DNA of 64,000 bases from Pseudonocardia broussonetiae (GTDB taxonomy: Bacteria; Actinomycetota; Actinomycetes; Mycobacteriales; Pseudonocardiaceae): the NCBI RefSeq assembly GCF_013155125.1, contig NZ_CP053564.1:4223501-4287500 (forward strand). Reading direction: 5' to 3'. The notes below the pieces were generated by a model. The model was not told the DNA's origin. It was given only the letters and a program-made list of their open reading frames with translations, and did no database searches. The position numbers and the translations under genes are program-made. Shown here piece by piece: positions 1 through 64,000 of the stretch. Each line of letters starts with the position of its first letter. Position 1 is the stretch's first letter.

Positions 1-1108
1 TGGCCCGGGCCAGCGGCGCGCCGGTCGCGCCCAGACTGCGGGCCACCCGGTACGCACCGAGAGCCGCCCGGCCCGCTCCGAGAACAGCTCGGCCCGCTCC
101 GAGTGCGGAGAGGCCAAGGTCGAGGCCCCGGTAGAGGACATCACGACCGGATGCGTTCCCGTACTGGTTGGCGATCGCGGTGCCACCCAGCGCGACCAAC
201 TTCGCGACCAGGCCTGCCGCCAACAGCGCTCCCCCGACCACCTGAGCACCGGGAATCGGCAGCATCGCGGCGATGGTGCCCACAGTCGTGAGCACGCTGC
301 CCGCGTCGCTGATCCGCTGCATCCACCGGCCGAACTCGGGGTTCGAGGTGATCCGGCCGAGGCCCTGATTGATCTGTCGGCCCAGCCGGACGAGCAGGCC
401 GGGCCGGTCGCCGAGCTGCCCGGCGGCGTCGTCGAGCTGCCCGACGGCCCGGTCCGCGGCCTGTTGCCGCATCTCGCGGGCCTGCTCGGCGAGGCGGTGC
501 GCGGCCTGCACCCGGGCCGCGGCGGCGTCCTCGGCCGTGCGGGCGGCCGCCTCCATCGTCCGTGCGTCCGCCGCGCGCGTCCGGTTGTCCGCCAGCGCGG
601 AGTGCAGCTGGGCCTCGTACCGGTCCATGTCGGCCTGATACACGGGGTCGCCCGGGGCGAGCAGGCGCCGCACCCCGGCTCCGCGCAGGTCCGACTCCAG
701 CCGCCCGGCCGAGCTGCCCGCATCCGCGGCCTGGTCCCGCCAGCGCCGGCGGGTCTGTGCCGCGCTGTCCCGGTCGGCCGAGGCCCCGGCCGCGCCGGAC
801 TCGGCCGACCGCGCCGTGCCCTGGGCGTCCTCGAGCGCCCCGGCGTAGGTGACGACCGCGTCGGAGGCGTCGTGGTGGGCCTGGGTCAGCCGGGTCAGCT
901 CGGGCCCGATCTCCCGCAGCAGCCTGCGGAACAGGTCCGCCGCATCCCCACGCCACACCTGTTCGCCGGCGCCGCCGTCGAGACTGCGCAACCGGTCGGT
1001 CAGCGTCGCTGCCCGGTCCCCGGCCTCGCGGATCGTCAGTCCGGCGGTTCGTACGGCGGACGGGTCACCGGGCACCGGGTCGTAGCCCAGCGCCGGCCAC
1101 GGGCTCAC
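1..1108 (-). CDS. Putative type VII-secreted toxin, N-terminal part (runs off left edge)
   Basis: A GTG at 1108 opens a frame that stays open to the window edge (at least 368 codons) and overlaps the stop of the upstream gene by 4 bases (GTGA), so translation is probably coupled. Residues 1 to about 120 fit the actinobacterial T7SS secretion-signal domain: a start like SPWPALGYDPVPGDP, two helices and a WRG turn (a WxG motif) followed by DAADLF. A long Ala/Arg/Gln-rich, probably coiled-coil stretch follows, then a hydrophobic Ala/Gly-rich stretch of the pre-toxin kind. The catalytic C-terminus lies outside the window, so the activity is unknown. The gene order (WXG100 protein, small helical protein, large substrate) is typical of secreted polymorphic toxins; the toxin call is inference. 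Confidence 0.72.
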   Translation of the reverse strand, partial: MSPWPALGYDPVPGDPSAVRTAGLTIREAGDRAATLTDRLRSLDGGAGEQVWRGDAADLFRRLLREIGPELTRLTQAHHDASDAVVTYAGALEDAQGTARSAESGAAGASADRDSAAQTRRRWRDQAADAGSSAGRLESDLRGAGVRRLLAPGDPVYQADMDRYEAQLHSALADNRTRAADARTMEAAARTAEDAAAARVQAAHRLAEQAREMRQQAADRAVGQLDDAAGQLGDRPGLLVRLGRQINQGLGRITSNPEFGRWMQRISDAGSVLTTVGTIAAMLPIPGAQVVGGALLAAGLVAKLVALGGTAIANQYGNASGRDVLYRGLDLGLSALGAGRAVLGAGRAALGAYRVARSLGATGAPLARA

Positions 1109-1419
1109 GGTGCCACCCCCGACGCGGGTGCCAGCTGGCAGGACAACGCGCTCTCGGTGGCCGCATACTCGCGAGCGGCGAGATCGACGAGCTGGGCGCA
1201 GGCCTGTAGCTGTTCGACGACGTCGTCGCGACCGCGCGTCGCCGCACCGAGGAAGCACCGCACGGCATGGGCGACGTCGTGGCCGCCGTAGACGCCGTCG
1301 TCGGTGCTGGGCCGACTCCCCCCGTCGCCGAGCGCGTCGAGGAGCGACCGGATCTCCCGACCGATGTCCTCCAGGGCGTCGATGTCGACGAAGAACCGGA
1401 CCGCGCCGGAGCTGCTCAT
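1105..1419 (-). CDS. Small helical protein of the type VII secretion cassette (104 aa)
   Basis: An ATG at 1419 gives 104 residues that look all-helical, with conserved-looking turns such as FFVDIDALEDIGREI near the start and AAREYAATESALS near the end. The size, helical character and C-terminal Tyr/Glu-rich tail resemble ESX-associated WXG100-like or EspC-like (DUF2580) proteins, although the central WxG turn is not obvious. It sits 28 bases after the WXG100 gene and overlaps the downstream toxin start by 4 bases, so it is most likely a secretion partner or chaperone for that substrate. A weak purine stretch precedes the ATG. The gene is well supported; the exact family is not. Confidence 0.68.
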   Translation of the reverse strand: MSSSGAVRFFVDIDALEDIGREIRSLLDALGDGGSRPSTDDGVYGGHDVAHAVRCFLGAATRGRDDVVEQLQACAQLVDLAAREYAATESALSCQLAPASGVAP

Positions 1420-1447
1420 CGCCTGCTCGTCCGTCTCGGCGTCCGGG

Positions 1448-1738
1448 TCAGCGACCGACCGCGGACCGCAGCTCGTCCTCGGTCGCCTCATACGACGTCG
1501 CGGCCTGCTCCAGGAACACGCCCATGTTGTCCATCGCCGCCTGGACCTGCTGGGCGCCGGCCTGCCATTCGGCCCACCTGCTCTGGAACGCCTCGGACGC
1601 CGCACCCTGCCAGCTGGCCGCCAGGGCACCGATCTCACCGGTGAGGCGGTTCAGGATGTCGGTCACCTCGGTCGAACCCATAGCGACCCGGCTGGACTGC
1701 TCGCGAAGCTCCTCGGACTGAACACCGATCCTGGCCAT
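1448..1738 (-). CDS. WXG100-family type VII secretion protein (96 aa)
   Basis: This 96-residue protein has the WXG100 signature: two helices joined by a W-x-G turn (AASWQGAASEAFQSRW near residues 40-55) and a C-terminal Y-x-x-x-D/E export-type motif (SYEATEDEL). Proteins of this family are secreted as helical-hairpin dimers by ESX/type VII systems. The start chosen is the ATG at 1738, preceded at the right distance by an AAGGAG ribosome-binding site; longer in-frame readings lack one. It is first in a three-gene minus-strand operon and diverges from the FHA-like gene. No ESX ATPase or membrane component is visible in the window. Confidence 0.88.
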   Translation of the reverse strand: MARIGVQSEELREQSSRVAMGSTEVTDILNRLTGEIGALAASWQGAASEAFQSRWAEWQAGAQQVQAAMDNMGVFLEQAATSYEATEDELRSAVGR

Positions 1739-1894
1739 GACGATCTCCTTCATTCGGGGGTCACGCACGCTGTCGTGGGCGTGGGGACCACTGTTACCGA
1801 CCACGTGGCCGCGGTCGACGAAGAGTTCTTCCCCGGTTAACGACACACCGCCCTGGTGCGATGACCGAGTGGTGAGCGCACGCGAGGGGGACAT

Positions 1895-2704
1895 GTGAAC
1901 GGCCCGACGGCCCGCATCGACGGGCTGCTACCCCCCGGCGGTTCCCAGCCCGCGCCGGTGCACGTCAACGCCGACGAGGTCTGGTCTGTCGGCCGTCGCG
2001 ACAACCGCTTCCTCCGGGATCATCCCGACCGCGCCCGGTGGCACTTGGGCGTGCCCGACGCGTCGGCCGACCTGTCGGTCAACCACCTCGAACTGCGCGT
2101 GGGCTCGGTCGGCCTGGCCGTCAGCGGCCGCCGCGGGGCAGGAGTACTGGTGGACGGCTCGGTGCGGCCCGGCCCCGTCGTGCTCACCGCCGGCACCTGC
2201 GTCGTCAGCCCGTCGGTGTCCGGTACCGGCGTCGGGTTCCGGGTCACGGTGCTCGCCGGAGAGACGTTCGCGGCCCGCGACGACGCGCTGGCGGCCAGCG
2301 GCACCACGATCGCGCTGCGGATGACCCTGGAGCCCGGCACCGGCCTGCATCGGGTCGCCACAGCGCTCGCCTGGCCAGTCATGCCCACCCGGCGCCGCGC
2401 CCACGTCCTCGGCTGGTCCGGCCGCGACGTCGCTGGTCGCATGGCGCAGCTCGGCTGGTCGCTCGGCGACCCGGGCACGGAAATCACCGTGCTCGGCAAG
2501 ATGCTGCTGACGCTGGCCGACAAGGTGGCCAACTGTCGGCTCGCGGACGGTCGGCGGGCAGACATCGTGTTCCCGCACTGGCCACCGTGGATCGATGAGG
2601 CTGGTTCCGAGACGCGGGACCAGCGTGCCGAGCGCCGAAACCAGTGCGTTGCGGACGTGTTGTGGCGAGCCGGTGCCGTCGACGTCGATGTCATCGACTG
2701 CTGA
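1895..2704 (+). CDS. FHA-like domain protein, divergent from the WXG100 operon
   Basis: The GTG at 1895 follows a GAGGGGG ribosome-binding site and gives 269 residues. Residues of about 25-120 have the rhythm of a forkhead-associated phosphothreonine-binding domain: a VGRRDN start, then SADLSVNHLELRV in place of the classic S-x-x-H block, then short beta strands ending at about VLVDGS. The C-terminal half (about 150-269) is more helical, with a stretch resembling a winged helix or helix-turn-helix (GWSGRDVAGRMAQLGW). FHA proteins are common regulators beside type VII clusters, so a regulatory role in the neighbouring cassette is plausible but inferred. The domain call is by eye only. Confidence 0.6.
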   Translation: MNGPTARIDGLLPPGGSQPAPVHVNADEVWSVGRRDNRFLRDHPDRARWHLGVPDASADLSVNHLELRVGSVGLAVSGRRGAGVLVDGSVRPGPVVLTAGTCVVSPSVSGTGVGFRVTVLAGETFAARDDALAASGTTIALRMTLEPGTGLHRVATALAWPVMPTRRRAHVLGWSGRDVAGRMAQLGWSLGDPGTEITVLGKMLLTLADKVANCRLADGRRADIVFPHWPPWIDEAGSETRDQRAERRNQCVADVLWRAGAVDVDVIDC

Positions 2705-2861
2705 AGGAAGGACTATGTGGAATCGGGGTGGTGCGGGTCCCGGGTCCGGTTGGCCTGAGTGACTACACCCCTGTGCCGCACCCGACAACGGCGGACGTGC
2801 ACGGACTGCGACCACGTCCTGACCTGGGTGGTCACCGTGGTCAACGGCGAGGTGCCCCTGC

Positions 2862-2904
2862 TTCACACCGAAGAGGTCACTGGTTCGATCCCAGTATCGC
2901 CCAC
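2862..2904 (+). repeat. Attachment-site core, copy 1: 3' part of tRNA-Val(CAC)
   Basis: This 43-bp block is identical to 48351-48393. It starts at the anticodon loop TTCACAC (anticodon CAC), then the 3' anticodon stem CGAAG, the variable region AGGTC, a T-arm with stem ACTGG/CCAGT and loop TTCGATC, and the acceptor strand ATCGCCC. Here it is followed by A-CCA. The five bases before the loop (CCTGC) cannot pair with CGAAG, so this is not a functional tRNA. A 3' tRNA fragment repeated at both ends of a large accessory block is the classic footprint of integrase-mediated insertion. Confidence 0.85.
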
Positions 2905-2910
2905 CAGCAC

Positions 2911-2945
2911 AAACGCCCCTCACCGCGACGCGGTGGGGGGCGTTT
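2911..2945 (+). terminator. Strong hairpin after att copy 1
   Basis: AAACGCCCC and GGGGCGTTT flank an inner CACCG/CGGTG pair, giving a 15-bp stem (one G-U pair) with a 5-base loop that ends in TTT. It begins five bases after the CCA of the tRNA fragment, exactly where a native tRNA terminator would lie. Confidence 0.75.
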
Positions 2946-2967
2946 GACACAGGTTCTGACAACAACG
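2945..2967 (+). repeat. Candidate integrase arm site, left end
   Basis: The sequence TGACACAGGTTCTGACAACA (then ACG) recurs with a single-base gap at 48247-48268, in the same orientation and close to the second att core. Short direct repeats just inside both ends of an element are what arm-type integrase sites look like. The function is inferred. Confidence 0.45.
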
Positions 2968-3450
2968 GCGAACGCTTAGGTGATCATCGCAGGCGGTCAG
3001 GACCCGCCCGCGTAGCCTGGTCGGCCTGCGGACTTTCTCTCTCGCCGACTGTGATGACCGCTTCTGACTCGTGAGCCGACGTTGTTGTCGAGTGCTCGGT
3101 GAAGAGCGTCGAGAGCGAGCTGGGACCGTCAACTGCCGCATCGGTGCCGCATCGGTGCCGGTCGGCCGACGGCGTGTTGTGCCGAGTGCCTTGTGGAGAC
3201 CTGCTGACGACAGGCTCGGCGCCGGTAGCAAAGGCGAGATCCGTGTCCGGCCCACTGGGGTCGCTTCAGAGTGGTATCTACAACGGGCCACCTGGTTGTG
3301 CCGACGGCAGGTCGCGGGAGGTAGGGGAGGACCTCCGTGAGTGCGCGGCGCCAGCACCTTCGCGACGGTCCAGAACCCGACGATGACCGTGACTAGGACG
3401 AGGATCACGAGACCGCGGATCTCGGCTGGCCCGCCCGGGTCGACGCCTGC
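2968..3450. other. Stretch without a convincing gene
   Basis: I see no gene I would defend here. On the minus strand, about 3340-3440, a frame encodes one hydrophobic helix (VILVLVTVIVGFWTVAKV) but it has no good start and loses coding character after about 30 residues, so it is probably a remnant. Confidence 0.5.
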
Positions 3451-4340
3451 ATGGAACGCGACCTAGAACGACGGGCCGAAGACCGGCTCCCTGAGGTCCA
3501 GGACCTGCTCCGGCCGCTGGCCCACGCCGAGACGGGCGGTCTACCGGTGGACGTCTGGGCGGATGCCGCGACCCGCTTCCGCGGTCGCACCACCTCGACA
3601 GCCGAGCTCGACCGCGTCGTCCGCCGCTTCGGCTCCTACCTCGTCGCAGACCGCAGCGGCGAGCGCTTCGCCCTCGCCACGAGACCTCCCGCGAGCACTT
3701 CCGTTCGGGCTGGGGTCGGGTCACCGGCGGGCGTCACCTCCACGCCGCCCTCGTCTTCCGCCGGGCGGCCTACGGCGCGAAAGTGGTGTTTCGGGAGCGC
3801 CTCACGACCCTCTGCTTCCACGCGGTCCTGTCGGGCCACGCGGACCTCGCCGAGCGGCTGCGGCGCAGGCCGATCGCCGAGGCGTGGTCAGTGCCCTGGC
3901 GGGCAGGCGGACCTCCCGTCGCCGTGCCGCTGCAGACCCCGGAGACCACGTGGTCGGGACGCCCGCTCCGGGTCCGATGGCAGCGCCGCAGTGCGCGACG
4001 CCGAGACCCTAGGCCTCCTCGCTCCAGAGGTGCGCATCGCGCACCCGGAGGCTCCGCCGAGTGGCATCACGGCCTGGACGGGAGCGTCCGGGGCCGCCCG
4101 GGTGCTGGCTTGGGACGAGACCGGCGACGTCCGGAGCTGGACGTTGACCGGACCGGACTCGACCGTGCCCGCGGTGACCTGGCGTTCGGCCGCGCCCGAC
4201 GCGCAGGCGGTCCCGTCGACGGTCCGCGCGGTGTCGATCTCGTATCGCTCGTCGCCGACAGCCCGCCCGCCGCGTCGGTGCGGAGCCCGTACAGCGAAGC
4301 GGACAGCCCGATGTCGGCCGCTCGACCTCTTGAGGGCGTA
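3451..4340 (+). pseudogene. Decayed STAND-type NTPase / WD-repeat gene fragment
   Basis: From 3451 one frame reads like the region after the NTPase of actinobacterial STAND proteins: LLRPLAHAETGGLPVDVW, then a segment ending FGSYLVADRSGERFALA. The expected continuation (a His-x-x-x-x-E-H-F segment) needs a frame change near 3690. A second frame from about 3783 carries CFHAVLSGHADLAERL, and from about 4010 the first frame returns with a WD-repeat-like stretch (ARVLAWDETGDVRSWTL). At least two frameshifts and no complete NTPase domain mean this is a remnant. It lies between the left att site and the IS3 element. Confidence 0.5.
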
Positions 4341-4503
4341 CACGCCGAGGCGGGTGCCGCGCGGCAGACAGGCATCACCGCGTCCAGCACCGTGTCCGGG
4401 TCGCCCTCACCGTTGAAGAGCTTGAGACGCTGCAGAATCTCGTTCACCGCTTTGCGGCGGTTCGTCAACGACTCAGACAACTCAGCCACATCGTTCCTCT
4501 ATG
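4341..4503 (-). other. Possible 5' end of a minus-strand gene cut off from its upstream region by the IS3 element
   Basis: A GTG at 4489 with a good ribosome-binding site (AGAGGA) begins MAELSESLTNRRKAVNEILQ and continues about 45 plausible residues with less extreme third-position GC than its neighbours. After that the frame runs antisense to the STAND/WD pseudogene and loses character. The IS3 left end lies 15 bases upstream, so the native promoter is gone. It may be the remaining start of a small decayed gene. Confidence 0.3.
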
Positions 4504-4544
4504 GGGACTGCTGACGATCTGCTTGACACTCGGGGTGAGAGTGT

Positions 4545-5423
4545 TCAGGCCGCGTCAGCGGCCGTGTAGTGAATGGTCTCGTACTCGATCGGGGTGAGTC
4601 TGCCGAGGCGGCGTTGACGGCGCCGACGGTGGTAGGTGCGCTCGATCCAGGTGATGATCGCCAGCCGCAACTCCTCCCGGCTGGACCAGCGTCGCCGGTC
4701 CAGGACGTTCTTCTGGAGCAATGCGAAGAATGACTCCATGGCCGCGTTGTCCCCGGCCGCACCGACCCGCCCCATCGACCCGATCAGCCTGTTGTCGCGC
4801 AGGGCATGGACGAAGGCGTGCGAGCGGAATTGACTGCCTCTGTCGGAGTGGACCACACATCCGGCCACGGTCGCGGCTCCGCCGCGGCGGGCGACGGCGC
4901 TGCTCAGGGCGGTGACCGCGAGCTGGGAGGTCATGTGGTCGTTCATCGAGTAGCCCACGATCCGCCCCGAGCAGCCGTCCTTGATCGCGCAGAGGTAGAG
5001 CTTGCCCTCGTCGGTGGGATGCTCGGAGATGTCGGTCAACCACAGCCGGTCAGGCCGGACTGCGGTGAACTCGCGACGCACGAGATCGTCGTGCACCGGC
5101 GGGCCCGGCCTGCGTCCCTTGCCACGTCTGCGGGCATGGACCGAGAACAGACCCGCCGCCGAGCACAGCCGCCAGACCCGGCGCTCGGACACGACGTGTC
5201 CGGCGGCGTCGAGCTCGTCGGCGATGAAGCGGTAGCCGAACTCGGGGTCGTCGCGGTGGATGTCGATCGCGGCGTTGGTCAGATAGGCGTTGGCCAGGTC
5301 GAGATCGCTGATCGGGTCGGTGAGCCAGGCGTAGTAGGCCTGGCGGGAGAACCCCAACACTCGACAGCTCACCGCGACCGGCACCCCTGTTCCGGCCAAC
5401 CGGCGGACCAGGGGAAACATCAT
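4545..5423 (-). CDS. IS3-family transposase OrfB (DDE catalytic protein)
   Basis: This is a 292-residue transposase of the usual OrfB size. An N-terminal HTH_21-like segment (FSRQAYYAWL, about residues 25-34) is followed by an rve-type integrase core. The catalytic residues can be read as Asp in WLTDIS, Asp in VVHSDRGSQF and Glu in MESFFALLQK, the IS3 D-D-(35)-E spacing. The end (RRLGRLTPIEYE) is typical for the family. The ATG at 5423 overlaps the OrfA stop (ATGA), and an AAAA run at the junction could also allow frameshifted OrfAB. All three catalytic residues are present, so it is probably active. Confidence 0.93.
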   Translation of the reverse strand: MMFPLVRRLAGTGVPVAVSCRVLGFSRQAYYAWLTDPISDLDLANAYLTNAAIDIHRDDPEFGYRFIADELDAAGHVVSERRVWRLCSAAGLFSVHARRRGKGRRPGPPVHDDLVRREFTAVRPDRLWLTDISEHPTDEGKLYLCAIKDGCSGRIVGYSMNDHMTSQLAVTALSSAVARRGGAATVAGCVVHSDRGSQFRSHAFVHALRDNRLIGSMGRVGAAGDNAAMESFFALLQKNVLDRRRWSSREELRLAIITWIERTYHRRRRQRRLGRLTPIEYETIHYTAADAA

Positions 5424-5719
5424 TTTGGGCCGGGCAGGACCGCCTGGGACAGATAGGCGGCGGCCTTGCGCAGGACTTCGTTCTCCTGTTCGAGCAGCCG
5501 GTTGCGCCGGCGCAATTCCCGCAGTTCCACGGACTCCGCGGCGGTCACGCCGGGCCGGTTGCCGTCCTCGACATCGGCGGTGCGCAGCCAGTTGCGCAGG
5601 CAGGACTCGCTGATCCCGAAGTCCTTCGCAATCTGCCCGACCGGGGCCTCGCCACGGCGGGCAACGGCCACGACGTCCTCGCGGAACTCCTTGGGATGGG
5701 GCCTAGGCACGTTCGACAT
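5420..5719 (-). CDS. IS3-family transposase OrfA (DNA-binding helix-turn-helix)
   Basis: Starting at the ATG at 5719 (MSNVPRPHPKEFREDVV), the protein has 99 residues: an HTH_8-type helix-turn-helix (VGQIAKDFGISESCLRNWL) followed by a leucine-zipper-like coiled coil (LRELRRRNRLLEQENEVLRKAAAYL) that in this family mediates multimerisation. It overlaps OrfB by 4 bases. A longer in-frame start at 5746 exists but adds residues not typical of the family. Confidence 0.88.
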   Translation of the reverse strand: MSNVPRPHPKEFREDVVAVARRGEAPVGQIAKDFGISESCLRNWLRTADVEDGNRPGVTAAESVELRELRRRNRLLEQENEVLRKAAAYLSQAVLPGPK

Positions 5720-5820
5720 CCTTCCAGCGAGGACAGCAGTCCTCACAGATCAGGTGTCAACCGAATCGTCAGCAGTCCCATGCGTGAATTAAAACGGGTC
5801 GGATTCTACTGCCTTAACAG

Positions 5821-6470
5821 TCACGGCGGTCCGACAACGCAGGATTCAACAGCACTCATTCCAGCGGCCCGACCGAGGTCGAGCACAATTGAACCTGCCG
5901 CCGTCTTGAGGGTCAGCCGCCCGGCGTCAAGTGAGATGACCTCACCACAATGGGCCGAGCCGCCGGCGAACAGCACCTGAACCCGGGGTGCGTCCTCCGG
6001 AGGGCCATACCAGGTTAGGCCGACCGCGGCACAGAGCAGCGTGGTGCAGGCGGCGAACAGCGCAACTCCGTAACGCAGCGATCGGCCGGCAGCGGATGCT
6101 TCCGCGAGCCGACCGGCTAGCGCGGGGTCCTCTGCCGCGCGGTCGATAACGTCGCCGACCCTCGCCTTCCGTGGGAGGCCGTGCGCCGCCCGGAGAAGCA
6201 ACACAGCGGCCACAACCCGCAGCCCAACGCGAGCACCAGCAGAACGCCGACAATCCCAGCCGCCACTGGTTGCAATTGCGTTGCGTCGGAGCGCCCTTTG
6301 ATCAAGCCGAACCCAACCAGCCCGGCAAGTAGCGCTCCGAGACCGTTACGCCAGGCCAGTGCGGCGGCTCGCACGCGGGTGAGCTCATCGGCCAGCAGCT
6401 CGCGGGTCGCACGCGCGGCGCGACGGTCGCGAGGAGCGGCCGGTGAGCCAGCGGATATCCGGAGCGTCAT
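5821..6470 (-). pseudogene. Frameshifted two-segment membrane protein
   Basis: From the ATG at 6470 (MTLRISAGSPAAP) the frame encodes a helical start, a hydrophobic segment (LGALLAGLVGFGL) and a second one (AAGIVGVLLVLALGCGLW). Near 6213-6220 the sensible reading moves to another frame, giving AAVLLLRAAHGLPRKARVGD, a further membrane segment (GVALFAACTTLLCAAVGLTW) and a beta-rich tail ending VVGPP at 5821. One missing base near TTGTGGCC would explain it, either true decay or a sequencing error. The ATG overlaps the stop of the upstream zinc-ribbon gene (ATGA), so the two formed an operon. No family recognised. Confidence 0.55.
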
Positions 6471-6763
6471 GACGGACGCTCGCGCACAACGATGTTCCAG
6501 AAGGCGCCGTACCCCTCCTCGTCCGCTGGACGGCCCGGATGCGGCGCGCTGCATGTGCACAGCAGCGGCACCTCATCCCGCGTGGATGACGGGCTCTCCG
6601 CTGGAGGTGTAACAGTGGTGATGCTCTGCCAGACCTCGGTCACCACGAGGAAATCCATCGCATCGCCACAGCGGGGGCATGTTCCCCGCAAGACGTGTCC
6701 CCGGCTGGTCGGGACGGCTGCGCACCCGCCGCTGAACGTCGCGGCGTAGTCAACTGAGGTCAC
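6467..6763 (-). CDS. Small zinc-ribbon-like protein of unknown function
   Basis: From the GTG at 6763 the product is 98 residues and contains a Cys-x2-Cys knuckle (GTCPRCGDAMDF) and a later Cys-x-Cys (LLCTCSAPHPGRP), suggesting a metal-binding fold. Its stop overlaps the ATG of the downstream membrane-protein gene by 4 bases. The 5' end is uncertain because the IS30-type remnant begins only a few bases upstream, so promoter and ribosome-binding site may have been replaced. It lies on the same strand and downstream of the CHAT/STAND operon and may once have been part of it. Confidence 0.5.
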   Translation of the reverse strand: MTSVDYAATFSGGCAAVPTSRGHVLRGTCPRCGDAMDFLVVTEVWQSITTVTPPAESPSSTRDEVPLLCTCSAPHPGRPADEEGYGAFWNIVVRERPS

Positions 6764-6770
6764 CTCCCCG

Positions 6771-7431
6771 AAAGGCCGAGTTCCTGCGGCTCGCCGCAGC
6801 GCGCGGGAACATCTCGGCCGCGGCCCGGGACGCCGGTATCCATCGGCCGACGGCCTACGCGTGGGCACGTAAGGCGGGGATCTTCACCAGCGAGGCCCGG
6901 AAGGTGAACCCGCGTCGTGAGGAGTTCCTGCGGCTGCGGGCCGAGGGGCAGACCCGTCGTGAAGCCGCCAGGACGGTCGGCGCGGACAACCGTTCCGCGA
7001 CCGACTGGGACAAGGGGATCACGATCATTCACCGCGGCCGGGTCTATCCCGATGGCCGGGTCGTGCGCTATCCCGAGCCGACAATCACCGGCGTGAAGCC
7101 CGCCCGCCCCGCCCGCCACATCGGTGGCACGGTCGACCTGAACCGTGTCGAGCACGTCATCCATCCTCGGTATCCGAGTCTGCTCGAGCGTGAACACCTC
7201 AAGGACCTGCAGGCGACCGATCTGTCGATCCGCAAGATTGCGGCTGCGATGCAGCGCTCGCCGTCGACGATCAGCCGTGAGTTGAAGCGCAACACCGTCT
7301 CGGCGGCCGGCTACCTGCCGCACACCGCTCATCGGTTGTCGGTGCAGCGTCGGATGCGGGAGCGCCAGCCGAAGCTGCGGGCGAACGAGGAGCTCCGCAC
7401 CTACGTGCAGGCCAAACTGAACGCTTCGTAG
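6771..7431 (+). pseudogene. IS30-type transposase, N-terminal fragment
   Basis: The plus-strand frame reads EFLRLAAARGNISAAARDAG, a helix-turn-helix, then RREEFLRLRAEGQTRREAARTVG, another HTH, then YPSLLEREHLKDLQATDLSIRKIAAAMQRSPSTISRELKRN, the hallmark helix-turn-helix of IS30-family transposases. It ends at a stop at 7431 before any DDE catalytic core, and no start codon lies at the 5' end, which abuts the zinc-ribbon gene. It is therefore a relic truncated at both ends. A GTG at 6904 could start a shorter frame, but that would still lack the catalytic domain. Confidence 0.75.
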
Positions 7432-7531
7432 CGCCTTGTGGGGCACCACCTCCTCGGTGCGCTTGCCTTGGGCAATCAGCCGCCAGAAGCCCGGGATGAA
7501 GGATCGAGGGCAGGAGAATGCCCTCAGGCGA

Positions 7532-8758
7532 TCACCTCTCGAGTATCTCAACGAACCACTGGCCGAATGCGGTATCCCTCTTCTCGCGGGACGTCCGATC
7601 GCCCAACTGCATGCCGCGAACACCTTTCGGTCGCAGCGCCAGTACCTCAGTGATCGCGCGGGGACCGACGCCCTTTGCATCGTACGCCGCGGGATCGTCG
7701 ACGAACGCCCTAGCTGCAGCGGCGAGTACCGAACGGACGTCGTGCAGACCGCTGGACAGACCAAGCCTCAGCCGCTCGGCTCCGCGGTCCGTGTTCGGCG
7801 AAGGCGACTTCACCACCTCCGGGAGAGCCCGCTTTCCGAGACCGTCGTACGGGCCGGCCAGCAGTGCGCTGACGACCGCAGCGGCCTCGTCGGCAGTGTC
7901 CCGGCCGTCCCACCGGGCGCGGCGGTCGACTGTCGCCCGGCAGAGCGCGGCGCGGACGACTGCGGGCGGGTAGCGCTCCTGGCCGGCCCCGCCCTCCGGG
8001 GCGGCGGCGAGCCCGTCGAGCATGACCGTCAGGTATGCCGGGCCGCAGGCCAGGCTAGCCACGACGTCGGCGAAGGCCTCACCCAGCCACACCTTCCACT
8101 GCGCCTTGCGCGACTCGGGGACGGCGGAGGCGACGAGGCGGGCGGTCAGTTCCGGCGTCAGGCCGCAGTCGTCCTCGATGTGGTGCCCCACCTCGTGGGC
8201 GACCAGCAACGCACCGGGCAGGTGGCTGCTCAGGTACCACGGTAGGCCGATGACGGGAAAGGGCAGCGAGCGGGCGACATCGGCGCCGGTCCGTGTCCGC
8301 ACGTCTCGGGGCAGCAGGTCGCGATAGCTCTCGCCTCGCGGAGTCGCGAACGGCACCGCGCTGCGGTCGAGGAAGACCAGCGGTGGCTCGCGCAGCCTCA
8401 CCCCGAACAGGCCTGCCGCCTCGATGGCCGGTCGGTAGGTCGTCCAGGCGAGCTCGTCGGCCGCGTCGAGGAATCGCCGGACCGGCGCTACCGAGCGCAG
8501 CGCGAGCTTCGCCCGGTAGAAGTCCCACACGTGGTGCAGGTCGAGGATCGCCTCGGCTGGATCGCCGGGCCGTGTCGTGTCGAGGCCGTCCATCCCGGCC
8601 CCGAGCAACCGGACGACGCTGCCGATCTGGGTGTTGTGCTTCTCGAGGTCCTCGCCCGGTGCGGTCGCAGCCTGCCAGTAGGCCCACTCCGCGCGCAGGC
8701 TGTCCCGGGCATGCCCCAGCTCCGCACGCCGGCGCTGCGCGTACCCGGCGTGGGTCAT
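7532..8758 (-). CDS. Zinc metallopeptidase-like protein (HExxH), last gene of the CHAT/STAND operon
   Basis: This 408-residue protein has a gluzincin-type active site: HEVGH at residues 188-192 (within LLVAHEVGHHIEDDCG), with GEAFADVVA at 226-234 supplying a likely third zinc ligand, Glu227. The N-terminal 180 residues look helical. No signal peptide or membrane segment is seen, so it should act in the cytoplasm or as cargo. The ATG at 8758 overlaps the STAND gene stop by 4 bases. I do not recognise the family beyond the zincin motif. As the last gene of a protease/NTPase operon it is a candidate effector or processing enzyme. Confidence 0.72.
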   Translation of the reverse strand: MTHAGYAQRRRAELGHARDSLRAEWAYWQAATAPGEDLEKHNTQIGSVVRLLGAGMDGLDTTRPGDPAEAILDLHHVWDFYRAKLALRSVAPVRRFLDAADELAWTTYRPAIEAAGLFGVRLREPPLVFLDRSAVPFATPRGESYRDLLPRDVRTRTGADVARSLPFPVIGLPWYLSSHLPGALLVAHEVGHHIEDDCGLTPELTARLVASAVPESRKAQWKVWLGEAFADVVASLACGPAYLTVMLDGLAAAPEGGAGQERYPPAVVRAALCRATVDRRARWDGRDTADEAAAVVSALLAGPYDGLGKRALPEVVKSPSPNTDRGAERLRLGLSSGLHDVRSVLAAAARAFVDDPAAYDAKGVGPRAITEVLALRPKGVRGMQLGDRTSREKRDTAFGQWFVEILER

Positions 8759-11700
8759 CGGCCGGGCAGGGTGAAGGCGGATGGTGCCGCGAAGACGGCG
8801 ACGGCGCGGCCGGCGAGCTGGTCGGCGTCCGTAGCCCAGTCGCCACGGGCCAGCCGCCTGCGATCGTCGAACGTCTCGGGCGGTCGCATCGCGGTGGCGA
8901 TCCGGGCGAGCGGCCAGCCGTTGGCCGTCCCGGCGGCGATCGCGTCGATGTATGGTGCGCCGCTCATCTGAAGCCCGGTGGCGATGATCGCGGGGACGCC
9001 GTAAGCGAACAGGGTGGCGGCGAACTGGTTGCGCAGCACCAATTGCCACGGCACGTCGAACGGCGAACCCGGGCTGGGCGGATCGAGCACCACGAGCGGT
9101 ATCCGCCCGGGCATGCAGCCACGCAGCCAGCGCGCCACGTCCGCCGGCCGGATGTCGACGGGGCGGGCCTTGGAGCGCAGCCGCTCGGAGACGGCGGCCG
9201 AGGACATGTCGAAGTAGGGCCCGGCGCTGCGCATGTCGAGACGAGCGGTGATGTGCAACACGCTGGCCGTTTCGAGGATCGCCAGCCAGTCGGTGTCGGC
9301 ATCATCGACGCGGTCGATGACCCGGGCCCGGAAGCCGTGCCGGGCATAGAGGTGGGTGACATCGAATCCGGAGTCGGCGTGGGAGGCGACCATCGACTCG
9401 ACGAGAGCATTCGGCCGGACGACGACGACCATCGCAGGTCGTGACCGGGGCTCTCCGAGGACGTTCGCAAGAGTCTCGCGCACGCGCGGTGACAGTGGCG
9501 TGACGTCGGCATCGGGGGCGAGTTCCCTGAGGCCGCGGGCCGTCGCGGCCCCCAGAACGCCGTCGATCGGCAGAGCGACGCCGATCTCGTTCAACCCGCG
9601 CTGGATCCAGGCGACGTCGAGACGTTCGGCCGAGGCAGGGAGGCTCCGGAAGCTTGCCCGCCGCCACTGGTCGGAAAGCGGCGGTGCGACGATCTGCGGT
9701 GCCACAGCAAGCTCCCACGGCAAGCCCTGCAGGGCGACGTCGTCGGTCTCCAGCCGCAGCGCGTCGAGCCCGTTCCCCCTGGCGAGGTCCCGGTTCGCGC
9801 CGTCGAAGAGGACGTCCCCCAGGTCAGCCGCCAGCTGCGGCCACTCGTTGACCAGCATGTACTGCAGCATGACGAGATCCGACGGCGCCGCATCCGGTCG
9901 GCGGAGCACGACGCTGCGTTCACCCGCCCTGTCCGCGAGGACCCGGCCGGCCGCGGACCGGGGTCGTTCCGGACGCCGGATCCCGAGCCGCGCGTCCATG
10001 TCGTCGGCCAGGGCCAGGGTGGACGGATGCCCGGTCAACTCCGCCTCGGCCCGTAGAACATCGGCCGCGCACCGCGTGGGGCGGCCGACGGCGCGGCACG
10101 CGTCGCGGGCCGTCGCCAGCAGCTCCCGGGGACTTCCGACGGCGAAGAAGGTTGCCCTGGCGAGGGCCAGCAGGGTCTCGGCGCGCAGCAGTGGCGGTGC
10201 GAGGTCCGGGTCCAGGAGTGGGTCCAGTAGCTCGGCCGCGATCGTGCCGGGGAGGCGCACCCGTGCCCGCAACCACCGTCGCCGGGCGAGGAGCGCTTCC
10301 GGCCCCGCCGGGAGATCGGCCAGCGCATCGTCGAGCGCGCGGATCGCTCGCCGGTGGTTGCCCCCCAGACGATCCAGCTCGCTGAGCAGCTGGCGCTGGA
10401 CGGCGGCATCAGAATCGCCGACGCCGAGGTCCGGGGCGTAGATCGGGTCGTACAGCGTGCGCAGAGCGGTGACGTCGCCCGCCGGGATCACGTCGTCCCC
10501 GCGGCGAAGCTCGTCCAGCACGACGAGACGGGCTGATGGCGGCTGGAGGCGCGCCACCGCGTCGAGCAGGCCGGGAAGTAGACGCCGGTGCCGTGACCAG
10601 GATCGGGCCAGGCGTGCAGCCACGGCCTGAGCCCTGGCTCGCGGTGCCAGCAGCGGGCCCACCTCGGTCCCTGCCGAATCCTCTTCGGTCGACCCGCCCT
10701 GGGCCGCGAGTAGCTCGACGGTGAGATCGCTCCACAATGGTTCCAGCTCGCTGAGCCGGCTCGCGGGTGGCCGGGCGACGCGTGCGGCGGCCGTCACGTC
10801 ACCGACGGTGCGCACGAGAAACCGGTAGTACAGGAAGGCACATTCGGGGTGGCCCGCCGCGAAACCCAGCTCGCTCCAGAGCGACGACGCCGTCACGAAG
10901 CTCGCCTCGGCCTCCTCGACGTCCAGCAGTTCGGCGAGCACGACCCCGCGCAGCTGATGGGTCTCGGCCAGCTGCGTGGACCGGGCCGACGGGTCCGTGA
11001 GGTCGGCCGCGGCCGCGGCCGCGGCGGCGAGCTCGGCCAGGGCAGACCCCGAACGGCCCTGCTGCAGGTGTGCCCGCGCCCGCATCCGCGCAGCCGCCGC
11101 CAGGTCGGCCGGCCCAGCCCGATCCAGGTCGGCCAGCACGCCGATCGCGGCCGCGGGTCGGTAGCAGGCCAGCAGCAGCCGGGCGTGCATGAGTCGTGCC
11201 GCGGCCGATGTGGCCGGAGCGAGCCCGCACCACTGGGTCGCGAGGTCCAGGCGGCCGTTCGACTCCGACAGCCGCGCGAGGGAGAGCAGGATGGCGCTGC
11301 GCTGGTCAGCGCGCCCCTGTGCTCCGGCCTGGTCGAGTGCATCGCGATACGTGGCATCGGCGGCAGGTGAGCCGGCGGCGGCCTGGGCGTCACCCAGGGC
11401 TCGGAGCAGGTCGGGGCGCTCGGAGGCGGGAGCATGCGGCAGCGCGCCCTGCACGAGCTCGGCCGCCGCCGCGAGCTTCCCCTTCCTGATCAGCAGCGCC
11501 GCACCGACGACCACCGCCACCGCTGCGGCCACCGCCAACTCGGACGACACCGGGTCAGCAGTTCCTCGCAGCGCCGCCTCGCGGTGGGCGAGCGACTGGT
11601 CCGCCTCCGCCCAGAGCGGGTCGGAGGCTTCGGCCGACAGCTCGCGGGCGAGCTCGACCGCCGCGTAGCCCAGCCACCCGTGCGCCTCGGCGATCACCTC

Positions 11701-13773
11701 GGCCGGCACCACGGGCTGGTCGTCGATGTCGCGGTAGTCGTCGCTCAGCACGTCGCGCGCGACGGCCTGCATGCCGTCGAGGTCGCCGTCGTCGCGAAGC
11801 CGGCGGACAGCGGCGCGCCAGTGATCGGCAGCGTCGGGATCGGCCATCTGGAACCGGTGGTAGACCGCTTCGCGCAGATAGCCAGCCCGACCCGACGGCC
11901 CCATCCGGGCGAGCTCGTCGAAGCGCCGGCGAAACGCCTCGTGAAGCGCTAGGAACACGGGCCAGCCGGAGATCAGGCGGCGCATCGGGGCCCGCACGAT
12001 CTGGTGGAAGACCACCGTCCGGACGTCGCCCGGCGGCTGCGACACCCACGATGCTCGCGCGGAGTAGGCCAGCAGGCGGTCCCACGTCGCGGCCAGCGTC
12101 GGCCCGTCCGGCGCCTCGGTGAACGGGAAGACGTCGGCGTTGCCGGCTCGATGGTGCGCATCGGCGCGTGGATCGTCCTGGTCGCTCGGCCCGACGACAC
12201 CACGCTCCAGGAACGGCCCGAGCAGTGTGGTCACGTCGTCGAAGGTCAGCCGCCGGGGCACGACCCCGTAGCGCACCAGCCATTGCACCTGCGGGTCGCG
12301 GATGCGCCGGATGACGCGGTCGATGAGCAGCAGCAGGGCCGGCTCCCGGTACTGCTCGAGCACCGCCGACGTGATCTCGGGGTCGTCCTCGACGAGGTCG
12401 GCGAACAGCGCCACCAGCAAGGGATATCCGTCGGTCTTCCGGGCGACGACGGCGCGCAGCGCGGGGTCGGGGATGCCGCGGATGTCACGCAGGTAGATCG
12501 TGGCCTGATCGGGGGCGAATCCCGCCAGCTCGACCGGCTCCGCGGACCCGAACTCGGCCATCCTGCCCGGTACGCGCACGTGCAGGTCGTAGCGGCCGGC
12601 GAGCACAAGTCGAAGCGCGGGGCATTCCCGGACGAGATGCGCGAGCAGCCCCAGCAGTAGCCCCAGCGGGGCGGTGCCGGTGAGCAGGACCTCCTCCAGG
12701 GTGTCGACGACGAGCAGGACTGGACGGTCGCCTGCGGCGGCGTTGAAGCGCCGGACGAACACGTCGATGATCGCCCGCTCGACCTCGTCGACGTCGGTGA
12801 GTGCGACGCCCCGCGCGGCGCCGCGCGAGAGCGCGGAGGTCTGGCGGCCGGCCAGGCTCCGATAGGAGGCGAAGCGGTCGAGTTTCTCGAACACCCGGCG
12901 CGGCCACCGGCGATCGAGTTGTTCGGCCACCTCCAGCAGCATCAGCCACGGGTACCGCGCAACGTTGACCGGGTCGACCACGTCGAAGTCGATGCGGGCA
13001 CACGGGATGCCGAGCGGTACGCAGTGCCGCGCCACCAGCCACTGAAGCTGCATGGTCTTCCCATGGCCGCTCGGGGCGAACAGCTGCCAGACTCGGGGGC
13101 CCGACGCCGACAGCAGGCGATCGGTCCGCTCGCGCAGCCCCGGTGGCTGGAGGAACTGTGCCGACCGGCCGTAGTCGGTCGACCAGTAGAGCCGGGCGCG
13201 CAGGTGACCGGTCCGGTCGAGCCTCAGCTCCGACACCTCCGGTCCGGCGAACGTGACCCGGTGGGGGTCGGCGAGCAGGTCGAGCAGGTCCTGGTAGCGG
13301 GCGAAGTCTCGCGCCTCGTCCGCCTCGCGGAACAGGCCATCGAACAGCGGGATCGCCTCGGCCGGGTCGGCGAGGAGCAGGTGCCGGGCCCGCGCCGTCG
13401 GGTTGCCACGTTCGGCGTGCCAGGAAGCGAGTTCCGCCTCCAGTTCGACCAGGTCGGGTGGTGCTCCATCGCCGGACCACCCGGTCTGCCATTCGAGCAT
13501 CCAGCCTGCCGCGTCTGCACGGGGCACGCGCCATCCGCCATCGGCTCCGTCGATCGGCTCGACGAGGCCGCGTTCGGCCAGCTCGGCGAGCTCCGGTGCG
13601 TGCGTGCCGGCATGGCTCCCGAGTACCGCGGCGAACAGGTCGTAGCTGAAGGCGTCCGCGGCCGCGCAGGCCCGCAGCGCCCGCCTCCAGGACTCGGGCA
13701 GCAGGCCCCGGCGGATCTGGTCAAGGCTCTGGCCGGATGCCACCAGCCGGGCGAGCTCCTCGACGTTCGTCAT
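8755..13773 (-). CDS. STAND NTPase with helical repeats, PG-binding-like motif and degenerate CHAT-like C-terminus (1672 aa)
   Basis: The protein starts at the ATG at 13773, overlapping the CHAT gene stop by 4 bases. After a helical N-terminus comes a P-loop NTPase: Walker A APSGHGKT at 233-240 and Walker B-like VLLVVDTLEE roughly 95 residues later, as in STAND ATPases. Residues of about 620-1300 are Ala/Leu/Arg-rich helical repeats of TPR type. Near 1388-1420 a segment (IQRGLNEIGVALPIDGVLG) resembles PG_binding_1. The last ~300 residues follow CHAT order (LQGLPWELA, then VLHITARLD, then LVVLDPPS), but the catalytic His and Cys positions are not H and C. A sensor or signalling NTPase is inferred; the trigger is unknown. 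Confidence 0.78.
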   Translation of the reverse strand: MTNVEELARLVASGQSLDQIRRGLLPESWRRALRACAAADAFSYDLFAAVLGSHAGTHAPELAELAERGLVEPIDGADGGWRVPRADAAGWMLEWQTGWSGDGAPPDLVELEAELASWHAERGNPTARARHLLLADPAEAIPLFDGLFREADEARDFARYQDLLDLLADPHRVTFAGPEVSELRLDRTGHLRARLYWSTDYGRSAQFLQPPGLRERTDRLLSASGPRVWQLFAPSGHGKTMQLQWLVARHCVPLGIPCARIDFDVVDPVNVARYPWLMLLEVAEQLDRRWPRRVFEKLDRFASYRSLAGRQTSALSRGAARGVALTDVDEVERAIIDVFVRRFNAAAGDRPVLLVVDTLEEVLLTGTAPLGLLLGLLAHLVRECPALRLVLAGRYDLHVRVPGRMAEFGSAEPVELAGFAPDQATIYLRDIRGIPDPALRAVVARKTDGYPLLVALFADLVEDDPEITSAVLEQYREPALLLLIDRVIRRIRDPQVQWLVRYGVVPRRLTFDDVTTLLGPFLERGVVGPSDQDDPRADAHHRAGNADVFPFTEAPDGPTLAATWDRLLAYSARASWVSQPPGDVRTVVFHQIVRAPMRRLISGWPVFLALHEAFRRRFDELARMGPSGRAGYLREAVYHRFQMADPDAADHWRAAVRRLRDDGDLDGMQAVARDVLSDDYRDIDDQPVVPAEVIAEAHGWLGYAAVELARELSAEASDPLWAEADQSLAHREAALRGTADPVSSELAVAAAVAVVVGAALLIRKGKLAAAAELVQGALPHAPASERPDLLRALGDAQAAAGSPAADATYRDALDQAGAQGRADQRSAILLSLARLSESNGRLDLATQWCGLAPATSAAARLMHARLLLACYRPAAAIGVLADLDRAGPADLAAAARMRARAHLQQGRSGSALAELAAAAAAAADLTDPSARSTQLAETHQLRGVVLAELLDVEEAEASFVTASSLWSELGFAAGHPECAFLYYRFLVRTVGDVTAAARVARPPASRLSELEPLWSDLTVELLAAQGGSTEEDSAGTEVGPLLAPRARAQAVAARLARSWSRHRRLLPGLLDAVARLQPPSARLVVLDELRRGDDVIPAGDVTALRTLYDPIYAPDLGVGDSDAAVQRQLLSELDRLGGNHRRAIRALDDALADLPAGPEALLARRRWLRARVRLPGTIAAELLDPLLDPDLAPPLLRAETLLALARATFFAVGSPRELLATARDACRAVGRPTRCAADVLRAEAELTGHPSTLALADDMDARLGIRRPERPRSAAGRVLADRAGERSVVLRRPDAAPSDLVMLQYMLVNEWPQLAADLGDVLFDGANRDLARGNGLDALRLETDDVALQGLPWELAVAPQIVAPPLSDQWRRASFRSLPASAERLDVAWIQRGLNEIGVALPIDGVLGAATARGLRELAPDADVTPLSPRVRETLANVLGEPRSRPAMVVVVRPNALVESMVASHADSGFDVTHLYARHGFRARVIDRVDDADTDWLAILETASVLHITARLDMRSAGPYFDMSSAAVSERLRSKARPVDIRPADVARWLRGCMPGRIPLVVLDPPSPGSPFDVPWQLVLRNQFAATLFAYGVPAIIATGLQMSGAPYIDAIAAGTANGWPLARIATAMRPPETFDDRRRLARGDWATDADQLAGRAVAVFAAPSAFTLPGR

Positions 13774-15857
13774 GGTCCAACCGACTTCATCGCAAAGAGC
13801 TTGGCGGTTTCGTCGAGCCAGGTCACGGGCACACCGCCGGGGAATCTCTCCGCCCCCAGCTTGAAGATCATTTGGTTGCTCTCGAAGTCGAGTCCGCGCC
13901 GGCCACAGAAGTCCCGAGCGAGTCGTGCGAACTCGCCCGGTGCGAAGCCCCCGAGCGAGACCGACCCCCACAATCGCTCGTCCGATGGCGGCAACCGTCG
14001 GCCTGCCCAGGTGCTGGGGCCGACGAGAACGAGCCGGATGGGTGCGTGCCGGCCGTCCGCAACCGGCTTGACCAGCAGCGGGTAGACGAACTCGTCGAAC
14101 TCGTCGTCCAGGATCTTGTCGGCATGGTCGAGCGCGATCACATGAGGCCGCCCGTCGGATGCGACGGACAGGTCGGTCAGGAACTCGGAGAAGATCTGCC
14201 TCCTTCGGTCGTCCGCGCGGCCGACATCGTCGTCGAACGGCAGCCACCTGTCCTGCACGGGTAACTCGGCCGGTGCAGGTTCGGAGCGTCGGCTTCCGAC
14301 CGTGAGGTCGTTGAGGGCGGCGTTGAACCTGGAGTAGGCGTTCGCCGGTAATGGCTCGGGTTGTCGTGGGTCCAGGCTCGCGTCCCGGATCACCCTGATG
14401 ACGTCCAGCCAGCCTTTCCGTTCCACTGTCCGTGGCCGGTCCCGCCCGGGTTCGTCGTACCTCAGCGGTGTCCCGAGATCGACGTAGGTCGCCCGGTACC
14501 CGCGCACGAAGTAGGTGAACAGACACCAGCGGGTCAACCAGGTCGAGCCGGTCGACGCCGATCCGGCAACCGTATGGCCCTCGATGACCAACAGCGACCG
14601 GGCGGGATCGTGCTGGGGCGGGGGGTCCAGCGCCCACCAGGCCTTCCGGCGCTCGCACGCCCGTCCGAGGAAGTACCGCAACCGGCGGTACTCGGTGCTG
14701 TCGGACAGCCGGGAGATGGACGAGGGGTCCGGCACGAACCGGATGCGCAACACGTCCGTGGGGTCGGTGCGCGTTGCGAGCACCGGCAGGGCCCACTCTC
14801 CGTTGTCGCCGCCCGCGGCCCTCCTCAGCCGTCGGCGCGCCTCGGCAACGATGTGATCCAGCGGTGCCATGTCGGCGAGACCCTCGTACAGGGCGGCCGA
14901 GAACAGGGTGGCGGCCTTCGACTCCACGTCGGCCTGCATCGACACCACGGCGCGCGCGTCCGTGTCGAGGAACGCCTCGGCGATGCCGCCGATCTGGTCG
15001 AGCGCTGCGGTCGCCGTGCGGCACGCGTTGATGACGACCAGCCGGGGGACCCAGTTCGTGAACAGGAACTCGATGTCGCTGCCGGCGAGCTCCCACGGCG
15101 TCGCCCGATGCGGATCCTCTGCGACACCATCGGGAACCCAGTTGAAGGCCAGCTCGGCGGCGCTGCCCGGCGCCCGGGGCATTCCGTGCCCGATGAAGTG
15201 CAGGACGTGCGGACGCAATCGGTGCACGGCCTCGGCGAGCATCGGGGCGCCCGCTGGGCCGTCGAGGGTCTCGACGTGCATCCGGCCGAGTTGACCGGCC
15301 AGCGCTCCTGCCACGCGGGTGAGCTCGTCGTCGCCCATGAGACCGAGGTCCAGCGGGTTGCACATCACGATCAGCACCCGCAGCGGCCCGTCGTCATCAC
15401 CGCAGGGCAGCACGGGGTCGGCGCCCCGCCACAGCACCACGTTCTGACGCAGCGCGAGCCACGTGCTGCCGCTGCGGAGAAGCTCCCACGGGAGCGCCCT
15501 CAGGCGCTGCGGGCCGACGTCAAGGCGCAGCCGAAGCCGCCTTCCGGCGATGTGGGACGCCGCCACCTCCTGCCACAGGTCCGCGACGGCGCCGCGGACG
15601 ACCCCGTCGAACAGGCGGCTCCCGGCGCTCTCCCGCTCGTCGCCCCGCGACGTCCGGGAGAGCACCGCGACGAATTCGTCGCTCGATGTGCTGCCGTCGG
15701 CGAGGCCGGTCAGATCCGGCCCCAGCGGGGCCGACGCCGAGCGGTCGGCCGACCCGCACGTTCCGCGAACGGTGAGCGAGACGGTGCAGCCCGCCGGATC
15801 TCCGGCCACCGCGAGCACCGCGTCGACCGGGTGACCAACCGCATCACCGCTGGTCAT
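13770..15857 (-). CDS. CHAT-domain caspase-like protease with degenerate P-loop module (695 aa)
   Basis: Residues of about 85-380 form a CHAT domain (clan CD, related to caspases and separase). RALPWELL is near residue 120, His224 lies in LHFIGHG and Cys279 in VVINACRTA, so the dyad looks intact. The C-terminal half begins with a P-loop-like segment at 427-440 (GHTVAGSASTGSTW) without the Walker lysine and has a later Walker B-like strand (HVIALDHADKI), suggesting a NTPase fold that may not hydrolyse nucleotide. It is coupled by 4-base overlaps to the genes on either side. CHAT proteases often cleave a genetically linked partner; substrate and trigger here are unknown. Confidence 0.88.
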   Translation of the reverse strand: MTSGDAVGHPVDAVLAVAGDPAGCTVSLTVRGTCGSADRSASAPLGPDLTGLADGSTSSDEFVAVLSRTSRGDERESAGSRLFDGVVRGAVADLWQEVAASHIAGRRLRLRLDVGPQRLRALPWELLRSGSTWLALRQNVVLWRGADPVLPCGDDDGPLRVLIVMCNPLDLGLMGDDELTRVAGALAGQLGRMHVETLDGPAGAPMLAEAVHRLRPHVLHFIGHGMPRAPGSAAELAFNWVPDGVAEDPHRATPWELAGSDIEFLFTNWVPRLVVINACRTATAALDQIGGIAEAFLDTDARAVVSMQADVESKAATLFSAALYEGLADMAPLDHIVAEARRRLRRAAGGDNGEWALPVLATRTDPTDVLRIRFVPDPSSISRLSDSTEYRRLRYFLGRACERRKAWWALDPPPQHDPARSLLVIEGHTVAGSASTGSTWLTRWCLFTYFVRGYRATYVDLGTPLRYDEPGRDRPRTVERKGWLDVIRVIRDASLDPRQPEPLPANAYSRFNAALNDLTVGSRRSEPAPAELPVQDRWLPFDDDVGRADDRRRQIFSEFLTDLSVASDGRPHVIALDHADKILDDEFDEFVYPLLVKPVADGRHAPIRLVLVGPSTWAGRRLPPSDERLWGSVSLGGFAPGEFARLARDFCGRRGLDFESNQMIFKLGAERFPGGVPVTWLDETAKLFAMKSVGP

Positions 15858-16696
15858 GCGCCCTTCCGCGGGGTGGGCTCGTCATTGAAGGGCAGCTGCG
15901 CGTCGGCCTGCACCTGCTCCAGGACGCTACCCGGGTCGTCGTGCGCCTCTTCCACGACGATTGCCGGGACGGGTACCGGAGACGCACCGCGGCCGGGCTG
16001 CTTCGCGCCGTAGCGGACCTCGATCCGGTTCATCCAGTTTCGGCTGAGGCGGACGACCCGGTGGAAGGGGGTGACCGCGGAGCCGGTCCATTGGAGTCCG
16101 ACGGACTTCGACGTCGCGACCGTCACCCCGCCCGCGAGGTCCGCGAGCGCGAGCGGGCCGGCGCCGACCGAGGCGGCAGCGCGCAGCTCGGCCGAGGCCC
16201 CGCCCTTGCTCGCGGCCAGTACGGTCGCGGAGGCAGCGGACACGACGTCGGTCACGGCGGCCAGCCGGTCGTCCCACGAGCCCGCCCAGTAGCGCCGCAC
16301 GATGTCGGCAGCGACCGACCGCGTGTCGGCCATCCCCGTCTGTGTGACCTCGCTGAACACCACGAACACCGACGAGGCGCGGTCGAAGGAGATCATTGCG
16401 CCGGCGTCTGCCTGGGCGAGTCCGGCGAAACCGGCCGGGCTCTGGCCGGCCACCTTGAAGCGCACCGTGACCGAACCGTCCGAGTCGTAGATGAAGGTGC
16501 CCGGCGGGGTCTGCGGTCCACACTCGAACCCGACTCCCCGCCCGGTGAGGTCACCTGCGGTCCGCACGGTGCCGGCCGCGTCGTCCACGTCGAGCACGTC
16601 GCCCACCCGCACCTCTCGAGACAGCGGCCAGACGAGCCACCAGCCCTTCCACGGGTCCCGCATCGCCGTGACGTAGCTGTCGTACGATCCGACCAT
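15854..16696 (-). CDS. Uncharacterised 280-aa protein, first gene of the CHAT operon
   Basis: The ATG at 16696 (MVGSYDSYVTAMRDPWKGWW) follows a GAGGGG ribosome-binding site; the in-frame ATG 18 bases upstream lacks one. Residues 1 to about 125 look beta-rich (SREVRVGDVLDVDD, then VTVRFKVAGQSPAGF). About 140-215 is an Ala/Gly-rich segment that could be amphipathic helices. More strands follow, and the acidic Pro-rich tail looks disordered. It resembles a scattered, unnamed bacterial family I cannot identify. As the first gene, coupled by 4 bases to a protease with an intact dyad, it is the obvious candidate substrate. A membrane-active role is speculation from the Ala/Gly segment only. Confidence 0.7.
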   Translation of the reverse strand: MVGSYDSYVTAMRDPWKGWWLVWPLSREVRVGDVLDVDDAAGTVRTAGDLTGRGVGFECGPQTPPGTFIYDSDGSVTVRFKVAGQSPAGFAGLAQADAGAMISFDRASSVFVVFSEVTQTGMADTRSVAADIVRRYWAGSWDDRLAAVTDVVSAASATVLAASKGGASAELRAAASVGAGPLALADLAGGVTVATSKSVGLQWTGSAVTPFHRVVRLSRNWMNRIEVRYGAKQPGRGASPVPVPAIVVEEAHDDPGSVLEQVQADAQLPFNDEPTPRKGA

Positions 16697-16798
16697 CCCC
16701 CACCCCTCGTCCACCGCGACGTGGGGCGATCGACGCCCGAGACATCACCGGCGGACGAACGATGATTCCGTCCCCGCTCCCGGCACGCCATCGGCCGA

Positions 16799-17548
16799 AT
16801 GGAGGTCCGTCCGTGGGGGCATCGCGGCATAGACTCAGCGGATGCTGGGCGTGCCTCTCGTATCCATCGAGAGTACCGGTCGTACCCGGTGAATCTCACC
16901 GAGCGCATAGCGGCCGGCGATACGAGCCTCTATGACCACGTCGAGAGCCAGACGTCCGAGGGTGACCGGGTCTCCTTCCTCGCCCTGCACGACACCGTGG
17001 CCCGGGAACTCGGCCAGTTCTCCTACCTGGAGATCGGCTCGCACCTCGGCGGAACGCTGCAGGTGTTCGTCGCCGATCCACGGTGCTCGGCGATTGTGTC
17101 GGTCGACCCGCGGCCGCCGAGCCAGCCCGACGACCGCGGACCCGTGTTCCACTACGACGGCAACAGCACCGAGCGGATGCTGGGGTTGCTCGGCGCCGTG
17201 CCCGGTGCGGAACTCGGCAAGCTGCAGACGATCGAGCGGAGTTCAGAGGACATCGGCCCGTGGGAGGTCGGGCGGCCCGACCTGGCGTTCATCGACGGTG
17301 AACACACCCACAGTGCCGCCCTGCGTGACGCCCGGTTCTGCCGGGAGGTGATGGGTACTGCCGGCGTGATCGCGTTCCACGACAGCGGGATCATCGGCCC
17401 GGCGATTCACGAGTTCGTCGCGGAGACCAGGCCCGCTGCGGCCTTTCCGGTCCGGGACGGCCTGTACCTCGTCGAGCTGGGGACCGTCGCGCACATCCTG
17501 GCCTGTCCGCCGGTTGCCGACCGGGCGTATCCCACGGCTCCGGAATGA
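16799..17548 (+). CDS. Class I SAM-dependent methyltransferase (Methyltransf_24-like)
   Basis: The protein shows the SAM-binding motif I LEIGSHLGG (residues 77-85), an acidic loop after strand 2 (VSVDPRPP), and FIDGEHTHSAALRD near 162, where small-molecule and sugar methyltransferases of this fold keep acidic and histidine residues. The N-terminal ~30 residues look poorly conserved, so the GTG at 16889 (beginning MNLTERIAAGD) may be the real start; neither candidate has a strong ribosome-binding site. It overlaps the next gene by 4 bases (ATGA) and so forms an operon with a glycosyltransferase. O-methylation of a glycan is a reasonable guess, not shown. Confidence 0.75.
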   Translation: MEVRPWGHRGIDSADAGRASRIHREYRSYPVNLTERIAAGDTSLYDHVESQTSEGDRVSFLALHDTVARELGQFSYLEIGSHLGGTLQVFVADPRCSAIVSVDPRPPSQPDDRGPVFHYDGNSTERMLGLLGAVPGAELGKLQTIERSSEDIGPWEVGRPDLAFIDGEHTHSAALRDARFCREVMGTAGVIAFHDSGIIGPAIHEFVAETRPAAAFPVRDGLYLVELGTVAHILACPPVADRAYPTAPE

Positions 17549-18171
17549 CCGGTGCGAGCATGGACGTCGTCGCGTACATGATCAGCTGCTCGGAACGCGC
17601 CGACGTGCGAGCCGGGACGCTCGCCCGACTCGCCGCGACGGACTGGGCCGCCGACGCCGTCGTCGTGCTGGACGGGTCTGCGCTTCCGCGCCCGCAGGAC
17701 CGCCAGGTCGAGACCGCCGAGCGCCTGCTCCGACGGGCGCTGTCCGACGGTGCACCCTACGTGCTGTTCCTCGAGGACGACCTCGAGTTCAACCGCTACC
17801 TGCGGCACAACCTCGAGTCGTGGTGGCCGCTGCGCACGGCGAGTCCGGATACCCACTTCATGGCGTCGCTCTACAACCCGGACATCGGCGCGGTCGAGGA
17901 GCACCTCGAGCTGTCCTACGCCGTCGCCGATCCGGACCTCGTCTACGGCAGCCAGGCGTTCCTGCTCTCCCGGGCCACCGTCGCCCGCGTGATCGACGGG
18001 TGGTACGACGTCATCGGCGGCCAGGACATCAAGATCTCCCGCCTCGCCGCGACCGCGGGACCGATCCACTACCACCGACCTTCGCTCGTCCAGCACGTCC
18101 CCGTGCCCAGTACCTGGGGTGGGGTGGGGCATACCGCCATCGACTACTCGCCGACCTGGCTGGCGTCCTGA
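17545..18171 (+). CDS. Glycosyltransferase-like protein, GT-A type (208 aa)
   Basis: This short protein has a GT-A-like nucleotide-binding start and a metal-binding acidic motif, FLEDDLEF (Glu77-Asp78-Asp79), as in GT25 and GT2 relatives. SQAFLLSRATVARVID and the final block with HYHRPSLVQHVP fit an acceptor-side region. It has no membrane segment. Coupled to the methyltransferase upstream by a 4-base overlap, it lies 140 bases before the large glycosyltransferase. The set suggests synthesis of a modified glycan in the cytoplasm; donor and acceptor are unknown. Confidence 0.68.
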   Translation: MTGASMDVVAYMISCSERADVRAGTLARLAATDWAADAVVVLDGSALPRPQDRQVETAERLLRRALSDGAPYVLFLEDDLEFNRYLRHNLESWWPLRTASPDTHFMASLYNPDIGAVEEHLELSYAVADPDLVYGSQAFLLSRATVARVIDGWYDVIGGQDIKISRLAATAGPIHYHRPSLVQHVPVPSTWGGVGHTAIDYSPTWLAS

Positions 18172-18206
18172 TCGCCGGTGCCGCGCCGCCCCCGCTGGTT
18201 GGCCGA

Positions 18207-18235
18207 TTGACCCTCCTCGCCGACCGGTCGACAAT
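18207..18235 (+). promoter_or_regulatory. Candidate sigma70-type promoter for the glycosyltransferase/eCIS operon
   Basis: TTGACC (18207-18212) and GACAAT (18230-18235) are separated by 17 bases, close to the housekeeping consensus, about 75 bases upstream of the GTG at 18311. It is the best promoter-like sequence in the gap before the long plus-strand operon. Read by eye, not tested. Confidence 0.4.
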
Positions 18236-18310
18236 GGTGACGTAGGACACACACTCCAGCCGGGGGTCGAGAGGGGGGATCGTGGCGCACCGAGTTCATG
18301 ATGACTCCAC

Positions 18311-20389
18311 GTGAGCGATGAGCGGCCGCTCGTCACCTGCCTGCTCCCCGGCCACGGTGACCGACGTCTCGTCGCTCAGGCCATCTACTACTTCCTGCGG
18401 CAGGACCACCCGACCAGCGAGCTGATCGTGCTTGTCACGCCCGGATCCGCGGATGGTGTCGAGCCGCGCGGCGGGAACGTCCGGGTGGTGGTCGTCGACC
18501 CCGCTGAGCTGGACGACGCCGGGACGGTGTGGGCCCGCGGGCGTGCGGAAGCCCGCGGTGAGCTGCTGGCGTGGTGGAGTCCGACCGACTGGATCGGACC
18601 CGACCGGATCTCCGCCCAGGTCCGCGACCTCGGGGACGCCGGCGCCGTCGCGGCTCGATCGGTGCTCACCTACCGGCTCCGCCACGGCGACGCCGTGCAG
18701 GGAGAGGGGACGGTGCCCGCCTCGGCGATGGTGCGCCGCGATGCGTCGCTCGAGCATCTGGTCGTGGTCGAGGATCCGGGCTGGTACCTGTGCATGGAGA
18801 CGCGGCGCAGCCCGGCCGGGCGGTCCGCACGCCCGCTCCACAACGCCGTGGAGCGCATCGGTGACGACGGCCCGTTCTACGCGGCGCTGCGTGCCGGCTC
18901 CGGCCCCGGCACCGCCCGTCCGCAGGCGCGTCGTCGCCGGGCAGGGCTGACCCTCGCCGTGCCGCTGATGGTGTTCGACGGGCTCGGGAGCATGGGGGAG
19001 TACCTCGCGCTCGCGCTCGCCGAGGCGGGCATCGCGGTCAACCTCGTGCCGTGGCGGCTGCACCGCGAGGGGCTGCGTCCCGACTTGCTCGCCCTGCTGG
19101 AACGCTCCCGGCCCGACCCGGCCGACCCCGTGCTCGTGCTGAGCTGGATCGGCCACGCGCTCGAGGGCTGGGGTCGCGCGCCCGTCACGTTCGTCAACGC
19201 GATGTGGGAGAGCACGGTGGTGCCCGCGGCGTTCGTCGAGCGACTCAACACCGCGACCGCCGTGATCTGCCCGTCGGGCTGGGTGGCCGACACGTTCCGC
19301 GACAGCGGCGTCCGCGTCCCGATCGCCGTCGTGCCCCAGGGGGTGGACCCGCAGCGCTACCCCTTCTCCGGGCCGCGCCGCGGGCGCGGGTTGACGACCC
19401 TGATCGTGGCGGCGTGGGCAGCGCGCAAGAACCTCCGCGAGTCGGTCGACGCGTGGCAGCTCGCGTTCGACGGTGACCCGGACGCCCGCTTGATGATCAA
19501 AACTCGGTTCGGCGGCGGCAACCGGGCCCAGCTGCCCGACGACGAGCGGATCACCGTGGTCGACGACAACGAGGCGTCGCCCGGTATCGCGCACCGCTAC
19601 CGGCAGGCCGACGTGCTGCTGGCGCTCGGCGGTGAGGGGTTCGGCCTGCCGCTGCTGGAGGGGATGGCGTGCGGGCTGCCGGTCGTCGCGCTCGACGCTC
19701 AGGGCCAGGCCGACACGTGCACGCTCGCGGGTGACGCCGTGCTGCGGGTGCCCGCGGCCGACTGGGTGCCCTACGACGACGGGCAGTACCGCAGCGGGCT
19801 TCGCGCCGTGCCGGACGTGCCCTCCGTGGCGGCGGCGCTGCGCTGGGTCGCCGACCATCGCGACGAGGCCGCCGCGATGGGACAGCGTGCGTCGGAGTGG
19901 GTGCGTCGCGAGCGCGACGTCTGGTCGATGGGCCCCGCGATGGTGCGCGTGCTCGCCGAGCACCTGGGTGGCACCGACGGCCTGAGCCTCGCCGAGGCGA
20001 TCGTCCATCCCGAGTCCGACGGGCGGGCCCGTGCCTACGCGCTGGCGCTGCGGCGGGCGGTGCCGCGTGCGGCGATCCGCTCCGGGCTCGGCGACGCCAG
20101 CGGTTTCCGGCTCGTCGACGTCCAGTACGACGCCGACGGCTTCGACGACGCCGCGCTCGACCGGTTCGTCCGCGGCGCCCGGCTGCGCGGAACAGCCGTG
20201 CTGGTCACCGCCCACCGGCTCCCGCCGCAGCCGACGGCCTGGGAGTGTGCGGTCGACCTGCTGGCCGGCGCCGACGACGAGGTGGTGGCCGCGTTGCGCC
20301 ACCGCTGGCCCGCCCGGCGGGTCGAGCGGCTGACGGGGGAGCCCGCCACCGCGCACACCGAACTGTGGGACTCGATCGCGACGGCCTGA
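18311..20389 (+). CDS. Two-domain glycosyltransferase (GT2-like N-terminus, GT4 C-terminus)
   Basis: Translation starts at the GTG at 18311 (MSDERPLVTCLLPGHGDRRL). Residues 1 to about 190 resemble a GT2 nucleotide-sugar fold but without a clear DxD, so this half may be non-catalytic. From about 215 a GT-B fold follows: GVDPQRYPF, a nucleotide-binding half beginning TTLIVAAWAARKNL, and the GT4 retaining-enzyme signature GEGFGLPLLEGMACG near 439-453 with its donor-binding glutamates. The stop is only 17 bases before the sheath gene, so it is transcribed into the injection-system operon. The linkage suggests it decorates a CIS component or cargo, which is inference. Confidence 0.8.
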   Translation: MSDERPLVTCLLPGHGDRRLVAQAIYYFLRQDHPTSELIVLVTPGSADGVEPRGGNVRVVVVDPAELDDAGTVWARGRAEARGELLAWWSPTDWIGPDRISAQVRDLGDAGAVAARSVLTYRLRHGDAVQGEGTVPASAMVRRDASLEHLVVVEDPGWYLCMETRRSPAGRSARPLHNAVERIGDDGPFYAALRAGSGPGTARPQARRRRAGLTLAVPLMVFDGLGSMGEYLALALAEAGIAVNLVPWRLHREGLRPDLLALLERSRPDPADPVLVLSWIGHALEGWGRAPVTFVNAMWESTVVPAAFVERLNTATAVICPSGWVADTFRDSGVRVPIAVVPQGVDPQRYPFSGPRRGRGLTTLIVAAWAARKNLRESVDAWQLAFDGDPDARLMIKTRFGGGNRAQLPDDERITVVDDNEASPGIAHRYRQADVLLALGGEGFGLPLLEGMACGLPVVALDAQGQADTCTLAGDAVLRVPAADWVPYDDGQYRSGLRAVPDVPSVAAALRWVADHRDEAAAMGQRASEWVRRERDVWSMGPAMVRVLAEHLGGTDGLSLAEAIVHPESDGRARAYALALRRAVPRAAIRSGLGDASGFRLVDVQYDADGFDDAALDRFVRGARLRGTAVLVTAHRLPPQPTAWECAVDLLAGADDEVVAALRHRWPARRVERLTGEPATAHTELWDSIATA

Positions 20390-20405
20390 GCTAGCGAGGA
20401 GAACG

Positions 20406-22115
20406 ATGCCGGGTAACTACCGCGCCCCTGGCGTGTACGTGGAAGAGCTGCCCAGCGGCGTTCGTCCGGTCGTCGGGGTGAGCACGTCGACCGCTGCGTT
20501 CGTCGACGTCTTCGCGCGCGGTGACGCGAACCGCGCGATCCGGATCGCTGGACCGGGGGACTTCGAGCGGGAGTTCGGCGGGACGTTCCGGTTCAGCGAG
20601 GCCAGCTACGCGATCAACCAGTTCTTCCTCAACGGCGGCAGCACGGCGTTCGTGGTCCGGGTGCTGCCCGACGGCGCGCAGTCCGCGTCAGTGGACCTGC
20701 CGCTGGAGGGCACCGGCGGCACATCGGGCTCGACGTCGGGCGGGGGTGCTTCGGGCGGTGGCGCGTCCGGTGGTGCTTCAGGCGGCACCTCCGGCGCCTC
20801 GGGGGGCGGCGCCTCGGGCGGCGCGCCCGGGCTCACCGCTCACGCCCGCAACGAGGGCGAATGGGCGAACGGTCTGATGGTCGGGGTGCAGCACCCGGCC
20901 GCCTCGAACCCGCCCGCGTTCGACCTGGTGGTCGGCCGGAAGGTGACGGTCGGGGGCAGGGAACGGGTCGCGGTGCTGGAGGTGTTCCGCGGGCTCACCG
21001 TCGACCAGGACCACAGCCGCTACGTCCGCACCGTCATCGAGCGGGGCTCGTCGCTGATCCGGATCGACGAGGGGATCGGCGGCCGACCCGGCCCGACCGT
21101 CGGCACAGGGAGTGACGTGGCGCGCTCCCGGGACGCGCACGACTTCCGCGAGCTCACCAACGGCAGAGATGGCGACGTCCCGTCCAGCGTGGAGGACGCC
21201 GCGCTGGCGACGCGGCTCGTCGGCAACCCGGCTCTCGGCACGGGCATGTGGGCGCTGGACAGCATCGCGCCGGAGATCTTCAACATCCTCTGCGTCCCCG
21301 CGATGGCGGTGTTGACCGATGCCGGCCGCACCACGGTTCTCGCCGCGGCCCAGGACTTCTGCCAGGACCGCCGCGCGATGCTGCTCATCGACCCGCCGCG
21401 GACGCACGACGACGCGACCACCACCAGCGCGCTGAGCGGCCTCATGAACGACTACGCGGAGAACCTCGACCCGCACCCCAACACGGCCGCCTACTTCCCA
21501 CGGCTCACGATCCCCGACCCGCTGGGCGGCGAGCGCCGGGTTGGCCCGAGCGGCACGGTGGCGGGGATCTGGGCGCGCTTCGACGGCCGGCACGGCGTGT
21601 GGCGGGCGCCGGCGGGCACCGAGGCGACGCTCCTCGGCGCAAACACCGTGCTGACCATGAACGAGTCGGTCAGCGAGCAGTTCAACCCGGTGGGCGTCAA
21701 CGTGCTGCGGACTTTCCCAATCTTCAACGACGTCGTCTGGGGCGCGCGGACGCGGGTCGGCGCCGACCTGCTCGCCGACCAGTGGAAGTACGTGCCGGTG
21801 CGGCGCACCGCCCTGTTCATCGAGGAGAGCCTGCGCCAGGGCCTGCAATGGGTGGTGTTCCAGCCCAACGACCACGCGCTGTGGGCCCAGATCCGGCTCA
21901 ACGTCGGGAGCTTCATGCAGCGCCTCTTCCGGCTCGGCGCCTTCGCGGGCATCAGCGCGCGGGAGGCCTACCTGGTCAAGTGCGACGCCGATACGACCAC
22001 CGCGGACGACGTCAGCATCGGGGTGGTCAACATCGTCGTGGGTTTCCAGCCGTTGATCCCCGCGGAGTTCGTCGTGATCAAGATCCAGCAGCTGACCCGC
22101 CCACCGGAGGCATGA
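20406..22115 (+). CDS. eCIS contractile sheath protein
   Basis: The start PGNYRAPGVYVEELPSGVRPV is the N-terminal signature of phage-tail and eCIS sheaths (the donor strand that links sheath subunits), and the C-terminal domain (QGLQWVVFQPNDHALWAQI to IPAEFVVIKIQQ) is the conserved handshake domain. At 569 residues it is somewhat longer than usual because residues 102-142 are almost pure Gly/Ser/Ala in the variable outer region. A GAGGAG ribosome-binding site precedes the ATG. Only one sheath gene is present, whereas Afp and PVC clusters have three. The tube gene starts 2 bases after the stop. Confidence 0.95.
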   Translation: MPGNYRAPGVYVEELPSGVRPVVGVSTSTAAFVDVFARGDANRAIRIAGPGDFEREFGGTFRFSEASYAINQFFLNGGSTAFVVRVLPDGAQSASVDLPLEGTGGTSGSTSGGGASGGGASGGASGGTSGASGGGASGGAPGLTAHARNEGEWANGLMVGVQHPAASNPPAFDLVVGRKVTVGGRERVAVLEVFRGLTVDQDHSRYVRTVIERGSSLIRIDEGIGGRPGPTVGTGSDVARSRDAHDFRELTNGRDGDVPSSVEDAALATRLVGNPALGTGMWALDSIAPEIFNILCVPAMAVLTDAGRTTVLAAAQDFCQDRRAMLLIDPPRTHDDATTTSALSGLMNDYAENLDPHPNTAAYFPRLTIPDPLGGERRVGPSGTVAGIWARFDGRHGVWRAPAGTEATLLGANTVLTMNESVSEQFNPVGVNVLRTFPIFNDVVWGARTRVGADLLADQWKYVPVRRTALFIEESLRQGLQWVVFQPNDHALWAQIRLNVGSFMQRLFRLGAFAGISAREAYLVKCDADTTTADDVSIGVVNIVVGFQPLIPAEFVVIKIQQLTRPPEA

Positions 22116-22116
22116 C

Positions 22117-22641
22117 GTGGAGTTCGATGCCGCGAGCGGCCGTTACGACCCGTACAAGAACTTCAAGTTCCGGGTCAAATGGGACAACCGGTACGTCGCC
22201 GGGGTGAGCAAGGTGAGCGCGCTGAAACGCACCACCGAGGTGGTGAAGCACCGTAGCGGCGGCGACGCGAGCACGAGCCACAAGTCGGCAGGACGCACCG
22301 AGTTCGAACCGATCACGCTGGAGCGCGGGGTCACCCACGACCCGGAGTTCGACCAGTGGGCCAACCGGGTCTGGAACTACGGCGGCGGGTTCGGCCTGGA
22401 GGTGTCGCTCGCCGACTACAAGCGCGACATCATCATCGAGCTCTACAACGAGGCGGGTCAGCTCGCCGTCGCCTACAACGTCTACAACTGCTGGGTCGCG
22501 GAGTACCAGGCGCTCTCGGACCTCGACGCCAACGCCAACGCCGTCGCCATCCAGCACCTCAAGCTGGAGAACGAGGGCTGGCTGCGCGACGTAGGGGTCG
22601 CGCAACCGCAGTCGCCGTCGTTCACGGTGCCGAACGGCTGA
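22117..22641 (+). CDS. eCIS inner tube protein (gp19/Hcp-like)
   Basis: The 174-residue product matches the phage T4 gp19-like tail-tube family: YDPYKNFKFRVKW at the start, VSALKRTTEVVKHRSGG, then EFEPITLERGVTHDPEFDQWANRVWN and a beta-rich end KLENEGWLRDV. Such subunits stack as hexameric rings inside the sheath. Translation starts at a GTG 2 bases after the sheath stop, so the two are coupled. This is the only gp19-like tube in the locus; many eCIS have two. Confidence 0.94.
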   Translation: MEFDAASGRYDPYKNFKFRVKWDNRYVAGVSKVSALKRTTEVVKHRSGGDASTSHKSAGRTEFEPITLERGVTHDPEFDQWANRVWNYGGGFGLEVSLADYKRDIIIELYNEAGQLAVAYNVYNCWVAEYQALSDLDANANAVAIQHLKLENEGWLRDVGVAQPQSPSFTVPNG

Positions 22642-22645
22642 CCGG

Positions 22646-23398
22646 ATGGGGGAGACCGCCCGGCCGCTGGCCGGGCTCGACGGCGATGCGCTCCTGCGCG
22701 CGTGGGAACGTGCGGGGGCGATCGACCCTGCGCTGCGCGGGGCGGCCGTGCTGTCGGTCGCGCTCCCCGACCTGCCGGTGGCGGCCGAACGGCTGCCGGT
22801 CGGGTGCCGCGACACGCTGCTGCTGGCGCTGCGGGTGGGGACGTTCGGGGCGCCTCTCACCGCCGTCGCCGACTGTCCGGCGTGCGGCGAGGCCGCCGAG
22901 GTCGAGGCGGATGGGGCCGCGCTGCTCGCCGCCCTCCCTGCGCCGGACCCGGTGGGGGAGCCGCCGGACCCGGTCGAGGTGGACGGCTGGCGGGTCGCGT
23001 TCCGGCTCGCGGACACGCTCGACCTCGCGGCCGCGGCCCGGTGCGCCGATGCCGAGGAGGCCGCCGCGCTGCTCGTCCAACGTTGCCTGGGCGTGGTGAC
23101 CAGGAACGACGTGCCGAGCGCCCAGGAGCCTCCTCCGGACGTCCTGGCGGCGGTGTCCGCGCGCATGGAGCAGGCCGACCCGGCCGCGGACCTGCGGCTG
23201 CGCACCACCTGCCCGGCGTGCGGTGCATGCTGGTCGGCGGGGCTCGACGTCGCCGAGTTCCTGTGGGTGGAGCTGGCCGCGGCCGCGGTGGGCCTGCTGC
23301 TGGAGGTCGACGCACTCGCCGCCCGCTACGGCTGGGCCGAGCGCGAGATCGTGGCGATGTCGCCGCTGCGGCGGCGCACGTACCTGGACCTGTCATGA
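22646..23398 (+). CDS. Phage/eCIS baseplate-associated protein with paired CPACG motifs
   Basis: The 250-residue protein carries two Cys-x2-Cys knuckles (DCPACGEAAEV near residue 75 and TCPACGACWSAG near 193), as in the T4-type baseplate protein family found directly after the tube gene in eCIS loci. The end has REIVAMSPLRRRTYLDL, a conserved-looking helix. It probably binds zinc and acts in baseplate or hub assembly. The ATG is 4 bases after the tube stop, and its own stop overlaps the next start (ATGA). Confidence 0.75.
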   Translation: MGETARPLAGLDGDALLRAWERAGAIDPALRGAAVLSVALPDLPVAAERLPVGCRDTLLLALRVGTFGAPLTAVADCPACGEAAEVEADGAALLAALPAPDPVGEPPDPVEVDGWRVAFRLADTLDLAAAARCADAEEAAALLVQRCLGVVTRNDVPSAQEPPPDVLAAVSARMEQADPAADLRLRTTCPACGACWSAGLDVAEFLWVELAAAAVGLLLEVDALAARYGWAEREIVAMSPLRRRTYLDLS

Positions 23399-24075
23399 TC
23401 GGCTTCCTGGCCCGCCTCGCAGCGCGTGCGGTCGCCCCCGAGGGGGGTCGCGCTCGGCCTTCGTCGGACGCCTGGCTGCACCGCAGGCCGCCCAGTAGCG
23501 ACGAACCTGCTGAGCACCCGGGCGCCGCCGCGCCGACGGTGCAGGCCGTGCCCGGGCGTGGAGACGGGGTCGCACCGTCCGTTCCGACGTGGCAGGCGCC
23601 GCCCCGGCCGGGGCCGACGATGCCGCAGCCGCCCCTTCCGTGGGCGCCGACATCGGGGGTTGAGCGACCCGGACCCGAGCCCCGGGGTGGGACGACCCGC
23701 CCGGACCGGCCACCGTCCGAGCCCCGTCCGGTTGCGGCATCCGAGCCGTCGGTGCCCATCGAGCGGCAGGCAGCCCCGCCGGTGCCGGCCGTCGTCGCGG
23801 TCCCGGTGCGGGTGCCGGCGGGCCGCCAGTATCGGTCGGAGGCCTCCGCTGCCCGTCCGGCGCCTGCGCCCGCACGTCAGGTGGCCCGTCCCGTCGCCCC
23901 GCCCGTTCCGCCACGGGCGCGGCGCTCACCGCCGCCGCGCCCGGTCGAGGTGACGATCGATCGCGTCGAGGTGCGCGTGACGCCTGCGCCAGCCGCGAAG
24001 CCGCCTGTCCGCACCGCACACGAGCCCCGGCTCGGGCTGTCCGAGTACCTCGCCCGCCGCGAGGAGGACCGATGA
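23395..24075 (+). CDS. Proline-rich eCIS linker protein
   Basis: Starting at the ATG overlapping the previous stop, the product has 226 residues, mostly a Pro/Ala/Arg-rich disordered chain. It ends in two short ordered-looking motifs, VEVTIDRVEVRVTPAP and LGLSEYLARREEDR. A protein of this size with a conserved VTIxRVEVR-type segment and a short C-terminal helix is commonly found between baseplate genes and the DUF4255 gene in eCIS loci. Its role is not established; a tether or scaffold is likely. It overlaps the next gene by 4 bases. Confidence 0.65.
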   Translation: MIGFLARLAARAVAPEGGRARPSSDAWLHRRPPSSDEPAEHPGAAAPTVQAVPGRGDGVAPSVPTWQAPPRPGPTMPQPPLPWAPTSGVERPGPEPRGGTTRPDRPPSEPRPVAASEPSVPIERQAAPPVPAVVAVPVRVPAGRQYRSEASAARPAPAPARQVARPVAPPVPPRARRSPPPRPVEVTIDRVEVRVTPAPAAKPPVRTAHEPRLGLSEYLARREEDR

Positions 24076-25252
24076 GTACGGGCGCGGCGGTCGCCGCCGT
24101 CACCGCGCTGATCCGGATCGTGCTGCAGGGGGCCATGAACGGCCCGCTGGCCCCCGCCGTCGCCAACTTCACGATCACCGCGCTGCCACCGGACCGCGTC
24201 GTCCCCGCCGAGACGGCCCAGCTCAACCTGTTCCTCTACCGGACGACCCCGAACCCGGGGTGGCGCAATGTCGAGCTGCCGTCGCGCAGCTCCGACGGCA
24301 GCCGCCGGACCCTCCCACCGCTCGCTGTGGACCTGCACTACCTGCTCTCCGCGCACGGAAAACTGGAGCTGGAGGCAGAGCTGTTGCTCGGGCACGCCAT
24401 GGCGGCGCTGCACGGGATGCCGCTGCTCACCCGGCCGTTCGTCACCGGCGCACTCTCCGGCGTGCGTCCCGGCGACATCCAGGACGCGCTGTGGTCGCCG
24501 ATCTCGCAGAGCGGGCTCGCCGAACAGGAGGAGGTGGTCACGATCAGCATGGAACCGCTGTCGGTCGACGACCTCGTCAAGCTGTGGTCGGTGCTCGGGG
24601 AGAAGTACCGGACGTCGGTCGCGTACGTCGCGACCGTCGTGCTGATCCGCCCGGATGAGACGATCCCGCAGGCGCCGCCGGTCACCGAGCCCGCCCGGGT
24701 GGGCGTCGCGCCGCTCCCGCACGCCGTGCTCGACGCGGTGACCCCCGGCGAGCTCGACTTCGCCGCCGACGCCCCGCTGACCCTGACCGGCAGGCGGCTG
24801 CTCGTCCCGGGCTCGCAGGTGGTGTTCGGTGGCGGCCCGAGCCGCGACCCGCAACCGGGGAGCACCTCCACCGACGTCCGGGTGCTGCTACCGGCTGCGG
24901 TCCCCGCCGGGTTGTCGACCGTCCGGGTCACCCAACCTGCCACCATCGGGGACACGACCCGGCCGATGGAACGGTCGAACCCGCTGCCGCTGACGGTGCG
25001 GCCGGTCGTGGTGAGCGCGCCGGTCGTCGACGCCGCCGGATCGCCGGTCGTCCGGGCGACGCTCACCCCCGATGTGGCCCCGTCGCAGGAGGTGGCGCTG
25101 CTCCTCGACGGCGTACCGGACCCGATCGCGGCCCAGGCCCACCCGCTGCCCACCGGCACGGTCGACTTCCCGATCGCGGTCGCCGCCGGGACCTACCCGG
25201 CGCGGGTGCGCGTCGACGGCGCCGCCTCGCAGCCGCTCACGGTGGTGGTGCC

Positions 25253-25256
<4 letters not shown>
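24072..25256 (+). CDS. DUF4255 (Pvc16/Afp16-type) tail terminator protein
   Basis: Residues 1 to about 190 match the Pvc16 N-terminal family: ANFTITALPPDRVVPAETAQLNLFLY, PLAVDLHYLLSAHG, then EAELLLGHAMAALHGMPLL. In Afp and PVC particles this protein caps the sheath and tube and fixes length. The remaining ~200 residues form two Ig-like beta domains (FAADAPLTLTGRRLLVPGSQVVFGG), an extension seen in some eCIS homologues. No membrane segment is present. It is coupled to the AAA+ ATPase by a 4-base overlap. Confidence 0.9.
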
Positions 25257-27132
<1,876 letters not shown>

Positions 27133-27136
<4 letters not shown>

Positions 27137-27348
27137 GCGCGCCGGGACGCGTCGTCGTCCGCCGCCTGGTGCTGGAAGGCGTGGCCGGCCGTGACCGCGA
27201 GCGGGTGGCGACGGCGTTCCAGGCCGAGCTGGCGCGGCTGCTGGCGGGAACCCCGGCCGACCGGCTGCCCACGGCCGGCTCGGCAGAGGACCTCGGTCGG
27301 CAGGCGGCCGTCGCGGTGCACGCCCGGATCGTCGAGGCGGCGCCGTGA
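27133..27348 (+). CDS. Small eCIS-locus protein (71 aa)
   Basis: A GTG overlapping the ATPase stop by 4 bases starts a 71-residue helical protein (MSAPGRVVVRRLVLEGVAGR, then ATAFQAELARLLAGTPADRL). Small proteins of this size and character recur between the ATPase and DUF4157 genes in eCIS clusters; I know no function. Its stop overlaps the next start (GTGA). Tight coupling on both sides supports it as a real gene. Confidence 0.65.
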
Positions 27349-28253
27349 CCCGTCCCGAGCCCCTGATCCGCCCGTCGCGGTCCGCGGTGCAGCGCTGCGC
27401 CGACCGGATCTCGTGCGCCTGCGCCGACCACGACGGACACGAGGTACCTGCACAGGTGCAGGACGCGCTGCGCGAACCGGGCTCACCGCTGCCTGCCGGG
27501 CTGCAGGTGGACCTCTCGGCGCGGCTGGGGCACGACTTCGGCAAGGTCCGCGTCCACGACGGCGAGCGGTCCACCGCGACCGCCCGCGAGCTGGGAGCGA
27601 AGGCGTTCACCCGGGGCGGGGACGTCGTGCTCGACCGTCGGCGGCTTCCCGCCGGGCGCGAGCGGGAGACGGTGCTCGTGCACGAGCTCGTCCACGCGGC
27701 ACAGCAGGAGGGGGAGCGCGGCGATCGGGTCGATCCCGCCCGTACGCCGGCCGAGGACCAGGCGGGCCGCATCGCCGACGACGTGATCGCGCGCCGGCCC
27801 GCGCCACACGGGCCCGTCGCGGACCGGGGCGAGCCCCCGCCGCCGCGTCCGGTGCCGCCGATCGCGGCGACCTGGGGCCTCGACCTGACCCCCCGCCGGG
27901 ACGGGGGCTTGGAGATCGCGGCCACCGGTCCGGGGCTCCCGACGCGGGCAGCGGGGGCGGTGACGGTCGAGCGCAGACCGGAGGGGTTCGTCCTGCGGGT
28001 GCCCGCACGCGCGCCGGTCGCGCTGCGACACCTGCCGAAGGCGCTGGCACGGATGCTCGCGGCGGCCGCAGCCGGGGGCGATCGCACCGCCGAGCTCGAG
28101 CCGCTCGCCGCCACGGAACTGCTGGCCGAGAGCGACCAACTGGCGATGGCGCTCACCCCCGCGGCACCGCTGGACCGGAGCGAGCTCCCGAGCACACCCT
28201 CCGGCGCAGCGCCGCCCGCGCGGCCGACGAGCCTCGGAAGGGATGAGCTGTGA
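27345..28253 (+). CDS. eCIS-core (DUF4157) protein, short form
   Basis: Residues of about 45-125 form the DUF4157 domain: LPAGLQVDLSARLGHDFGKV, RVHDGERSTATARELGAKAF, then the zincin-like HELVH at 113-117 followed by AAQQ. This domain marks eCIS-associated proteins and is often fused to toxins, possibly as a protease or loading signal. The N-terminus has a Cys cluster (CADRISCACADH). The C-terminal ~160 residues are a less conserved beta-containing region without a known toxin motif. It overlaps both neighbours by 4 bases. Confidence 0.85.
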   Translation: MTRPEPLIRPSRSAVQRCADRISCACADHDGHEVPAQVQDALREPGSPLPAGLQVDLSARLGHDFGKVRVHDGERSTATARELGAKAFTRGGDVVLDRRRLPAGRERETVLVHELVHAAQQEGERGDRVDPARTPAEDQAGRIADDVIARRPAPHGPVADRGEPPPPRPVPPIAATWGLDLTPRRDGGLEIAATGPGLPTRAAGAVTVERRPEGFVLRVPARAPVALRHLPKALARMLAAAAAGGDRTAELEPLAATELLAESDQLAMALTPAAPLDRSELPSTPSGAAPPARPTSLGRDEL

Positions 28254-31200
28254 GCGCCCCGACGGCGGAACGGCAGGCCCCGGCGCCTGTGCGGCGGCGG
28301 CCGGGCCGGGGCGCGGCGCGTCAGGCCGCGGTGGAGTTGCTCGACTCGCCGGGGCAATCGCTCGACCCCTGCGTACGCGCCGACGTCGAGCAGCTGCTGC
28401 CCGGCGCCGGTGTCGATCGTCTGGGCCTCGTCCGCATCCACACCGACGACACCGCCGCGGACGCGGCCGAGGCCGTCGGCGCCGCCGCGTTCGTGCTCGG
28501 CCGGCACGTCTACTTCGCGCGCGGCCGCTACAGCCCCGCGACCCCCGCGGGGCAACGGCTGCTGCTGCACGAGCTGACCCACGTACTGCAGCAGGAGACG
28601 GGCGACCGCGCCGACCCGGCCGTCGCGGTGTGCCGGGAGACCGAGGCCGACCTGCTCGCGTCGCCCGTCGGGGAGGGCCGGGCAGCGGTGCCGCGGCAGG
28701 AGCCGGTGACGTTGCCTGCCCTGCACTTCCGCGACGCCGTGCCCGTTCCGGTGCGGGCGTCGGTCCCGGTGGTCGACCTGCTGATGCGGCTCGTCGCGCG
28801 GACGCTGCGCACCGATCCCGACGACCGCGCCGGCCGCGTCGAGGCCCAGCTCGCCCGGCTCGACACGGGCCTGCGCACGGCGATCGCCGACCGGGCGGCG
28901 TCGGTGCTGAGCCCGCTGGAGTCCGGTCGGCTCGAGGCCGTACTGGAGCGCCTACACCCCGCAGGCGCGACGCTGTCCACCCCCGCGGCGCCGTCCACCG
29001 GTTCGACCGGTGACGAGGCCGCGCCCGCTGAGCCCGCCGCAGGCGAGCTCGCGGACGGCGACGCAGCCGACCCGAGAACCCCCGACGCCGACACTGCGAC
29101 GCCAGACCCGACCACGGCGGCGCCTGACACCACCCCGACCGTTGCGCGTGCCGCCCCAACGGCGGTCGAGGCGCCGGATCGATCAACGGCGCAGCGTGGG
29201 CCTGCGGACGACCGGACCGCAGCGAGCGGTGCTGCGCCCGGCACGGGCGGAGCAGGACCGGCGACGCAGGCGCCCGCCGGGGCCGCCACGGGCGACCCGG
29301 CAACCGCGGTCGTGAGCCCCGACGGCGGACGCCCGGCACCGGTTCCGCCGATCGCGGGCGGGCCACCACCGATCCCCGAGCCGCCGGCGGTGGCACCCGA
29401 CCAGGGACCGGAGGCGCCGCGGATCACGGATCCGGATGCTGCGCGGGCCGCCGTCGCCGCGGGCGGGCCACCGCCGCCAGCCCAGGCCGCTGCGCCCACG
29501 CCCGACGAGGGCGAGCGGCGCGCCGAGGCCGACGACTCGACTGTGCTCGACGCGGCGACCTCGGGTGGCCCGGAGGCAGCACCGGCAGGTGCCGATGCGG
29601 GTCCGGGCGAGAGCGCCGCCGATCAGGGTGATGCCGGAGGAGGCGCCGGACCTGGGACGGCCGCCGCTGAATCCGCAGCGACGGCATCGGCTCCAGCCGG
29701 GCCGGAGGCAGCACCGGCAGGCGGAAGCGTCGACAACGGTGCCGGCTCGGGCGGCGCGGGCAGGCCCGCCTCGGAAGCTGCCGCCGCCTCGCCCCAGGCG
29801 GCAGCGGCCTTGCCCCAGCCAGCCGCGGCGGAGCCGGGCGCTCAGCCGGAGCCGGAGGCGGCGGAAACGGCCGGACCGGAATCGGTCGAACCAGGTGCCG
29901 GCGGGGCACCCCCGTCCGACGCGACCGCGGATGCCGTCACCGCGCCCGAGCCGACCCACGCCGACCCGGCACCGGACCGCGCCGCAGCGGACGAGACTGC
30001 CGAGATCGAGGCCGAGCCGGGCGAGGCCGATGCGGACCAGTCCGGCGTCGAGGAGACCGGTGCGGACGGGTCCGTCGCCGAACCCGCAGCCGAACCCGGG
30101 CAGGCCGGCTGCGGACCGGGCGCCGCCGCGTCGGCGCCCCCCGCCCCGGAACCGGACGAGGCCGCAGCCGGCTGTGCCACCTCCGGCGGCGCCCCACCGG
30201 AAAAGGCGCCTGCCCCGCCGCCCGAGCCGGACCTGGCCTCGATGCCGCCCGACCAGGCGATGGCGACCGTCGCCGCGGCCCGGCCGACCGCTCTGGCCGC
30301 CGCGTTGCCGCGGGTCGGGGCCGCGGCGTCGAGCACCGTCGACACCCAGCGCGCCGCGAACGCCGCCGCGCCGCCCGAGCTGCAGCGTCCGTCGGGCGCC
30401 GCGGCCGGGCTCGACGTGAAGGCCCCGCCACCGGCCGTTCCCGACTCGGCACCGGCGGCCCCCGGGAAGGTCGACCGCGTCGCCTCGAACGCCGGCCCGC
30501 CACCGGCGCCCCCGGTCCCGGCCCCTGTGCCCGACCCCGCGGCCAGGTCGGCGACGGCGGGGGTGCCGCAGCCTCGCCTGCCCGGCGACGCGAAGCTCTC
30601 GGAGGCCGACCTGGCGAAGGTCAGCGACACCGTGGCGGCGATGCCGGTCCGCGATCCCGAGCTGGACGTCACGGTCGACACGGCGACGACCGTCGAGCTC
30701 ACCGGGCAGGCCGACCCCGCCCAGGTGGCAGGGCAGAAGGCGGCGCTGGACAAGCAGGCCACCCGGGCCGCCGCGCAGGGAGCGAAGGACGCCGCCGGGC
30801 CGCTGGGCGAGGCCGACATCCGCCCGCACGTCCCCGAGCAGACGCTGCGGGCCGCGCCGCCCGCCGAGGGCGCCACCTGCCCCGGCATGCCGAAACGGGG
30901 AGCTCCCGCCGGGGGAGCCGAGGGCCGCTCCGATACGGCCGTCGACGCGATCGCCGCCGAGCAGAGCGGTGAGCGGATCCGCGCGGCCACCGGCAAGGCG
31001 GGCTCCGACTTCGCCGCCTGCCGCACCGAGCACGACGAGCGGGCCGCCACGGAGCGGACCGACGCGCGCGCGGGGATCGACCAGCAGGTGCTCGCCAGCG
31101 GCACCGAGCAGGTCGGCCTGCGCGCCGACGCGGTCACCGACTCGATCGCCCTGCGCAACGACTGGACCGCCGAACAGCGCACCGCCGTCACCACCGCCGA

Positions 31201-33511
31201 CACCACGGCGACCGCAGCCGTCGGGACCGCCGACAAGGACGTCACCCGCAGGCGTCGCGCTGGCGAGGTCACCGCAGTGGGCCACGTGCAGGCCGGGAAC
31301 AAGGACATCACCGCTGCCCGCACCGACGCCGAGAAGAAGGCCCGGGCCGAGCGGGAGAAGGCGAAGAAGGAGGAGAGCGGCGGCGGGCTGCTCGGCTGGA
31401 TCGGCTCCAAGATCAGCGCGTTCCTCGACGGGATCAAGGCCGCCATCTCCGCGGCGTTCGACCTCGCCCGCAGGGCGGTGCGCGCCGCGATCGACAAGGC
31501 CAAGAAGCTCGCCACCGCCGCGATCGAGCTGGCCCGCAAGGCCGTCGTCGCAGCGATCGTGCTGGCCGGGGAGGTGATAGTCGCCGTCGGAGACGGGTTG
31601 CTCGCCGCGTTCCCCGAGACTCGCCGCAAGTTCCGCAAGCTGGTGCGCGATCGCGTCGAGAAGGCCGTCACCGCCGTCAACAAGGCGGCCGACGCGTTGC
31701 AGGCGGCGGTCCAGAAGGCCCTCGACGCGCTGGCGAGCGCGCTCGACTGCGCCCTGCAGTACCTAGAGGCCGGCTACCTCGCGGTCGTCGACGCCGTCGG
31801 CGCGGTGGTCAAGGGCGCGATCGACGCCGCGCGGGCGTTCATCGAGCAGCTCGCCGAGTGGGCCGACATCATCACCGACGTCGCCGCCGACCCCGTCGGC
31901 TGGCTGAAGAAGATGGGCACCGCCGCCTACGACGGCGTGCGCAACTGCCTCTGGGCGGCGCTCAAGCGCGCGGTCAAGGAGTGGTTCCACAGCAAGGTGG
32001 AGGAGGTCGTCGGCGTCGGCCGGGCGATCATCGACGTGCTGATCCGCGGCTGCCTCAGCTTCGCCGACATCGCCCGCATGGTGTGGGAGGGGATCAAGGC
32101 CGCCATCCCCGGGATCCTGATCCAGCTGATCGTCGAGAAGCTGGTGGCCCTGATCGTCCCGGCGGGTGCCGCGCTCAGCCTGATCATCGACGGGTTGCGC
32201 GCCGCCTGGGGGGCGGCGAGCCGGATCCTCGCCGCGTTCCGGAAGTTCATGGCGTTCCTCAAGGCGGTCAAGACCGGGCAGGCCGCAGGCGACTTCGCCG
32301 CGCTCGTCGCCGCCGCGGCCGTGGCGGTGCTGGACTTCCTCTCCAACTTCCTCGTCGGACGGCTGAAGGGTGCCGCGACCGGCGTCGGCGCGGGCCTCAA
32401 GGCGATGGCCGGGCGGATCGGCAGGGGCCTGGCCAAGGCCGGACGAGGGGTGGCTGGCGGGGTGCGCCGCGTTGCGGGTGCCGTCGGGCGGGGAGTGGGC
32501 CGTACCGCGAGCGCGCTCAACCCGCGCCGCCTCGCCGGTGCCGTCGCCCGGTCGAGTATCCGGCAGGCGGGATCGGCACGCAGGCGCGGGGCGGAGGCTT
32601 GGAAGAAGGTCAAGGACTGGCGGGAGCGGCGGCGGCAGCGAGCGTTGGAGCGCAAGAGGGAGAAGCAACGCCGGAAGGAGGAGCGCAGGCGCAAGGCGCC
32701 GGAGGAGACCCGCAGGCGCATCGAGGAGCTCCTCGCCCGGGGGGTCGGGCGGGTGCGGCTGGCGGTGGAGCTGTTCCGGCTCAAGCGGAAGTACGGCTGG
32801 CGGGTCCTCAAAGCCGTTCCCGGCTCCGGTCCGCTGGAGTTCGACGTCGACGGAGCAATGAGTCCCGGAACGAAGCTGACCAGCGGCTCGTACCAGGTCA
32901 AGATCGTCCAGACCCGGCGTACGGAGCGGCTCGCGGTCACCCCGAGGGGCGAGAAGGCCGCGGCGGACTTCCAGAAGTACGAGCAGGCCGTGCGCCGCGG
33001 ATACCTCACGAAGCTCACCGACAAGCTCCTCTCCCCGCGCGCGGTCGAGTTCGTCGTCGGCAGCAAGAAGAGGTCGACCCTCGACACCGTCCGGGTGCAG
33101 CAGCAGCGCGGCCTGAAGAAGGGCCGGATCGGGGGATCGACGCAGCCGCTCGTGCCCGACGCCATCGCGGAGGTCTACGACGAGTCGCCCAGCAGGAAGG
33201 GCGCGCAGCCCACCGAGGTCCACGCGTTCGAGATCACCCTCGATGCCGACTGGACGTGCGTCGGCAAGGGCAAGGGGCTGGCGACGCACAAGGAGAAGCA
33301 GTCGTTCGAGACGATCTACACGCTGGCCACCAGGTATCCGAACGCAAAGATCGTCTACTTCATCATCTGCCCCCGCCCGCCCTCGGACCACGCGAAGCAG
33401 TACCTGGAGAACCAGGTACTCGGTCCACCCCCGCGCGGAGCCGGACTCGGCTCGCGCGTCACGGTGCGCTGGCACATCGTCGGCACGACGGGTGGGGGTC
33501 GCGAGTCATGA
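28250..33511 (+). CDS. Large eCIS-core (DUF4157) protein with helical body and distinct C-terminal domain: candidate cargo toxin (1753 aa)
   Basis: The DUF4157 domain is at the N-terminus, with HELTH at 107-111. Residues of about 240-800 are Pro/Ala/Glu-rich and disordered. About 1030-1410 is a run of amphipathic, hydrophobic helices (GWIGSKISAFLDGIKAAISA, then IPGILIQLIVEKLVALIVPA) that could insert in a membrane. A very basic linker (about 1420-1500) follows. The last ~230 residues are a separate alpha/beta domain with Asp1637 in VPDAIAEV and Glu1661 in HAFEITL, spaced somewhat like PD-(D/E)xK nucleases but with Thr where Lys is expected. A delivered toxin is the leading reading; a tape-measure role for the helical body is an alternative. 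Confidence 0.82.
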   Translation: MSAPTAERQAPAPVRRRPGRGAARQAAVELLDSPGQSLDPCVRADVEQLLPGAGVDRLGLVRIHTDDTAADAAEAVGAAAFVLGRHVYFARGRYSPATPAGQRLLLHELTHVLQQETGDRADPAVAVCRETEADLLASPVGEGRAAVPRQEPVTLPALHFRDAVPVPVRASVPVVDLLMRLVARTLRTDPDDRAGRVEAQLARLDTGLRTAIADRAASVLSPLESGRLEAVLERLHPAGATLSTPAAPSTGSTGDEAAPAEPAAGELADGDAADPRTPDADTATPDPTTAAPDTTPTVARAAPTAVEAPDRSTAQRGPADDRTAASGAAPGTGGAGPATQAPAGAATGDPATAVVSPDGGRPAPVPPIAGGPPPIPEPPAVAPDQGPEAPRITDPDAARAAVAAGGPPPPAQAAAPTPDEGERRAEADDSTVLDAATSGGPEAAPAGADAGPGESAADQGDAGGGAGPGTAAAESAATASAPAGPEAAPAGGSVDNGAGSGGAGRPASEAAAASPQAAAALPQPAAAEPGAQPEPEAAETAGPESVEPGAGGAPPSDATADAVTAPEPTHADPAPDRAAADETAEIEAEPGEADADQSGVEETGADGSVAEPAAEPGQAGCGPGAAASAPPAPEPDEAAAGCATSGGAPPEKAPAPPPEPDLASMPPDQAMATVAAARPTALAAALPRVGAAASSTVDTQRAANAAAPPELQRPSGAAAGLDVKAPPPAVPDSAPAAPGKVDRVASNAGPPPAPPVPAPVPDPAARSATAGVPQPRLPGDAKLSEADLAKVSDTVAAMPVRDPELDVTVDTATTVELTGQADPAQVAGQKAALDKQATRAAAQGAKDAAGPLGEADIRPHVPEQTLRAAPPAEGATCPGMPKRGAPAGGAEGRSDTAVDAIAAEQSGERIRAATGKAGSDFAACRTEHDERAATERTDARAGIDQQVLASGTEQVGLRADAVTDSIALRNDWTAEQRTAVTTADTTATAAVGTADKDVTRRRRAGEVTAVGHVQAGNKDITAARTDAEKKARAEREKAKKEESGGGLLGWIGSKISAFLDGIKAAISAAFDLARRAVRAAIDKAKKLATAAIELARKAVVAAIVLAGEVIVAVGDGLLAAFPETRRKFRKLVRDRVEKAVTAVNKAADALQAAVQKALDALASALDCALQYLEAGYLAVVDAVGAVVKGAIDAARAFIEQLAEWADIITDVAADPVGWLKKMGTAAYDGVRNCLWAALKRAVKEWFHSKVEEVVGVGRAIIDVLIRGCLSFADIARMVWEGIKAAIPGILIQLIVEKLVALIVPAGAALSLIIDGLRAAWGAASRILAAFRKFMAFLKAVKTGQAAGDFAALVAAAAVAVLDFLSNFLVGRLKGAATGVGAGLKAMAGRIGRGLAKAGRGVAGGVRRVAGAVGRGVGRTASALNPRRLAGAVARSSIRQAGSARRRGAEAWKKVKDWRERRRQRALERKREKQRRKEERRRKAPEETRRRIEELLARGVGRVRLAVELFRLKRKYGWRVLKAVPGSGPLEFDVDGAMSPGTKLTSGSYQVKIVQTRRTERLAVTPRGEKAAADFQKYEQAVRRGYLTKLTDKLLSPRAVEFVVGSKKRSTLDTVRVQQQRGLKKGRIGGSTQPLVPDAIAEVYDESPSRKGAQPTEVHAFEITLDADWTCVGKGKGLATHKEKQSFETIYTLATRYPNAKIVYFIICPRPPSDHAKQYLENQVLGPPPRGAGLGSRVTVRWHIVGTTGGGRES

Positions 33512-34167
33512 CCACCGGCTTCCCCCGGTCTCCCAAGACCCTCAGCGGCGGGATCGTGCTGGTCGATCCCGCGACGTCGGCGGTGCGGCGGATCGTCGTG
33601 CTGCAGTACAACCCCGACACCCTCAGCCGCACGCTGCAGGTGCAGGGCTCAGGCGCCGAGTCCGGCGACCGCGTGGACGTGCTGCGGCTCAAGGGCGCCC
33701 CCGTTCAGACGATCAAGCTCGATGCCGAGCTCGACGCCGGCGACCAGCTCGAGCAGCCCGACGCGCACCCGCAGGCCGTGCAGCTGGGGATCGCGCCGCA
33801 GATCGCGGCACTGGAGGCGTGCGTCTACCCGGCCAGCGCGACGGTGCTGGCGAACGAGGCGCTCGCCGCGTCGGGCTCGCTGGAGATCCTGCCCGCCGAG
33901 GCCGCCCTCACCCTGTTCGTGTGGGGTGCGCGGCGGATCCTGCCGGTGCGCGTCGCCGAGCTGTCGGTCACCGAGGAGGCGTTCGACCCGGCGCTCAACC
34001 CGATCCGGGCCAAGGTCACCCTCGGGCTGCGGGTGCTCGGCACCAACGACGTCCCGCGGGGGCACCGGGCCGCGGCGCTGTTCATGGCCCACCACCAGTC
34101 GATCGAACGGCTCGCCGCGAGCACGTCGGGCCAGCTCGCCGCACTCGGGATCGGGAGGTTGCCGTGA
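33508..34167 (+). CDS. CIS tube/spike adaptor protein (Pvc7/Afp7-type)
   Basis: The ATG overlaps the toxin-gene stop (ATGA) and gives 219 residues. The pattern VVLQYNPDTLSRTLQVQG, then TIKLDAELDAGDQLEQP, then GIAPQIAALEACVYP, LTLFVWGARRILPVRVAELSVTEEAFDP matches the CIS tube protein N-terminal family. In PVC this protein lies between spike and tube. In many homologues a LysM domain is fused at its C-terminus; here LysM is in the separate next gene. Confidence 0.88.
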   Translation: MTTGFPRSPKTLSGGIVLVDPATSAVRRIVVLQYNPDTLSRTLQVQGSGAESGDRVDVLRLKGAPVQTIKLDAELDAGDQLEQPDAHPQAVQLGIAPQIAALEACVYPASATVLANEALAASGSLEILPAEAALTLFVWGARRILPVRVAELSVTEEAFDPALNPIRAKVTLGLRVLGTNDVPRGHRAAALFMAHHQSIERLAASTSGQLAALGIGRLP

Positions 34168-34520
34168 CCGCACCCCAGGGCCCACCCCCTGCCTTGACGG
34201 CCCCCGCGCCACCGGGCTACCCGGCCAACAGCCGCTACGCAGGCGTCCCGACGGTCACCCGCACCTTGGCCGACGGCCGGACCGTGACGTTCTTGCGGGC
34301 CCGGATCGTCCCCCGGCCCGAGGCGTTCGCGACGATGAGCGAGCACACCGTCGCCCCGCACGACCGGCTCGACACCCTCGCTGCCACCTACCACGGCGAC
34401 TCCGAGCTGTGGTGGCGCATCGCCGACGCCAATGCCGCGGTCGACCCCGACGACCTGCTCGCCGCGGGGACGCGGATCCGCATCGGGCATCCCGAGGGGC
34501 TCCCGGGGGTGCCCCTGTGA
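34164..34520 (+). CDS. LysM-like baseplate protein (118 aa)
   Basis: A GTG overlapping the previous stop starts a 118-residue protein whose second half has a LysM-like fold: HTVAPHDRLDTLAATYHGDSELWWRIADANA, then a return strand ending in RIRIGHPEG. This matches the gp53/LysM-type baseplate module that stabilises the inner baseplate around the spike. Coupled by GTGA to the next gene. The LysM here is probably structural, not peptidoglycan binding. Confidence 0.85.
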   Translation: MTAPQGPPPALTAPAPPGYPANSRYAGVPTVTRTLADGRTVTFLRARIVPRPEAFATMSEHTVAPHDRLDTLAATYHGDSELWWRIADANAAVDPDDLLAAGTRIRIGHPEGLPGVPL

Positions 34521-35641
34521 TCTCCACGCTGCGCCTGAGCCTCCTGATCGGCCCGGTGGTCGCCACGCCGGCGCCCGCATCGGTCGTGGACGCGTTCACC
34601 GGCGCGCAGGTCACCGTCACGGCGGGGCAGCGCAGCGGGTTCCAACTGACGTTCGCGCTCAGCCGCCGCTCGCCGCTGTCGACGTCGATGATCCCGGGGG
34701 GCTACTTCGACCCGGGGATCCGCGTGATCCTCGTCGTCACCGTCAACGGCGTCCCCACCCCCGTGATCGACGGGTTGATCACGCGCCAGGAGGTGGGGGT
34801 CAGCGACGGGATCGGGCAGTCGGTGCTGACGGTCACCGGCGAGGACGTCAGCGTCGCGATGGACCTGGTCAAGTGGAAGAACATCTGGATGCCACCGGTG
34901 CCGGCGTTCGCGCGGGTCGCGACGATCATCGGCTTCTACGGGGTGCTGGGCATGGTGCCGTTCCCGGTACCGGAGCTGTTCCCGTCGCTCCCGGCGGTGG
35001 CGAGCCCGGGCGAGCCGGTGCAGGGCACGCACCTCGAGTACGTGAACAAGCTGGCCAAGGACAACGGCTACGTGTTCTACGTCGAGCCCGGCCCGAAGCC
35101 CGGCATGAACATCGCCTACTGGGGACCGGAGGTCCGCATCGGCATGCCGCAACCCGCGCTGCAGGTCGGGGCGGACGCCCGGTCCAACGTCAGCTCGCTC
35201 AACTTCAGCTTCGACGGGCTGCAGCGCACCAACTGGTTCGCGTTCGTCCAGGAGCCGATCACGAAGATCCCGATCCCGATCCCGGTGCCGGGGATCGACC
35301 CGCTGCGCCCCCCGCTGGCGGCGCGGCCTGCCACGGCACTGCGGTTCGCCGCGCTGGACGACTCCGCCAAGGACGGCGTGCCTGCGGCGATCGCGAAGGC
35401 GCTGGCCAGGGCGTCGGAGTCGTCGGACGCCGTGACGGGGCAGGGGCAGCTCGACGTCGCCCGCTACGGCCGCGTGCTCAAGGCCAGGGCGCTGGTCGGT
35501 GTCCGCGGCGCCGGGACGGCCTACGACGGCCTGTACTACGTCAAGAGCGTCACCCATTCGATCAAGCGTGGCGAGTACACGCAGTCGTTCACGCTCGCCC
35601 GCAACGGCCTGATCCCGATCACTCCCACGGTGGTGCCATGA
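34517..35641 (+). CDS. Spike/hub protein, late-control gpD (VgrG N-terminal) type (Pvc8-like)
   Basis: The 374-residue product starts at a GTG overlapping the LysM stop and reads like gp27/gpD hub proteins: an early beta domain (FQLTFALSRRSPLSTSM, then VTVNGVPTPVIDGLITRQEV), LEYVNKLAKDNGYVFYVEPG in the middle, and a final domain with YDGLYYVKSVTHSIKRGEYTQSFTLARNGL, typical of the family's end. It forms the trimeric hub below the tube. The OB-fold part is in the next gene, so hub and OB domain are split into two proteins. Confidence 0.9.
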   Translation: MISTLRLSLLIGPVVATPAPASVVDAFTGAQVTVTAGQRSGFQLTFALSRRSPLSTSMIPGGYFDPGIRVILVVTVNGVPTPVIDGLITRQEVGVSDGIGQSVLTVTGEDVSVAMDLVKWKNIWMPPVPAFARVATIIGFYGVLGMVPFPVPELFPSLPAVASPGEPVQGTHLEYVNKLAKDNGYVFYVEPGPKPGMNIAYWGPEVRIGMPQPALQVGADARSNVSSLNFSFDGLQRTNWFAFVQEPITKIPIPIPVPGIDPLRPPLAARPATALRFAALDDSAKDGVPAAIAKALARASESSDAVTGQGQLDVARYGRVLKARALVGVRGAGTAYDGLYYVKSVTHSIKRGEYTQSFTLARNGLIPITPTVVP

Positions 35642-36165
35642 GCCCGACGTCCGCGCCCGCCAACCGCTACTACGGCAAGTACCGAGGGGTGGTCGTCAAT
35701 GCCGAGGATCCCGAACGCCGCGGCCGGCTGATGGCGACCGTCCCCGATGTGCTCGGGCTGGTGCCCTCGACGTGGGCGATGCCGTGCCTGCCGTTCGCGG
35801 GCATCCAGAGCGGAACCTTCATGGTCCCACCGATGGGGGCCGGGATCTGGATGGAGTTCGAGCAGGGCGAGATCGCCTACCCGATCTGGACGGGTTGCTG
35901 GTGGGGCTCGGGCGCGGAGGTGCCCGCGCTCGCGCAGGCGGCCCCGGCGAGCGTGTCGAAGGTGGTGGTGCAGACGACCGGGCAGAACACGCTGATGCTC
36001 TCCGACGTGCCCGGCCCGACAGGCGGGATCCTGCTCAAGACCACCACGGGCGCGCTGATCTCGGTGAACGACACCGGCATCACGATCTCCAACGGCAAGG
36101 GCGCCACGATCGTCATGTCCGGCCCGACGGTCACCGTCAACGCGGGAGCTCTGACGATCACATGA
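35638..36165 (+). CDS. Baseplate spike OB-fold protein (gp5/gpV-type)
   Basis: The 175-residue protein begins with the OB-fold of phage gpV and VgrG proteins (YYGKYRGVVVNAEDPERRGRL, MPCLPFAGI, then GAGIWMEFEQGEIAYPIWTG) and ends in a repetitive beta-rich segment (GGILLKTTTGALISVNDTGI) that would form the triangular beta-helix needle. It is the other half of the split VgrG-like spike. It overlaps both neighbours by 4 bases. Confidence 0.9.
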   Translation: MSPTSAPANRYYGKYRGVVVNAEDPERRGRLMATVPDVLGLVPSTWAMPCLPFAGIQSGTFMVPPMGAGIWMEFEQGEIAYPIWTGCWWGSGAEVPALAQAAPASVSKVVVQTTGQNTLMLSDVPGPTGGILLKTTTGALISVNDTGITISNGKGATIVMSGPTVTVNAGALTIT

Positions 36166-36500
36166 CGACTGGGCCCGTCGTCCACGTGGGTGCCGGGGTG
36201 AGCTGCTCGCACGGCGGGCCGGCCACCGTCCTCCCTGGCAACCCGCGCGTGCTGGTCGGCGGCCAGCCCGTCGCCACGCTGTCGGACACGTTCATGATCG
36301 CCGGCTGCGCGTTCTCGACGCCGGCCACCGGACCGCACCCCTGCGTCAAGATCCAGTGGCTCACGCCGGCGGCCCGGGTGCTGGCGGGGGGCCAGCCGCT
36401 GATCACCCAGGGAAGCAGCGGGCTCGGCCTCGCCGCCGACCAGCTGCCGCAGGGCCCGCCGATCGCCTCCGCGGTCCAGCCGAGGGTGGTGGCCCAGTGA
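36162..36500 (+). CDS. PAAR-like spike-tip protein (Pvc10-type)
   Basis: The 112-residue product has PAAR-type features: GAGVSCSHGGPATVLPGNPRVLVGGQPVATLSD, a Cys near residue 50 (AGCAFSTPATGPHPCV) and VLAGGQPLITQ repeats. The Cys and His residues (SCSHGG, then Cys in AGC and HPCV) could hold the metal at the needle tip. Such proteins sharpen the spike and can carry effectors. It lies between the OB-fold spike and gp25, coupled on both sides. Confidence 0.85.
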   Translation: MTTGPVVHVGAGVSCSHGGPATVLPGNPRVLVGGQPVATLSDTFMIAGCAFSTPATGPHPCVKIQWLTPAARVLAGGQPLITQGSSGLGLAADQLPQGPPIASAVQPRVVAQ

Positions 36501-36886
36501 CGGTCGACCCGGCAGCTTACGTCGATGATCCGCTGCACCTCGACGCGAGCGGTGCGACCGCCGCGACTGACCGTGCGGGCTGGCTTCGCGACCTCGTCGC
36601 GCAGGTGCTGTTCACCGCACCCGGCGAGCGGGTGCACCGGCCGGAACTGGGCAGCGGGCTGCTGCAGCTGACGTTCGCGGGTGCCTCTCCCGAGCTGGCA
36701 TCGACCGTGCAGTTCCTCGTGCAGGGGTCGTTGCAGCAGTGGCTGTCGCACCTGATCGACATCGAATCGGTGCAGGTCGACGTCGAGGACGCTCAGGTCA
36801 CCGTGCAGGTCGTCTACGCGGAGCGGCGCACCGGGCAGCGTTTCGCTGAGGCGTTCCAGACATCGACGTTCGGGGCGGGACCGTGA
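36497..36886 (+). CDS. GPW/gp25-family baseplate wedge protein
   Basis: The 129-residue protein contains the gp25 core: RAGWLRDLVAQVLFTAPGERVHRPELGSGLLQLTF, ending with a beta strand pair (VQVDVEDAQVTVQVVYAERR). Gp25-like proteins join sheath and baseplate and are found in all contractile systems. A GTG overlapping the PAAR stop starts it, and its stop overlaps the next start. Confidence 0.93.
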   Translation: MTVDPAAYVDDPLHLDASGATAATDRAGWLRDLVAQVLFTAPGERVHRPELGSGLLQLTFAGASPELASTVQFLVQGSLQQWLSHLIDIESVQVDVEDAQVTVQVVYAERRTGQRFAEAFQTSTFGAGP

Positions 36887-39315
36887 TCGGGGGCGATCAG
36901 CGGCGCAGGCAGGCGCGCGCGCGGGCTGGGGAGATCAACGGGCTCGATCACCTCGACGTCGCCACCGGGACGGGCGTGCCCACCCATCGGGTGCTCCTGG
37001 TCCAGCTGGTGAACCCGCTGTTCGGGGTCCTGCCCGGACCCGGGCTGTGGCGGGTCGACGGTGGCGAACGCATCCGCGGACTGCAGGTCCTCGCCGTCGA
37101 GACCACCCTCGAACCGGACGTGCTGCGACTGCGGATCGACCGGGCGGGCGACCTCTCGCTCTACACGTTGCGGCTGCTCGCCGGCCCGGCTGAGGGGTAC
37201 GACCCGGCACTCGCGACGCTCACGTTCACCTTCCGGCCCGGTTGCGACGCGGGCCAGGACTGCCGGCCGCCCGAACCGGGTGTGCCGGGGCCACCGCCGT
37301 CACCACCGGTCGACTACACGGCGCGGGACTACGCCGCGTTCCGCCGCGTGCTGCTCGACCGGTTGGCCTCGACCCAGCCGCGGTGGACCGGCCGCGAGCC
37401 CACCGACGTCCGGATGGCGCTCGTCGAGATGTCGGCCTACGCCGCCGACCGGCTCTCCTACATGCTCGACGCCGGCTTCACCGAGGCGTTCCTCGGTCTG
37501 GCCAGGCAGCGGATCTCGGTGCGCCGTCACGCCCGGCTCGTCGACTACGCAATGCACGACGGCTGCACCGCCCGCGCCTGGATCCGGTTCGCCGTCACCG
37601 CCGACGTGGACGGCCCGCTGCCCGGTACCCGGTTGCTGACCGGCCCGCCCGCGTCACCACCCACGATCGTCGCAGGCAGCGAGCAGGACCGGGCGCTGCG
37701 CGGCGCGGGGGCGCAGGTGTTCGAGATCGTGGACGCCCCCACCCGGTTGGTCGCCGCACACAGCGCGCTGCGCCTGCACGCCTGGGGCGCGAGCGGGGCG
37801 GTGCTGGCGGTCGGCGCACGACAGGCCACCGTGCACGGCGCCCATCCCGACCTGGCCGGCCGGGTCGTGGTGCTGGCCGACGTCCACCCGGGCGGGGCGC
37901 TGGAACCGCGGCCCGGCTCGTCGCTGCGCCACCCGGTCCGGGTGACCACCGCGGTCGCCGTCCGCGATCCGGTCGCCGGAATCGACGTCACCGACATCGC
38001 GTGGGCCGCCGCCGATGCGCTCCCGTTCGACCTGCCGATCGGCGAGGACCCTGGCGGCACGGGGGAGCGGGCGGCCGTGTTCGGCAACCTCGCGCTGGCC
38101 GACCACGGCGAGCGGATGCGCGACATCGCCGGACGCATCAGCTCCGAGACGCTGCCGCCGGTGCCGGACGAGGGGGAGCGCGGTGGACGGCCGTCGAGCT
38201 ACCGGCCCCGGCTGCGGCACGGACCGGTCAGCCGGCGTCCGCCCGTCGTCACGACCGGGGCGGCCGCCGCCGCGACCCGGTGGGAGGTCGGCGACACCCG
38301 CCCGGCCGTGTTGCTGCGCCGCGACGGGCTGGACTGGCAGGTGCGGGCCGACCTTCTCGGCGCGGGGCCCCTGACGCGCGCGGTGGTCGTCGAGACCGAC
38401 GATCTGGACCGCTCCCACTTGCGATTCGGCGACGGCGTCAACGGTCGCCGGCCCGACCCGGCACCGGGCGGAGCGGGCCCGGCCGAGCATTTCACCGCCG
38501 AGTACGCCGTCGGCAACGGCCGGGCCGGGAACGTCGGACCCGAGACGATCACCCGGCTGGTGCTCGACGGCGACGGCCGGGTCGCCGCGTTGGGAGCGGT
38601 CCTCGCCGCAGTCGGCAACCCCGTGCCTGCCCGTGGCGGGCTCGATCCCGAGCCCGTCGAGCGGGTCCGGCTGCGTGCCCCCGCTACGAGCCACACGCAG
38701 CTGCGGTGCGTCACCGAGGCCGACTACGCCCGCCGCGCCGCCGAGCACCCGGAGGTGCAGCGGGCCGCGGCCCGGCTGCGCTGGACCGGCAGCTGGTACA
38801 CGGTGGTGCTCTCGGTCGACCGCCTCGGTGGCGGTACCGTCGCCGAGCCCGCGGGGTCGGGCCGTCCGCTGCGCGACGAGCTGCGCGCCTTCCTCGCCGA
38901 CCGGCGCATGACGGGCCACGACATCGCCGTGGTCGATCCCGTGTTCGTGCCGCTGGAGCTGACGCTGACGGTGTGCCCGGACCGCGGCACGGACTGGCCG
39001 ACGCTGCGCGCGCGGCTCGCCGGGCTGTTCAGCTCACGCGTGCTCGCGGACGGCTCCCACGGGCTGTTCCACCCCGACGTCCTCACGTTCGGCGAGCCCG
39101 TCCTCACCGGCCCGTTGATCGCCGCCGCCCAGCGGGTCCCCGGGGTGGTGTGGGTGGAGATCGCGATCGCCCGGCTCGGGACGGGAGAGCCGGTCGCCGT
39201 CGAGAACGGTCGGATCCTGCTGGAGCCACCCCGGATCGCGCGCCTGGACAACGACCCGAACTTCCCCGACCGCGGGTCGGTGCGCATCGTAGTTCCCTCG
39301 GAGGTGGCGACATGA
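36883..39315 (+). CDS. Baseplate wedge protein, gpJ/gp6-like (Pvc11-type, 810 aa)
   Basis: After an N-terminal beta region the protein has the signature DYTARDYAAFRRVLLDRL, then TDVRMALVEMSAYAADRLSYMLD and AFLGLARQRISVRRHARLVDY, typical of putative baseplate assembly proteins of eCIS (Pvc11). The middle has the baseplate J-like core (LRFGDGVNG, FTAEYAVGNGRAGNVGPE), and the end has ITRLVLDG, TEADYARRAAEHPEVQRAAA and GVVWVEIAIARL. It forms wedge heterodimers with the next protein. The GTG at 36883 overlaps the gp25 stop. Confidence 0.92.
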   Translation: MIGGDQRRRQARARAGEINGLDHLDVATGTGVPTHRVLLVQLVNPLFGVLPGPGLWRVDGGERIRGLQVLAVETTLEPDVLRLRIDRAGDLSLYTLRLLAGPAEGYDPALATLTFTFRPGCDAGQDCRPPEPGVPGPPPSPPVDYTARDYAAFRRVLLDRLASTQPRWTGREPTDVRMALVEMSAYAADRLSYMLDAGFTEAFLGLARQRISVRRHARLVDYAMHDGCTARAWIRFAVTADVDGPLPGTRLLTGPPASPPTIVAGSEQDRALRGAGAQVFEIVDAPTRLVAAHSALRLHAWGASGAVLAVGARQATVHGAHPDLAGRVVVLADVHPGGALEPRPGSSLRHPVRVTTAVAVRDPVAGIDVTDIAWAAADALPFDLPIGEDPGGTGERAAVFGNLALADHGERMRDIAGRISSETLPPVPDEGERGGRPSSYRPRLRHGPVSRRPPVVTTGAAAAATRWEVGDTRPAVLLRRDGLDWQVRADLLGAGPLTRAVVVETDDLDRSHLRFGDGVNGRRPDPAPGGAGPAEHFTAEYAVGNGRAGNVGPETITRLVLDGDGRVAALGAVLAAVGNPVPARGGLDPEPVERVRLRAPATSHTQLRCVTEADYARRAAEHPEVQRAAARLRWTGSWYTVVLSVDRLGGGTVAEPAGSGRPLRDELRAFLADRRMTGHDIAVVDPVFVPLELTLTVCPDRGTDWPTLRARLAGLFSSRVLADGSHGLFHPDVLTFGEPVLTGPLIAAAQRVPGVVWVEIAIARLGTGEPVAVENGRILLEPPRIARLDNDPNFPDRGSVRIVVPSEVAT

Positions 39316-42005
39316 CCGCCCGCCAGAACGTCGGCTTCCACTCGATGCGGGCAGCGCTGCACGCCCGGCTCGCCAGGTCCCACCCGCAACTCGCGGCTGC
39401 GGACGCGACCGGCGATTTCGCCGTCGCCCTGCTCGACGGCTGGGCGGTCGTTGCCGAGATCCTCGGTTTCCACGCCGCGCGGACGCACGAGGAGACCAGC
39501 CTCGACCTCGCCGTGGAGCTGCGCTCGGTCGCGGAGCTGGCGCGCCTGGTCGGCTACCGGCCCGACCCGGGAGTGGCGGCTGCAGTCGCGCTCGCGTTCG
39601 CAGCCGACCCGGCCCTCGGTCCGGGTGCCTCGGTCACCGTCCCGCTCGGCACCGCCGTGTCGAGCACCCCGGTTCCCGGGGCTGAACCGGTCACGTTCGA
39701 GACGGTCGAGGAGATCGAGGCCCGCCCGGCGTGGAACGCGCTGAGGCCGCGCCTGGACCACCGCCAGGAACCCGATCCCGACCGACTGCCGACCGAGCTG
39801 CTGCTGGCCGGCACCTCCACCAACGTGCTGCCCGGCGACGGGATACTGGTGCCCGGCCCCGGTGGGAACAGCTCGCGGTTCGGCGTGGTCGCGTCGGTGA
39901 CGGTGCAACCCGACGAGCTGCCCACCGCGTTCACGCCCGGTAGGCCCGGCTGGACGGAGGTGCGGCTCGTCGCCGTCGGAGCCGGCGTCTCCACCTCGGG
40001 GCGGCTGCCGCAGCCGGAACCGGACCCCGCCCCCGGACCGCTCGTCGGCTCGGTGCTCGTCGCCGATCCCAGCGCGCCCGGCGTACCGTTCGCGGAGCTG
40101 CAGGAACGGGCGCGGGCCGAGGGGTTCGCCGAGGCCCAGCTCTTCGACGCGCTGCGCGCCGCGCGGCCCCGCCCCCGCCAGGTCGCGGTGTTCCGTGCCC
40201 AGACCGGCATCTTCGCCAGCACCGCGCCGGAGTGGCGCGCCCTGCCCAGGTCACTGCGCGTCGACCTCATCGAGGCCGTCGGCGACCTCAAGCCCCCGGC
40301 CACGTTCGGCGACAAGAAGCTGCAGGAACTCTTCTACGACGTCTCCTACGGCTCCCAGTACTTCTCCACCCGGCCCGACAGCTCGATCCAGCTCGCTTGG
40401 GTGGGCGACACGCTGGAGCGCTACCCCGGCGCGGCCGCGGGGCCGGACGCGCGCAACGTCTTCTGCGACGTCGTGGTCCGCGGCCTGGGCCCCGGCCCGG
40501 TGGTGCTGCGCGACGGCAGCACGTGGGCGGTTTTCTTCGCCAGGGAGGTCGCTGCGGTGAGCAAGTCGGTGTTCACCGTGTCGGGCCGCACTACGCGGCT
40601 GACGCTGACCACATCCGACCTCGCGAGCTACGGGATCCGGGGCACCACCGTGTACGTCTCGCCCGAGTGGCTGCCGCTCGCACCGGAGTCCGAGCCTCCC
40701 GTCGTGCCGGCGACCGGCGAGGAACCGGGCGACCCGATCCTGCTCGACGACTGGGTCGAGGGCCTGCACGACGGCCAGCAGGTCGCCGTCACCGGCATGT
40801 CGGCCACCGAACCCGGCACGGCGGTCGCCCATGTCGCCCGGCTCGCCGATGTCCGGCACCGGCTCGCGCGGGCGGGCGCGACGGCCGTCCGGCTCACCCC
40901 GCCGCTGCCGGTCGCGCTCGTCCGCGACACCGTGCGCATCAGTGCGAACGTGGCCGCCGCCACGCACGGCCAGACCCGCAGCGAGGTCCTGGGCAGCGGC
41001 GACGCCCGCGACCCGCTGCCCCGGTTCCCGCTCTCCGCGGGCCCCCTCACCCACCTCAGCAGCAGCGCGGGCTCGACGAGCAGCCTGGAGGTGTTCGTCG
41101 ACGGGGTGCGCCGACCCGAGGTGCCCGCGCTGCTCGCCGACGACGAGCCCGGCTACGTCGTCCACCATGACGAGAACGGGCGGGCCACCGTCCAATTCGG
41201 ATCGCCGTTGCCGACGGGCCAGGTCAACGTCCGCGCGGTGTACCGGGTGGGGGTCGGCACTGGCGCGGCCGTCTCCGCGGGAGCGCTCGGCCTGCTCGCG
41301 CAACGCCCCGCAGGGGTGTCGGGCGTGACCAACCCTCTGCCGGCCACCGGGGGTGCCGACCCCGAGACCGTCCCGTCCGCCCGGCGCAACGCGCCTGCCC
41401 GGATCCGGGCGCTCGGCCGGGTCGTCTCGCTGGCCGACTACGCCGACTTCTCTGCGGCGTTCCCCGGCATCGCCAAGGCCAGGGCCGTGTTCACGCGGGG
41501 CAAACGCCGCCGAGGCGTGCTGGTGACGGTCGCCGGCGCGGGTGGCGGGGACGTCCCGGCAGGCTCGGCGCTACACACCGCGCTCCTCACCGCGCTGCGG
41601 GAGCAGGGCGACCCGCAGGTGCCCGTCGTGCTCGTCGCCTACCAGCCGACGTCGTTCCGCGTGGTGGGGGTGCTGCACCTGGACGCGGGACGCGTGGCGG
41701 CGACGGTGCTGGCGGCGGCGGCCGCGGCGCTGACGACGGCGTTCGCGTTCGACACCCGCGACCTGGGGCAGCCGGTCAGCGCTGCCGAGATCGTCGCGGC
41801 GCTGCAGGGCGTGCCGGGGGTACGCGGCGCGCACGTCTCCCAGCTGCACCGGCTGCACGACGGGACCGCCGCCGACCCCGCGACGCTCTACAGCCCGCTG
41901 CTGCCCGCCGCCCTGCCGGTGGGCGGTGTCGCCCGGCACGCCGGACCGCCCACCGAACTCCTGACACTGGAACCCGCAGGCCCGATCCTGACGGTGACTT
42001 CGTGA
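39312..42005 (+). CDS. Baseplate wedge protein, gpJ-like (Pvc12-type, 897 aa)
   Basis: From the ATG at 39312 the protein is 897 residues. It begins with the helical motif MRAALHARLARSHPQLAAAD, then VALLDGWAVVAEILGFHAARTHEETSLDLAVELRSV. A long beta-rich middle follows, with the J-domain hallmark VVHHDENGRATVQFG and TNPLPATGGADPETVPSARRNAPARIRALGRVVSLADYADFSAAFPGIAKARA. The end is HVSQLHRLHDG. These are the features of Pvc12/Afp12. Coupled by ATGA and GTGA overlaps to its neighbours. Confidence 0.92.
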   Translation: MTARQNVGFHSMRAALHARLARSHPQLAAADATGDFAVALLDGWAVVAEILGFHAARTHEETSLDLAVELRSVAELARLVGYRPDPGVAAAVALAFAADPALGPGASVTVPLGTAVSSTPVPGAEPVTFETVEEIEARPAWNALRPRLDHRQEPDPDRLPTELLLAGTSTNVLPGDGILVPGPGGNSSRFGVVASVTVQPDELPTAFTPGRPGWTEVRLVAVGAGVSTSGRLPQPEPDPAPGPLVGSVLVADPSAPGVPFAELQERARAEGFAEAQLFDALRAARPRPRQVAVFRAQTGIFASTAPEWRALPRSLRVDLIEAVGDLKPPATFGDKKLQELFYDVSYGSQYFSTRPDSSIQLAWVGDTLERYPGAAAGPDARNVFCDVVVRGLGPGPVVLRDGSTWAVFFAREVAAVSKSVFTVSGRTTRLTLTTSDLASYGIRGTTVYVSPEWLPLAPESEPPVVPATGEEPGDPILLDDWVEGLHDGQQVAVTGMSATEPGTAVAHVARLADVRHRLARAGATAVRLTPPLPVALVRDTVRISANVAAATHGQTRSEVLGSGDARDPLPRFPLSAGPLTHLSSSAGSTSSLEVFVDGVRRPEVPALLADDEPGYVVHHDENGRATVQFGSPLPTGQVNVRAVYRVGVGTGAAVSAGALGLLAQRPAGVSGVTNPLPATGGADPETVPSARRNAPARIRALGRVVSLADYADFSAAFPGIAKARAVFTRGKRRRGVLVTVAGAGGGDVPAGSALHTALLTALREQGDPQVPVVLVAYQPTSFRVVGVLHLDAGRVAATVLAAAAAALTTAFAFDTRDLGQPVSAAEIVAALQGVPGVRGAHVSQLHRLHDGTAADPATLYSPLLPAALPVGGVARHAGPPTELLTLEPAGPILTVTS

Positions 42006-44509
42006 GACGGCCGCTGCGCGAGTTGCTGCCCGCGTTCTACCTGGTGCGCGACGCGGATCCGCTCGGCGGCGACGGGATGCTCGCGGCCCTGCTGGACGCC
42101 CTGGAAGGCGGTATCGACGAGCTGGAGGCCGAGCTCGCGGACCGGCTCGACGACGTGTTCGTCGAGACTGCGCACCCGGACGAGCTCGTCCACTTCGCCG
42201 CGCTCGTCGGGCTGCGCGAGACCCGCCGCAGCGGCGTCCCGCGGGCGCTCGTCGCCGACGTCATCCGGCTGCGGCGGCGCAAGGGCACGCTGTCGGTGCT
42301 CGAACAGCTCGCCGCCGACGCCACCGGCTGGCCTGCGCGGGCCGTCGAGTTCTGGGGGCTGCTCGCGAGCACCCAGCACGTGGCCCACCCCCGTCCGCAT
42401 GCTGCCGCGACGGCGTCGGTGCGCGACCCGCTCCCGATGCGGTATGTCGGGACCCCGTTCGAGATGGTCGCCCGCACGGCCGAGATCGGACTGGTCGGCA
42501 CCGGGCGCGGCCGGCACAACCTGCCCAACATCGGGCTGTTCCTCTGGCGGCTCGCGCCCGTCGAGGAGGCCGAGCGGGTCCCCGTCGCGCTCGACGCGCT
42601 GCGCTATCGCGTCCATCCTCTGGGCATCGACGCACCGGTGTGGTCCGCCGGCCTGCCCGAGGAGTCGGTGGAGCGGATCGCCGGGCCCGAGAACGTCGTG
42701 ATGCCGCTGCGACGCATCGAGGCCCGCACTCATTGGGGGCGCTACTACGGCTCGTCGCTGCGTGTCGACGACGGCACCGGGCCGCTGGCCGCGGACGAGG
42801 TGGCGGTGTGCGACCTCGGCGACGACGCGGGCGGAGGCTGGTGGCACGTCCCGCCGGGGACGCGCGCTGCGGTGGACCCGGAACGCGGGCGGCTCGCCTT
42901 CGCCACCCCGCCGCCGGGCCCGGTGCGCGTGACCTACCACCGCGCGCTGCCCATGCCGATCGGCGGCGGGGGCTACGCCCGGACAGTGCCCGACTCGCCC
43001 GACTCGCCCGAGGTGACCGGCGGACCCGTCAGCGCGCCGTTCGAGGTCCCCGCGGGCGGAACCTTCGCGCTGCGGGCCCGCTCGGGCACCTGGCCGGTGC
43101 TGCACGCGCCGCCCGGCGGCGAGATCGTGATCCGCGCGGGCGCCGGCGCCGAGATCGTCCTCGACGGTCTGCTCCTCGCCGGCGGGCCGCTGCGGATCAC
43201 CGGCGCGCCCGATCGCGTCACCCTGCGGCACTGCACCCTCGTGCCCGGCCACCGCCTCGCCCCGGACGCGGCCCCGGCCGTCCCCGACGGGCTGTCGCTG
43301 ATCCTCGACCTGGACCTCGCCGCGAGCACCACCGTCGAGGTCGACCACAGCATCAGCGGGCCGATCGTCGGCGACGCCCGCAGCTGCGCGCTGGTCGTCC
43401 GCGACAGCATCCTCGCCTGCGCGGGCGGCGGCGGCCGGGCCCGGCACGTCGCGGTTTGGACGGGTGCCGTGCCCGATGTCGTGCCGGCGCTGCCCGCGGG
43501 ATCCCATCCGGTGCTGTTCGGGGTCGGGCTGTCCGCGGAGCACCTGCTGACCCTGACCGGGCCCGTGGCCGGGCCGACGGAAGCGGCGGCGGCGCTGCGG
43601 GCCGCGATCGGCGATCACCAACCCGACCTCGGGCCGGTCGAGATCGCCGAGCACGAGGGCAGGCTCGTGGTCGTCGGCACCGGCACCGAATCGATCCGGT
43701 TCGTCGACACCGACGGCCCGGGTGCGGCCGCGAAGCTCGGCCTCGCCGCCGGTGTGCCGTCGTGGGGACTGCTCGGTGCGGCGGTTCCCGACCCGCCGCT
43801 CACGGCATCGGCCACCTTCGACGTCACGGTCGGTCCGCCCGGGCGGATCGGCGAGGCCACGCCGGTCGTGCTGGGTGCCGCCCCGGTCAGCACCGCCGCC
43901 ACCGCCGCCGCGCTGCAGGACGCGATCCGGGCCGCGGCCGATCCGGACGCGTCGGTGCTGGTGCTGGGTGCGAGCCTGCTCGCGGTCCCGGGCACCGCGG
44001 GGCACGTGCTGCGGGTGCCCGACTCGGCGGCCGCCCGCGCGCTGAGCTGGGAGACCGACCCCCCCGCGGTCGCCGCCTCGGCCGACGGGATCCGGCCCGG
44101 ACCGGCCCTCGACCTGGAGCGCGTGACCGTCCTCGGCGCGGTGCACGCCCGCAGCGTCGAGATCTCCGACAGCATCGTCACCGGCCCCGCCACCGCGGCC
44201 CGCCGCCAGGTCGGCTGCGTCCGGTACTCGTTCGTCGGGGCGGGGGCCCGGACGCCGCGTCGGTTCCGTAGCACCACCCCCGACTCCGGCGACCCACCGC
44301 CCGAGTTCGTCACCGTCCGTTATGGCCATGCGGCGTTCGGCCAGCTCGCTGCCGGCTGTCCGGCGTCCGTCACGGCCGGCGCCTCCGACGGCGCGGAGCT
44401 GGGGGCGTTCCATGACGTCGAGCAGCCGCAGCGGCTCGCGGCGCTGCGGTCGCTGCTGGCCGAGTACCTGAGGTTCACGTCCGAGGCCGGGATCTTCCTG
44501 GTCGACTAA
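42002..44509 (+). CDS. Tail protein I-like baseplate/fibre protein with beta-rich extension (835 aa)
   Basis: Residues of about 1-110 match the phage tail protein gpI family: LPAFYLVRDADPLGGDGMLAALLDALEGGIDELEAEL, VFVETAHPDELVHFAALVGL and RRRKGTLSVLEQLAADATGW. The rest is long and beta-rich with short repeats such as VLHAPPGGEIVIRAGAGAEIVLDGLLLAGG and CTLVPGHRL, like a parallel beta-helix. Family members link the baseplate to the fibres. It is the last gene of the overlap-coupled series; 15 bases separate it from the next gene. Confidence 0.82.
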   Translation: MRRPLRELLPAFYLVRDADPLGGDGMLAALLDALEGGIDELEAELADRLDDVFVETAHPDELVHFAALVGLRETRRSGVPRALVADVIRLRRRKGTLSVLEQLAADATGWPARAVEFWGLLASTQHVAHPRPHAAATASVRDPLPMRYVGTPFEMVARTAEIGLVGTGRGRHNLPNIGLFLWRLAPVEEAERVPVALDALRYRVHPLGIDAPVWSAGLPEESVERIAGPENVVMPLRRIEARTHWGRYYGSSLRVDDGTGPLAADEVAVCDLGDDAGGGWWHVPPGTRAAVDPERGRLAFATPPPGPVRVTYHRALPMPIGGGGYARTVPDSPDSPEVTGGPVSAPFEVPAGGTFALRARSGTWPVLHAPPGGEIVIRAGAGAEIVLDGLLLAGGPLRITGAPDRVTLRHCTLVPGHRLAPDAAPAVPDGLSLILDLDLAASTTVEVDHSISGPIVGDARSCALVVRDSILACAGGGGRARHVAVWTGAVPDVVPALPAGSHPVLFGVGLSAEHLLTLTGPVAGPTEAAAALRAAIGDHQPDLGPVEIAEHEGRLVVVGTGTESIRFVDTDGPGAAAKLGLAAGVPSWGLLGAAVPDPPLTASATFDVTVGPPGRIGEATPVVLGAAPVSTAATAAALQDAIRAAADPDASVLVLGASLLAVPGTAGHVLRVPDSAAARALSWETDPPAVAASADGIRPGPALDLERVTVLGAVHARSVEISDSIVTGPATAARRQVGCVRYSFVGAGARTPRRFRSTTPDSGDPPPEFVTVRYGHAAFGQLAAGCPASVTAGASDGAELGAFHDVEQPQRLAALRSLLAEYLRFTSEAGIFLVD

Positions 44510-44524
44510 CAAGCTGGAGGCACG

Positions 44525-47347
44525 GTGCGGGCGGATCTGAGCAGGGTCTCCTTCGATGCGCGCAAGCGCTTCGACGGCGTGGTCGTGGAGCAGGGGCGGG
44601 TGCTGCTCGACGCCGATCTCAACGAGGAGTCCGCCATCGTGCGGGACCGCGCGCAGACGACGGCCACGGACGTCATCGGGCCCGCCGGCGTGCCGCGCGA
44701 CGGCGGTGGCTTCGCGATCAGCGCGACGGCCGCGGGCGACGACCTCGTCGTCTCGGCGGGCCGCATCCACGTGGGCGGACTCACGCTGCACCACCAGCCC
44801 CCGGCCGGCACCGAGGTGACGGTCGGCAACCGGACCGTCGACGGGCGCCAGCTCGGGGGTCCTACCGACGACGGCCGGTACCTCGCCGTGCTGCACGCGG
44901 TGCAGCGCGAGGTCTCGGTGCTCGACGACCCCTCGATCGCCGAGAGCGCCCTCGGCGGGCCGTCCACCAGCGTCCGGATCCGGACGTTCTGGCGGGTGCT
45001 GCTGGCCCGGATCGGCCCGGTCGGCACGGGCACCTGCACCGACTGGGCACCCCCGCCGCGCTCCGGGGACCTGCGGCCCGTGCTCCCCCCGTCGGCCGTG
45101 CCGACGGGCGACTGCGCGCTGCCCGGCGATGCTGGCTTCACCGGGCTGGAGAACAGCCTCTACCGCGTCGAGATCGACAGCGTCGACACCGTCACCGGAG
45201 CCGTCACGTCGCTGCTGTGGGACCGGGACAACGCGAGCGTCGCGAGCCTCGTCGAGAAGGTCGGCCGCACCGTCACCCTCGACGACTTCGGTCCCGACAC
45301 CGTGCGCGGGTTCGGCGCCGGGCAGACCGTCACCCTCACCGACCGGCGCAGCGAGGAGGCCGGCACGCGCGCCGCGGTGTTCACGACCTCCAACCCGGAC
45401 CGTGCGGCGTCCACGCTGGAGCTCGACGCCACCCCGACCGGCATCGACGAGAACGACCGGCCCCGGCTGCGCCGCTGGTCGGGGCGGATCACCAACCCCC
45501 CGTCGGGGCCGTTCGAGCTGGAGCTGGGACTGTGGATCGAGCTCAGCGGCTCGTTCCGCCCGGGTGACTACTGGCTGATCCCGGCCCGCAGCTCACTCGG
45601 TGCACCCGGCGGGATCACCTGGCCGATCGCGTCCTCGGGCCTCTTCGACGCGCTCCCGCCGCACGGCCCCGACGAGCGCTGGGCTCCGCTCGCCGTGGCC
45701 GACCGCCAGAACGGGGCCTGGACCGTGCCGTCCGACGGCGACTGCCGCCGCGTCTTCCCGGCGCTGACCGCCCTCACCGCCGCCGACGTCTCCTACGACA
45801 ACACCGTCACCGACCTCGACGCCGACACCGTCCAGGAGGCCATCGAGCGGCTCGCCGTCCAGCGGGGCGGCGGGGCGTGCACGGTCGCGGTGCAGCCCGG
45901 CGTCGGCTGGGAGGCGCCGCTGCAGGCGCTCGCGGCGGGCACCGACGCGCGGATCTGCTTCCTGCCGGGCGACTTCCCGACTGCGGGGCGAGTGGTGCTG
46001 ACCGGGCTGGGCGACGTCGTGATCCAGGGCACGGGTCCGGGCAGCGTCGTCCACTCGACCGGCGACGAGGCCGTCCTCGTGCTGGAGGGCTGCAGGAGCG
46101 TCACCGTGCGCGACATCGAGTTCGCCGCCGCAGGCCGGGCGACGACCGCCGCTCACGACGGCCTCAGCGGGGCGCTCACGGTCCGGGACTGCCCGCAGGT
46201 GCGGATCAGCGACGTCACCGCCCGCATAAAGCCGGGCCGATTCCCGCGCGGCACCTGCATCACCGTCGCCGGACCCGCCGCGAGTCCGCAGGGGCAGGCT
46301 CGCACCTTGGCCCGCTGCATCGTGCGCGACTGCACCTTGGACGTCGGCGACCGCCAGACTGGACTGCTCATCCGCGGTTTTCCCCAGGTCGATGTGTCCG
46401 GGGTCGTCGCGGCGGTGAACGGGCCCACCGGGATCCGGTTCCCCGACTTCCCGCGGAAGCTGCGGCCGCAGATCCGTCGGATGCTCGTCGAGCGACTGCT
46501 CGTCGAGGCGCCCGCTCCCGCGCCGCCCGGACCGGTGGTCGATCCGTTCGCGGGTCCGCTCGCCCCGAACGTCGTGATCCCCGGCCTCGGCCCGGGGCAG
46601 CTGTCGTTCCGCACGCCGGGGTTCCTGGCCCAGCCATGGCGCAACCTGCTGGCGATGCGGCCCCCGCCCCCAGGCGGGACCGGACGCGAGCTGCGCACGC
46701 ACGTCCAGCGCTTGGCCGACCAGATCCTGCGCTCCGGCGACCATCCCGAACTCGACGGGATCCGAGAACTCCTCGCCCGCCGGGGCGAGACCCGCCTGCC
46801 GTCGATGGCCAAAGGGATCGTCGTCGTGTCCACGGCACTGGACGAGGTGCGGGTCACCCGCTGCCGGGTGGTCGATGCGACGATCGGGATCACCGTCGCC
46901 GCCGACAACGCTGCCGACGGGCCGTCGACCGGCGCGGCCCGCCGGATCTCTGTCGTCGACAACGACGTCGCGGTACGGATCCCGCTCGAGGGGGCGCGGA
47001 CACGGCACGGCATCTTCCTCGGGAACGGCCTGTCCGTGCTCGTCGCCGACAACCGCGTCTCGGTCACCGACGACAGCCTCCGCCCGACCGAACAGAAGGA
47101 CGCGATCAAGGTGTGGGGGGTCCTCGGTCGATACCTCCTCGTCCGCGACAACCACCTCTCCGGCGCCGCACCCGGGGTCCGGATCGCGCCCGTCGACCGG
47201 CCGCCCACGCCGGCGGAGGAGGGGACGAGCAGCCGCTGGGTCGTGCGCGACAACTACCTGGAGGGCAACCCCAGGAACGTCGTCGCCGTGTACCCGGCGA
47301 GCCCGGCCACCCATGGTCGGGTCCAGCTGATCGGCAACAGTGGTTGA
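44525..47347 (+). CDS. DUF6519-type fibre-like protein with parallel beta-helix (940 aa)
   Basis: A GTG preceded by GGAGG begins MRADLSRVSFDARKRFDGVV, then EQGRVLLDADLNEESAI, the signature of the DUF6519 family that recurs in eCIS and tailed-phage-like loci. From about residue 445 the sequence is a right-handed parallel beta-helix (VVIQGTGPGSVVHSTGDEAV, then VRDIEFAA, LARCIVRDCTL), interrupted by a Pro-rich segment near 660-720. Beta-helix proteins at this position usually form tail fibres or tailspikes, so it is the likely receptor-binding or surface component. The operon ends here at a convergent terminator. Confidence 0.8.
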   Translation: MRADLSRVSFDARKRFDGVVVEQGRVLLDADLNEESAIVRDRAQTTATDVIGPAGVPRDGGGFAISATAAGDDLVVSAGRIHVGGLTLHHQPPAGTEVTVGNRTVDGRQLGGPTDDGRYLAVLHAVQREVSVLDDPSIAESALGGPSTSVRIRTFWRVLLARIGPVGTGTCTDWAPPPRSGDLRPVLPPSAVPTGDCALPGDAGFTGLENSLYRVEIDSVDTVTGAVTSLLWDRDNASVASLVEKVGRTVTLDDFGPDTVRGFGAGQTVTLTDRRSEEAGTRAAVFTTSNPDRAASTLELDATPTGIDENDRPRLRRWSGRITNPPSGPFELELGLWIELSGSFRPGDYWLIPARSSLGAPGGITWPIASSGLFDALPPHGPDERWAPLAVADRQNGAWTVPSDGDCRRVFPALTALTAADVSYDNTVTDLDADTVQEAIERLAVQRGGGACTVAVQPGVGWEAPLQALAAGTDARICFLPGDFPTAGRVVLTGLGDVVIQGTGPGSVVHSTGDEAVLVLEGCRSVTVRDIEFAAAGRATTAAHDGLSGALTVRDCPQVRISDVTARIKPGRFPRGTCITVAGPAASPQGQARTLARCIVRDCTLDVGDRQTGLLIRGFPQVDVSGVVAAVNGPTGIRFPDFPRKLRPQIRRMLVERLLVEAPAPAPPGPVVDPFAGPLAPNVVIPGLGPGQLSFRTPGFLAQPWRNLLAMRPPPPGGTGRELRTHVQRLADQILRSGDHPELDGIRELLARRGETRLPSMAKGIVVVSTALDEVRVTRCRVVDATIGITVAADNAADGPSTGAARRISVVDNDVAVRIPLEGARTRHGIFLGNGLSVLVADNRVSVTDDSLRPTEQKDAIKVWGVLGRYLLVRDNHLSGAAPGVRIAPVDRPPTPAEEGTSSRWVVRDNYLEGNPRNVVAVYPASPATHGRVQLIGNSG

Positions 47348-47500
47348 GCCTGGACCACCCGTGCACGACGCGCGTATCGTCGACACCGGCGCACAGACCA
47401 GCGGTAGGTGCAGTCCGTCGGCGTCTCGAGTCTCCGGCTCACGGGTCGTTGTTCTCGGTTCTTTCCGGCGTTCTGTAGGGTTCGATCCCCGCGTCACCTT

Positions 47501-47532
47501 CGTGAGGAGGGCCGCCAACGGCCCTCCTCACG
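47501..47532. terminator. Bidirectional terminator between the eCIS operon and the convergent methyltransferase
   Basis: CGTGAGGAGGGCCG (47501-47514) and CGGCCCTCCTCACG (47519-47532) form a perfect 14-bp stem with the loop CCAA. It lies 150 bases after the eCIS stop and overlaps the stop codon of the opposite gene (stop at 47528). Confidence 0.85.
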
Positions 47533-48103
47533 AGACCCGAGCGACCTCGACGAACAGCATCATGTTGTCGCGGTACCAGAAGGCAATGTCGGAGTCGTCG
47601 GCGAACGTGCGCTGCAGGACCGTTGTCGTCGCGTAGCCGCGTTCCTCGAACAGGCGCACCCAGTACGTGTGGGGTTGTTCGTTCACGTGGCCGTAGCCGC
47701 CCTGCCCAGGTGTCGCAGCGGAGAAGAGCACGCGGCTTGACAGCCCCACGAGGTCGTCGACGAAGCCCTCGGCGCGGGCGGGAGTCAGGTGCTCGGCGAC
47801 TTCCAGACTCACGGCGAGGTCGAACCGCTCCGCCAGGCGAATCGGCTGTTCCAAGTCGTGCACCACGAATGCCTCCGGCGGTACGAGCAGCCGCTCCTTG
47901 TCGACGTACTCGCCGTCCACCCCGATCACACTGCAGCCCGCAGCCGCGAACGCAGCGAGCCACGCCCCCTCGCCGCACCCGACGTCGACCACGCTGGACG
48001 GGACCAGCCACTTCAGGAGATGGGGGACGACCCGCCGCGCTGCCGCCGACGCCGTGCTCGTGACGATCTCGAAGAACTCGCCGTCGTAGAGTTGGCCCGC
48101 CAT
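47528..48103 (-). CDS. Class I SAM-dependent methyltransferase (191 aa)
   Basis: The ATG at 48103 (MAGQLYDGEFFEIVTSTASA) is the likely start. The protein has motif I VDVGCGEGAWLAAF (39-46 core), motif II-like SVIGVDGEYV, motif IV DLAVSLEVAEHL and motif VI LFSAATPGQGGYGHVNEQP. This is the compact fold of nodulation-type and sugar or small-molecule methyltransferases (Methyltransf_11/23-like). It converges with the eCIS operon and is the last gene before the right att site. With the other methyltransferase and the glycosyltransferases it suggests that the island also encodes glycan modification. Confidence 0.82.
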   Translation of the reverse strand: MAGQLYDGEFFEIVTSTASAAARRVVPHLLKWLVPSSVVDVGCGEGAWLAAFAAAGCSVIGVDGEYVDKERLLVPPEAFVVHDLEQPIRLAERFDLAVSLEVAEHLTPARAEGFVDDLVGLSSRVLFSAATPGQGGYGHVNEQPHTYWVRLFEERGYATTTVLQRTFADDSDIAFWYRDNMMLFVEVARVS

Positions 48104-48350
48104 CAATCTACGGTCGCATCCGGCGGGCTGTGGCACCAGCGGCGTCCATCGGATCGTGCCAGGGGTTCAAGGTTCGGATTCGCGCACCTCCACCCCGGTA
48201 TTACGACGGGCGCTGTTGCGTGGTCGTCTCGTGGTCGAGCGCGTGATGACACAGTTCTGACAACAACGTGGGCTGATCAGGACGTTCTCGGATGACGTCC
48301 ACGGTCGACTACGACGAGGTCAGCGGCCGGTAGCTGGATGGTCTCAGGAG
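48104..48350. other. Island right edge, no gene seen
   Basis: No gene was found between the methyltransferase and the right att core. It holds the second candidate arm site (48247-48268). No recombinase gene lies here, although this is one of the two places expected for an island integrase. Confidence 0.55.
48247..48268 (+). repeat. Candidate integrase arm site, right end
   Basis: TGACACAGTTCTGACAACAA (then CG) differs from 2945-2967 by one missing G. It lies 82 bases inside the right att core, in the same orientation as the left copy. The match extends too far to be expected by chance at both ends of the island; the function is inferred. Confidence 0.45.
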
Positions 48351-48393
48351 TTCACACCGAAGAGGTCACTGGTTCGATCCCAGTATCGCCCAC
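48351..48393 (+). repeat. Attachment-site core, copy 2: 3' part of tRNA-Val(CAC)
   Basis: Identical to 2862-2904 over 43 bases and the same strand. It also starts at the anticodon loop TTCACAC and is preceded by AGGAG, which cannot pair with the CGAAG stem, so it too lacks the 5' half of the tRNA. After the acceptor strand it reads ACAG and not ACCA, so identity ends inside the CCA tail. It marks the right boundary of the island. Confidence 0.85.
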
Positions 48394-48396
48394 AGC

Positions 48397-48446
48397 CGAA
48401 CGGCCTGGTCAGGAGCTTCTAGCGGAGCTCAGGACCGGGCCGTTCG
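48397..48446 (+). terminator. Hairpin after att copy 2
   Basis: CGAACGGCCTGGTC (48397-48410) pairs with GACCGGGCCGTTCG (48433-48446) in a 14-bp stem with one T-G pair. The 22-base loop contains a second small stem (GAGCT/AGCTC). Its position directly after the tRNA fragment parallels the hairpin at 2911-2945, so it is probably a former tRNA terminator. Confidence 0.6.
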
Positions 48447-48450
48447 CTCG

Positions 48451-48591
48451 TTGTGGGACGGCCTGAGCAACTGGGTGAGTAACTCCCGCCACGCACGGGG
48501 AAGACGGACGCGGTCCTCGGCCATCGGGTTCGTCATCGGTGTCACCGTCGGCGCCTACGGCTGCTCCTACTTCGGCATGACCCAGCGGTAG
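48451..48591 (+). CDS. Possible small membrane peptide or gene remnant
   Basis: A TTG at 48451 (or GTG at 48475) opens a short frame ending at 48591 with a basic start (NSRHARGRRTRSS) and a hydrophobic, Gly-rich tail (AIGFVIGVTVGAYGCSYFG). There is no clear ribosome-binding site. It may be a real one-helix peptide or the end of a gene cut at the att site. Confidence 0.25.
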   Translation: MWDGLSNWVSNSRHARGRRTRSSAIGFVIGVTVGAYGCSYFGMTQR

Positions 48592-48654
48592 GTACCCCGA
48601 CCAGGCGCCCCGATCCCCGTGGGGAGCGCCGCGGCTCTCGACGGCTCCTCGCTG

Positions 48655-48954
48655 TCACCACCTCCGGGCCCGCGTGCGCGCGAACCACCACACGGCCGGT
48701 GGGACGGCGAGCAGCAGCATGGCCCCGCCCGTCTTCAGGACGATCTCGGCGAGGACGAGCCCGATCCCCCCGATCGTCGACATGACGATGAGGGCGGTCC
48801 TCGTCACGCTCCGCCGTGCGCGCGGTCCGCCGGCGCCCAGCAGTCCCGCCAGCGCCGGGTCGTCCTCGCTCAGCGCCTCCTCGATGACGAGCAGGCGGCG
48901 CCGCTCCTGCTCGGTGAGCCACACCCGCCGCCGCTCGTACCTGCTCGGGTCCAC
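48655..48954 (-). CDS. DUF3040 small membrane protein
   Basis: The 99-residue protein has the DUF3040 layout: a helical N-terminus (LTEQERRRLLVIEEALSEDDPALAGLL), then a basic stretch and two hydrophobic helices (TALIVMSTIGGIGLVLAEIVL and GAMLLLAVPPAVWWFA). The family is widespread in Actinobacteria, with unknown function in the cell membrane. It is the first convincing chromosomal gene right of the island. Confidence 0.78.
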   Translation of the reverse strand: MDPSRYERRRVWLTEQERRRLLVIEEALSEDDPALAGLLGAGGPRARRSVTRTALIVMSTIGGIGLVLAEIVLKTGGAMLLLAVPPAVWWFARTRARRW

Positions 48955-49115
48955 CTCTCACCTCCACCGCGTCGGCTCGTCACCGGGGGTGCGCCGGCTG
49001 GGGTCGGACGACGCGGCCCCGCGAGCAGCAGCAGCACTCATCCCAGGCTCCCGCCGTCCCGGGCGCGTCCTCCGCACCCACCCGGTGATCGTCTGGCGTC
49101 GGACGGCGCCGGACA

Positions 49116-49178
49116 TCACCCGGCGCGGATGACGCGACCGCGTGGCCGCGACCGGGCCGGTTCACCCGTCGGGGATGA
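49116..49178. promoter_or_regulatory. Two copies of the 17-bp inverted repeat upstream of the DUF7144 gene
   Basis: TCACCCGGCGCGGATGA (49116-49132) and TCACCCGTCGGGGATGA (49162-49178) match the consensus TCAYCCGNNNCGGRTGA, an inverted repeat with a 3-base spacer. Their centres are 46 bases apart and the nearer one ends 64 bases before the start codon. Tandem, helix-phased spacing is typical of an operator or activator site. Confidence 0.55.
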
Positions 49179-49242
49179 GGGGCTGCCTCTCGGCACGCAC
49201 CACGATCGCCGGGAGCCCCACCAGCACAGCAGGAGGTTCCCG

Positions 49243-49701
49243 ATGTCCGTCCCCCGGCAGGCAGCGCGCCCGGCGTCCACCACCGCGGCGACCCAGCCCC
49301 CACGACCAGGAGGGGCGGCGGTCTGGGTCGTGAGCATGAGCCTCTTCGCCGGTGTCCTCATGATCCTGGCCGGGATCCTGAACGCCGTGCAGGGGGTCGT
49401 CGCGCTGTTCGGCAACGAGATCTACCTGAGCACGCCCCGGTACGCCGTCGCCGTCGACCTCACGGCCTGGGGGTGGACGCACCTCGCCCTCGGTGTCCTC
49501 GTCGCCGCAGCCGGTGTCGCCGTGCTCTCCGGACGGGCCTGGGGCCGGGTGGTCGGGATCGTCGTCGCGGCGCTGACGATGGTCTCGAACTTCCTGTGGA
49601 TCCCGTACTACCCGGTGTGGGGCGTCGTCGTCATCGTCCTGGACGTCATCGTGATCGCCGCCCTGTGCTCCTGGAGCAGGGCCGCGGCGCAGGCCGTCTG
49701 A
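49243..49701 (+). CDS. DUF7144-type four-helix membrane protein
   Basis: The ATG follows a perfect AGGAGG site. After a short basic N-terminus, four hydrophobic helices can be seen (VVSMSLFAGVLMILAGIL, WTHLALGVLVAAAGVAVL, WGRVVGIVVAALTMVSNFL and WGVVVIVLDVIVIAALC), with the conserved-looking WIPYYPVW loop. This is the common actinobacterial DUF7144 membrane family, of unknown function. Two copies of the repeated operator lie upstream. Confidence 0.82.
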   Translation: MSVPRQAARPASTTAATQPPRPGGAAVWVVSMSLFAGVLMILAGILNAVQGVVALFGNEIYLSTPRYAVAVDLTAWGWTHLALGVLVAAAGVAVLSGRAWGRVVGIVVAALTMVSNFLWIPYYPVWGVVVIVLDVIVIAALCSWSRAAAQAV

Positions 49702-50093
49702 GGCCCGGTCACGCAGTCCGGCCCGACCACGGAGAGACGCGCCGACCTGCTCCGAGCAGTTCGCCCGCATCGGGTCGAGCATCGGCCGCCGGCTGCAGGG
49801 GCCGGGGATCGGCGAGGCGCAGATGCAGGCGGCGGTGGCCGGGACGGACCCGTGGAACGTCGTGGCGTCGCCTCGTGGGTGGCCGGCCGACGGCGATCGC
49901 GGTGCTCGTCGACGCCGATCCGCGGACCCGCCCCTGGCAGCCCGCAGTTGGGGCCGACGGCCGAGACCCGTGCCCTGTTCGAGGCCGAGATCGCGCGGGA
50001 ACGGGCCGAGCGCAGGGCGCGGCCCGCAGCGACCGGGTCGCCCGCCGTGAACGGCGACGGCCCGGGTCCGGCCCACACCTTGACCCTGCCCGG
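49702..50093. other. Gap between convergent genes, no defensible gene
   Basis: Plus-strand frames contain coding-like pieces in different frames (IGSSIGRRLQGPGIGEAQMQ and LGPTAETRALFEAEIARERA), which could be the remains of a small decayed gene. No single frame joins them and no family is recognised. Confidence 0.4.
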
Positions 50094-50654
50094 TCAGCTC
50101 CGAGGGTGCTCCTCGTCGGCCGCGCGCCGCCGGACCGCGACCTCCACGGCGCCGAGCAGGAGCTTCGCGATCACGCCGAGGGCGGTGAGCCCGACCAGCA
50201 TCTGGCTCGTCGTGACGACCCGGGCCAGGTCGGTGCGCGGGACGATGTCGCCGAACCCGACCGTCGCGAAGACGGTCACGGTGAAGTACAGCGCATCGGT
50301 CCGGCTGAGCTCCTCGGAGAAGCTCTCGGGCTGGTCGGCGGCGATGACGGCGTAGGTCCCGGCGTAGAGCACGATCAGCAGCGTCAGCCCGGTCGCGACC
50401 GCCTGGGCGGCGCGCAACCGCGGCAGGTGCGAGCGCGCGATCGCCCGCACGTCCCACGCGATGAGCAGGGCGACGACGAGCAGGCCGGCCCCGAACACGA
50501 GCCAGTCGACCGGTGCGAGGGGCCGGTCGAGCGGGAGCGCGTAGTACAGGGCGAGCAGGAGGACGACCGAGATCGTGGACCCCAGCACGGCGGACGCCGC
50601 CCTCCGCCGGTGATCGGCGCGGTGGAGCTCGGGGTACCGCTTCGCGGTCACCAC
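50094..50654 (-). CDS. Two-helix potassium channel family protein
   Basis: The protein has several hydrophobic helices (AVLGSTISVVLLLALYYALP, then VFGAGLLVVALLIAWDVRAI and ATGLTLLIVLYAGTYAVIAA), then the pore helix and selectivity filter TVFATVGFGD, which is the K+ channel signature, and a final pore-lining helix. It starts at a GTG (50654 or 50651) 8 bases after the stop of the kinase gene, so the two form an operon. A short charged cytoplasmic tail follows, with no RCK domain. It should be a passive K+ pathway. Confidence 0.85.
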   Translation of the reverse strand: MVTAKRYPELHRADHRRRAASAVLGSTISVVLLLALYYALPLDRPLAPVDWLVFGAGLLVVALLIAWDVRAIARSHLPRLRAAQAVATGLTLLIVLYAGTYAVIAADQPESFSEELSRTDALYFTVTVFATVGFGDIVPRTDLARVVTTSQMLVGLTALGVIAKLLLGAVEVAVRRRAADEEHPRS

Positions 50655-50661
50655 CGGTGTG

Positions 50662-52086
50662 TCAGCGCTCCGCCGGCGGCACGGGGACGGCCGGGCCGTC
50701 GGCGGGACTGCGCCCGGCGAGCACCCGGACCAGCGCCGTGACCGCCGGCCCGATCCCGCGGGGAGCGGCCGCGGCGGGAGCGACGCCCGGCGCGTCGACG
50801 GGGGTGCGCACGCGGAGCGCACCGGGGAGCGAGCGGAAGTGCAGCGGTGGGGCGAGCTGCAGCGCCTCGCCGTCGACGCCGACGTCGACCAGCAGGTCGT
50901 CGGAGTCGATGACGAACTCCGGGGTGGTCCACGCGCGGTAGCCGCGGAAGCGCTCGATGTGCCCGCTGGTCTCGGCGGCGATGAGGGCAGGGAGGTCGCG
51001 GGCGCGGTCGACCGTCACCGTCACCACGCCCAGCACCCCGGCGTCGGTGCGCGCGCGGGTGCCGAAGCCGTTGAGCGAGTCGAGCCGGTAGACGTTGTTG
51101 GAGACCAGCACGACGTGCGCCGGGTGGGCGAGCTGCCCGTCCGGGCCCGCGTAGCGCAGGTCGAACCCGGCCGCGCCCGATCCGAGCAGGTCGGGCAGGA
51201 CCTGCGCGGTGGTGGCCATCTTCGCGTCGCGGTAGGCCGCGGACTGGACGACGGTGGCGTAGACGCCGAGGGAGGCGTTGTTGACGAACACCCGGTCGCC
51301 GATCAGGGCCAGGTCGACGCGCCGTTCGACCGCGTGGCCGTAGGCCGCGAGCGCGGCGGCGACGTCGGCGCGGTCCAGCCCGAGGTCGAGCGCGAAGTGG
51401 TTGCGGGTGCCGGCGGGGACGCAGACGAAGGGGATGCCACGGCGGTGCGCCACGTCGGCGACCAGCGCCTGGGATCCGTCGCCCCCGGCCATGCCGATGA
51501 CGTCGGCGCCGTCGGCGATCGCGCGCTCGGCGAGCTCCCGCAGGTCGTCGCCGCGCTGCAGCACGATCGGCGTGACGCCCTGCGCACGGGCGGCCGCCTC
51601 GAGCCCGAACCGCTCGACCTTCCCCCCGCCCGACCACCGGTTCATGATCAGCACTCCGTGGGCCGCCGGCCCGACCTCGCGCATCCCGGCCGGTGCGGTG
51701 GCCATGTCGTGCCCGAGCGCCACGCGGGCGGCGGCGGTGGACACGAGCACGAGCCCGATGAGGCCCGCGGCGCGCAGCGGGGTGCCGGTGAGCAGCAGGA
51801 CGACGAGCCCCAGCAGCGCCGCGCCGGCCGCAACCGCCGCGATCACCCGGGGGGTGCCGCGGTTCACCAGCGCGGTCCAGCCGGCCATGGCGACGACGGT
51901 GACGAGGACGACGGCCACCAGCAGTCGGACGGGGTCGTCGAGGAAACCGACGACGGCGAGGGTGATCGCGAGCAGGAGCGCGACCAGCGCGCCCGCGGCT
52001 GCGACCCGGCGCCCGGCCGTCGGTGCCGGGCGCACCGACGGGGTCGCGCGGCCGGCCGCGGCCGGTGTGCCCTCGGAACCATCCAT
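50662..52086 (-). CDS. Diacylglycerol kinase-family membrane protein
   Basis: The ATG at 52086 gives 474 residues. Four or so N-terminal hydrophobic helices (about 30-145) precede a DAGK catalytic domain: VLIMNRWSGGGKVERFGL, then the nucleotide-binding GGDGS motif in IGMAGGDGSQALVADVA, then VCVPAGTRNHFALDLGL and DGEALQLAPPLHF. Such proteins phosphorylate diacylglycerol or related lipids at the membrane. The fusion to N-terminal membrane helices is common in Actinobacteria. One copy of the 17-bp operator lies 65 bases upstream. Confidence 0.85.
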   Translation of the reverse strand: MDGSEGTPAAAGRATPSVRPAPTAGRRVAAAGALVALLLAITLAVVGFLDDPVRLLVAVVLVTVVAMAGWTALVNRGTPRVIAAVAAGAALLGLVVLLLTGTPLRAAGLIGLVLVSTAAARVALGHDMATAPAGMREVGPAAHGVLIMNRWSGGGKVERFGLEAAARAQGVTPIVLQRGDDLRELAERAIADGADVIGMAGGDGSQALVADVAHRRGIPFVCVPAGTRNHFALDLGLDRADVAAALAAYGHAVERRVDLALIGDRVFVNNASLGVYATVVQSAAYRDAKMATTAQVLPDLLGSGAAGFDLRYAGPDGQLAHPAHVVLVSNNVYRLDSLNGFGTRARTDAGVLGVVTVTVDRARDLPALIAAETSGHIERFRGYRAWTTPEFVIDSDDLLVDVGVDGEALQLAPPLHFRSLPGALRVRTPVDAPGVAPAAAAPRGIGPAVTALVRVLAGRSPADGPAVPVPPAER

Positions 52087-52151
52087 GGCTGAGCGCCTTC
52101 CCTCGGTGCGGCGACGTGCGCCCACCGTGGGCGGGCCGCGCCGCCCTGTCC

Positions 52152-52168
52152 TCACCCGACCCGGATGA
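52152..52168. promoter_or_regulatory. 17-bp inverted repeat upstream of the kinase/channel operon
   Basis: TCACCCGACCCGGATGA fits the consensus TCAYCCGNNNCGGRTGA. It lies in the divergent interval, 65 bases before the diacylglycerol kinase start at 52086 and just before the small plus-strand frame at 52183. Confidence 0.55.
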
Positions 52169-52182
52169 CCCCGCCGCCGGGC

Positions 52183-52416
52183 CGTGGGGTTCCTCGTGTC
52201 GCCGCTGTCGTTCCGCCGGCCGGCACCGCCGCCGACGCTGTCCGTCCTGCTCGGGGCGCTGCTGGCCGTCGGCTACCTGACGGCCGGCTGGGCCTGCTGT
52301 GGTCGGCGCTGAGCCGGGAGCGCCGGTCCCCGCAGGACGCGCTGGTCCGCTCGCTCGTCGTCGACTGCTGGCGGCGGGCTCCCGGCTTACGGGCCGCGCT
52401 CATCCGGAGCAGGTGA
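52183..52416 (+). pseudogene. Frameshifted small membrane protein
   Basis: From a GTG at 52183 one frame reads LSFRRPAPPPTLSVLLGALLAVGYLTAGW and soon stops. The adjacent frame then continues sensibly with LLWSALSRERRSPQDALVRSLVVDCWRRAPGLRAALIRSR to 52416. A single indel near 52290 would join a hydrophobic helix to a charged tail of ~45 residues. It is a decayed gene or a sequencing error, with no family recognised. Confidence 0.4.
52400..52416. promoter_or_regulatory. 17-bp inverted repeat upstream of the 448-aa membrane protein
   Basis: TCATCCGGAGCAGGTGA is a 1-mismatch copy of the consensus and ends 57 bases before the ATG at 52474. It overlaps the end of the small frameshifted gene. Confidence 0.45.
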
Positions 52417-52473
52417 CGCGGCCGGCGGCGAGCGGCGGGAGTCTGCACGGCACCCACGAACCGGGAGACACCG

Positions 52474-53820
52474 ATGGTCCAGACGCAGAGCGGAAGCGCG
52501 CCCCGCCCGATGGAGGACGCGCTGACGGTCGACGAGCGCGCCGAGCTGGAAGGGCTGCGGCGGGAGAACTCGACCCTGCGCGCAACCGGCGCGCGGCCAC
52601 CGCGCCGGAGGATCCGCTGGCGGTCGGTCGTCGCCGTCGTGCTGATCGTCCTCGGCTGCCTGCTGGCGCCCCTGTCGCTGGTCGCCGTCTGGACGAACGG
52701 AGAGGTGTCGGACACCGAGCAGTTCGTCGAGACCGTGGGACCGCTGGTCGACGACCCCGCCGTGCAGGAGGCGCTCACGAACCGGGTGACCACCGAGGTG
52801 TTCCAGTACGTCGACGTCGAGGGGTTGGCCGGCCAGGCGCTCACGGCCCTGCAGGCCCAGGGACTGCCGCCGCAGCTCGTCGAGCGGGTCGGCGCGTTCA
52901 CCCCGGCCCTTGCGACGGCGGTGACCGGCTTCGTCCGGGACAAGGTCGCCCAGCTGGTGGCGAGCCCGCAGTTCGCGGCGGCGTGGGAGCAGGCCCTGCA
53001 GGTCTCCCACCAGCAGCTGGTCACCGTGCTCTCGGGGGACAGCGAGGCGATCGTCGTCCAGGGCGGGACCGTGTACCTGGACCTCGCGCCCTTCATCCAG
53101 GCGGCGAAGGAACGGCTGAGCGCCGAGGGGTTGAAGGCCGCCGACCTGATCCCCGACGTCCACCCGACCATCGCGCTCGCCCCGGCCGACCAGCTGGTGC
53201 GCGCCCAGTTCGCCTACACCGCGCTCGACTCGGTCGCGACCGTGCTGCCGTGGATCACGGTGCTGCTGCTGGCCGTGGGCGTGTACTTGGCCCGGGTGCG
53301 GATGCGCGCCCTGGTCGCGGTCGGCCTCGGGGTGGCGCTGGCCCTGGTCGTGCTCTCTGCCGGCCTGCTCGTCGCGCGCGGTCTGCTGGTCGGCGCGGTG
53401 CCGGTGACCGGGGCGGCCGCCGCCGCGTCCGGCTTCGACATCCTCGTCGCCCCGCTGCGCACCTCCGGGCGGGTGCTGCTGGTCCTCGCGCTGGTCGTGG
53501 CCCTGGGCGCGTTCCTGGCGGGATCCTCGCCGACGGCGACGGCCCTGCGAGCGCGGGCGGGGCGCGCCCTCGGGAGCGTCCGCGGCGCGCGGACCGCCAC
53601 CGGTCCGGTGGGGACCTGGGTCGGCGCCCACGTGCGGGGACTGCGGATCGGGGCGGTCGCGCTCGCCGCGCTGCTGTTCGTGTTCCTCCCGCAGCCGACC
53701 CCCGCTGCGATCCTGGTCATCGCGACCGTCCTGCTCGTCGTGCTCGCCGGGATCGAGTTCCTCGCCCGCCCGGGCCGCGCGCCCGAGGTGCCCGCCGCGC
53801 CGGCGACGACGGCCGTCTGA
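52474..53820 (+). CDS. Actinobacterial integral membrane protein with large external domain
   Basis: The 448-residue protein has a cytoplasmic coiled start (ERAELEGLRRENSTLRA), one N-terminal helix (VVAVVLIVLGCLLAPLSLVAVW), a soluble helical domain of ~200 residues (about 75-265), and then a cluster of C-terminal helices (VLPWITVLLLAVGVYLA, LVAVGLGVALALVVLSAGLLVA, VLLVLALVVALGAFLA and IGAVALAALLFVFL). This layout matches a conserved but unnamed actinobacterial membrane family. The operator copy 57 bases upstream puts it with the surrounding stress genes. Confidence 0.72.
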   Translation: MVQTQSGSAPRPMEDALTVDERAELEGLRRENSTLRATGARPPRRRIRWRSVVAVVLIVLGCLLAPLSLVAVWTNGEVSDTEQFVETVGPLVDDPAVQEALTNRVTTEVFQYVDVEGLAGQALTALQAQGLPPQLVERVGAFTPALATAVTGFVRDKVAQLVASPQFAAAWEQALQVSHQQLVTVLSGDSEAIVVQGGTVYLDLAPFIQAAKERLSAEGLKAADLIPDVHPTIALAPADQLVRAQFAYTALDSVATVLPWITVLLLAVGVYLARVRMRALVAVGLGVALALVVLSAGLLVARGLLVGAVPVTGAAAAASGFDILVAPLRTSGRVLLVLALVVALGAFLAGSSPTATALRARAGRALGSVRGARTATGPVGTWVGAHVRGLRIGAVALAALLFVFLPQPTPAAILVIATVLLVVLAGIEFLARPGRAPEVPAAPATTAV

Positions 53821-53869
53821 CGCGGGAGCCCGTCACGCACCCGCACCGTGCGGCGGACGGAGCCACCGC

Positions 53870-54220
53870 GTCGCGGTCGCGGGGGTAGTGGCGGGAACCG
53901 ACCCACAAGGCGAGGGCGGCGACCCCGCACGCGGCGGGGAGCACCGCCGTCGCGGTCAGGGCGCCGGCCAGGACGAGGGCGAACTGCCACGGCCGCGCCC
54001 GCGCGGGGCGCGGGCCGCCGCCCGGTCGGCCGCGTGGGCGAAGGCGATCATGCCGACCATCCCCGCGAGCACCACCGCGGCGGTCAGGGCGGACGCGGGG
54101 CCGGGGGACAGGCCGTAGGACCGGCCCAGGTGGCTGGGCAGCCAGGTCTAGAGCGTCGAGACGACCATCACGGCGGTGGGGAGCGCCCCGAGGGCGATCG
54201 TGAGCGAGACGACCGAGACG
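53870..54220 (-). pseudogene. Major facilitator superfamily transporter remnant
   Basis: On the minus strand a frame reads SVVSLTIALGALPTAVMVV, then a TAG stop (near 54147), then TWLPSHLGRSYGLSPGPASA and LTAAVVLAGMVGMIAFAHAADR. A frame change follows before ARPWQFALVLAGALTATAVL. These are recognisable MFS transporter helices, but an internal stop and at least one frameshift rule out a working gene. Confidence 0.6.
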
Positions 54221-54298
54221 CCGTCTCCGCACGGTCGACCTCCGGGATCGCGGGATCAGCGCCGGGCTCCACTGCCGCCACCCCGGCGGAGGCGCCTC

Positions 54299-54315
54299 TC
54301 ATCCGGCCCGGGCGG
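54299..54315. promoter_or_regulatory. 17-bp inverted repeat (weaker copy) upstream of the 67-aa gene
   Basis: TCATCCGGCCCGGGCGG keeps the left half-site TCATCCG exactly and most of the right half. It ends 88 bases before the ATG at 54404. Confidence 0.4.
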
Positions 54316-54403
54316 TGCCCCGCCCGGCCGACGCGCGCACTGTGGGGCGTGCGAGGTCCGGGGCAGGGGACCGGGGGCGGCGTCCACAGGAGATGAGGGC
54401 CGT

Positions 54404-54607
54404 ATGGCGACCGGACGGTACGAGTTCCGGGTGGACGGCAGGCTGTCCGACGAGGCGCGGGCCGCGTTCCTCGACATGCAGATCACCGAGGCGCCACCGC
54501 AGACCGTGCTGGACGGTGACGTGCTCGACGAGTCGCACCTGCACGGGATCATCGCCCAGTTGCAGGCGCTGGGGATCACCGTCGTGTCGGTGCTCCCCGT
54601 GCCGTGA
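54404..54607 (+). CDS. Small conserved actinobacterial protein (67 aa), paralogue of the 62.0-kb gene
   Basis: The ATG follows AGGAG and GAGGG purine stretches. The 67-residue protein (YEFRVDGRLSDEARAAFLDM, DVLDESHLHGIIAQLQALG, then ITVVSVLPVP) has a beta-alpha-beta pattern with the LHG-x-I/L-x(3)-L/I-x-x-LG motif. The gene at 62056-62304 has the same order (YSFRVTGRL, AALHGFIARIEALGLELVEL). Function unknown; no signal peptide. Confidence 0.72.
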   Translation: MATGRYEFRVDGRLSDEARAAFLDMQITEAPPQTVLDGDVLDESHLHGIIAQLQALGITVVSVLPVP

Positions 54608-54674
54608 GGCGCGCGCCGCCCGGCGCCGCCCTGCGCACCGGTGGCCCGTCGCACACCGACCGGGGATCCCCGCG

Positions 54675-56258
54675 TCACCACCGACCGCGGTACCTGTCCC
54701 GCAGCCCTCGCCCGTCCGGGTCGTAGAGCAGCCGGTAGACCGGCTCCGCCCAGAGCCTCGTGCGCAGCGGCAGCGACTCGGGCTCGTGGTGGCGCAGCCG
54801 GCCCGGTGGCCGAGGGCCGCGCTGTCCGTCCCGGTGCCAGTCGCCGAGCGCATCGGCGGCCTCGGTCACCGCCCGCACCGCGTCGTCCGGGTCGACGAGG
54901 TCCGCGTCCTCGCCCGGCGCGCGGTCCAGGTGCTCGCGCATCAGCCCGAGCCGCAGGTCCCTCGCGAACACGCGGGCACCGTCGCCGTCGCCCGCAGGAT
55001 CGACCGGCTCGCGGTCGTCGCTCCGGTCGTCCAGCACCGACACCGTCAGCTCGCTGTCGTGGCTCCAGGACCGGCGGTTCAGGTTGGCGCTTCCCACCGC
55101 CGCCCACACGTCGTCGATGACGGCCACCTTCGCGTGGACGTAGACGGCAGTGCCCGCCCGGTTCTCCAGGTCGAGGACGTGGACGCGGTCGGCCGCGGCC
55201 TTCCAGCACACCTCGAGGGCCGACAGGCGCCCCACCTGGTTGGGCGGCAGCGCGAACCGGCCGTCGACGTCGGGGTGCCTCGGCACGACGACCACGAGGT
55301 GCAGCCGGGGGTTCCGCTCCAGCGCGTCGGCGAGCAGCCGGGCGATGTGCGGCGACCACATGTACTGGTCCTGCAGGTACACCAGGCGCCGCGCCCGGCC
55401 GAGCGCCTTGGCGAAGCCCCGGGCGACCGAGCGCTCACCGTCGGGGGCGAAGGGGTAGCCGGGCCGGATCGAGGGGTAGGTGCGCAGCACCTGGACCGTC
55501 GCGGACCCGGCGGGCGCCGGGTCGCCGGGCCGGTCGGGGAGCGGGTCGGCGACGACGTCGGTGTGGGTGAGCAGGTCGTGGACGCGGGCGATCGGAGCGT
55601 GCCGGTCCAGCGCGTGGGGGTCGTCCCACCGCTCGCGGAACACCGCGTCGAGCATCCCGACGGCCGGTCCCCGCACCTCCAGCTGCACGTCGTGCCACGG
55701 GGGGCGGTCGCCGTACGCCGGGTGCAAGGGCAGGCTCTGGGGATCGCCGTGGTGTGCGGCGTCGTCGCGTCGGGAGTGGCACAGGTCGATGCCGCCGGCG
55801 AACGCGACGTCGCGGTCGGGGTCGTCGGGGTGGCGCAGCACCACCAGCTTCTGGTGGTGCGATCCGGCCCGGCGGACCCGCTGGTCGAGCAGCACCTCGC
55901 CGCCCGCGGCGTGGACCTCCTCCCCGAGCTGGCGGTTCTCCCGCCCGCTGTAGGACAGCGCGTCGGAGTGGGAGCGCCACATGAGGCCCTTCACCACGAC
56001 CCCGCGCCGGGCGGCCGCGCCGAACAGGTCGCCGATCGTGGGACCGGTGGGGCCCATCCGCTGGTCGGCGTCACCCCGCCAGTCGGTGAAGAAGAGGTGA
56101 TCGCCGGCCTGCAGCGCCTCCACCTCCTCGGCGAGCCGGGCGAAGTAGACCGCTCCGTTCACCAGGGCCCGCACCGCGTTGCCCGCGGACCAGGCCGGGA
56201 GCCGGCAGGCGGGGTTCCCGCGCTCGTGCGCGGTCAGGAACCACGTGCCGACCTCCAT
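54675..56258 (-). CDS. Phospholipase D-family protein with two HKD motifs
   Basis: The ATG at 56258 follows GAGGAGG and gives 527 residues. The first catalytic motif is HHQKLVVLRHPDDPDRDVAFAGG near residue 155 (His-x-Lys then Asp). The second is VYVHAKVAVIDDVWAAVGSANLN near 365 (HAK-x4-D). Two HKD half-sites in one chain are standard for the PLD superfamily, for example phospholipases and cardiolipin-type enzymes. No signal peptide or transmembrane helix is visible, so it may be cytosolic. The substrate cannot be named from sequence. Confidence 0.88.
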   Translation of the reverse strand: MEVGTWFLTAHERGNPACRLPAWSAGNAVRALVNGAVYFARLAEEVEALQAGDHLFFTDWRGDADQRMGPTGPTIGDLFGAAARRGVVVKGLMWRSHSDALSYSGRENRQLGEEVHAAGGEVLLDQRVRRAGSHHQKLVVLRHPDDPDRDVAFAGGIDLCHSRRDDAAHHGDPQSLPLHPAYGDRPPWHDVQLEVRGPAVGMLDAVFRERWDDPHALDRHAPIARVHDLLTHTDVVADPLPDRPGDPAPAGSATVQVLRTYPSIRPGYPFAPDGERSVARGFAKALGRARRLVYLQDQYMWSPHIARLLADALERNPRLHLVVVVPRHPDVDGRFALPPNQVGRLSALEVCWKAAADRVHVLDLENRAGTAVYVHAKVAVIDDVWAAVGSANLNRRSWSHDSELTVSVLDDRSDDREPVDPAGDGDGARVFARDLRLGLMREHLDRAPGEDADLVDPDDAVRAVTEAADALGDWHRDGQRGPRPPGRLRHHEPESLPLRTRLWAEPVYRLLYDPDGRGLRDRYRGRW

Positions 56259-56375
56259 GGGCCTCCTCGCTCCGGCGTGCGAGGGTAGCCCAGCCGGGAT
56301 GCCGTCGGCCGTCCGTGAGCTCCTCGACCGCTGTGCCGACGTCGTCGCCCCTCGCGACGACATCGGCACAGGCGG

Positions 56376-56408
56376 CCCCGCCGACGGCAGGGGCTGCCGT
56401 CGGCGGGG
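56376..56408 (-). terminator. Terminator of the DUF6325/small-ORF operon
   Basis: CCCCGCCGACGGCA (56376-56389) and TGCCGTCGGCGGGG (56395-56408) form a perfect 14-bp stem with a 5-base loop. It lies 20 bases beyond the stop of the 23-aa gene on the minus strand and upstream of the PLD gene start. Confidence 0.75.
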
Positions 56409-56427
56409 TCGTTCCGTCCCCACGGGC

Positions 56428-56499
56428 TCAGTCGCGACGGTCGCGCCTGCGGGCCGTCCGCCTCGCTGTGCGCCGCGCGACCCTACGTGATCCGAACAT
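56428..56499 (-). CDS. Tiny Arg-rich peptide (23 aa)
   Basis: An ATG with a perfect GGAGG site 6 bases upstream begins MFGSRRVARRTARRTARRRD and ends after 23 codons. Short MFGRR-type repetitive Arg peptides recur downstream of stress genes in Actinobacteria, so it is probably expressed. It lies 38 bases after the DUF6325 gene in the same operon. Too short for most gene callers. Confidence 0.5.
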   Translation of the reverse strand: MFGSRRVARRTARRTARRRDRRD

Positions 56500-56537
56500 G
56501 GTCACCTCCTCTGCTCTCGGTAGCGCCCGTCCCCGCG

Positions 56538-57080
56538 TCACGTCGACACGGTGGCGGTCTCCAGGCCGTGCAGCTGCGCGGCCTCCTCGGCGGACAGCAG
56601 GCCGAGCCCGATCAGGTCCAGCGGGCTGATGAAGCCGTCGTTGATGCGGAAGCCGCCCGCCCGGAACACCGCGTCCCTGAGCGGGACCGCCCAGTGGTGC
56701 TCCAGCAGGACGAGTGCCGCCGCCGAGTCGTCCGGGATCTCGGCGAGCACGTCCCACGCGTCCTCGTCGGAGAAGACGGCGATGCCGTCCGCCGCGGCTG
56801 CGGCGCCGGCCTGCGCCCCCGCCTCCATCCCGGGCTCCCCCTCGAGCCCCAGGCCGATCAGGGCGCCGACCTTGCTGCCCACCTCGACGGCCTCGTCGGT
56901 CGAGAGGTTGCTGAGGTGCATCACCTCGACCTCCCCGCCGGCGTCCTTGTACACCGCGAGCGCGTCGATCACCCGGACGGTGTCGCTCTCCCTCAGCCGC
57001 TCGAGCTCGCTGATGATCTCGCCGTGGAAGTCCGGGTCCCGGAATCCGAGCACGATGAGCTGAACCGGTCCGATCGCCAT
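56538..57080 (-). CDS. DUF6325-family protein (180 aa)
   Basis: The ATG at 57080 starts MAIGPVQLIVLGFRDPDFHG, then ELERLRESDTVRVIDALAVYKDAGGEVEVM, a Gly-rich GALIGLGLEGEPG loop and DSAAALVLLEHHWAVPLRDAV. This matches the DUF6325 (DUF1269-like) family frequently found in actinobacterial stress regions. Function unknown; cytoplasmic or membrane-associated by the Gly/Ala-rich middle. An operator copy lies 95 bases upstream. The frame stays open upstream to 57344, but those extra residues are not family-like. Confidence 0.75.
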   Translation of the reverse strand: MAIGPVQLIVLGFRDPDFHGEIISELERLRESDTVRVIDALAVYKDAGGEVEVMHLSNLSTDEAVEVGSKVGALIGLGLEGEPGMEAGAQAGAAAAADGIAVFSDEDAWDVLAEIPDDSAAALVLLEHHWAVPLRDAVFRAGGFRINDGFISPLDLIGLGLLSAEEAAQLHGLETATVST

Positions 57081-57174
57081 GTCGTGTCCTCTCGTCGCCA
57101 CCAGCGGTCCGCGGTTCCGCATGCGACCCGCGGGCCGTTCGCGTGAGCCTGCCGCCCCACGGGCGGGCGACGCC

Positions 57175-57191
57175 TCATCCGGTGCGGGTGG
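57175..57191. promoter_or_regulatory. 17-bp inverted repeat upstream of DUF6325
   Basis: TCATCCGGTGCGGGTGG matches the consensus except for the last base. It ends 94 bases before the minus-strand start at 57080. Confidence 0.45.
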
Positions 57192-57440
57192 ACGGCGGCC
57201 CCACCGGTGGATCCACTGCTCACGGCTGCTCCGTTCCCACGAGTGGACGAGCAGGGTCCCGACGGCGGCGACCACGACCTGCCAGAGCACCCGGTCGAAC
57301 GCCTCGCGGCTGCTCTGCTCCTGGGCCGCCGTGCGCTCGTTCATCCTGCGACCGCGCGCGATGAGGTGGACGAGAGACCCGAACCACGCGGACAGGAGCG
57401 TTGATGGGGCTCACCGTTGCCCGGTCGTCCGCGACGGGCA

Positions 57441-57457
57441 TCACCCGCGGAGGGCGA
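57441..57457. promoter_or_regulatory. 17-bp inverted repeat upstream of the amphi-Trp gene
   Basis: TCACCCGCGGAGGGCGA keeps the left half-site TCACCCG and a near-consensus right half. It lies 125 bases before the amphi-Trp start at 57583, on the side facing that gene. Confidence 0.4.
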
Positions 57458-57582
57458 CTCGCCCGTCCGCGCCGCCGTCCGCGCGGGCCGCCGGCCGGGC
57501 CACCCGGAGGAGGTGACGACCCGGGCCGGTGTCGCGCCGACACTGCGGCGGTTCCCCCCACTCCTCACGAACGGAGCCCGCC

Positions 57583-57900
57583 GTGTCGGATGTCGAAGTC
57601 AGCCGGACCGAGTCCCTCACCCGTCACGAGGCCGCCCGGCGGCTCGCCGCGCTGGCCGCCGCACTGTCCGACGGTGGCGAGGTGGAGCTGGCCCTGGGAT
57701 CCAGCGTGGTCACGCTGCGCGTCCCCGACCACGTCCGGTGCGAGGTGGAGGTCGAGGTGGACGGGGCGGAGGTCGAGCTCGAGGTGGAGCTGAAGTGGTC
57801 GACGGCACCGGCCCGGCAGGAGGAGCCCGCGGAGCCGCCGTCGGAGGCCGAGGTCGAGGCCAAGGCCAAGCCGCGCCGCCGCGCCCGGGCCGCGGGGTGA
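57583..57900 (+). CDS. Amphi-Trp domain protein (105 aa)
   Basis: The GTG follows a GGAG site and starts MSDVEVSRTESLTRHEAARRL. The domain has the alternating amphi-Trp pattern: a helix (AARRLAALAAALSDGGEVEL), then VTLRVPDHVRCEVEVEVDG and a strand ending VELEVELKW. A charged tail (KAKPRRRARAAG) may bind nucleic acid or membrane. Members are common in stress clusters of Actinobacteria and haloarchaea; their function is unknown. It converges on the LuxR regulator gene. Confidence 0.8.
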   Translation: MSDVEVSRTESLTRHEAARRLAALAAALSDGGEVELALGSSVVTLRVPDHVRCEVEVEVDGAEVELEVELKWSTAPARQEEPAEPPSEAEVEAKAKPRRRARAAG

Positions 57901-58057
57901 TCGCATCCACGCCGGGCGGAGGGTGCTGCCGGCCCGTCGCCTCACGAGGATCACGTCGTGAGCGGCACGCGCACCACCTGGTCGAGCGCCCGTCCGGTGT
58001 GCCGGGTCCCCGTCCACGACGCGGCGGCCCCGCCGGCCACGATCGTCGCGGCGGCGG

Positions 58058-60652
58058 TCAGTGGACGCTGCTGCCCAGGAGCCCCCGCTCGCGGGCGGTG
58101 AGCACCGCGAGCCGCCGGCTGCTCACGCCGAGCTTGCTGTAGATCGACCGCACGTGGCTCTTGACGGTGTTGACCGACACGATGATGTCGGCGGCGATCT
58201 CGTCGAGCGAGAGCAGCGAGGGCAGGAGCTCGAGCACCGTCAGCTCCCGCTCGCTCAGAAGCGCCTCCTCGTGCCCGCGTCCGGCGCCGGCCGCCAGGGC
58301 CCGGTCGACGAACGCGTCGGACGCGCCGAAGCTCCCGCGCTGGTGCACCAGCATCTCCCGGACGCCCGGTCCGGCGTGCGCGAACGGGCGCACGGCGTCG
58401 ATCAGCTCGGCGGCGGTCAGGGCGCTGAGCAGTGCCCGGCGGGCCGCCGGCCGCTCGCCGGCCGTGAGGGCGATGGAGGTCTCGATCAGCCAGGCGTCGA
58501 CGACCGTGTGCGGCAGCACGGTGGCCACCGGGCCGTCGAGCACGGGGCGCAGCAGGGCGCGGGCGTGCTCGTGGCGGCCCGCTGCGGCGTCCGTCCAGGC
58601 TCGCATCACCGCGGCCTCGCCGACGTCCCCCAGGTGTTCGGCGAGCCAGGTGAGCACGGTGCGGGTCGCGACGGAGTGGCCGAGCAGCTGGGCGGCGCGG
58701 AACTCCAGCATCGCCGCTGCAGCGCACTGCTCCTCGCTCCCGTCGTGGTCGCCGAACTCCGACCGCGCCTGCTGCAGCTCGGCCAGCCCGGCGGCGCGGT
58801 CCCCGAGGTCGAAGACCGCCGCGCCGTGCACCGCGCGCAGGACGTACCGGAGCGCGGGTGACCAGGCGACCGTCCCCCCGAGCAGGGCCTCGGCGCTGCG
58901 GTGCTCGGCGACGGTGGGATCGGCGCGCAGCAGCGCGGTGTAGCTCGTCATCGCGCTGGCGGCCCCGGACCACTGGGTGCTCTCCCAGCCGTGGTCGGCG
59001 GCGATGTCGAGGGCCTGTCCGCTCGCCGTCCGCATGGCCCGCATGTCACCGGTGGTCCCGGCGACGACGCCGAGCAGCGCGAGGCACTGCATCGCCAGGT
59101 AGTCGAACGCGTGGCGGCGGCTCAGCGCCAGCGCCGCCCGGAGCTCCGTGCCGGCACCGACCAGGTCGTGGTGGCCGAGCTGGCTGCTGCCGCGGGTCAG
59201 GCGGGCCAGGGCCTCCAGCTCCGGTTCCGCCGACAGCACCTCGAGCTCGGCGACGGTCGCGGGCACCGGTCCGGACGGGACCGCGGCCAGTTGGTCGGCG
59301 ACGGCGCGGAGCACGGCGAGGTCGGCACCGCCGTCCGCGGGCGACGACCGTCGCCCGCGCCGCAGGTCGCTCTGCGCGGCCGACAGCTCGCCGGCCTCCA
59401 GGTGCGTCAGCGCCGAGGCCAGGGCCAGCGTCGGGTCGGAGGTCGTGGCGGGCGCGCCGATCGTCGTCATCGCGCGTCGCAGCGGGCCGTGGTCCCCCGC
59501 CAGGACGAGCCGCACCGCGAACCGGTGCAGCAGCTCGGCGACCAGCGGGGTGTCGCCGCTGCGGGTGGCGTGCTCCAGGGCGTCCACCGGCTGGTCCTGC
59601 GCGGCCCACCACCGGGCGGCCGCACCGTGCAGGTCGGCGGTGCGACGCACGCCCAGCCGCCGGAGCTCGGCGAGCAGGTGGGTGCGGAGGAGCTCCTGGA
59701 CCTGGTAGGCGTCGCGCCCGGGGCCCGTCGCGGTGACCAGCGACGTCTGGCGCTCCAGGGCGTCGAGGACGCCGCCCGCGGCGTCCCGGCCCGTGAGCTC
59801 GGCGGCGAGCCCGACGGGTACCGGATCGCTGATGCTGATCACCCGCAGGAACTCCTGCACGTCGGCGGGCAGGTCGGAGAGGATCTCCCCGATGAGGTAG
59901 TCGGCCACCGACCGGTCGTCCCCGGAGAACTGGGTCAGGAACGCCTCCCGGTCGGCCGACTCCGCCAGACCGAGGGCCGCGAGCCGCAAGCCTGCGGGCC
60001 ACCCCCCGGTGCGGCGGTGCAGCACGTCGACCTGCGGTCGCGACAGCTCCAGCCCCGCTCCCGCCAGGAGCGCCCCGGCCTGGTCGGGGGTGAACGCCAT
60101 CTGCGCCGCGCGCAGCTCCCTCAACCGCCCGGCGAGCCGCAGCCTCGGCAGGGACAGCGGCGGGTCGAGCCGGCTCGCGAGCACCAGGCGGACGGTGCTG
60201 GGCATGATCGTGAGGAACCTCGCGAGTGCCCGCAGGACCTGCGGCTCGACCAGCTCGTGGACGTCGTCGAGGACGAGGTGGACGGGGCGCGGGAGGGCGA
60301 GGAGGGACTCGGCGAGCTGGTCGGGGTCGGGGGCCCGCCGCTGGTCCGCCCCGATGTGCGGCTCGCCGGCGGACGGCACCGACGGGCAGGTCGCGAGCGC
60401 CGCCACCACGGCGGCCCAGAGCCGCCCGGGGTCGTTGTCGTCGCGGTCCACGGTGACCCACGCGGTGTCCGTCAGCGTGCTCGACCTCGCCCAGTCGGCG
60501 AGCAGCAGCGTCTTCCCGTACCCGGCCGGTGCGCAGACCAGGACGACGTCCGCGGGTGCTGCGGGGTCGAGGTCGGCGCGCAGTGCGGCGCGCTCCACGA
60601 ACCCCGGCGGGAGTCGCGGCACGGCGATCTTGGCCTGCGGGACGAGCACCAT
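58058..60652 (-). CDS. MalT-like ATP-dependent LuxR-family transcription regulator
   Basis: Using the ATG at 60652 (MVLVPQAKIAVPRLPPGFVE), the protein has 864 residues. Walker A APAGYGKT is at 41-48, followed by a STAND-type NTPase (LVLDDVHEL as Walker B near 115), a long helical TPR-type region to about 790, and a C-terminal LuxR/GerE helix-turn-helix (LSERELTVLELLPSLLSLDEIAADI, then SVNTVKSHVRSIYSKLGVSS). The best ribosome-binding site is the AGGGGAA upstream of 60652; starts at 60718 or 60772 are possible. It probably senses an inducer and activates target promoters, perhaps those with the shared 17-bp repeat. Confidence 0.88.
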   Translation of the reverse strand: MVLVPQAKIAVPRLPPGFVERAALRADLDPAAPADVVLVCAPAGYGKTLLLADWARSSTLTDTAWVTVDRDDNDPGRLWAAVVAALATCPSVPSAGEPHIGADQRRAPDPDQLAESLLALPRPVHLVLDDVHELVEPQVLRALARFLTIMPSTVRLVLASRLDPPLSLPRLRLAGRLRELRAAQMAFTPDQAGALLAGAGLELSRPQVDVLHRRTGGWPAGLRLAALGLAESADREAFLTQFSGDDRSVADYLIGEILSDLPADVQEFLRVISISDPVPVGLAAELTGRDAAGGVLDALERQTSLVTATGPGRDAYQVQELLRTHLLAELRRLGVRRTADLHGAAARWWAAQDQPVDALEHATRSGDTPLVAELLHRFAVRLVLAGDHGPLRRAMTTIGAPATTSDPTLALASALTHLEAGELSAAQSDLRRGRRSSPADGGADLAVLRAVADQLAAVPSGPVPATVAELEVLSAEPELEALARLTRGSSQLGHHDLVGAGTELRAALALSRRHAFDYLAMQCLALLGVVAGTTGDMRAMRTASGQALDIAADHGWESTQWSGAASAMTSYTALLRADPTVAEHRSAEALLGGTVAWSPALRYVLRAVHGAAVFDLGDRAAGLAELQQARSEFGDHDGSEEQCAAAAMLEFRAAQLLGHSVATRTVLTWLAEHLGDVGEAAVMRAWTDAAAGRHEHARALLRPVLDGPVATVLPHTVVDAWLIETSIALTAGERPAARRALLSALTAAELIDAVRPFAHAGPGVREMLVHQRGSFGASDAFVDRALAAGAGRGHEEALLSERELTVLELLPSLLSLDEIAADIIVSVNTVKSHVRSIYSKLGVSSRRLAVLTARERGLLGSSVH

Positions 60653-60992
60653 GTGCGATCCGTTCCCCTGGCCGGTCCGCACCGGGGTGGACGACTGACC
60701 GGCGGCTCGGATCGACATCGTCCGGTGGCACGTGCGGAGATGACGATAGGGCTGCCACCCAGCCGTGTCCATGAGCGTGAGCCCGGTGGAGCCCGGCCCG
60801 GCTCATCTCCGGCGGGCGACGCCGGGCCGCTGCGGCGGGCGCAGGGTGGGCGCGGTCGTCGTCGTACCCGAGTCGGGAGGGAGGCGGTCGCCATGGGCGC
60901 CGCACGGTCATCCCGGCAGTGTCGCGACGGCCCGCGCCACCGTGCACCACCCGTCGAGGTGACCCGGGACCGGGCGGTGGGTCGTGGTCCGG
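60653..60992. other. Upstream region of the LuxR regulator, no other gene
   Basis: No gene is evident. A degenerate 17-bp operator-like copy (TCATCTCCGGCGGGCGA) lies at 60803-60819, 150 bases from the LuxR start, which would allow autoregulation. It deviates from the consensus in the left half. Confidence 0.35.
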
Positions 60993-61253
60993 TCACTCCG
61001 CGAACCACACCTCCACCAGGTCCTCGGCGGCCAGGCCCTGGTCCTGGGCGATCCGCTCGACGGCCGTGGCCAGCGCCAGGCTGAGCGCCACGGCGACGTC
61101 GCGCAGCGCGGCCGGGCCGCGCTCCCGGACGGTCCGGTCCACCAGCTCGTCGAGCGCGGCGACCCCGCGTTCGTAGTTGTGGTCGTCCGACAGCAGAGCC
61201 CGCATGGCCAGCAGGACCGCCCGCTGCGCGTGGTCGTCGGGTTCGCCGCTCAC
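60993..61253 (-). CDS. Small helical protein of unknown family (86 aa)
   Basis: The GTG at 61253 follows GGAG. The 86-residue product is helical and acidic (AQRAVLLAMRALLSDDHNYERGVAALDELV, then LATAVERIAQDQGLAAEDLVEVWFAE). The spacing of Glu, Asp and Asn suggests a small adaptor or anti-regulator, but I do not recognise it. It lies between two large LuxR regulators. Confidence 0.6.
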   Translation of the reverse strand: MSGEPDDHAQRAVLLAMRALLSDDHNYERGVAALDELVDRTVRERGPAALRDVAVALSLALATAVERIAQDQGLAAEDLVEVWFAE

Positions 61254-62055
61254 TCGTGCTCCTCGGGGCCACGCGACGCCGCCTGCGGAGGAGCCGGGGC
61301 GCGACGTGACACTAGCCCTCCCACTCTTCGTGGCGCTGCGGCGGGAGCAGGTGCCGGCCCGCCCGGGCTCCTCCGCTGCGGGCGATGCGTCCCCCGGGCG
61401 CCTCGACGAGCGTGTCGACCATGTGGACCGCCCTGCTGGTGCCCGTGCTCGCCGGGGTGTTCCTGCTGGTCATGGAACGGCTGGAGACGACGCTGCTCGA
61501 CGTCGCACCGACCGGTGGGCGGGCAGTCCGGACGTTGCCGAGGACCAGGAGCCGCACCTCGGGCCGGAGGAGCGCGGCCGGCCACCTCGGTGAGCGCGCT
61601 CCGCGGCGGGTTCACCCGTCGGGGATGGGGCCCCTCGCGCCCGGCGGCCGGAACCTCGGCGTGTGATGGCGATGGCGTGGCCCGCCCCCGACCGGCCGTC
61701 ACGCTCCCCGCGGCGGCGGCACTCGGTGCGGCGTCGTCGTGGGTCTCCGGGCGGCACGGCGCACGTGGTCGCGGTGGCGGTCGCCGCCGTCGCCCACCCG
61801 GCTCGGGGCGTGACCCGGCCGCGTCGCGAGCGAGGGGGCGACGGAGGCGGTTCACCGGGCCCTGCGCCGTTCGGCCGGGCCGCGGACGCGCCGGACGGCG
61901 CTGTACTCCCCGGCGCGGTCGGAGTTGACTCGGGCCTGCGGCGGTCGACCGCCGACGGAGCAGGGGGGCCGGTGGCGATGGAGGTGGAGCGCGCTCGCCC
62001 GCGGCGGTCGAGCACGTCGGTGCCTGCGCTCGCGCGCCGTGACGCGCACGTCCGC
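61254..62055. other. Gap with no convincing gene
   Basis: About 800 bases hold no frame I would call real. The best candidate is a plus-strand ATG at 61421 starting MWTALLVPVLAGVFLLVMER, one hydrophobic helix then an Arg/Ser/Gly-rich tail to 61666. It could be a small membrane peptide, but it lacks a clear ribosome-binding site. Confidence 0.4.
61612..61628. promoter_or_regulatory. 17-bp inverted repeat in the 61.3-62.0 kb gap
   Basis: TCACCCGTCGGGGATGG is identical in 16 of 17 bases to the copy at 49162. No convincing gene follows on either strand within 300 bases, which makes it either an orphan site or evidence for an unrecognised transcript. Confidence 0.4.
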
Positions 62056-62304
62056 TCAGCCGTCGATGCCCCCGCTGCCGCACTGCGGGCAGATCCCGGT
62101 CGCGGCGGGGAGCCGCCGCAGTTCGACGAGCTCCAGCCCGAGCGCCTCGATCCGCGCGATGAAGCCGTGCAGGGCGGCCCGGTCGGCCGCGCGCCCGACG
62201 AGCAGCGTGCCCGTCGCCGACTCCGCGGCGGTGAGCGGTTCGAGCGCCTCGAGCAGGACCGGCCTCAGCCGGCCGGTGACCCGGAAGCTGTACTCGGCGT
62301 CCAC
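62056..62304 (-). CDS. Small paralogue of the 54.4-kb gene with C-terminal CxxC (82 aa)
   Basis: The GTG at 62304 follows GGGAGG. The 82-residue product (YSFRVTGRLRPVLLEALEPL, DRAALHGFIARIEALGLELV) parallels the 54.4-kb protein, including LHG-x-I-x(3)-E-LG, and adds a Cys-x-x-Cys at the end (GICPQCGSGG) that could bind metal. It is divergent from the large regulator gene, with a 28-bp palindrome between them. Confidence 0.7.
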   Translation of the reverse strand: MDAEYSFRVTGRLRPVLLEALEPLTAAESATGTLLVGRAADRAALHGFIARIEALGLELVELRRLPAATGICPQCGSGGIDG

Positions 62305-62323
62305 CTCGTCCTCCCCTCGGGGA

Positions 62324-62351
62324 GGGGCGCCGCCACCGGTGGCGGCGCCCC
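62324..62351. promoter_or_regulatory. 28-bp perfect palindrome between divergent genes
   Basis: The two arms GGGGCGCCGCCACC and GGTGGCGGCGCCCC are adjacent without a spacer, and a shorter palindrome, CTCCCC/GGGGAG (62311-62324), touches its left end. It lies between the GTG at 62304 (minus) and the GTG at 62376 (plus), so it could be a shared operator or a cruciform. No U-run follows, so a terminator is unlikely. Confidence 0.5.
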
Positions 62352-62375
62352 CCGCACCATCGTGGGAGCAGCGGG

Positions 62376-64000
62376 GTGACCGCGTCTCCTCCTCGCAGCA
62401 TGAGGGACGCCGACCCCCGGTTCGCCGCTCCCGTCGCCACGAACGTCGTCGTCCGCCCGCGCCTGCACGAACGGCTGACGGAGGGGGTGGCGGGGTCCTG
62501 CGTACTGATCGCGGCCCCGGCCGGCTGGGGCAAGACGCTGCTCGTGGGTTCGTGGCTCGGCGGTGCGGGGCGCGGCGCCGGCGGCACGGCGGGCCGTGAC
62601 GCGTGGGTCTCGCTCGGCTCGCGCGACGACGACCTGCCGGGTTTCTGGGCGGCCGTCGTCGACGCCCTGGCCCCGGCGGTCGGCGAGCGGGCCACGGCCG
62701 AGCTGCGCAGCGCCGTCGCCGCCGGCGACCTGGACCACCTGCCCGCCGGGGTGGCCGCAGCGACGGCTGCCGTCGAGCCCTCCGTCGTCCTCGTGCTCGA
62801 CAACCTGCACGAGATCACCGCCCTCGCCGTGCACGAGAGCCTGCTCCGGCTGGTCCAGCGGCCTCCGCCCGGCCTCCGCCTCGTCGTCACCACCCGCCGC
62901 GACCCGCCCTGGCCGCTGAACCGCCTGCGCCTCGCCGGCGTCCTGACCGAGATCCGGGCCGCCGACCTCGCCTTCGGACCGGGGGAGGCGCGCGCCCTGC
63001 TCGACGGGCTCGGCATCGACCTCGACGACGTCCACGTCGGGCGGCTGGTGGGACGGACCGAGGGGTGGGCGGCCGGACTGCGGCTCGCTGCACTGGAGAT
63101 GCAGGGAGGCGTGGATCCCGCCGGCTTCGTCGACGCGTTCTCGGGCGACGACCACGCCGTGGCGGCGTACCTCCTGGACGAGGTGATCGACCGGCTGGCC
63201 CCGGACGTGCTCGACTTCCTCGTCCGGGTCAGCATCCTCGACGTCGTGTCCGCCGATCTCGCCGACGCGATGACCGGCGGCCGCACCGGTGCGTCGACGC
63301 TCGCGGAGCTGGCCGCGTCCCACCTGTTCGTGCACGCCGTGGGCAGCGGAGGCCGGTGGTACCGGCTGCACCGGCTGATCGCCGACGTCCTCCGCACCCG
63401 GATCACCCGGCCCCGCACCTCCCGCGACCTCCACCGCCGGGCCGCCGAGTGGTACCTCCACCACGCGATGCCCCTCGAGGCCGTCCGCTACGCGCTGCGC
63501 GGGCGCCTGTGGCCGCTCGCCGCGGAGGTCCTCGGCGTCCACCTCCTGCCCCTCGTCGTCCGGGACGATCCGCAGGAGATCGACACCCTCCTCTCCGCGG
63601 TGCCCCGAGAGGTCCTCCTCGGCCACCCGGAGCTCGCCGCGGCCCTGGCCGGGGTGCGCTCGTACCACGCCTCACCCCACGACGCCCGGGAGATGGCCGC
63701 TGCCGCCCGGGCCGGCGTCGACTCGCTGCCGCCACGTCGTGCGACCAGGCTGCGGCTGGTGCTGGAACTGATCGACATCGCCGCCCGCCGCGCGGACGGC
63801 GACCTCACCGCCGTGGCGGCCGCCTGCCGCCGGATCCCCCGGGACCCGGCCGTGCTCGCGGCCAGCGGCCTCGCCGGTTGGGACCTCGTACCGATGCTGG
63901 CCGCCTCCAACGCCGGCACGGCGGAGTACTGGACCGGGGACCTCGTCGAGGCGGAGGCGCACCTGCGGGAGGCCGACGACCTGGACCGGTCCGGTGGCGT
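62376..64000 (+). CDS. MalT-like STAND/LuxR-type regulator, N-terminal part (runs off right edge)
   Basis: A GTG at 62376, with GGGAG 8 bases upstream, opens a frame that continues to the window edge (541 codons); an ATG at 62400 is also possible. Walker A APAGWGKT is at 47-54, Walker B VVLVLDNLHEI near 142, followed by helical repeats (ASHLFVHAV, then RYALRGRLWPLAAEVLG). It resembles the regulator at 58.0-60.7 kb, whose LuxR helix-turn-helix lies at the C-terminus, so this one probably ends in the same domain outside the window. Confidence 0.82.
   Translation, partial: MTASPPRSMRDADPRFAAPVATNVVVRPRLHERLTEGVAGSCVLIAAPAGWGKTLLVGSWLGGAGRGAGGTAGRDAWVSLGSRDDDLPGFWAAVVDALAPAVGERATAELRSAVAAGDLDHLPAGVAAATAAVEPSVVLVLDNLHEITALAVHESLLRLVQRPPPGLRLVVTTRRDPPWPLNRLRLAGVLTEIRAADLAFGPGEARALLDGLGIDLDDVHVGRLVGRTEGWAAGLRLAALEMQGGVDPAGFVDAFSGDDHAVAAYLLDEVIDRLAPDVLDFLVRVSILDVVSADLADAMTGGRTGASTLAELAASHLFVHAVGSGGRWYRLHRLIADVLRTRITRPRTSRDLHRRAAEWYLHHAMPLEAVRYALRGRLWPLAAEVLGVHLLPLVVRDDPQEIDTLLSAVPREVLLGHPELAAALAGVRSYHASPHDAREMAAAARAGVDSLPPRRATRLRLVLELIDIAARRADGDLTAVAAACRRIPRDPAVLAASGLAGWDLVPMLAASNAGTAEYWTGDLVEAEAHLREADDLDRSGG

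What the first reader, a model, noticed from the sequence alone, without database searches (positions are those of the whole stretch)
7532..16696. Four-gene operon: unknown protein, CHAT protease, STAND/pseudo-CHAT protein and HExxH metallopeptidase (possible undescribed conflict or cell-death system)
The four genes are joined by three successive ATGA overlaps, so they should be made in fixed stoichiometry. CHAT proteases and STAND NTPases are recurrent parts of bacterial regulated-cell-death and defence systems, but this set with a metallopeptidase last and a 280-aa uncharacterised protein first matches none I can name. It resides on the same island as a contractile injection system, where a cell-fate switch would make sense.
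Basis: partly seen in the sequence, partly recalled or inferred. Interest (0 to 1): 0.85.

Follow-up and report, generated by a model that had tools for sequence, protein, structure and literature searches.

The report
Hidden gasdermin-like cell-death operon in Actinobacteria
Four tightly joined bacterial genes appear to encode a disguised relative of gasdermin, the pore protein by which infected animal cells kill themselves, together with two proteases and a sensor-like ATPase that may switch it on.

Summary
In detail: four minus-strand genes (7532-16696) joined by three ATGA overlaps. The same order recurs in 14 of 22 named loci holding gene 1. Gene 1 (P1), unknown to Pfam, NCBIfam and PADLOC, folds confidently (pLDDT 88); the nine PDB matches at E<=1e-3 are all gasdermins, so it is most likely a divergent gasdermin-like pore protein. 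Gene 2 is a CHAT protease with an NTPase domain, gene 3 a STAND-type NTPase, gene 4 an HExxH metallopeptidase. Modules are exchanged: in seven Streptomyces loci P1 and the metallopeptidase lack CHAT/STAND and sit beside an FtsH (fvm) ternary conflict system; in seven loci of a family other than the window's, a two-helix membrane protein fills the P1 slot. Best model: STAND senses, CHAT relays, metallopeptidase (or CHAT) cleaves P1, pores kill the cell. Anatomy and co-conservation are shown; every biochemical step is inferred. The contractile-injection link is not conserved. Gasdermin-protease operons are known; this lineage and layout appeared in no paper I searched. New variant of a known kind.

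The parts
15854..16696 (-). P1, 280 aa: divergent gasdermin-like protein, presumed pore-forming effector; conserved N-terminal GWW..WP motif and conserved C-terminal tail (about residues 244-262)
13770..15857 (-). P2, 695 aa: CHAT (caspase-like) protease domain followed by a P-loop NTPase-like domain
   Evidence: Pfam PF12770 E 2.7e-16; His224/Cys279 in 14 of 14; C-terminal part against P3 NTPase region hhalign probability 92%, E 5.5e-7
8755..13773 (-). P3, 1672 aa: large STAND/NACHT-type NTPase with helical, repeat-like middle part and a C-terminal region of uncertain (possibly pseudo-CHAT) nature; presumed sensor
   Evidence: Walker A G236/G238/K239/T240 and Walker B D357 in 14 of 14; NACHT only sub-threshold, E 0.092
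7532..8758 (-). P4, 408 aa: HExxH...E zinc metallopeptidase, presumed to process P1

Best explanation
A regulated cell-death operon (probably abortive anti-phage defence) built round a divergent gasdermin-like pore protein. P3, an NLR-like STAND NTPase, is the likely sensor and assembly platform; it activates P2, a CHAT caspase-like protease with its own NTPase domain; a protease then acts on P1, the HExxH metallopeptidase P4 being the likeliest direct cleaver because it is the one protease of the operon that stays beside P1 where CHAT/STAND are absent. Cleavage of the conserved C-terminal tail would free P1 to form membrane pores and kill the cell. Shown here: gene set, co-conservation, intact active-site motifs, predicted gasdermin-like fold of P1, exchange of the slot-1 gene and of the control module. 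Inferred: sensing, order of proteolysis, cleavage of P1, pore formation, killing, phage as trigger.
Confidence: 0.62

Rival explanations
1. P1 is a gasdermin-like pore protein, but the CHAT protease P2 is its direct activator (the arrangement known for other bacterial gasdermins) and P4 has another job, such as destroying phage or host proteins or tuning P2/P3.
For: Caspase-like proteases cleave bacterial gasdermins in print (PMC9612521, passages). P4 occurs with CHAT and STAND genes but without P1 in the seven f31 loci, and with CHAT genes in four more distant loci.
Against: In 7 two-gene loci P1 keeps P4 but no P2 relative is found within the fetched flanks; an fvm-encoded protease could however act there.
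Confidence: 0.2
2. P1 has a gasdermin-like or other beta-rich fold but does not kill; the operon is a non-lethal regulatory or stress-response unit in which the proteases process a scaffold.
For: No functional data; low TM-scores; no N-terminal cysteine; the two-helix replacement protein is unclassified.
Against: Both slot-1 alternatives are membrane-type proteins; the companions CHAT and STAND and the fvm neighbours are typical of conflict systems (PMC7159879, passages); sparse, patchy distribution.
Confidence: 0.12
3. P4 is chiefly a peptide-processing protease, as in the FtsH ternary systems of Kaur et al., releasing a small signal or toxin peptide; P1 is a membrane partner rather than its substrate.
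For: In 7 of 7 two-gene loci a radical-SAM gene and an fvmRadSAM-pep gene follow P4; Kaur et al. describe a zincin-like metallopeptidase with radical SAM beside FtsH ternary systems (PMC7159879, passages).
Against: Those radical-SAM and peptide genes have no match in the 14 four-gene loci, where P4 is retained.
Confidence: 0.04
4. The operon belongs to the contractile injection system of the window (cargo release or cell-fate switch of that machine).
For: It lies about 3.7 kb from a sheath/Pvc16/AAA/eCIS_core cluster.
Against: None of 12 proteins from that side of the window matches within the flanks of the 22 related loci; the operon is on the opposite strand, with a divergent methyltransferase and glycosyltransferases between.
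Confidence: 0.02

Closest known systems
Bacterial gasdermin (bGSDM)-protease operons, e.g. Runella, Lysobacter (Johnson et al. 2022; paper not held; seen through passages of the reviews PMC9612521 and PMC10989679)
   Same: Short gasdermin-fold protein of similar length next to protease genes; some such operons hold CHAT/caspase-like, NLR/NACHT or Peptidase U49 genes (PMC9612521 figure 2 legend).
   Different: P1 is not found by sequence profiles and has no N-terminal cysteine; here a CHAT protease, a STAND NTPase and an HExxH metallopeptidase come together in one conserved actinobacterial unit, with natural swaps of effector and of controller.
CARD-NLR gasdermin systems of Lysobacter (Wein et al. 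2025; paper not held; described in passages of PMC13236601)
   Same: NLR-like protein, protease, gasdermin effector that can be replaced by other death effectors.
   Different: Trypsin-like peptidase there, CHAT and metallopeptidase here; whether P2/P3 hold a CARD was not tested by structure.
FtsH (fvm) MoxR-vWA ternary conflict systems with metallopeptidase/radical-SAM peptide-processing genes (Kaur et al. 2020, PMC7159879, passages)
   Same: The two-gene P1-P4 version lies beside such genes (radical SAM, PF20007, fvmX7/X3/X2); P4 may be the zincin-like metallopeptidase mentioned there (not verified).
   Different: The window's four-gene version has CHAT/STAND instead; the words gasdermin and CHAT do not occur in that paper's main text.
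Fungal gasdermin HET-Q1 with subtilase or CHAT proteases (PMC10989679, passages)
   Same: Gasdermin of about 280 aa paired with an adjacent protease gene, sometimes CHAT.
   Different: Fungal allorecognition; no adjacent STAND gene plus metallopeptidase as here.

Membership tests
Gasdermin fold | N-terminal pore-domain fold | tested here: met
Gasdermin fold | Recognisable sequence homology to known gasdermins | tested here: inconclusive
   No match in Pfam, NCBIfam, PADLOC or by profile in PDB; a profile of characterised bacterial gasdermins was not at hand.
bGSDM as characterised (palmitoylated type) | N-terminal cysteine for palmitoylation (majority of bGSDMs, PMC9612521) | tested here: not met
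   First cysteine of P1 is residue 59; no conserved N-terminal cysteine column in A1. So I do not file it under this type, only as gasdermin-like.
bGSDM as characterised | Adjacent protease gene | tested here: met
   P4 in 21 of 22 loci; P2 (CHAT) in 14 of 22, plus a piece in L024
bGSDM as characterised | Release of a C-terminal autoinhibitory peptide and pore formation | not testable with these tools
   Only a conserved C-terminal tail is seen
CHAT protease (PF12770) | CHAT profile match and His/Cys dyad | tested here: met
   E 2.7e-16, above the gathering score; H224 and C279 in 14 of 14
STAND/NACHT NTPase (P3) | Walker A/B motifs and STAND profile match | tested here: inconclusive
   Motifs invariant in 14 of 14, but Pfam NACHT E 0.092, below the gathering score
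HExxH zincin metallopeptidase, gluzincin-like (P4) | HExxH plus third Glu ligand and zincin fold | tested here: inconclusive
CARD-NLR gasdermin system | CARD domain and trypsin-like peptidase | tested here: inconclusive
   No trypsin match in the four proteins at E<=1; a CARD was not sought by structure
FtsH (fvm) ternary system | fvm family genes in the neighbourhood | tested here: not met
   None among 26 different window proteins scanned with Pfam, nor in the flanks of the 14 four-gene loci; present in 7 of 7 two-gene loci

The most novel reading that the evidence does not exclude
A sequence-invisible actinobacterial gasdermin lineage fired by a two-protease relay (STAND -> CHAT -> metallopeptidase -> gasdermin), organised as interchangeable cassettes: the pore effector can be swapped for a two-helix membrane protein, and the CHAT/STAND control unit for an FtsH/MoxR/vWA ternary system, with the metallopeptidase as the common adaptor.
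Probability: 0.45. Interest if true: 0.85.

Novelty: new variant of a known kind. Interest (0 to 1): 0.73.

Why it matters
If true, gasdermin-type death extends to a lineage that the sequence libraries tried here do not see, in multicellular Actinobacteria such as Streptomyces, and offers a bacterial system with a caspase-like and a metallo-protease in one death pathway. The natural module swaps would make it directly testable which component senses, which cuts and which kills, and would connect two classes of predicted conflict systems (gasdermin operons and FtsH/MoxR/vWA ternary systems).

Tried and rejected
Link to the contractile injection system: rejected as not conserved. Family naming of P1: nothing usable in Pfam, NCBIfam or PADLOC; the MS_channel hit (E 0.15) is taken as chance. 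P1 profile against PDB sequences: two matches with E above 1, taken as chance. P4 as Peptidase U49: not shown, no such Pfam match at E<=1 in 22 members; PADLOC 'peptidase_U41' matches 5 of 22 members, but no held paper uses that name. P4 fold by Foldseek: no significant match. P3 end as pseudo-CHAT: hhalign probability only 7%, kept as a possibility. Two-helix protein as SLATT: E 0.037 for one of the three tested, not claimed. Johnson 2022 and Wein 2025 could not be read. Paper searches were read as listings, apart from the papers cited; most listed papers are unrelated.

Counts that need care: L070 and L071 (genomes G557, G662) have the contig lengths of the records behind L019 and L007, and G324/G075 those of L022/L024, so they are not independent; the new four-gene loci are L072 and L073 only. 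Of the P4 matches, G433, G478 and G684 (all weak) were not fetched. L011 was left out of A3 and A4 as a near-copy of L006; P0001 (own) and P0028 (partial) were left out of A1; one search's tree holds 14 of the 21 loci of A2 plus the window. P1 was not searched for over the whole genomes, only in the fetched stretches.

Full report
OBSERVATION. P2 carries a Pfam CHAT domain (E 2.7e-16); P3 has only sub-threshold NACHT, AAA and peptidoglycan-binding matches; P4 has a sub-threshold Zn_peptidase match and a PADLOC peptidase_U41 match at 1.8e-6; P1 matches nothing meaningful.

CO-CONSERVATION. A protein search found 27 relatives of P1 besides the window's own entry and, with their alignment A1, 63; those shown with an organism are Streptomyces, Kitasatospora, Actinoplanes and Virgisporangium. 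A scan of one-genome-per-species contigs with A1 gave 22 named loci. Of these, 14 carry P1-P2-P3-P4 in this order and strand, 7 carry P1-P4 only, and 1 (L024, Frankia sp. CIT1) shows only pieces of P1 and P2 near a contig end. The system is rare: P1 was absent from 59 of 59 other genomes near the window's, 35 of them of its genus; in 296 genomes of the class (the window's own included) P1 matched in 3 and P4 in 9, of which 3 strongly.

MODULE SWAP 1: THE CONTROLLER. In all 7 two-gene Streptomyces loci P4 is followed by a radical-SAM gene and a relative of the PF20007 fvmRadSAM-pep gene, facing relatives of WD40, fvmX7, TPR, fvmX3 and fvmX2 genes; none of the 14 four-gene loci nor L024 has any of these in the fetched flanks (Pfam on L018; tblastn on all 22 loci). 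The two-gene type is one clade in the P1 and the P4 tree (support 100/99 and 100/100). These fvm families belong to the FtsH ternary conflict systems; Kaur et al. 2020 (PMC7159879, passages) describe a zincin-like metallopeptidase and radical SAM beside such systems. Whether that metallopeptidase is P4 I could not check.

MODULE SWAP 2: THE EFFECTOR. In family f31 (unnamed; not the window's family), 14 of 200 genomes match P4, 7 strongly; all 7 have P2, P3 and P4 but no P1 match in the fetched stretch, and just upstream of P2, on the same strand, a 132-161 aa protein (first start codon taken) with two hydrophobic segments of membrane-helix type. They form one clade in the P4 tree (96/98). So the first gene is exchangeable between a gasdermin-like protein and a small membrane protein, which is what one expects of an effector that attacks the membrane. 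More distant P4 relatives precede CHAT genes in L041, L076, L077 and L079, which suggests that the pairing of metallopeptidase and CHAT is older than its tie to P1.

MECHANISM. Best model: P3 senses and oligomerises, P2 is activated, P4 (or P2) trims P1's conserved C-terminal tail, P1 forms pores, and the cell dies before a phage is released. P4 is favoured as the cutter because it is the only protease gene of the operon that remains with P1 in the two-gene loci. No step after gene anatomy has been shown. The rival with P2 as cutter is the main alternative.

NOVELTY. Gasdermin-protease-NLR operons are known, including ones with CHAT and with Peptidase U49 genes (PMC9612521, figure 2 legend and text passages; PMC10989679, passages). 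No paper naming this gene set appeared in my searches of the held library (listings, apart from the papers cited); the two primary gasdermin papers are not held, so their supplements may already hold relatives. I rate it a new variant of a known kind: a cryptic gasdermin-like lineage with a CHAT-STAND-metallopeptidase controller and natural module swaps.

Noticed in passing
13770-15857 (-), residue 438 of P2: The window's P2 has Ser where the P-loop Lys stands in the 13 other aligned copies; its NTPase domain may have lost nucleotide binding in this strain.
   Followed up: partly
4545-5746 (-) and 6904-7431 (+): An IS3-type transposase pair (integrase core in Pfam) and a fragment that looks like an IS30-type transposase (my reading) lie next to the operon, fitting recent acquisition; 35 of 35 other genomes of the genus lack P1.
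   Followed up: no
L037:2335-2733; L064-L069 just before P2: Family of 132-161 aa two-helix membrane proteins with a conserved C-terminal end (LAxxAxRLFP) in the gasdermin slot; no Pfam family above its cut-off in the three tested.
   Followed up: partly
L041, L076, L077, L079: More distant metallopeptidase genes followed by a CHAT gene and then a further very long frame (cut by the stretch or contig end in some); a possible wider metallopeptidase-CHAT-STAND family without the P1 slot.
   Followed up: partly
L038, L039, L074: Still more distant P4 relatives sit beside Glu-rich acidic proteins, a different and unexplained context.
   Followed up: no
L024/L045 (Frankia sp. CIT1): Only pieces of P1 and P2 remain near a contig end; it looks like a broken copy.
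   Followed up: no
18311-20389 (+): Glycosyltransferase beside the contractile-injection cluster with a sub-threshold match to PF20706 GT4-conflict (E 2.8e-4).
   Followed up: no
27345-28253 and 28250-33511 (+): Two successive eCIS_core genes; the second open frame is 1753 aa from its first start codon.
   Followed up: no
P0065: A 422-aa protein matches P1 over only 46% of the query; possible fusion or odd gene model.
   Followed up: no
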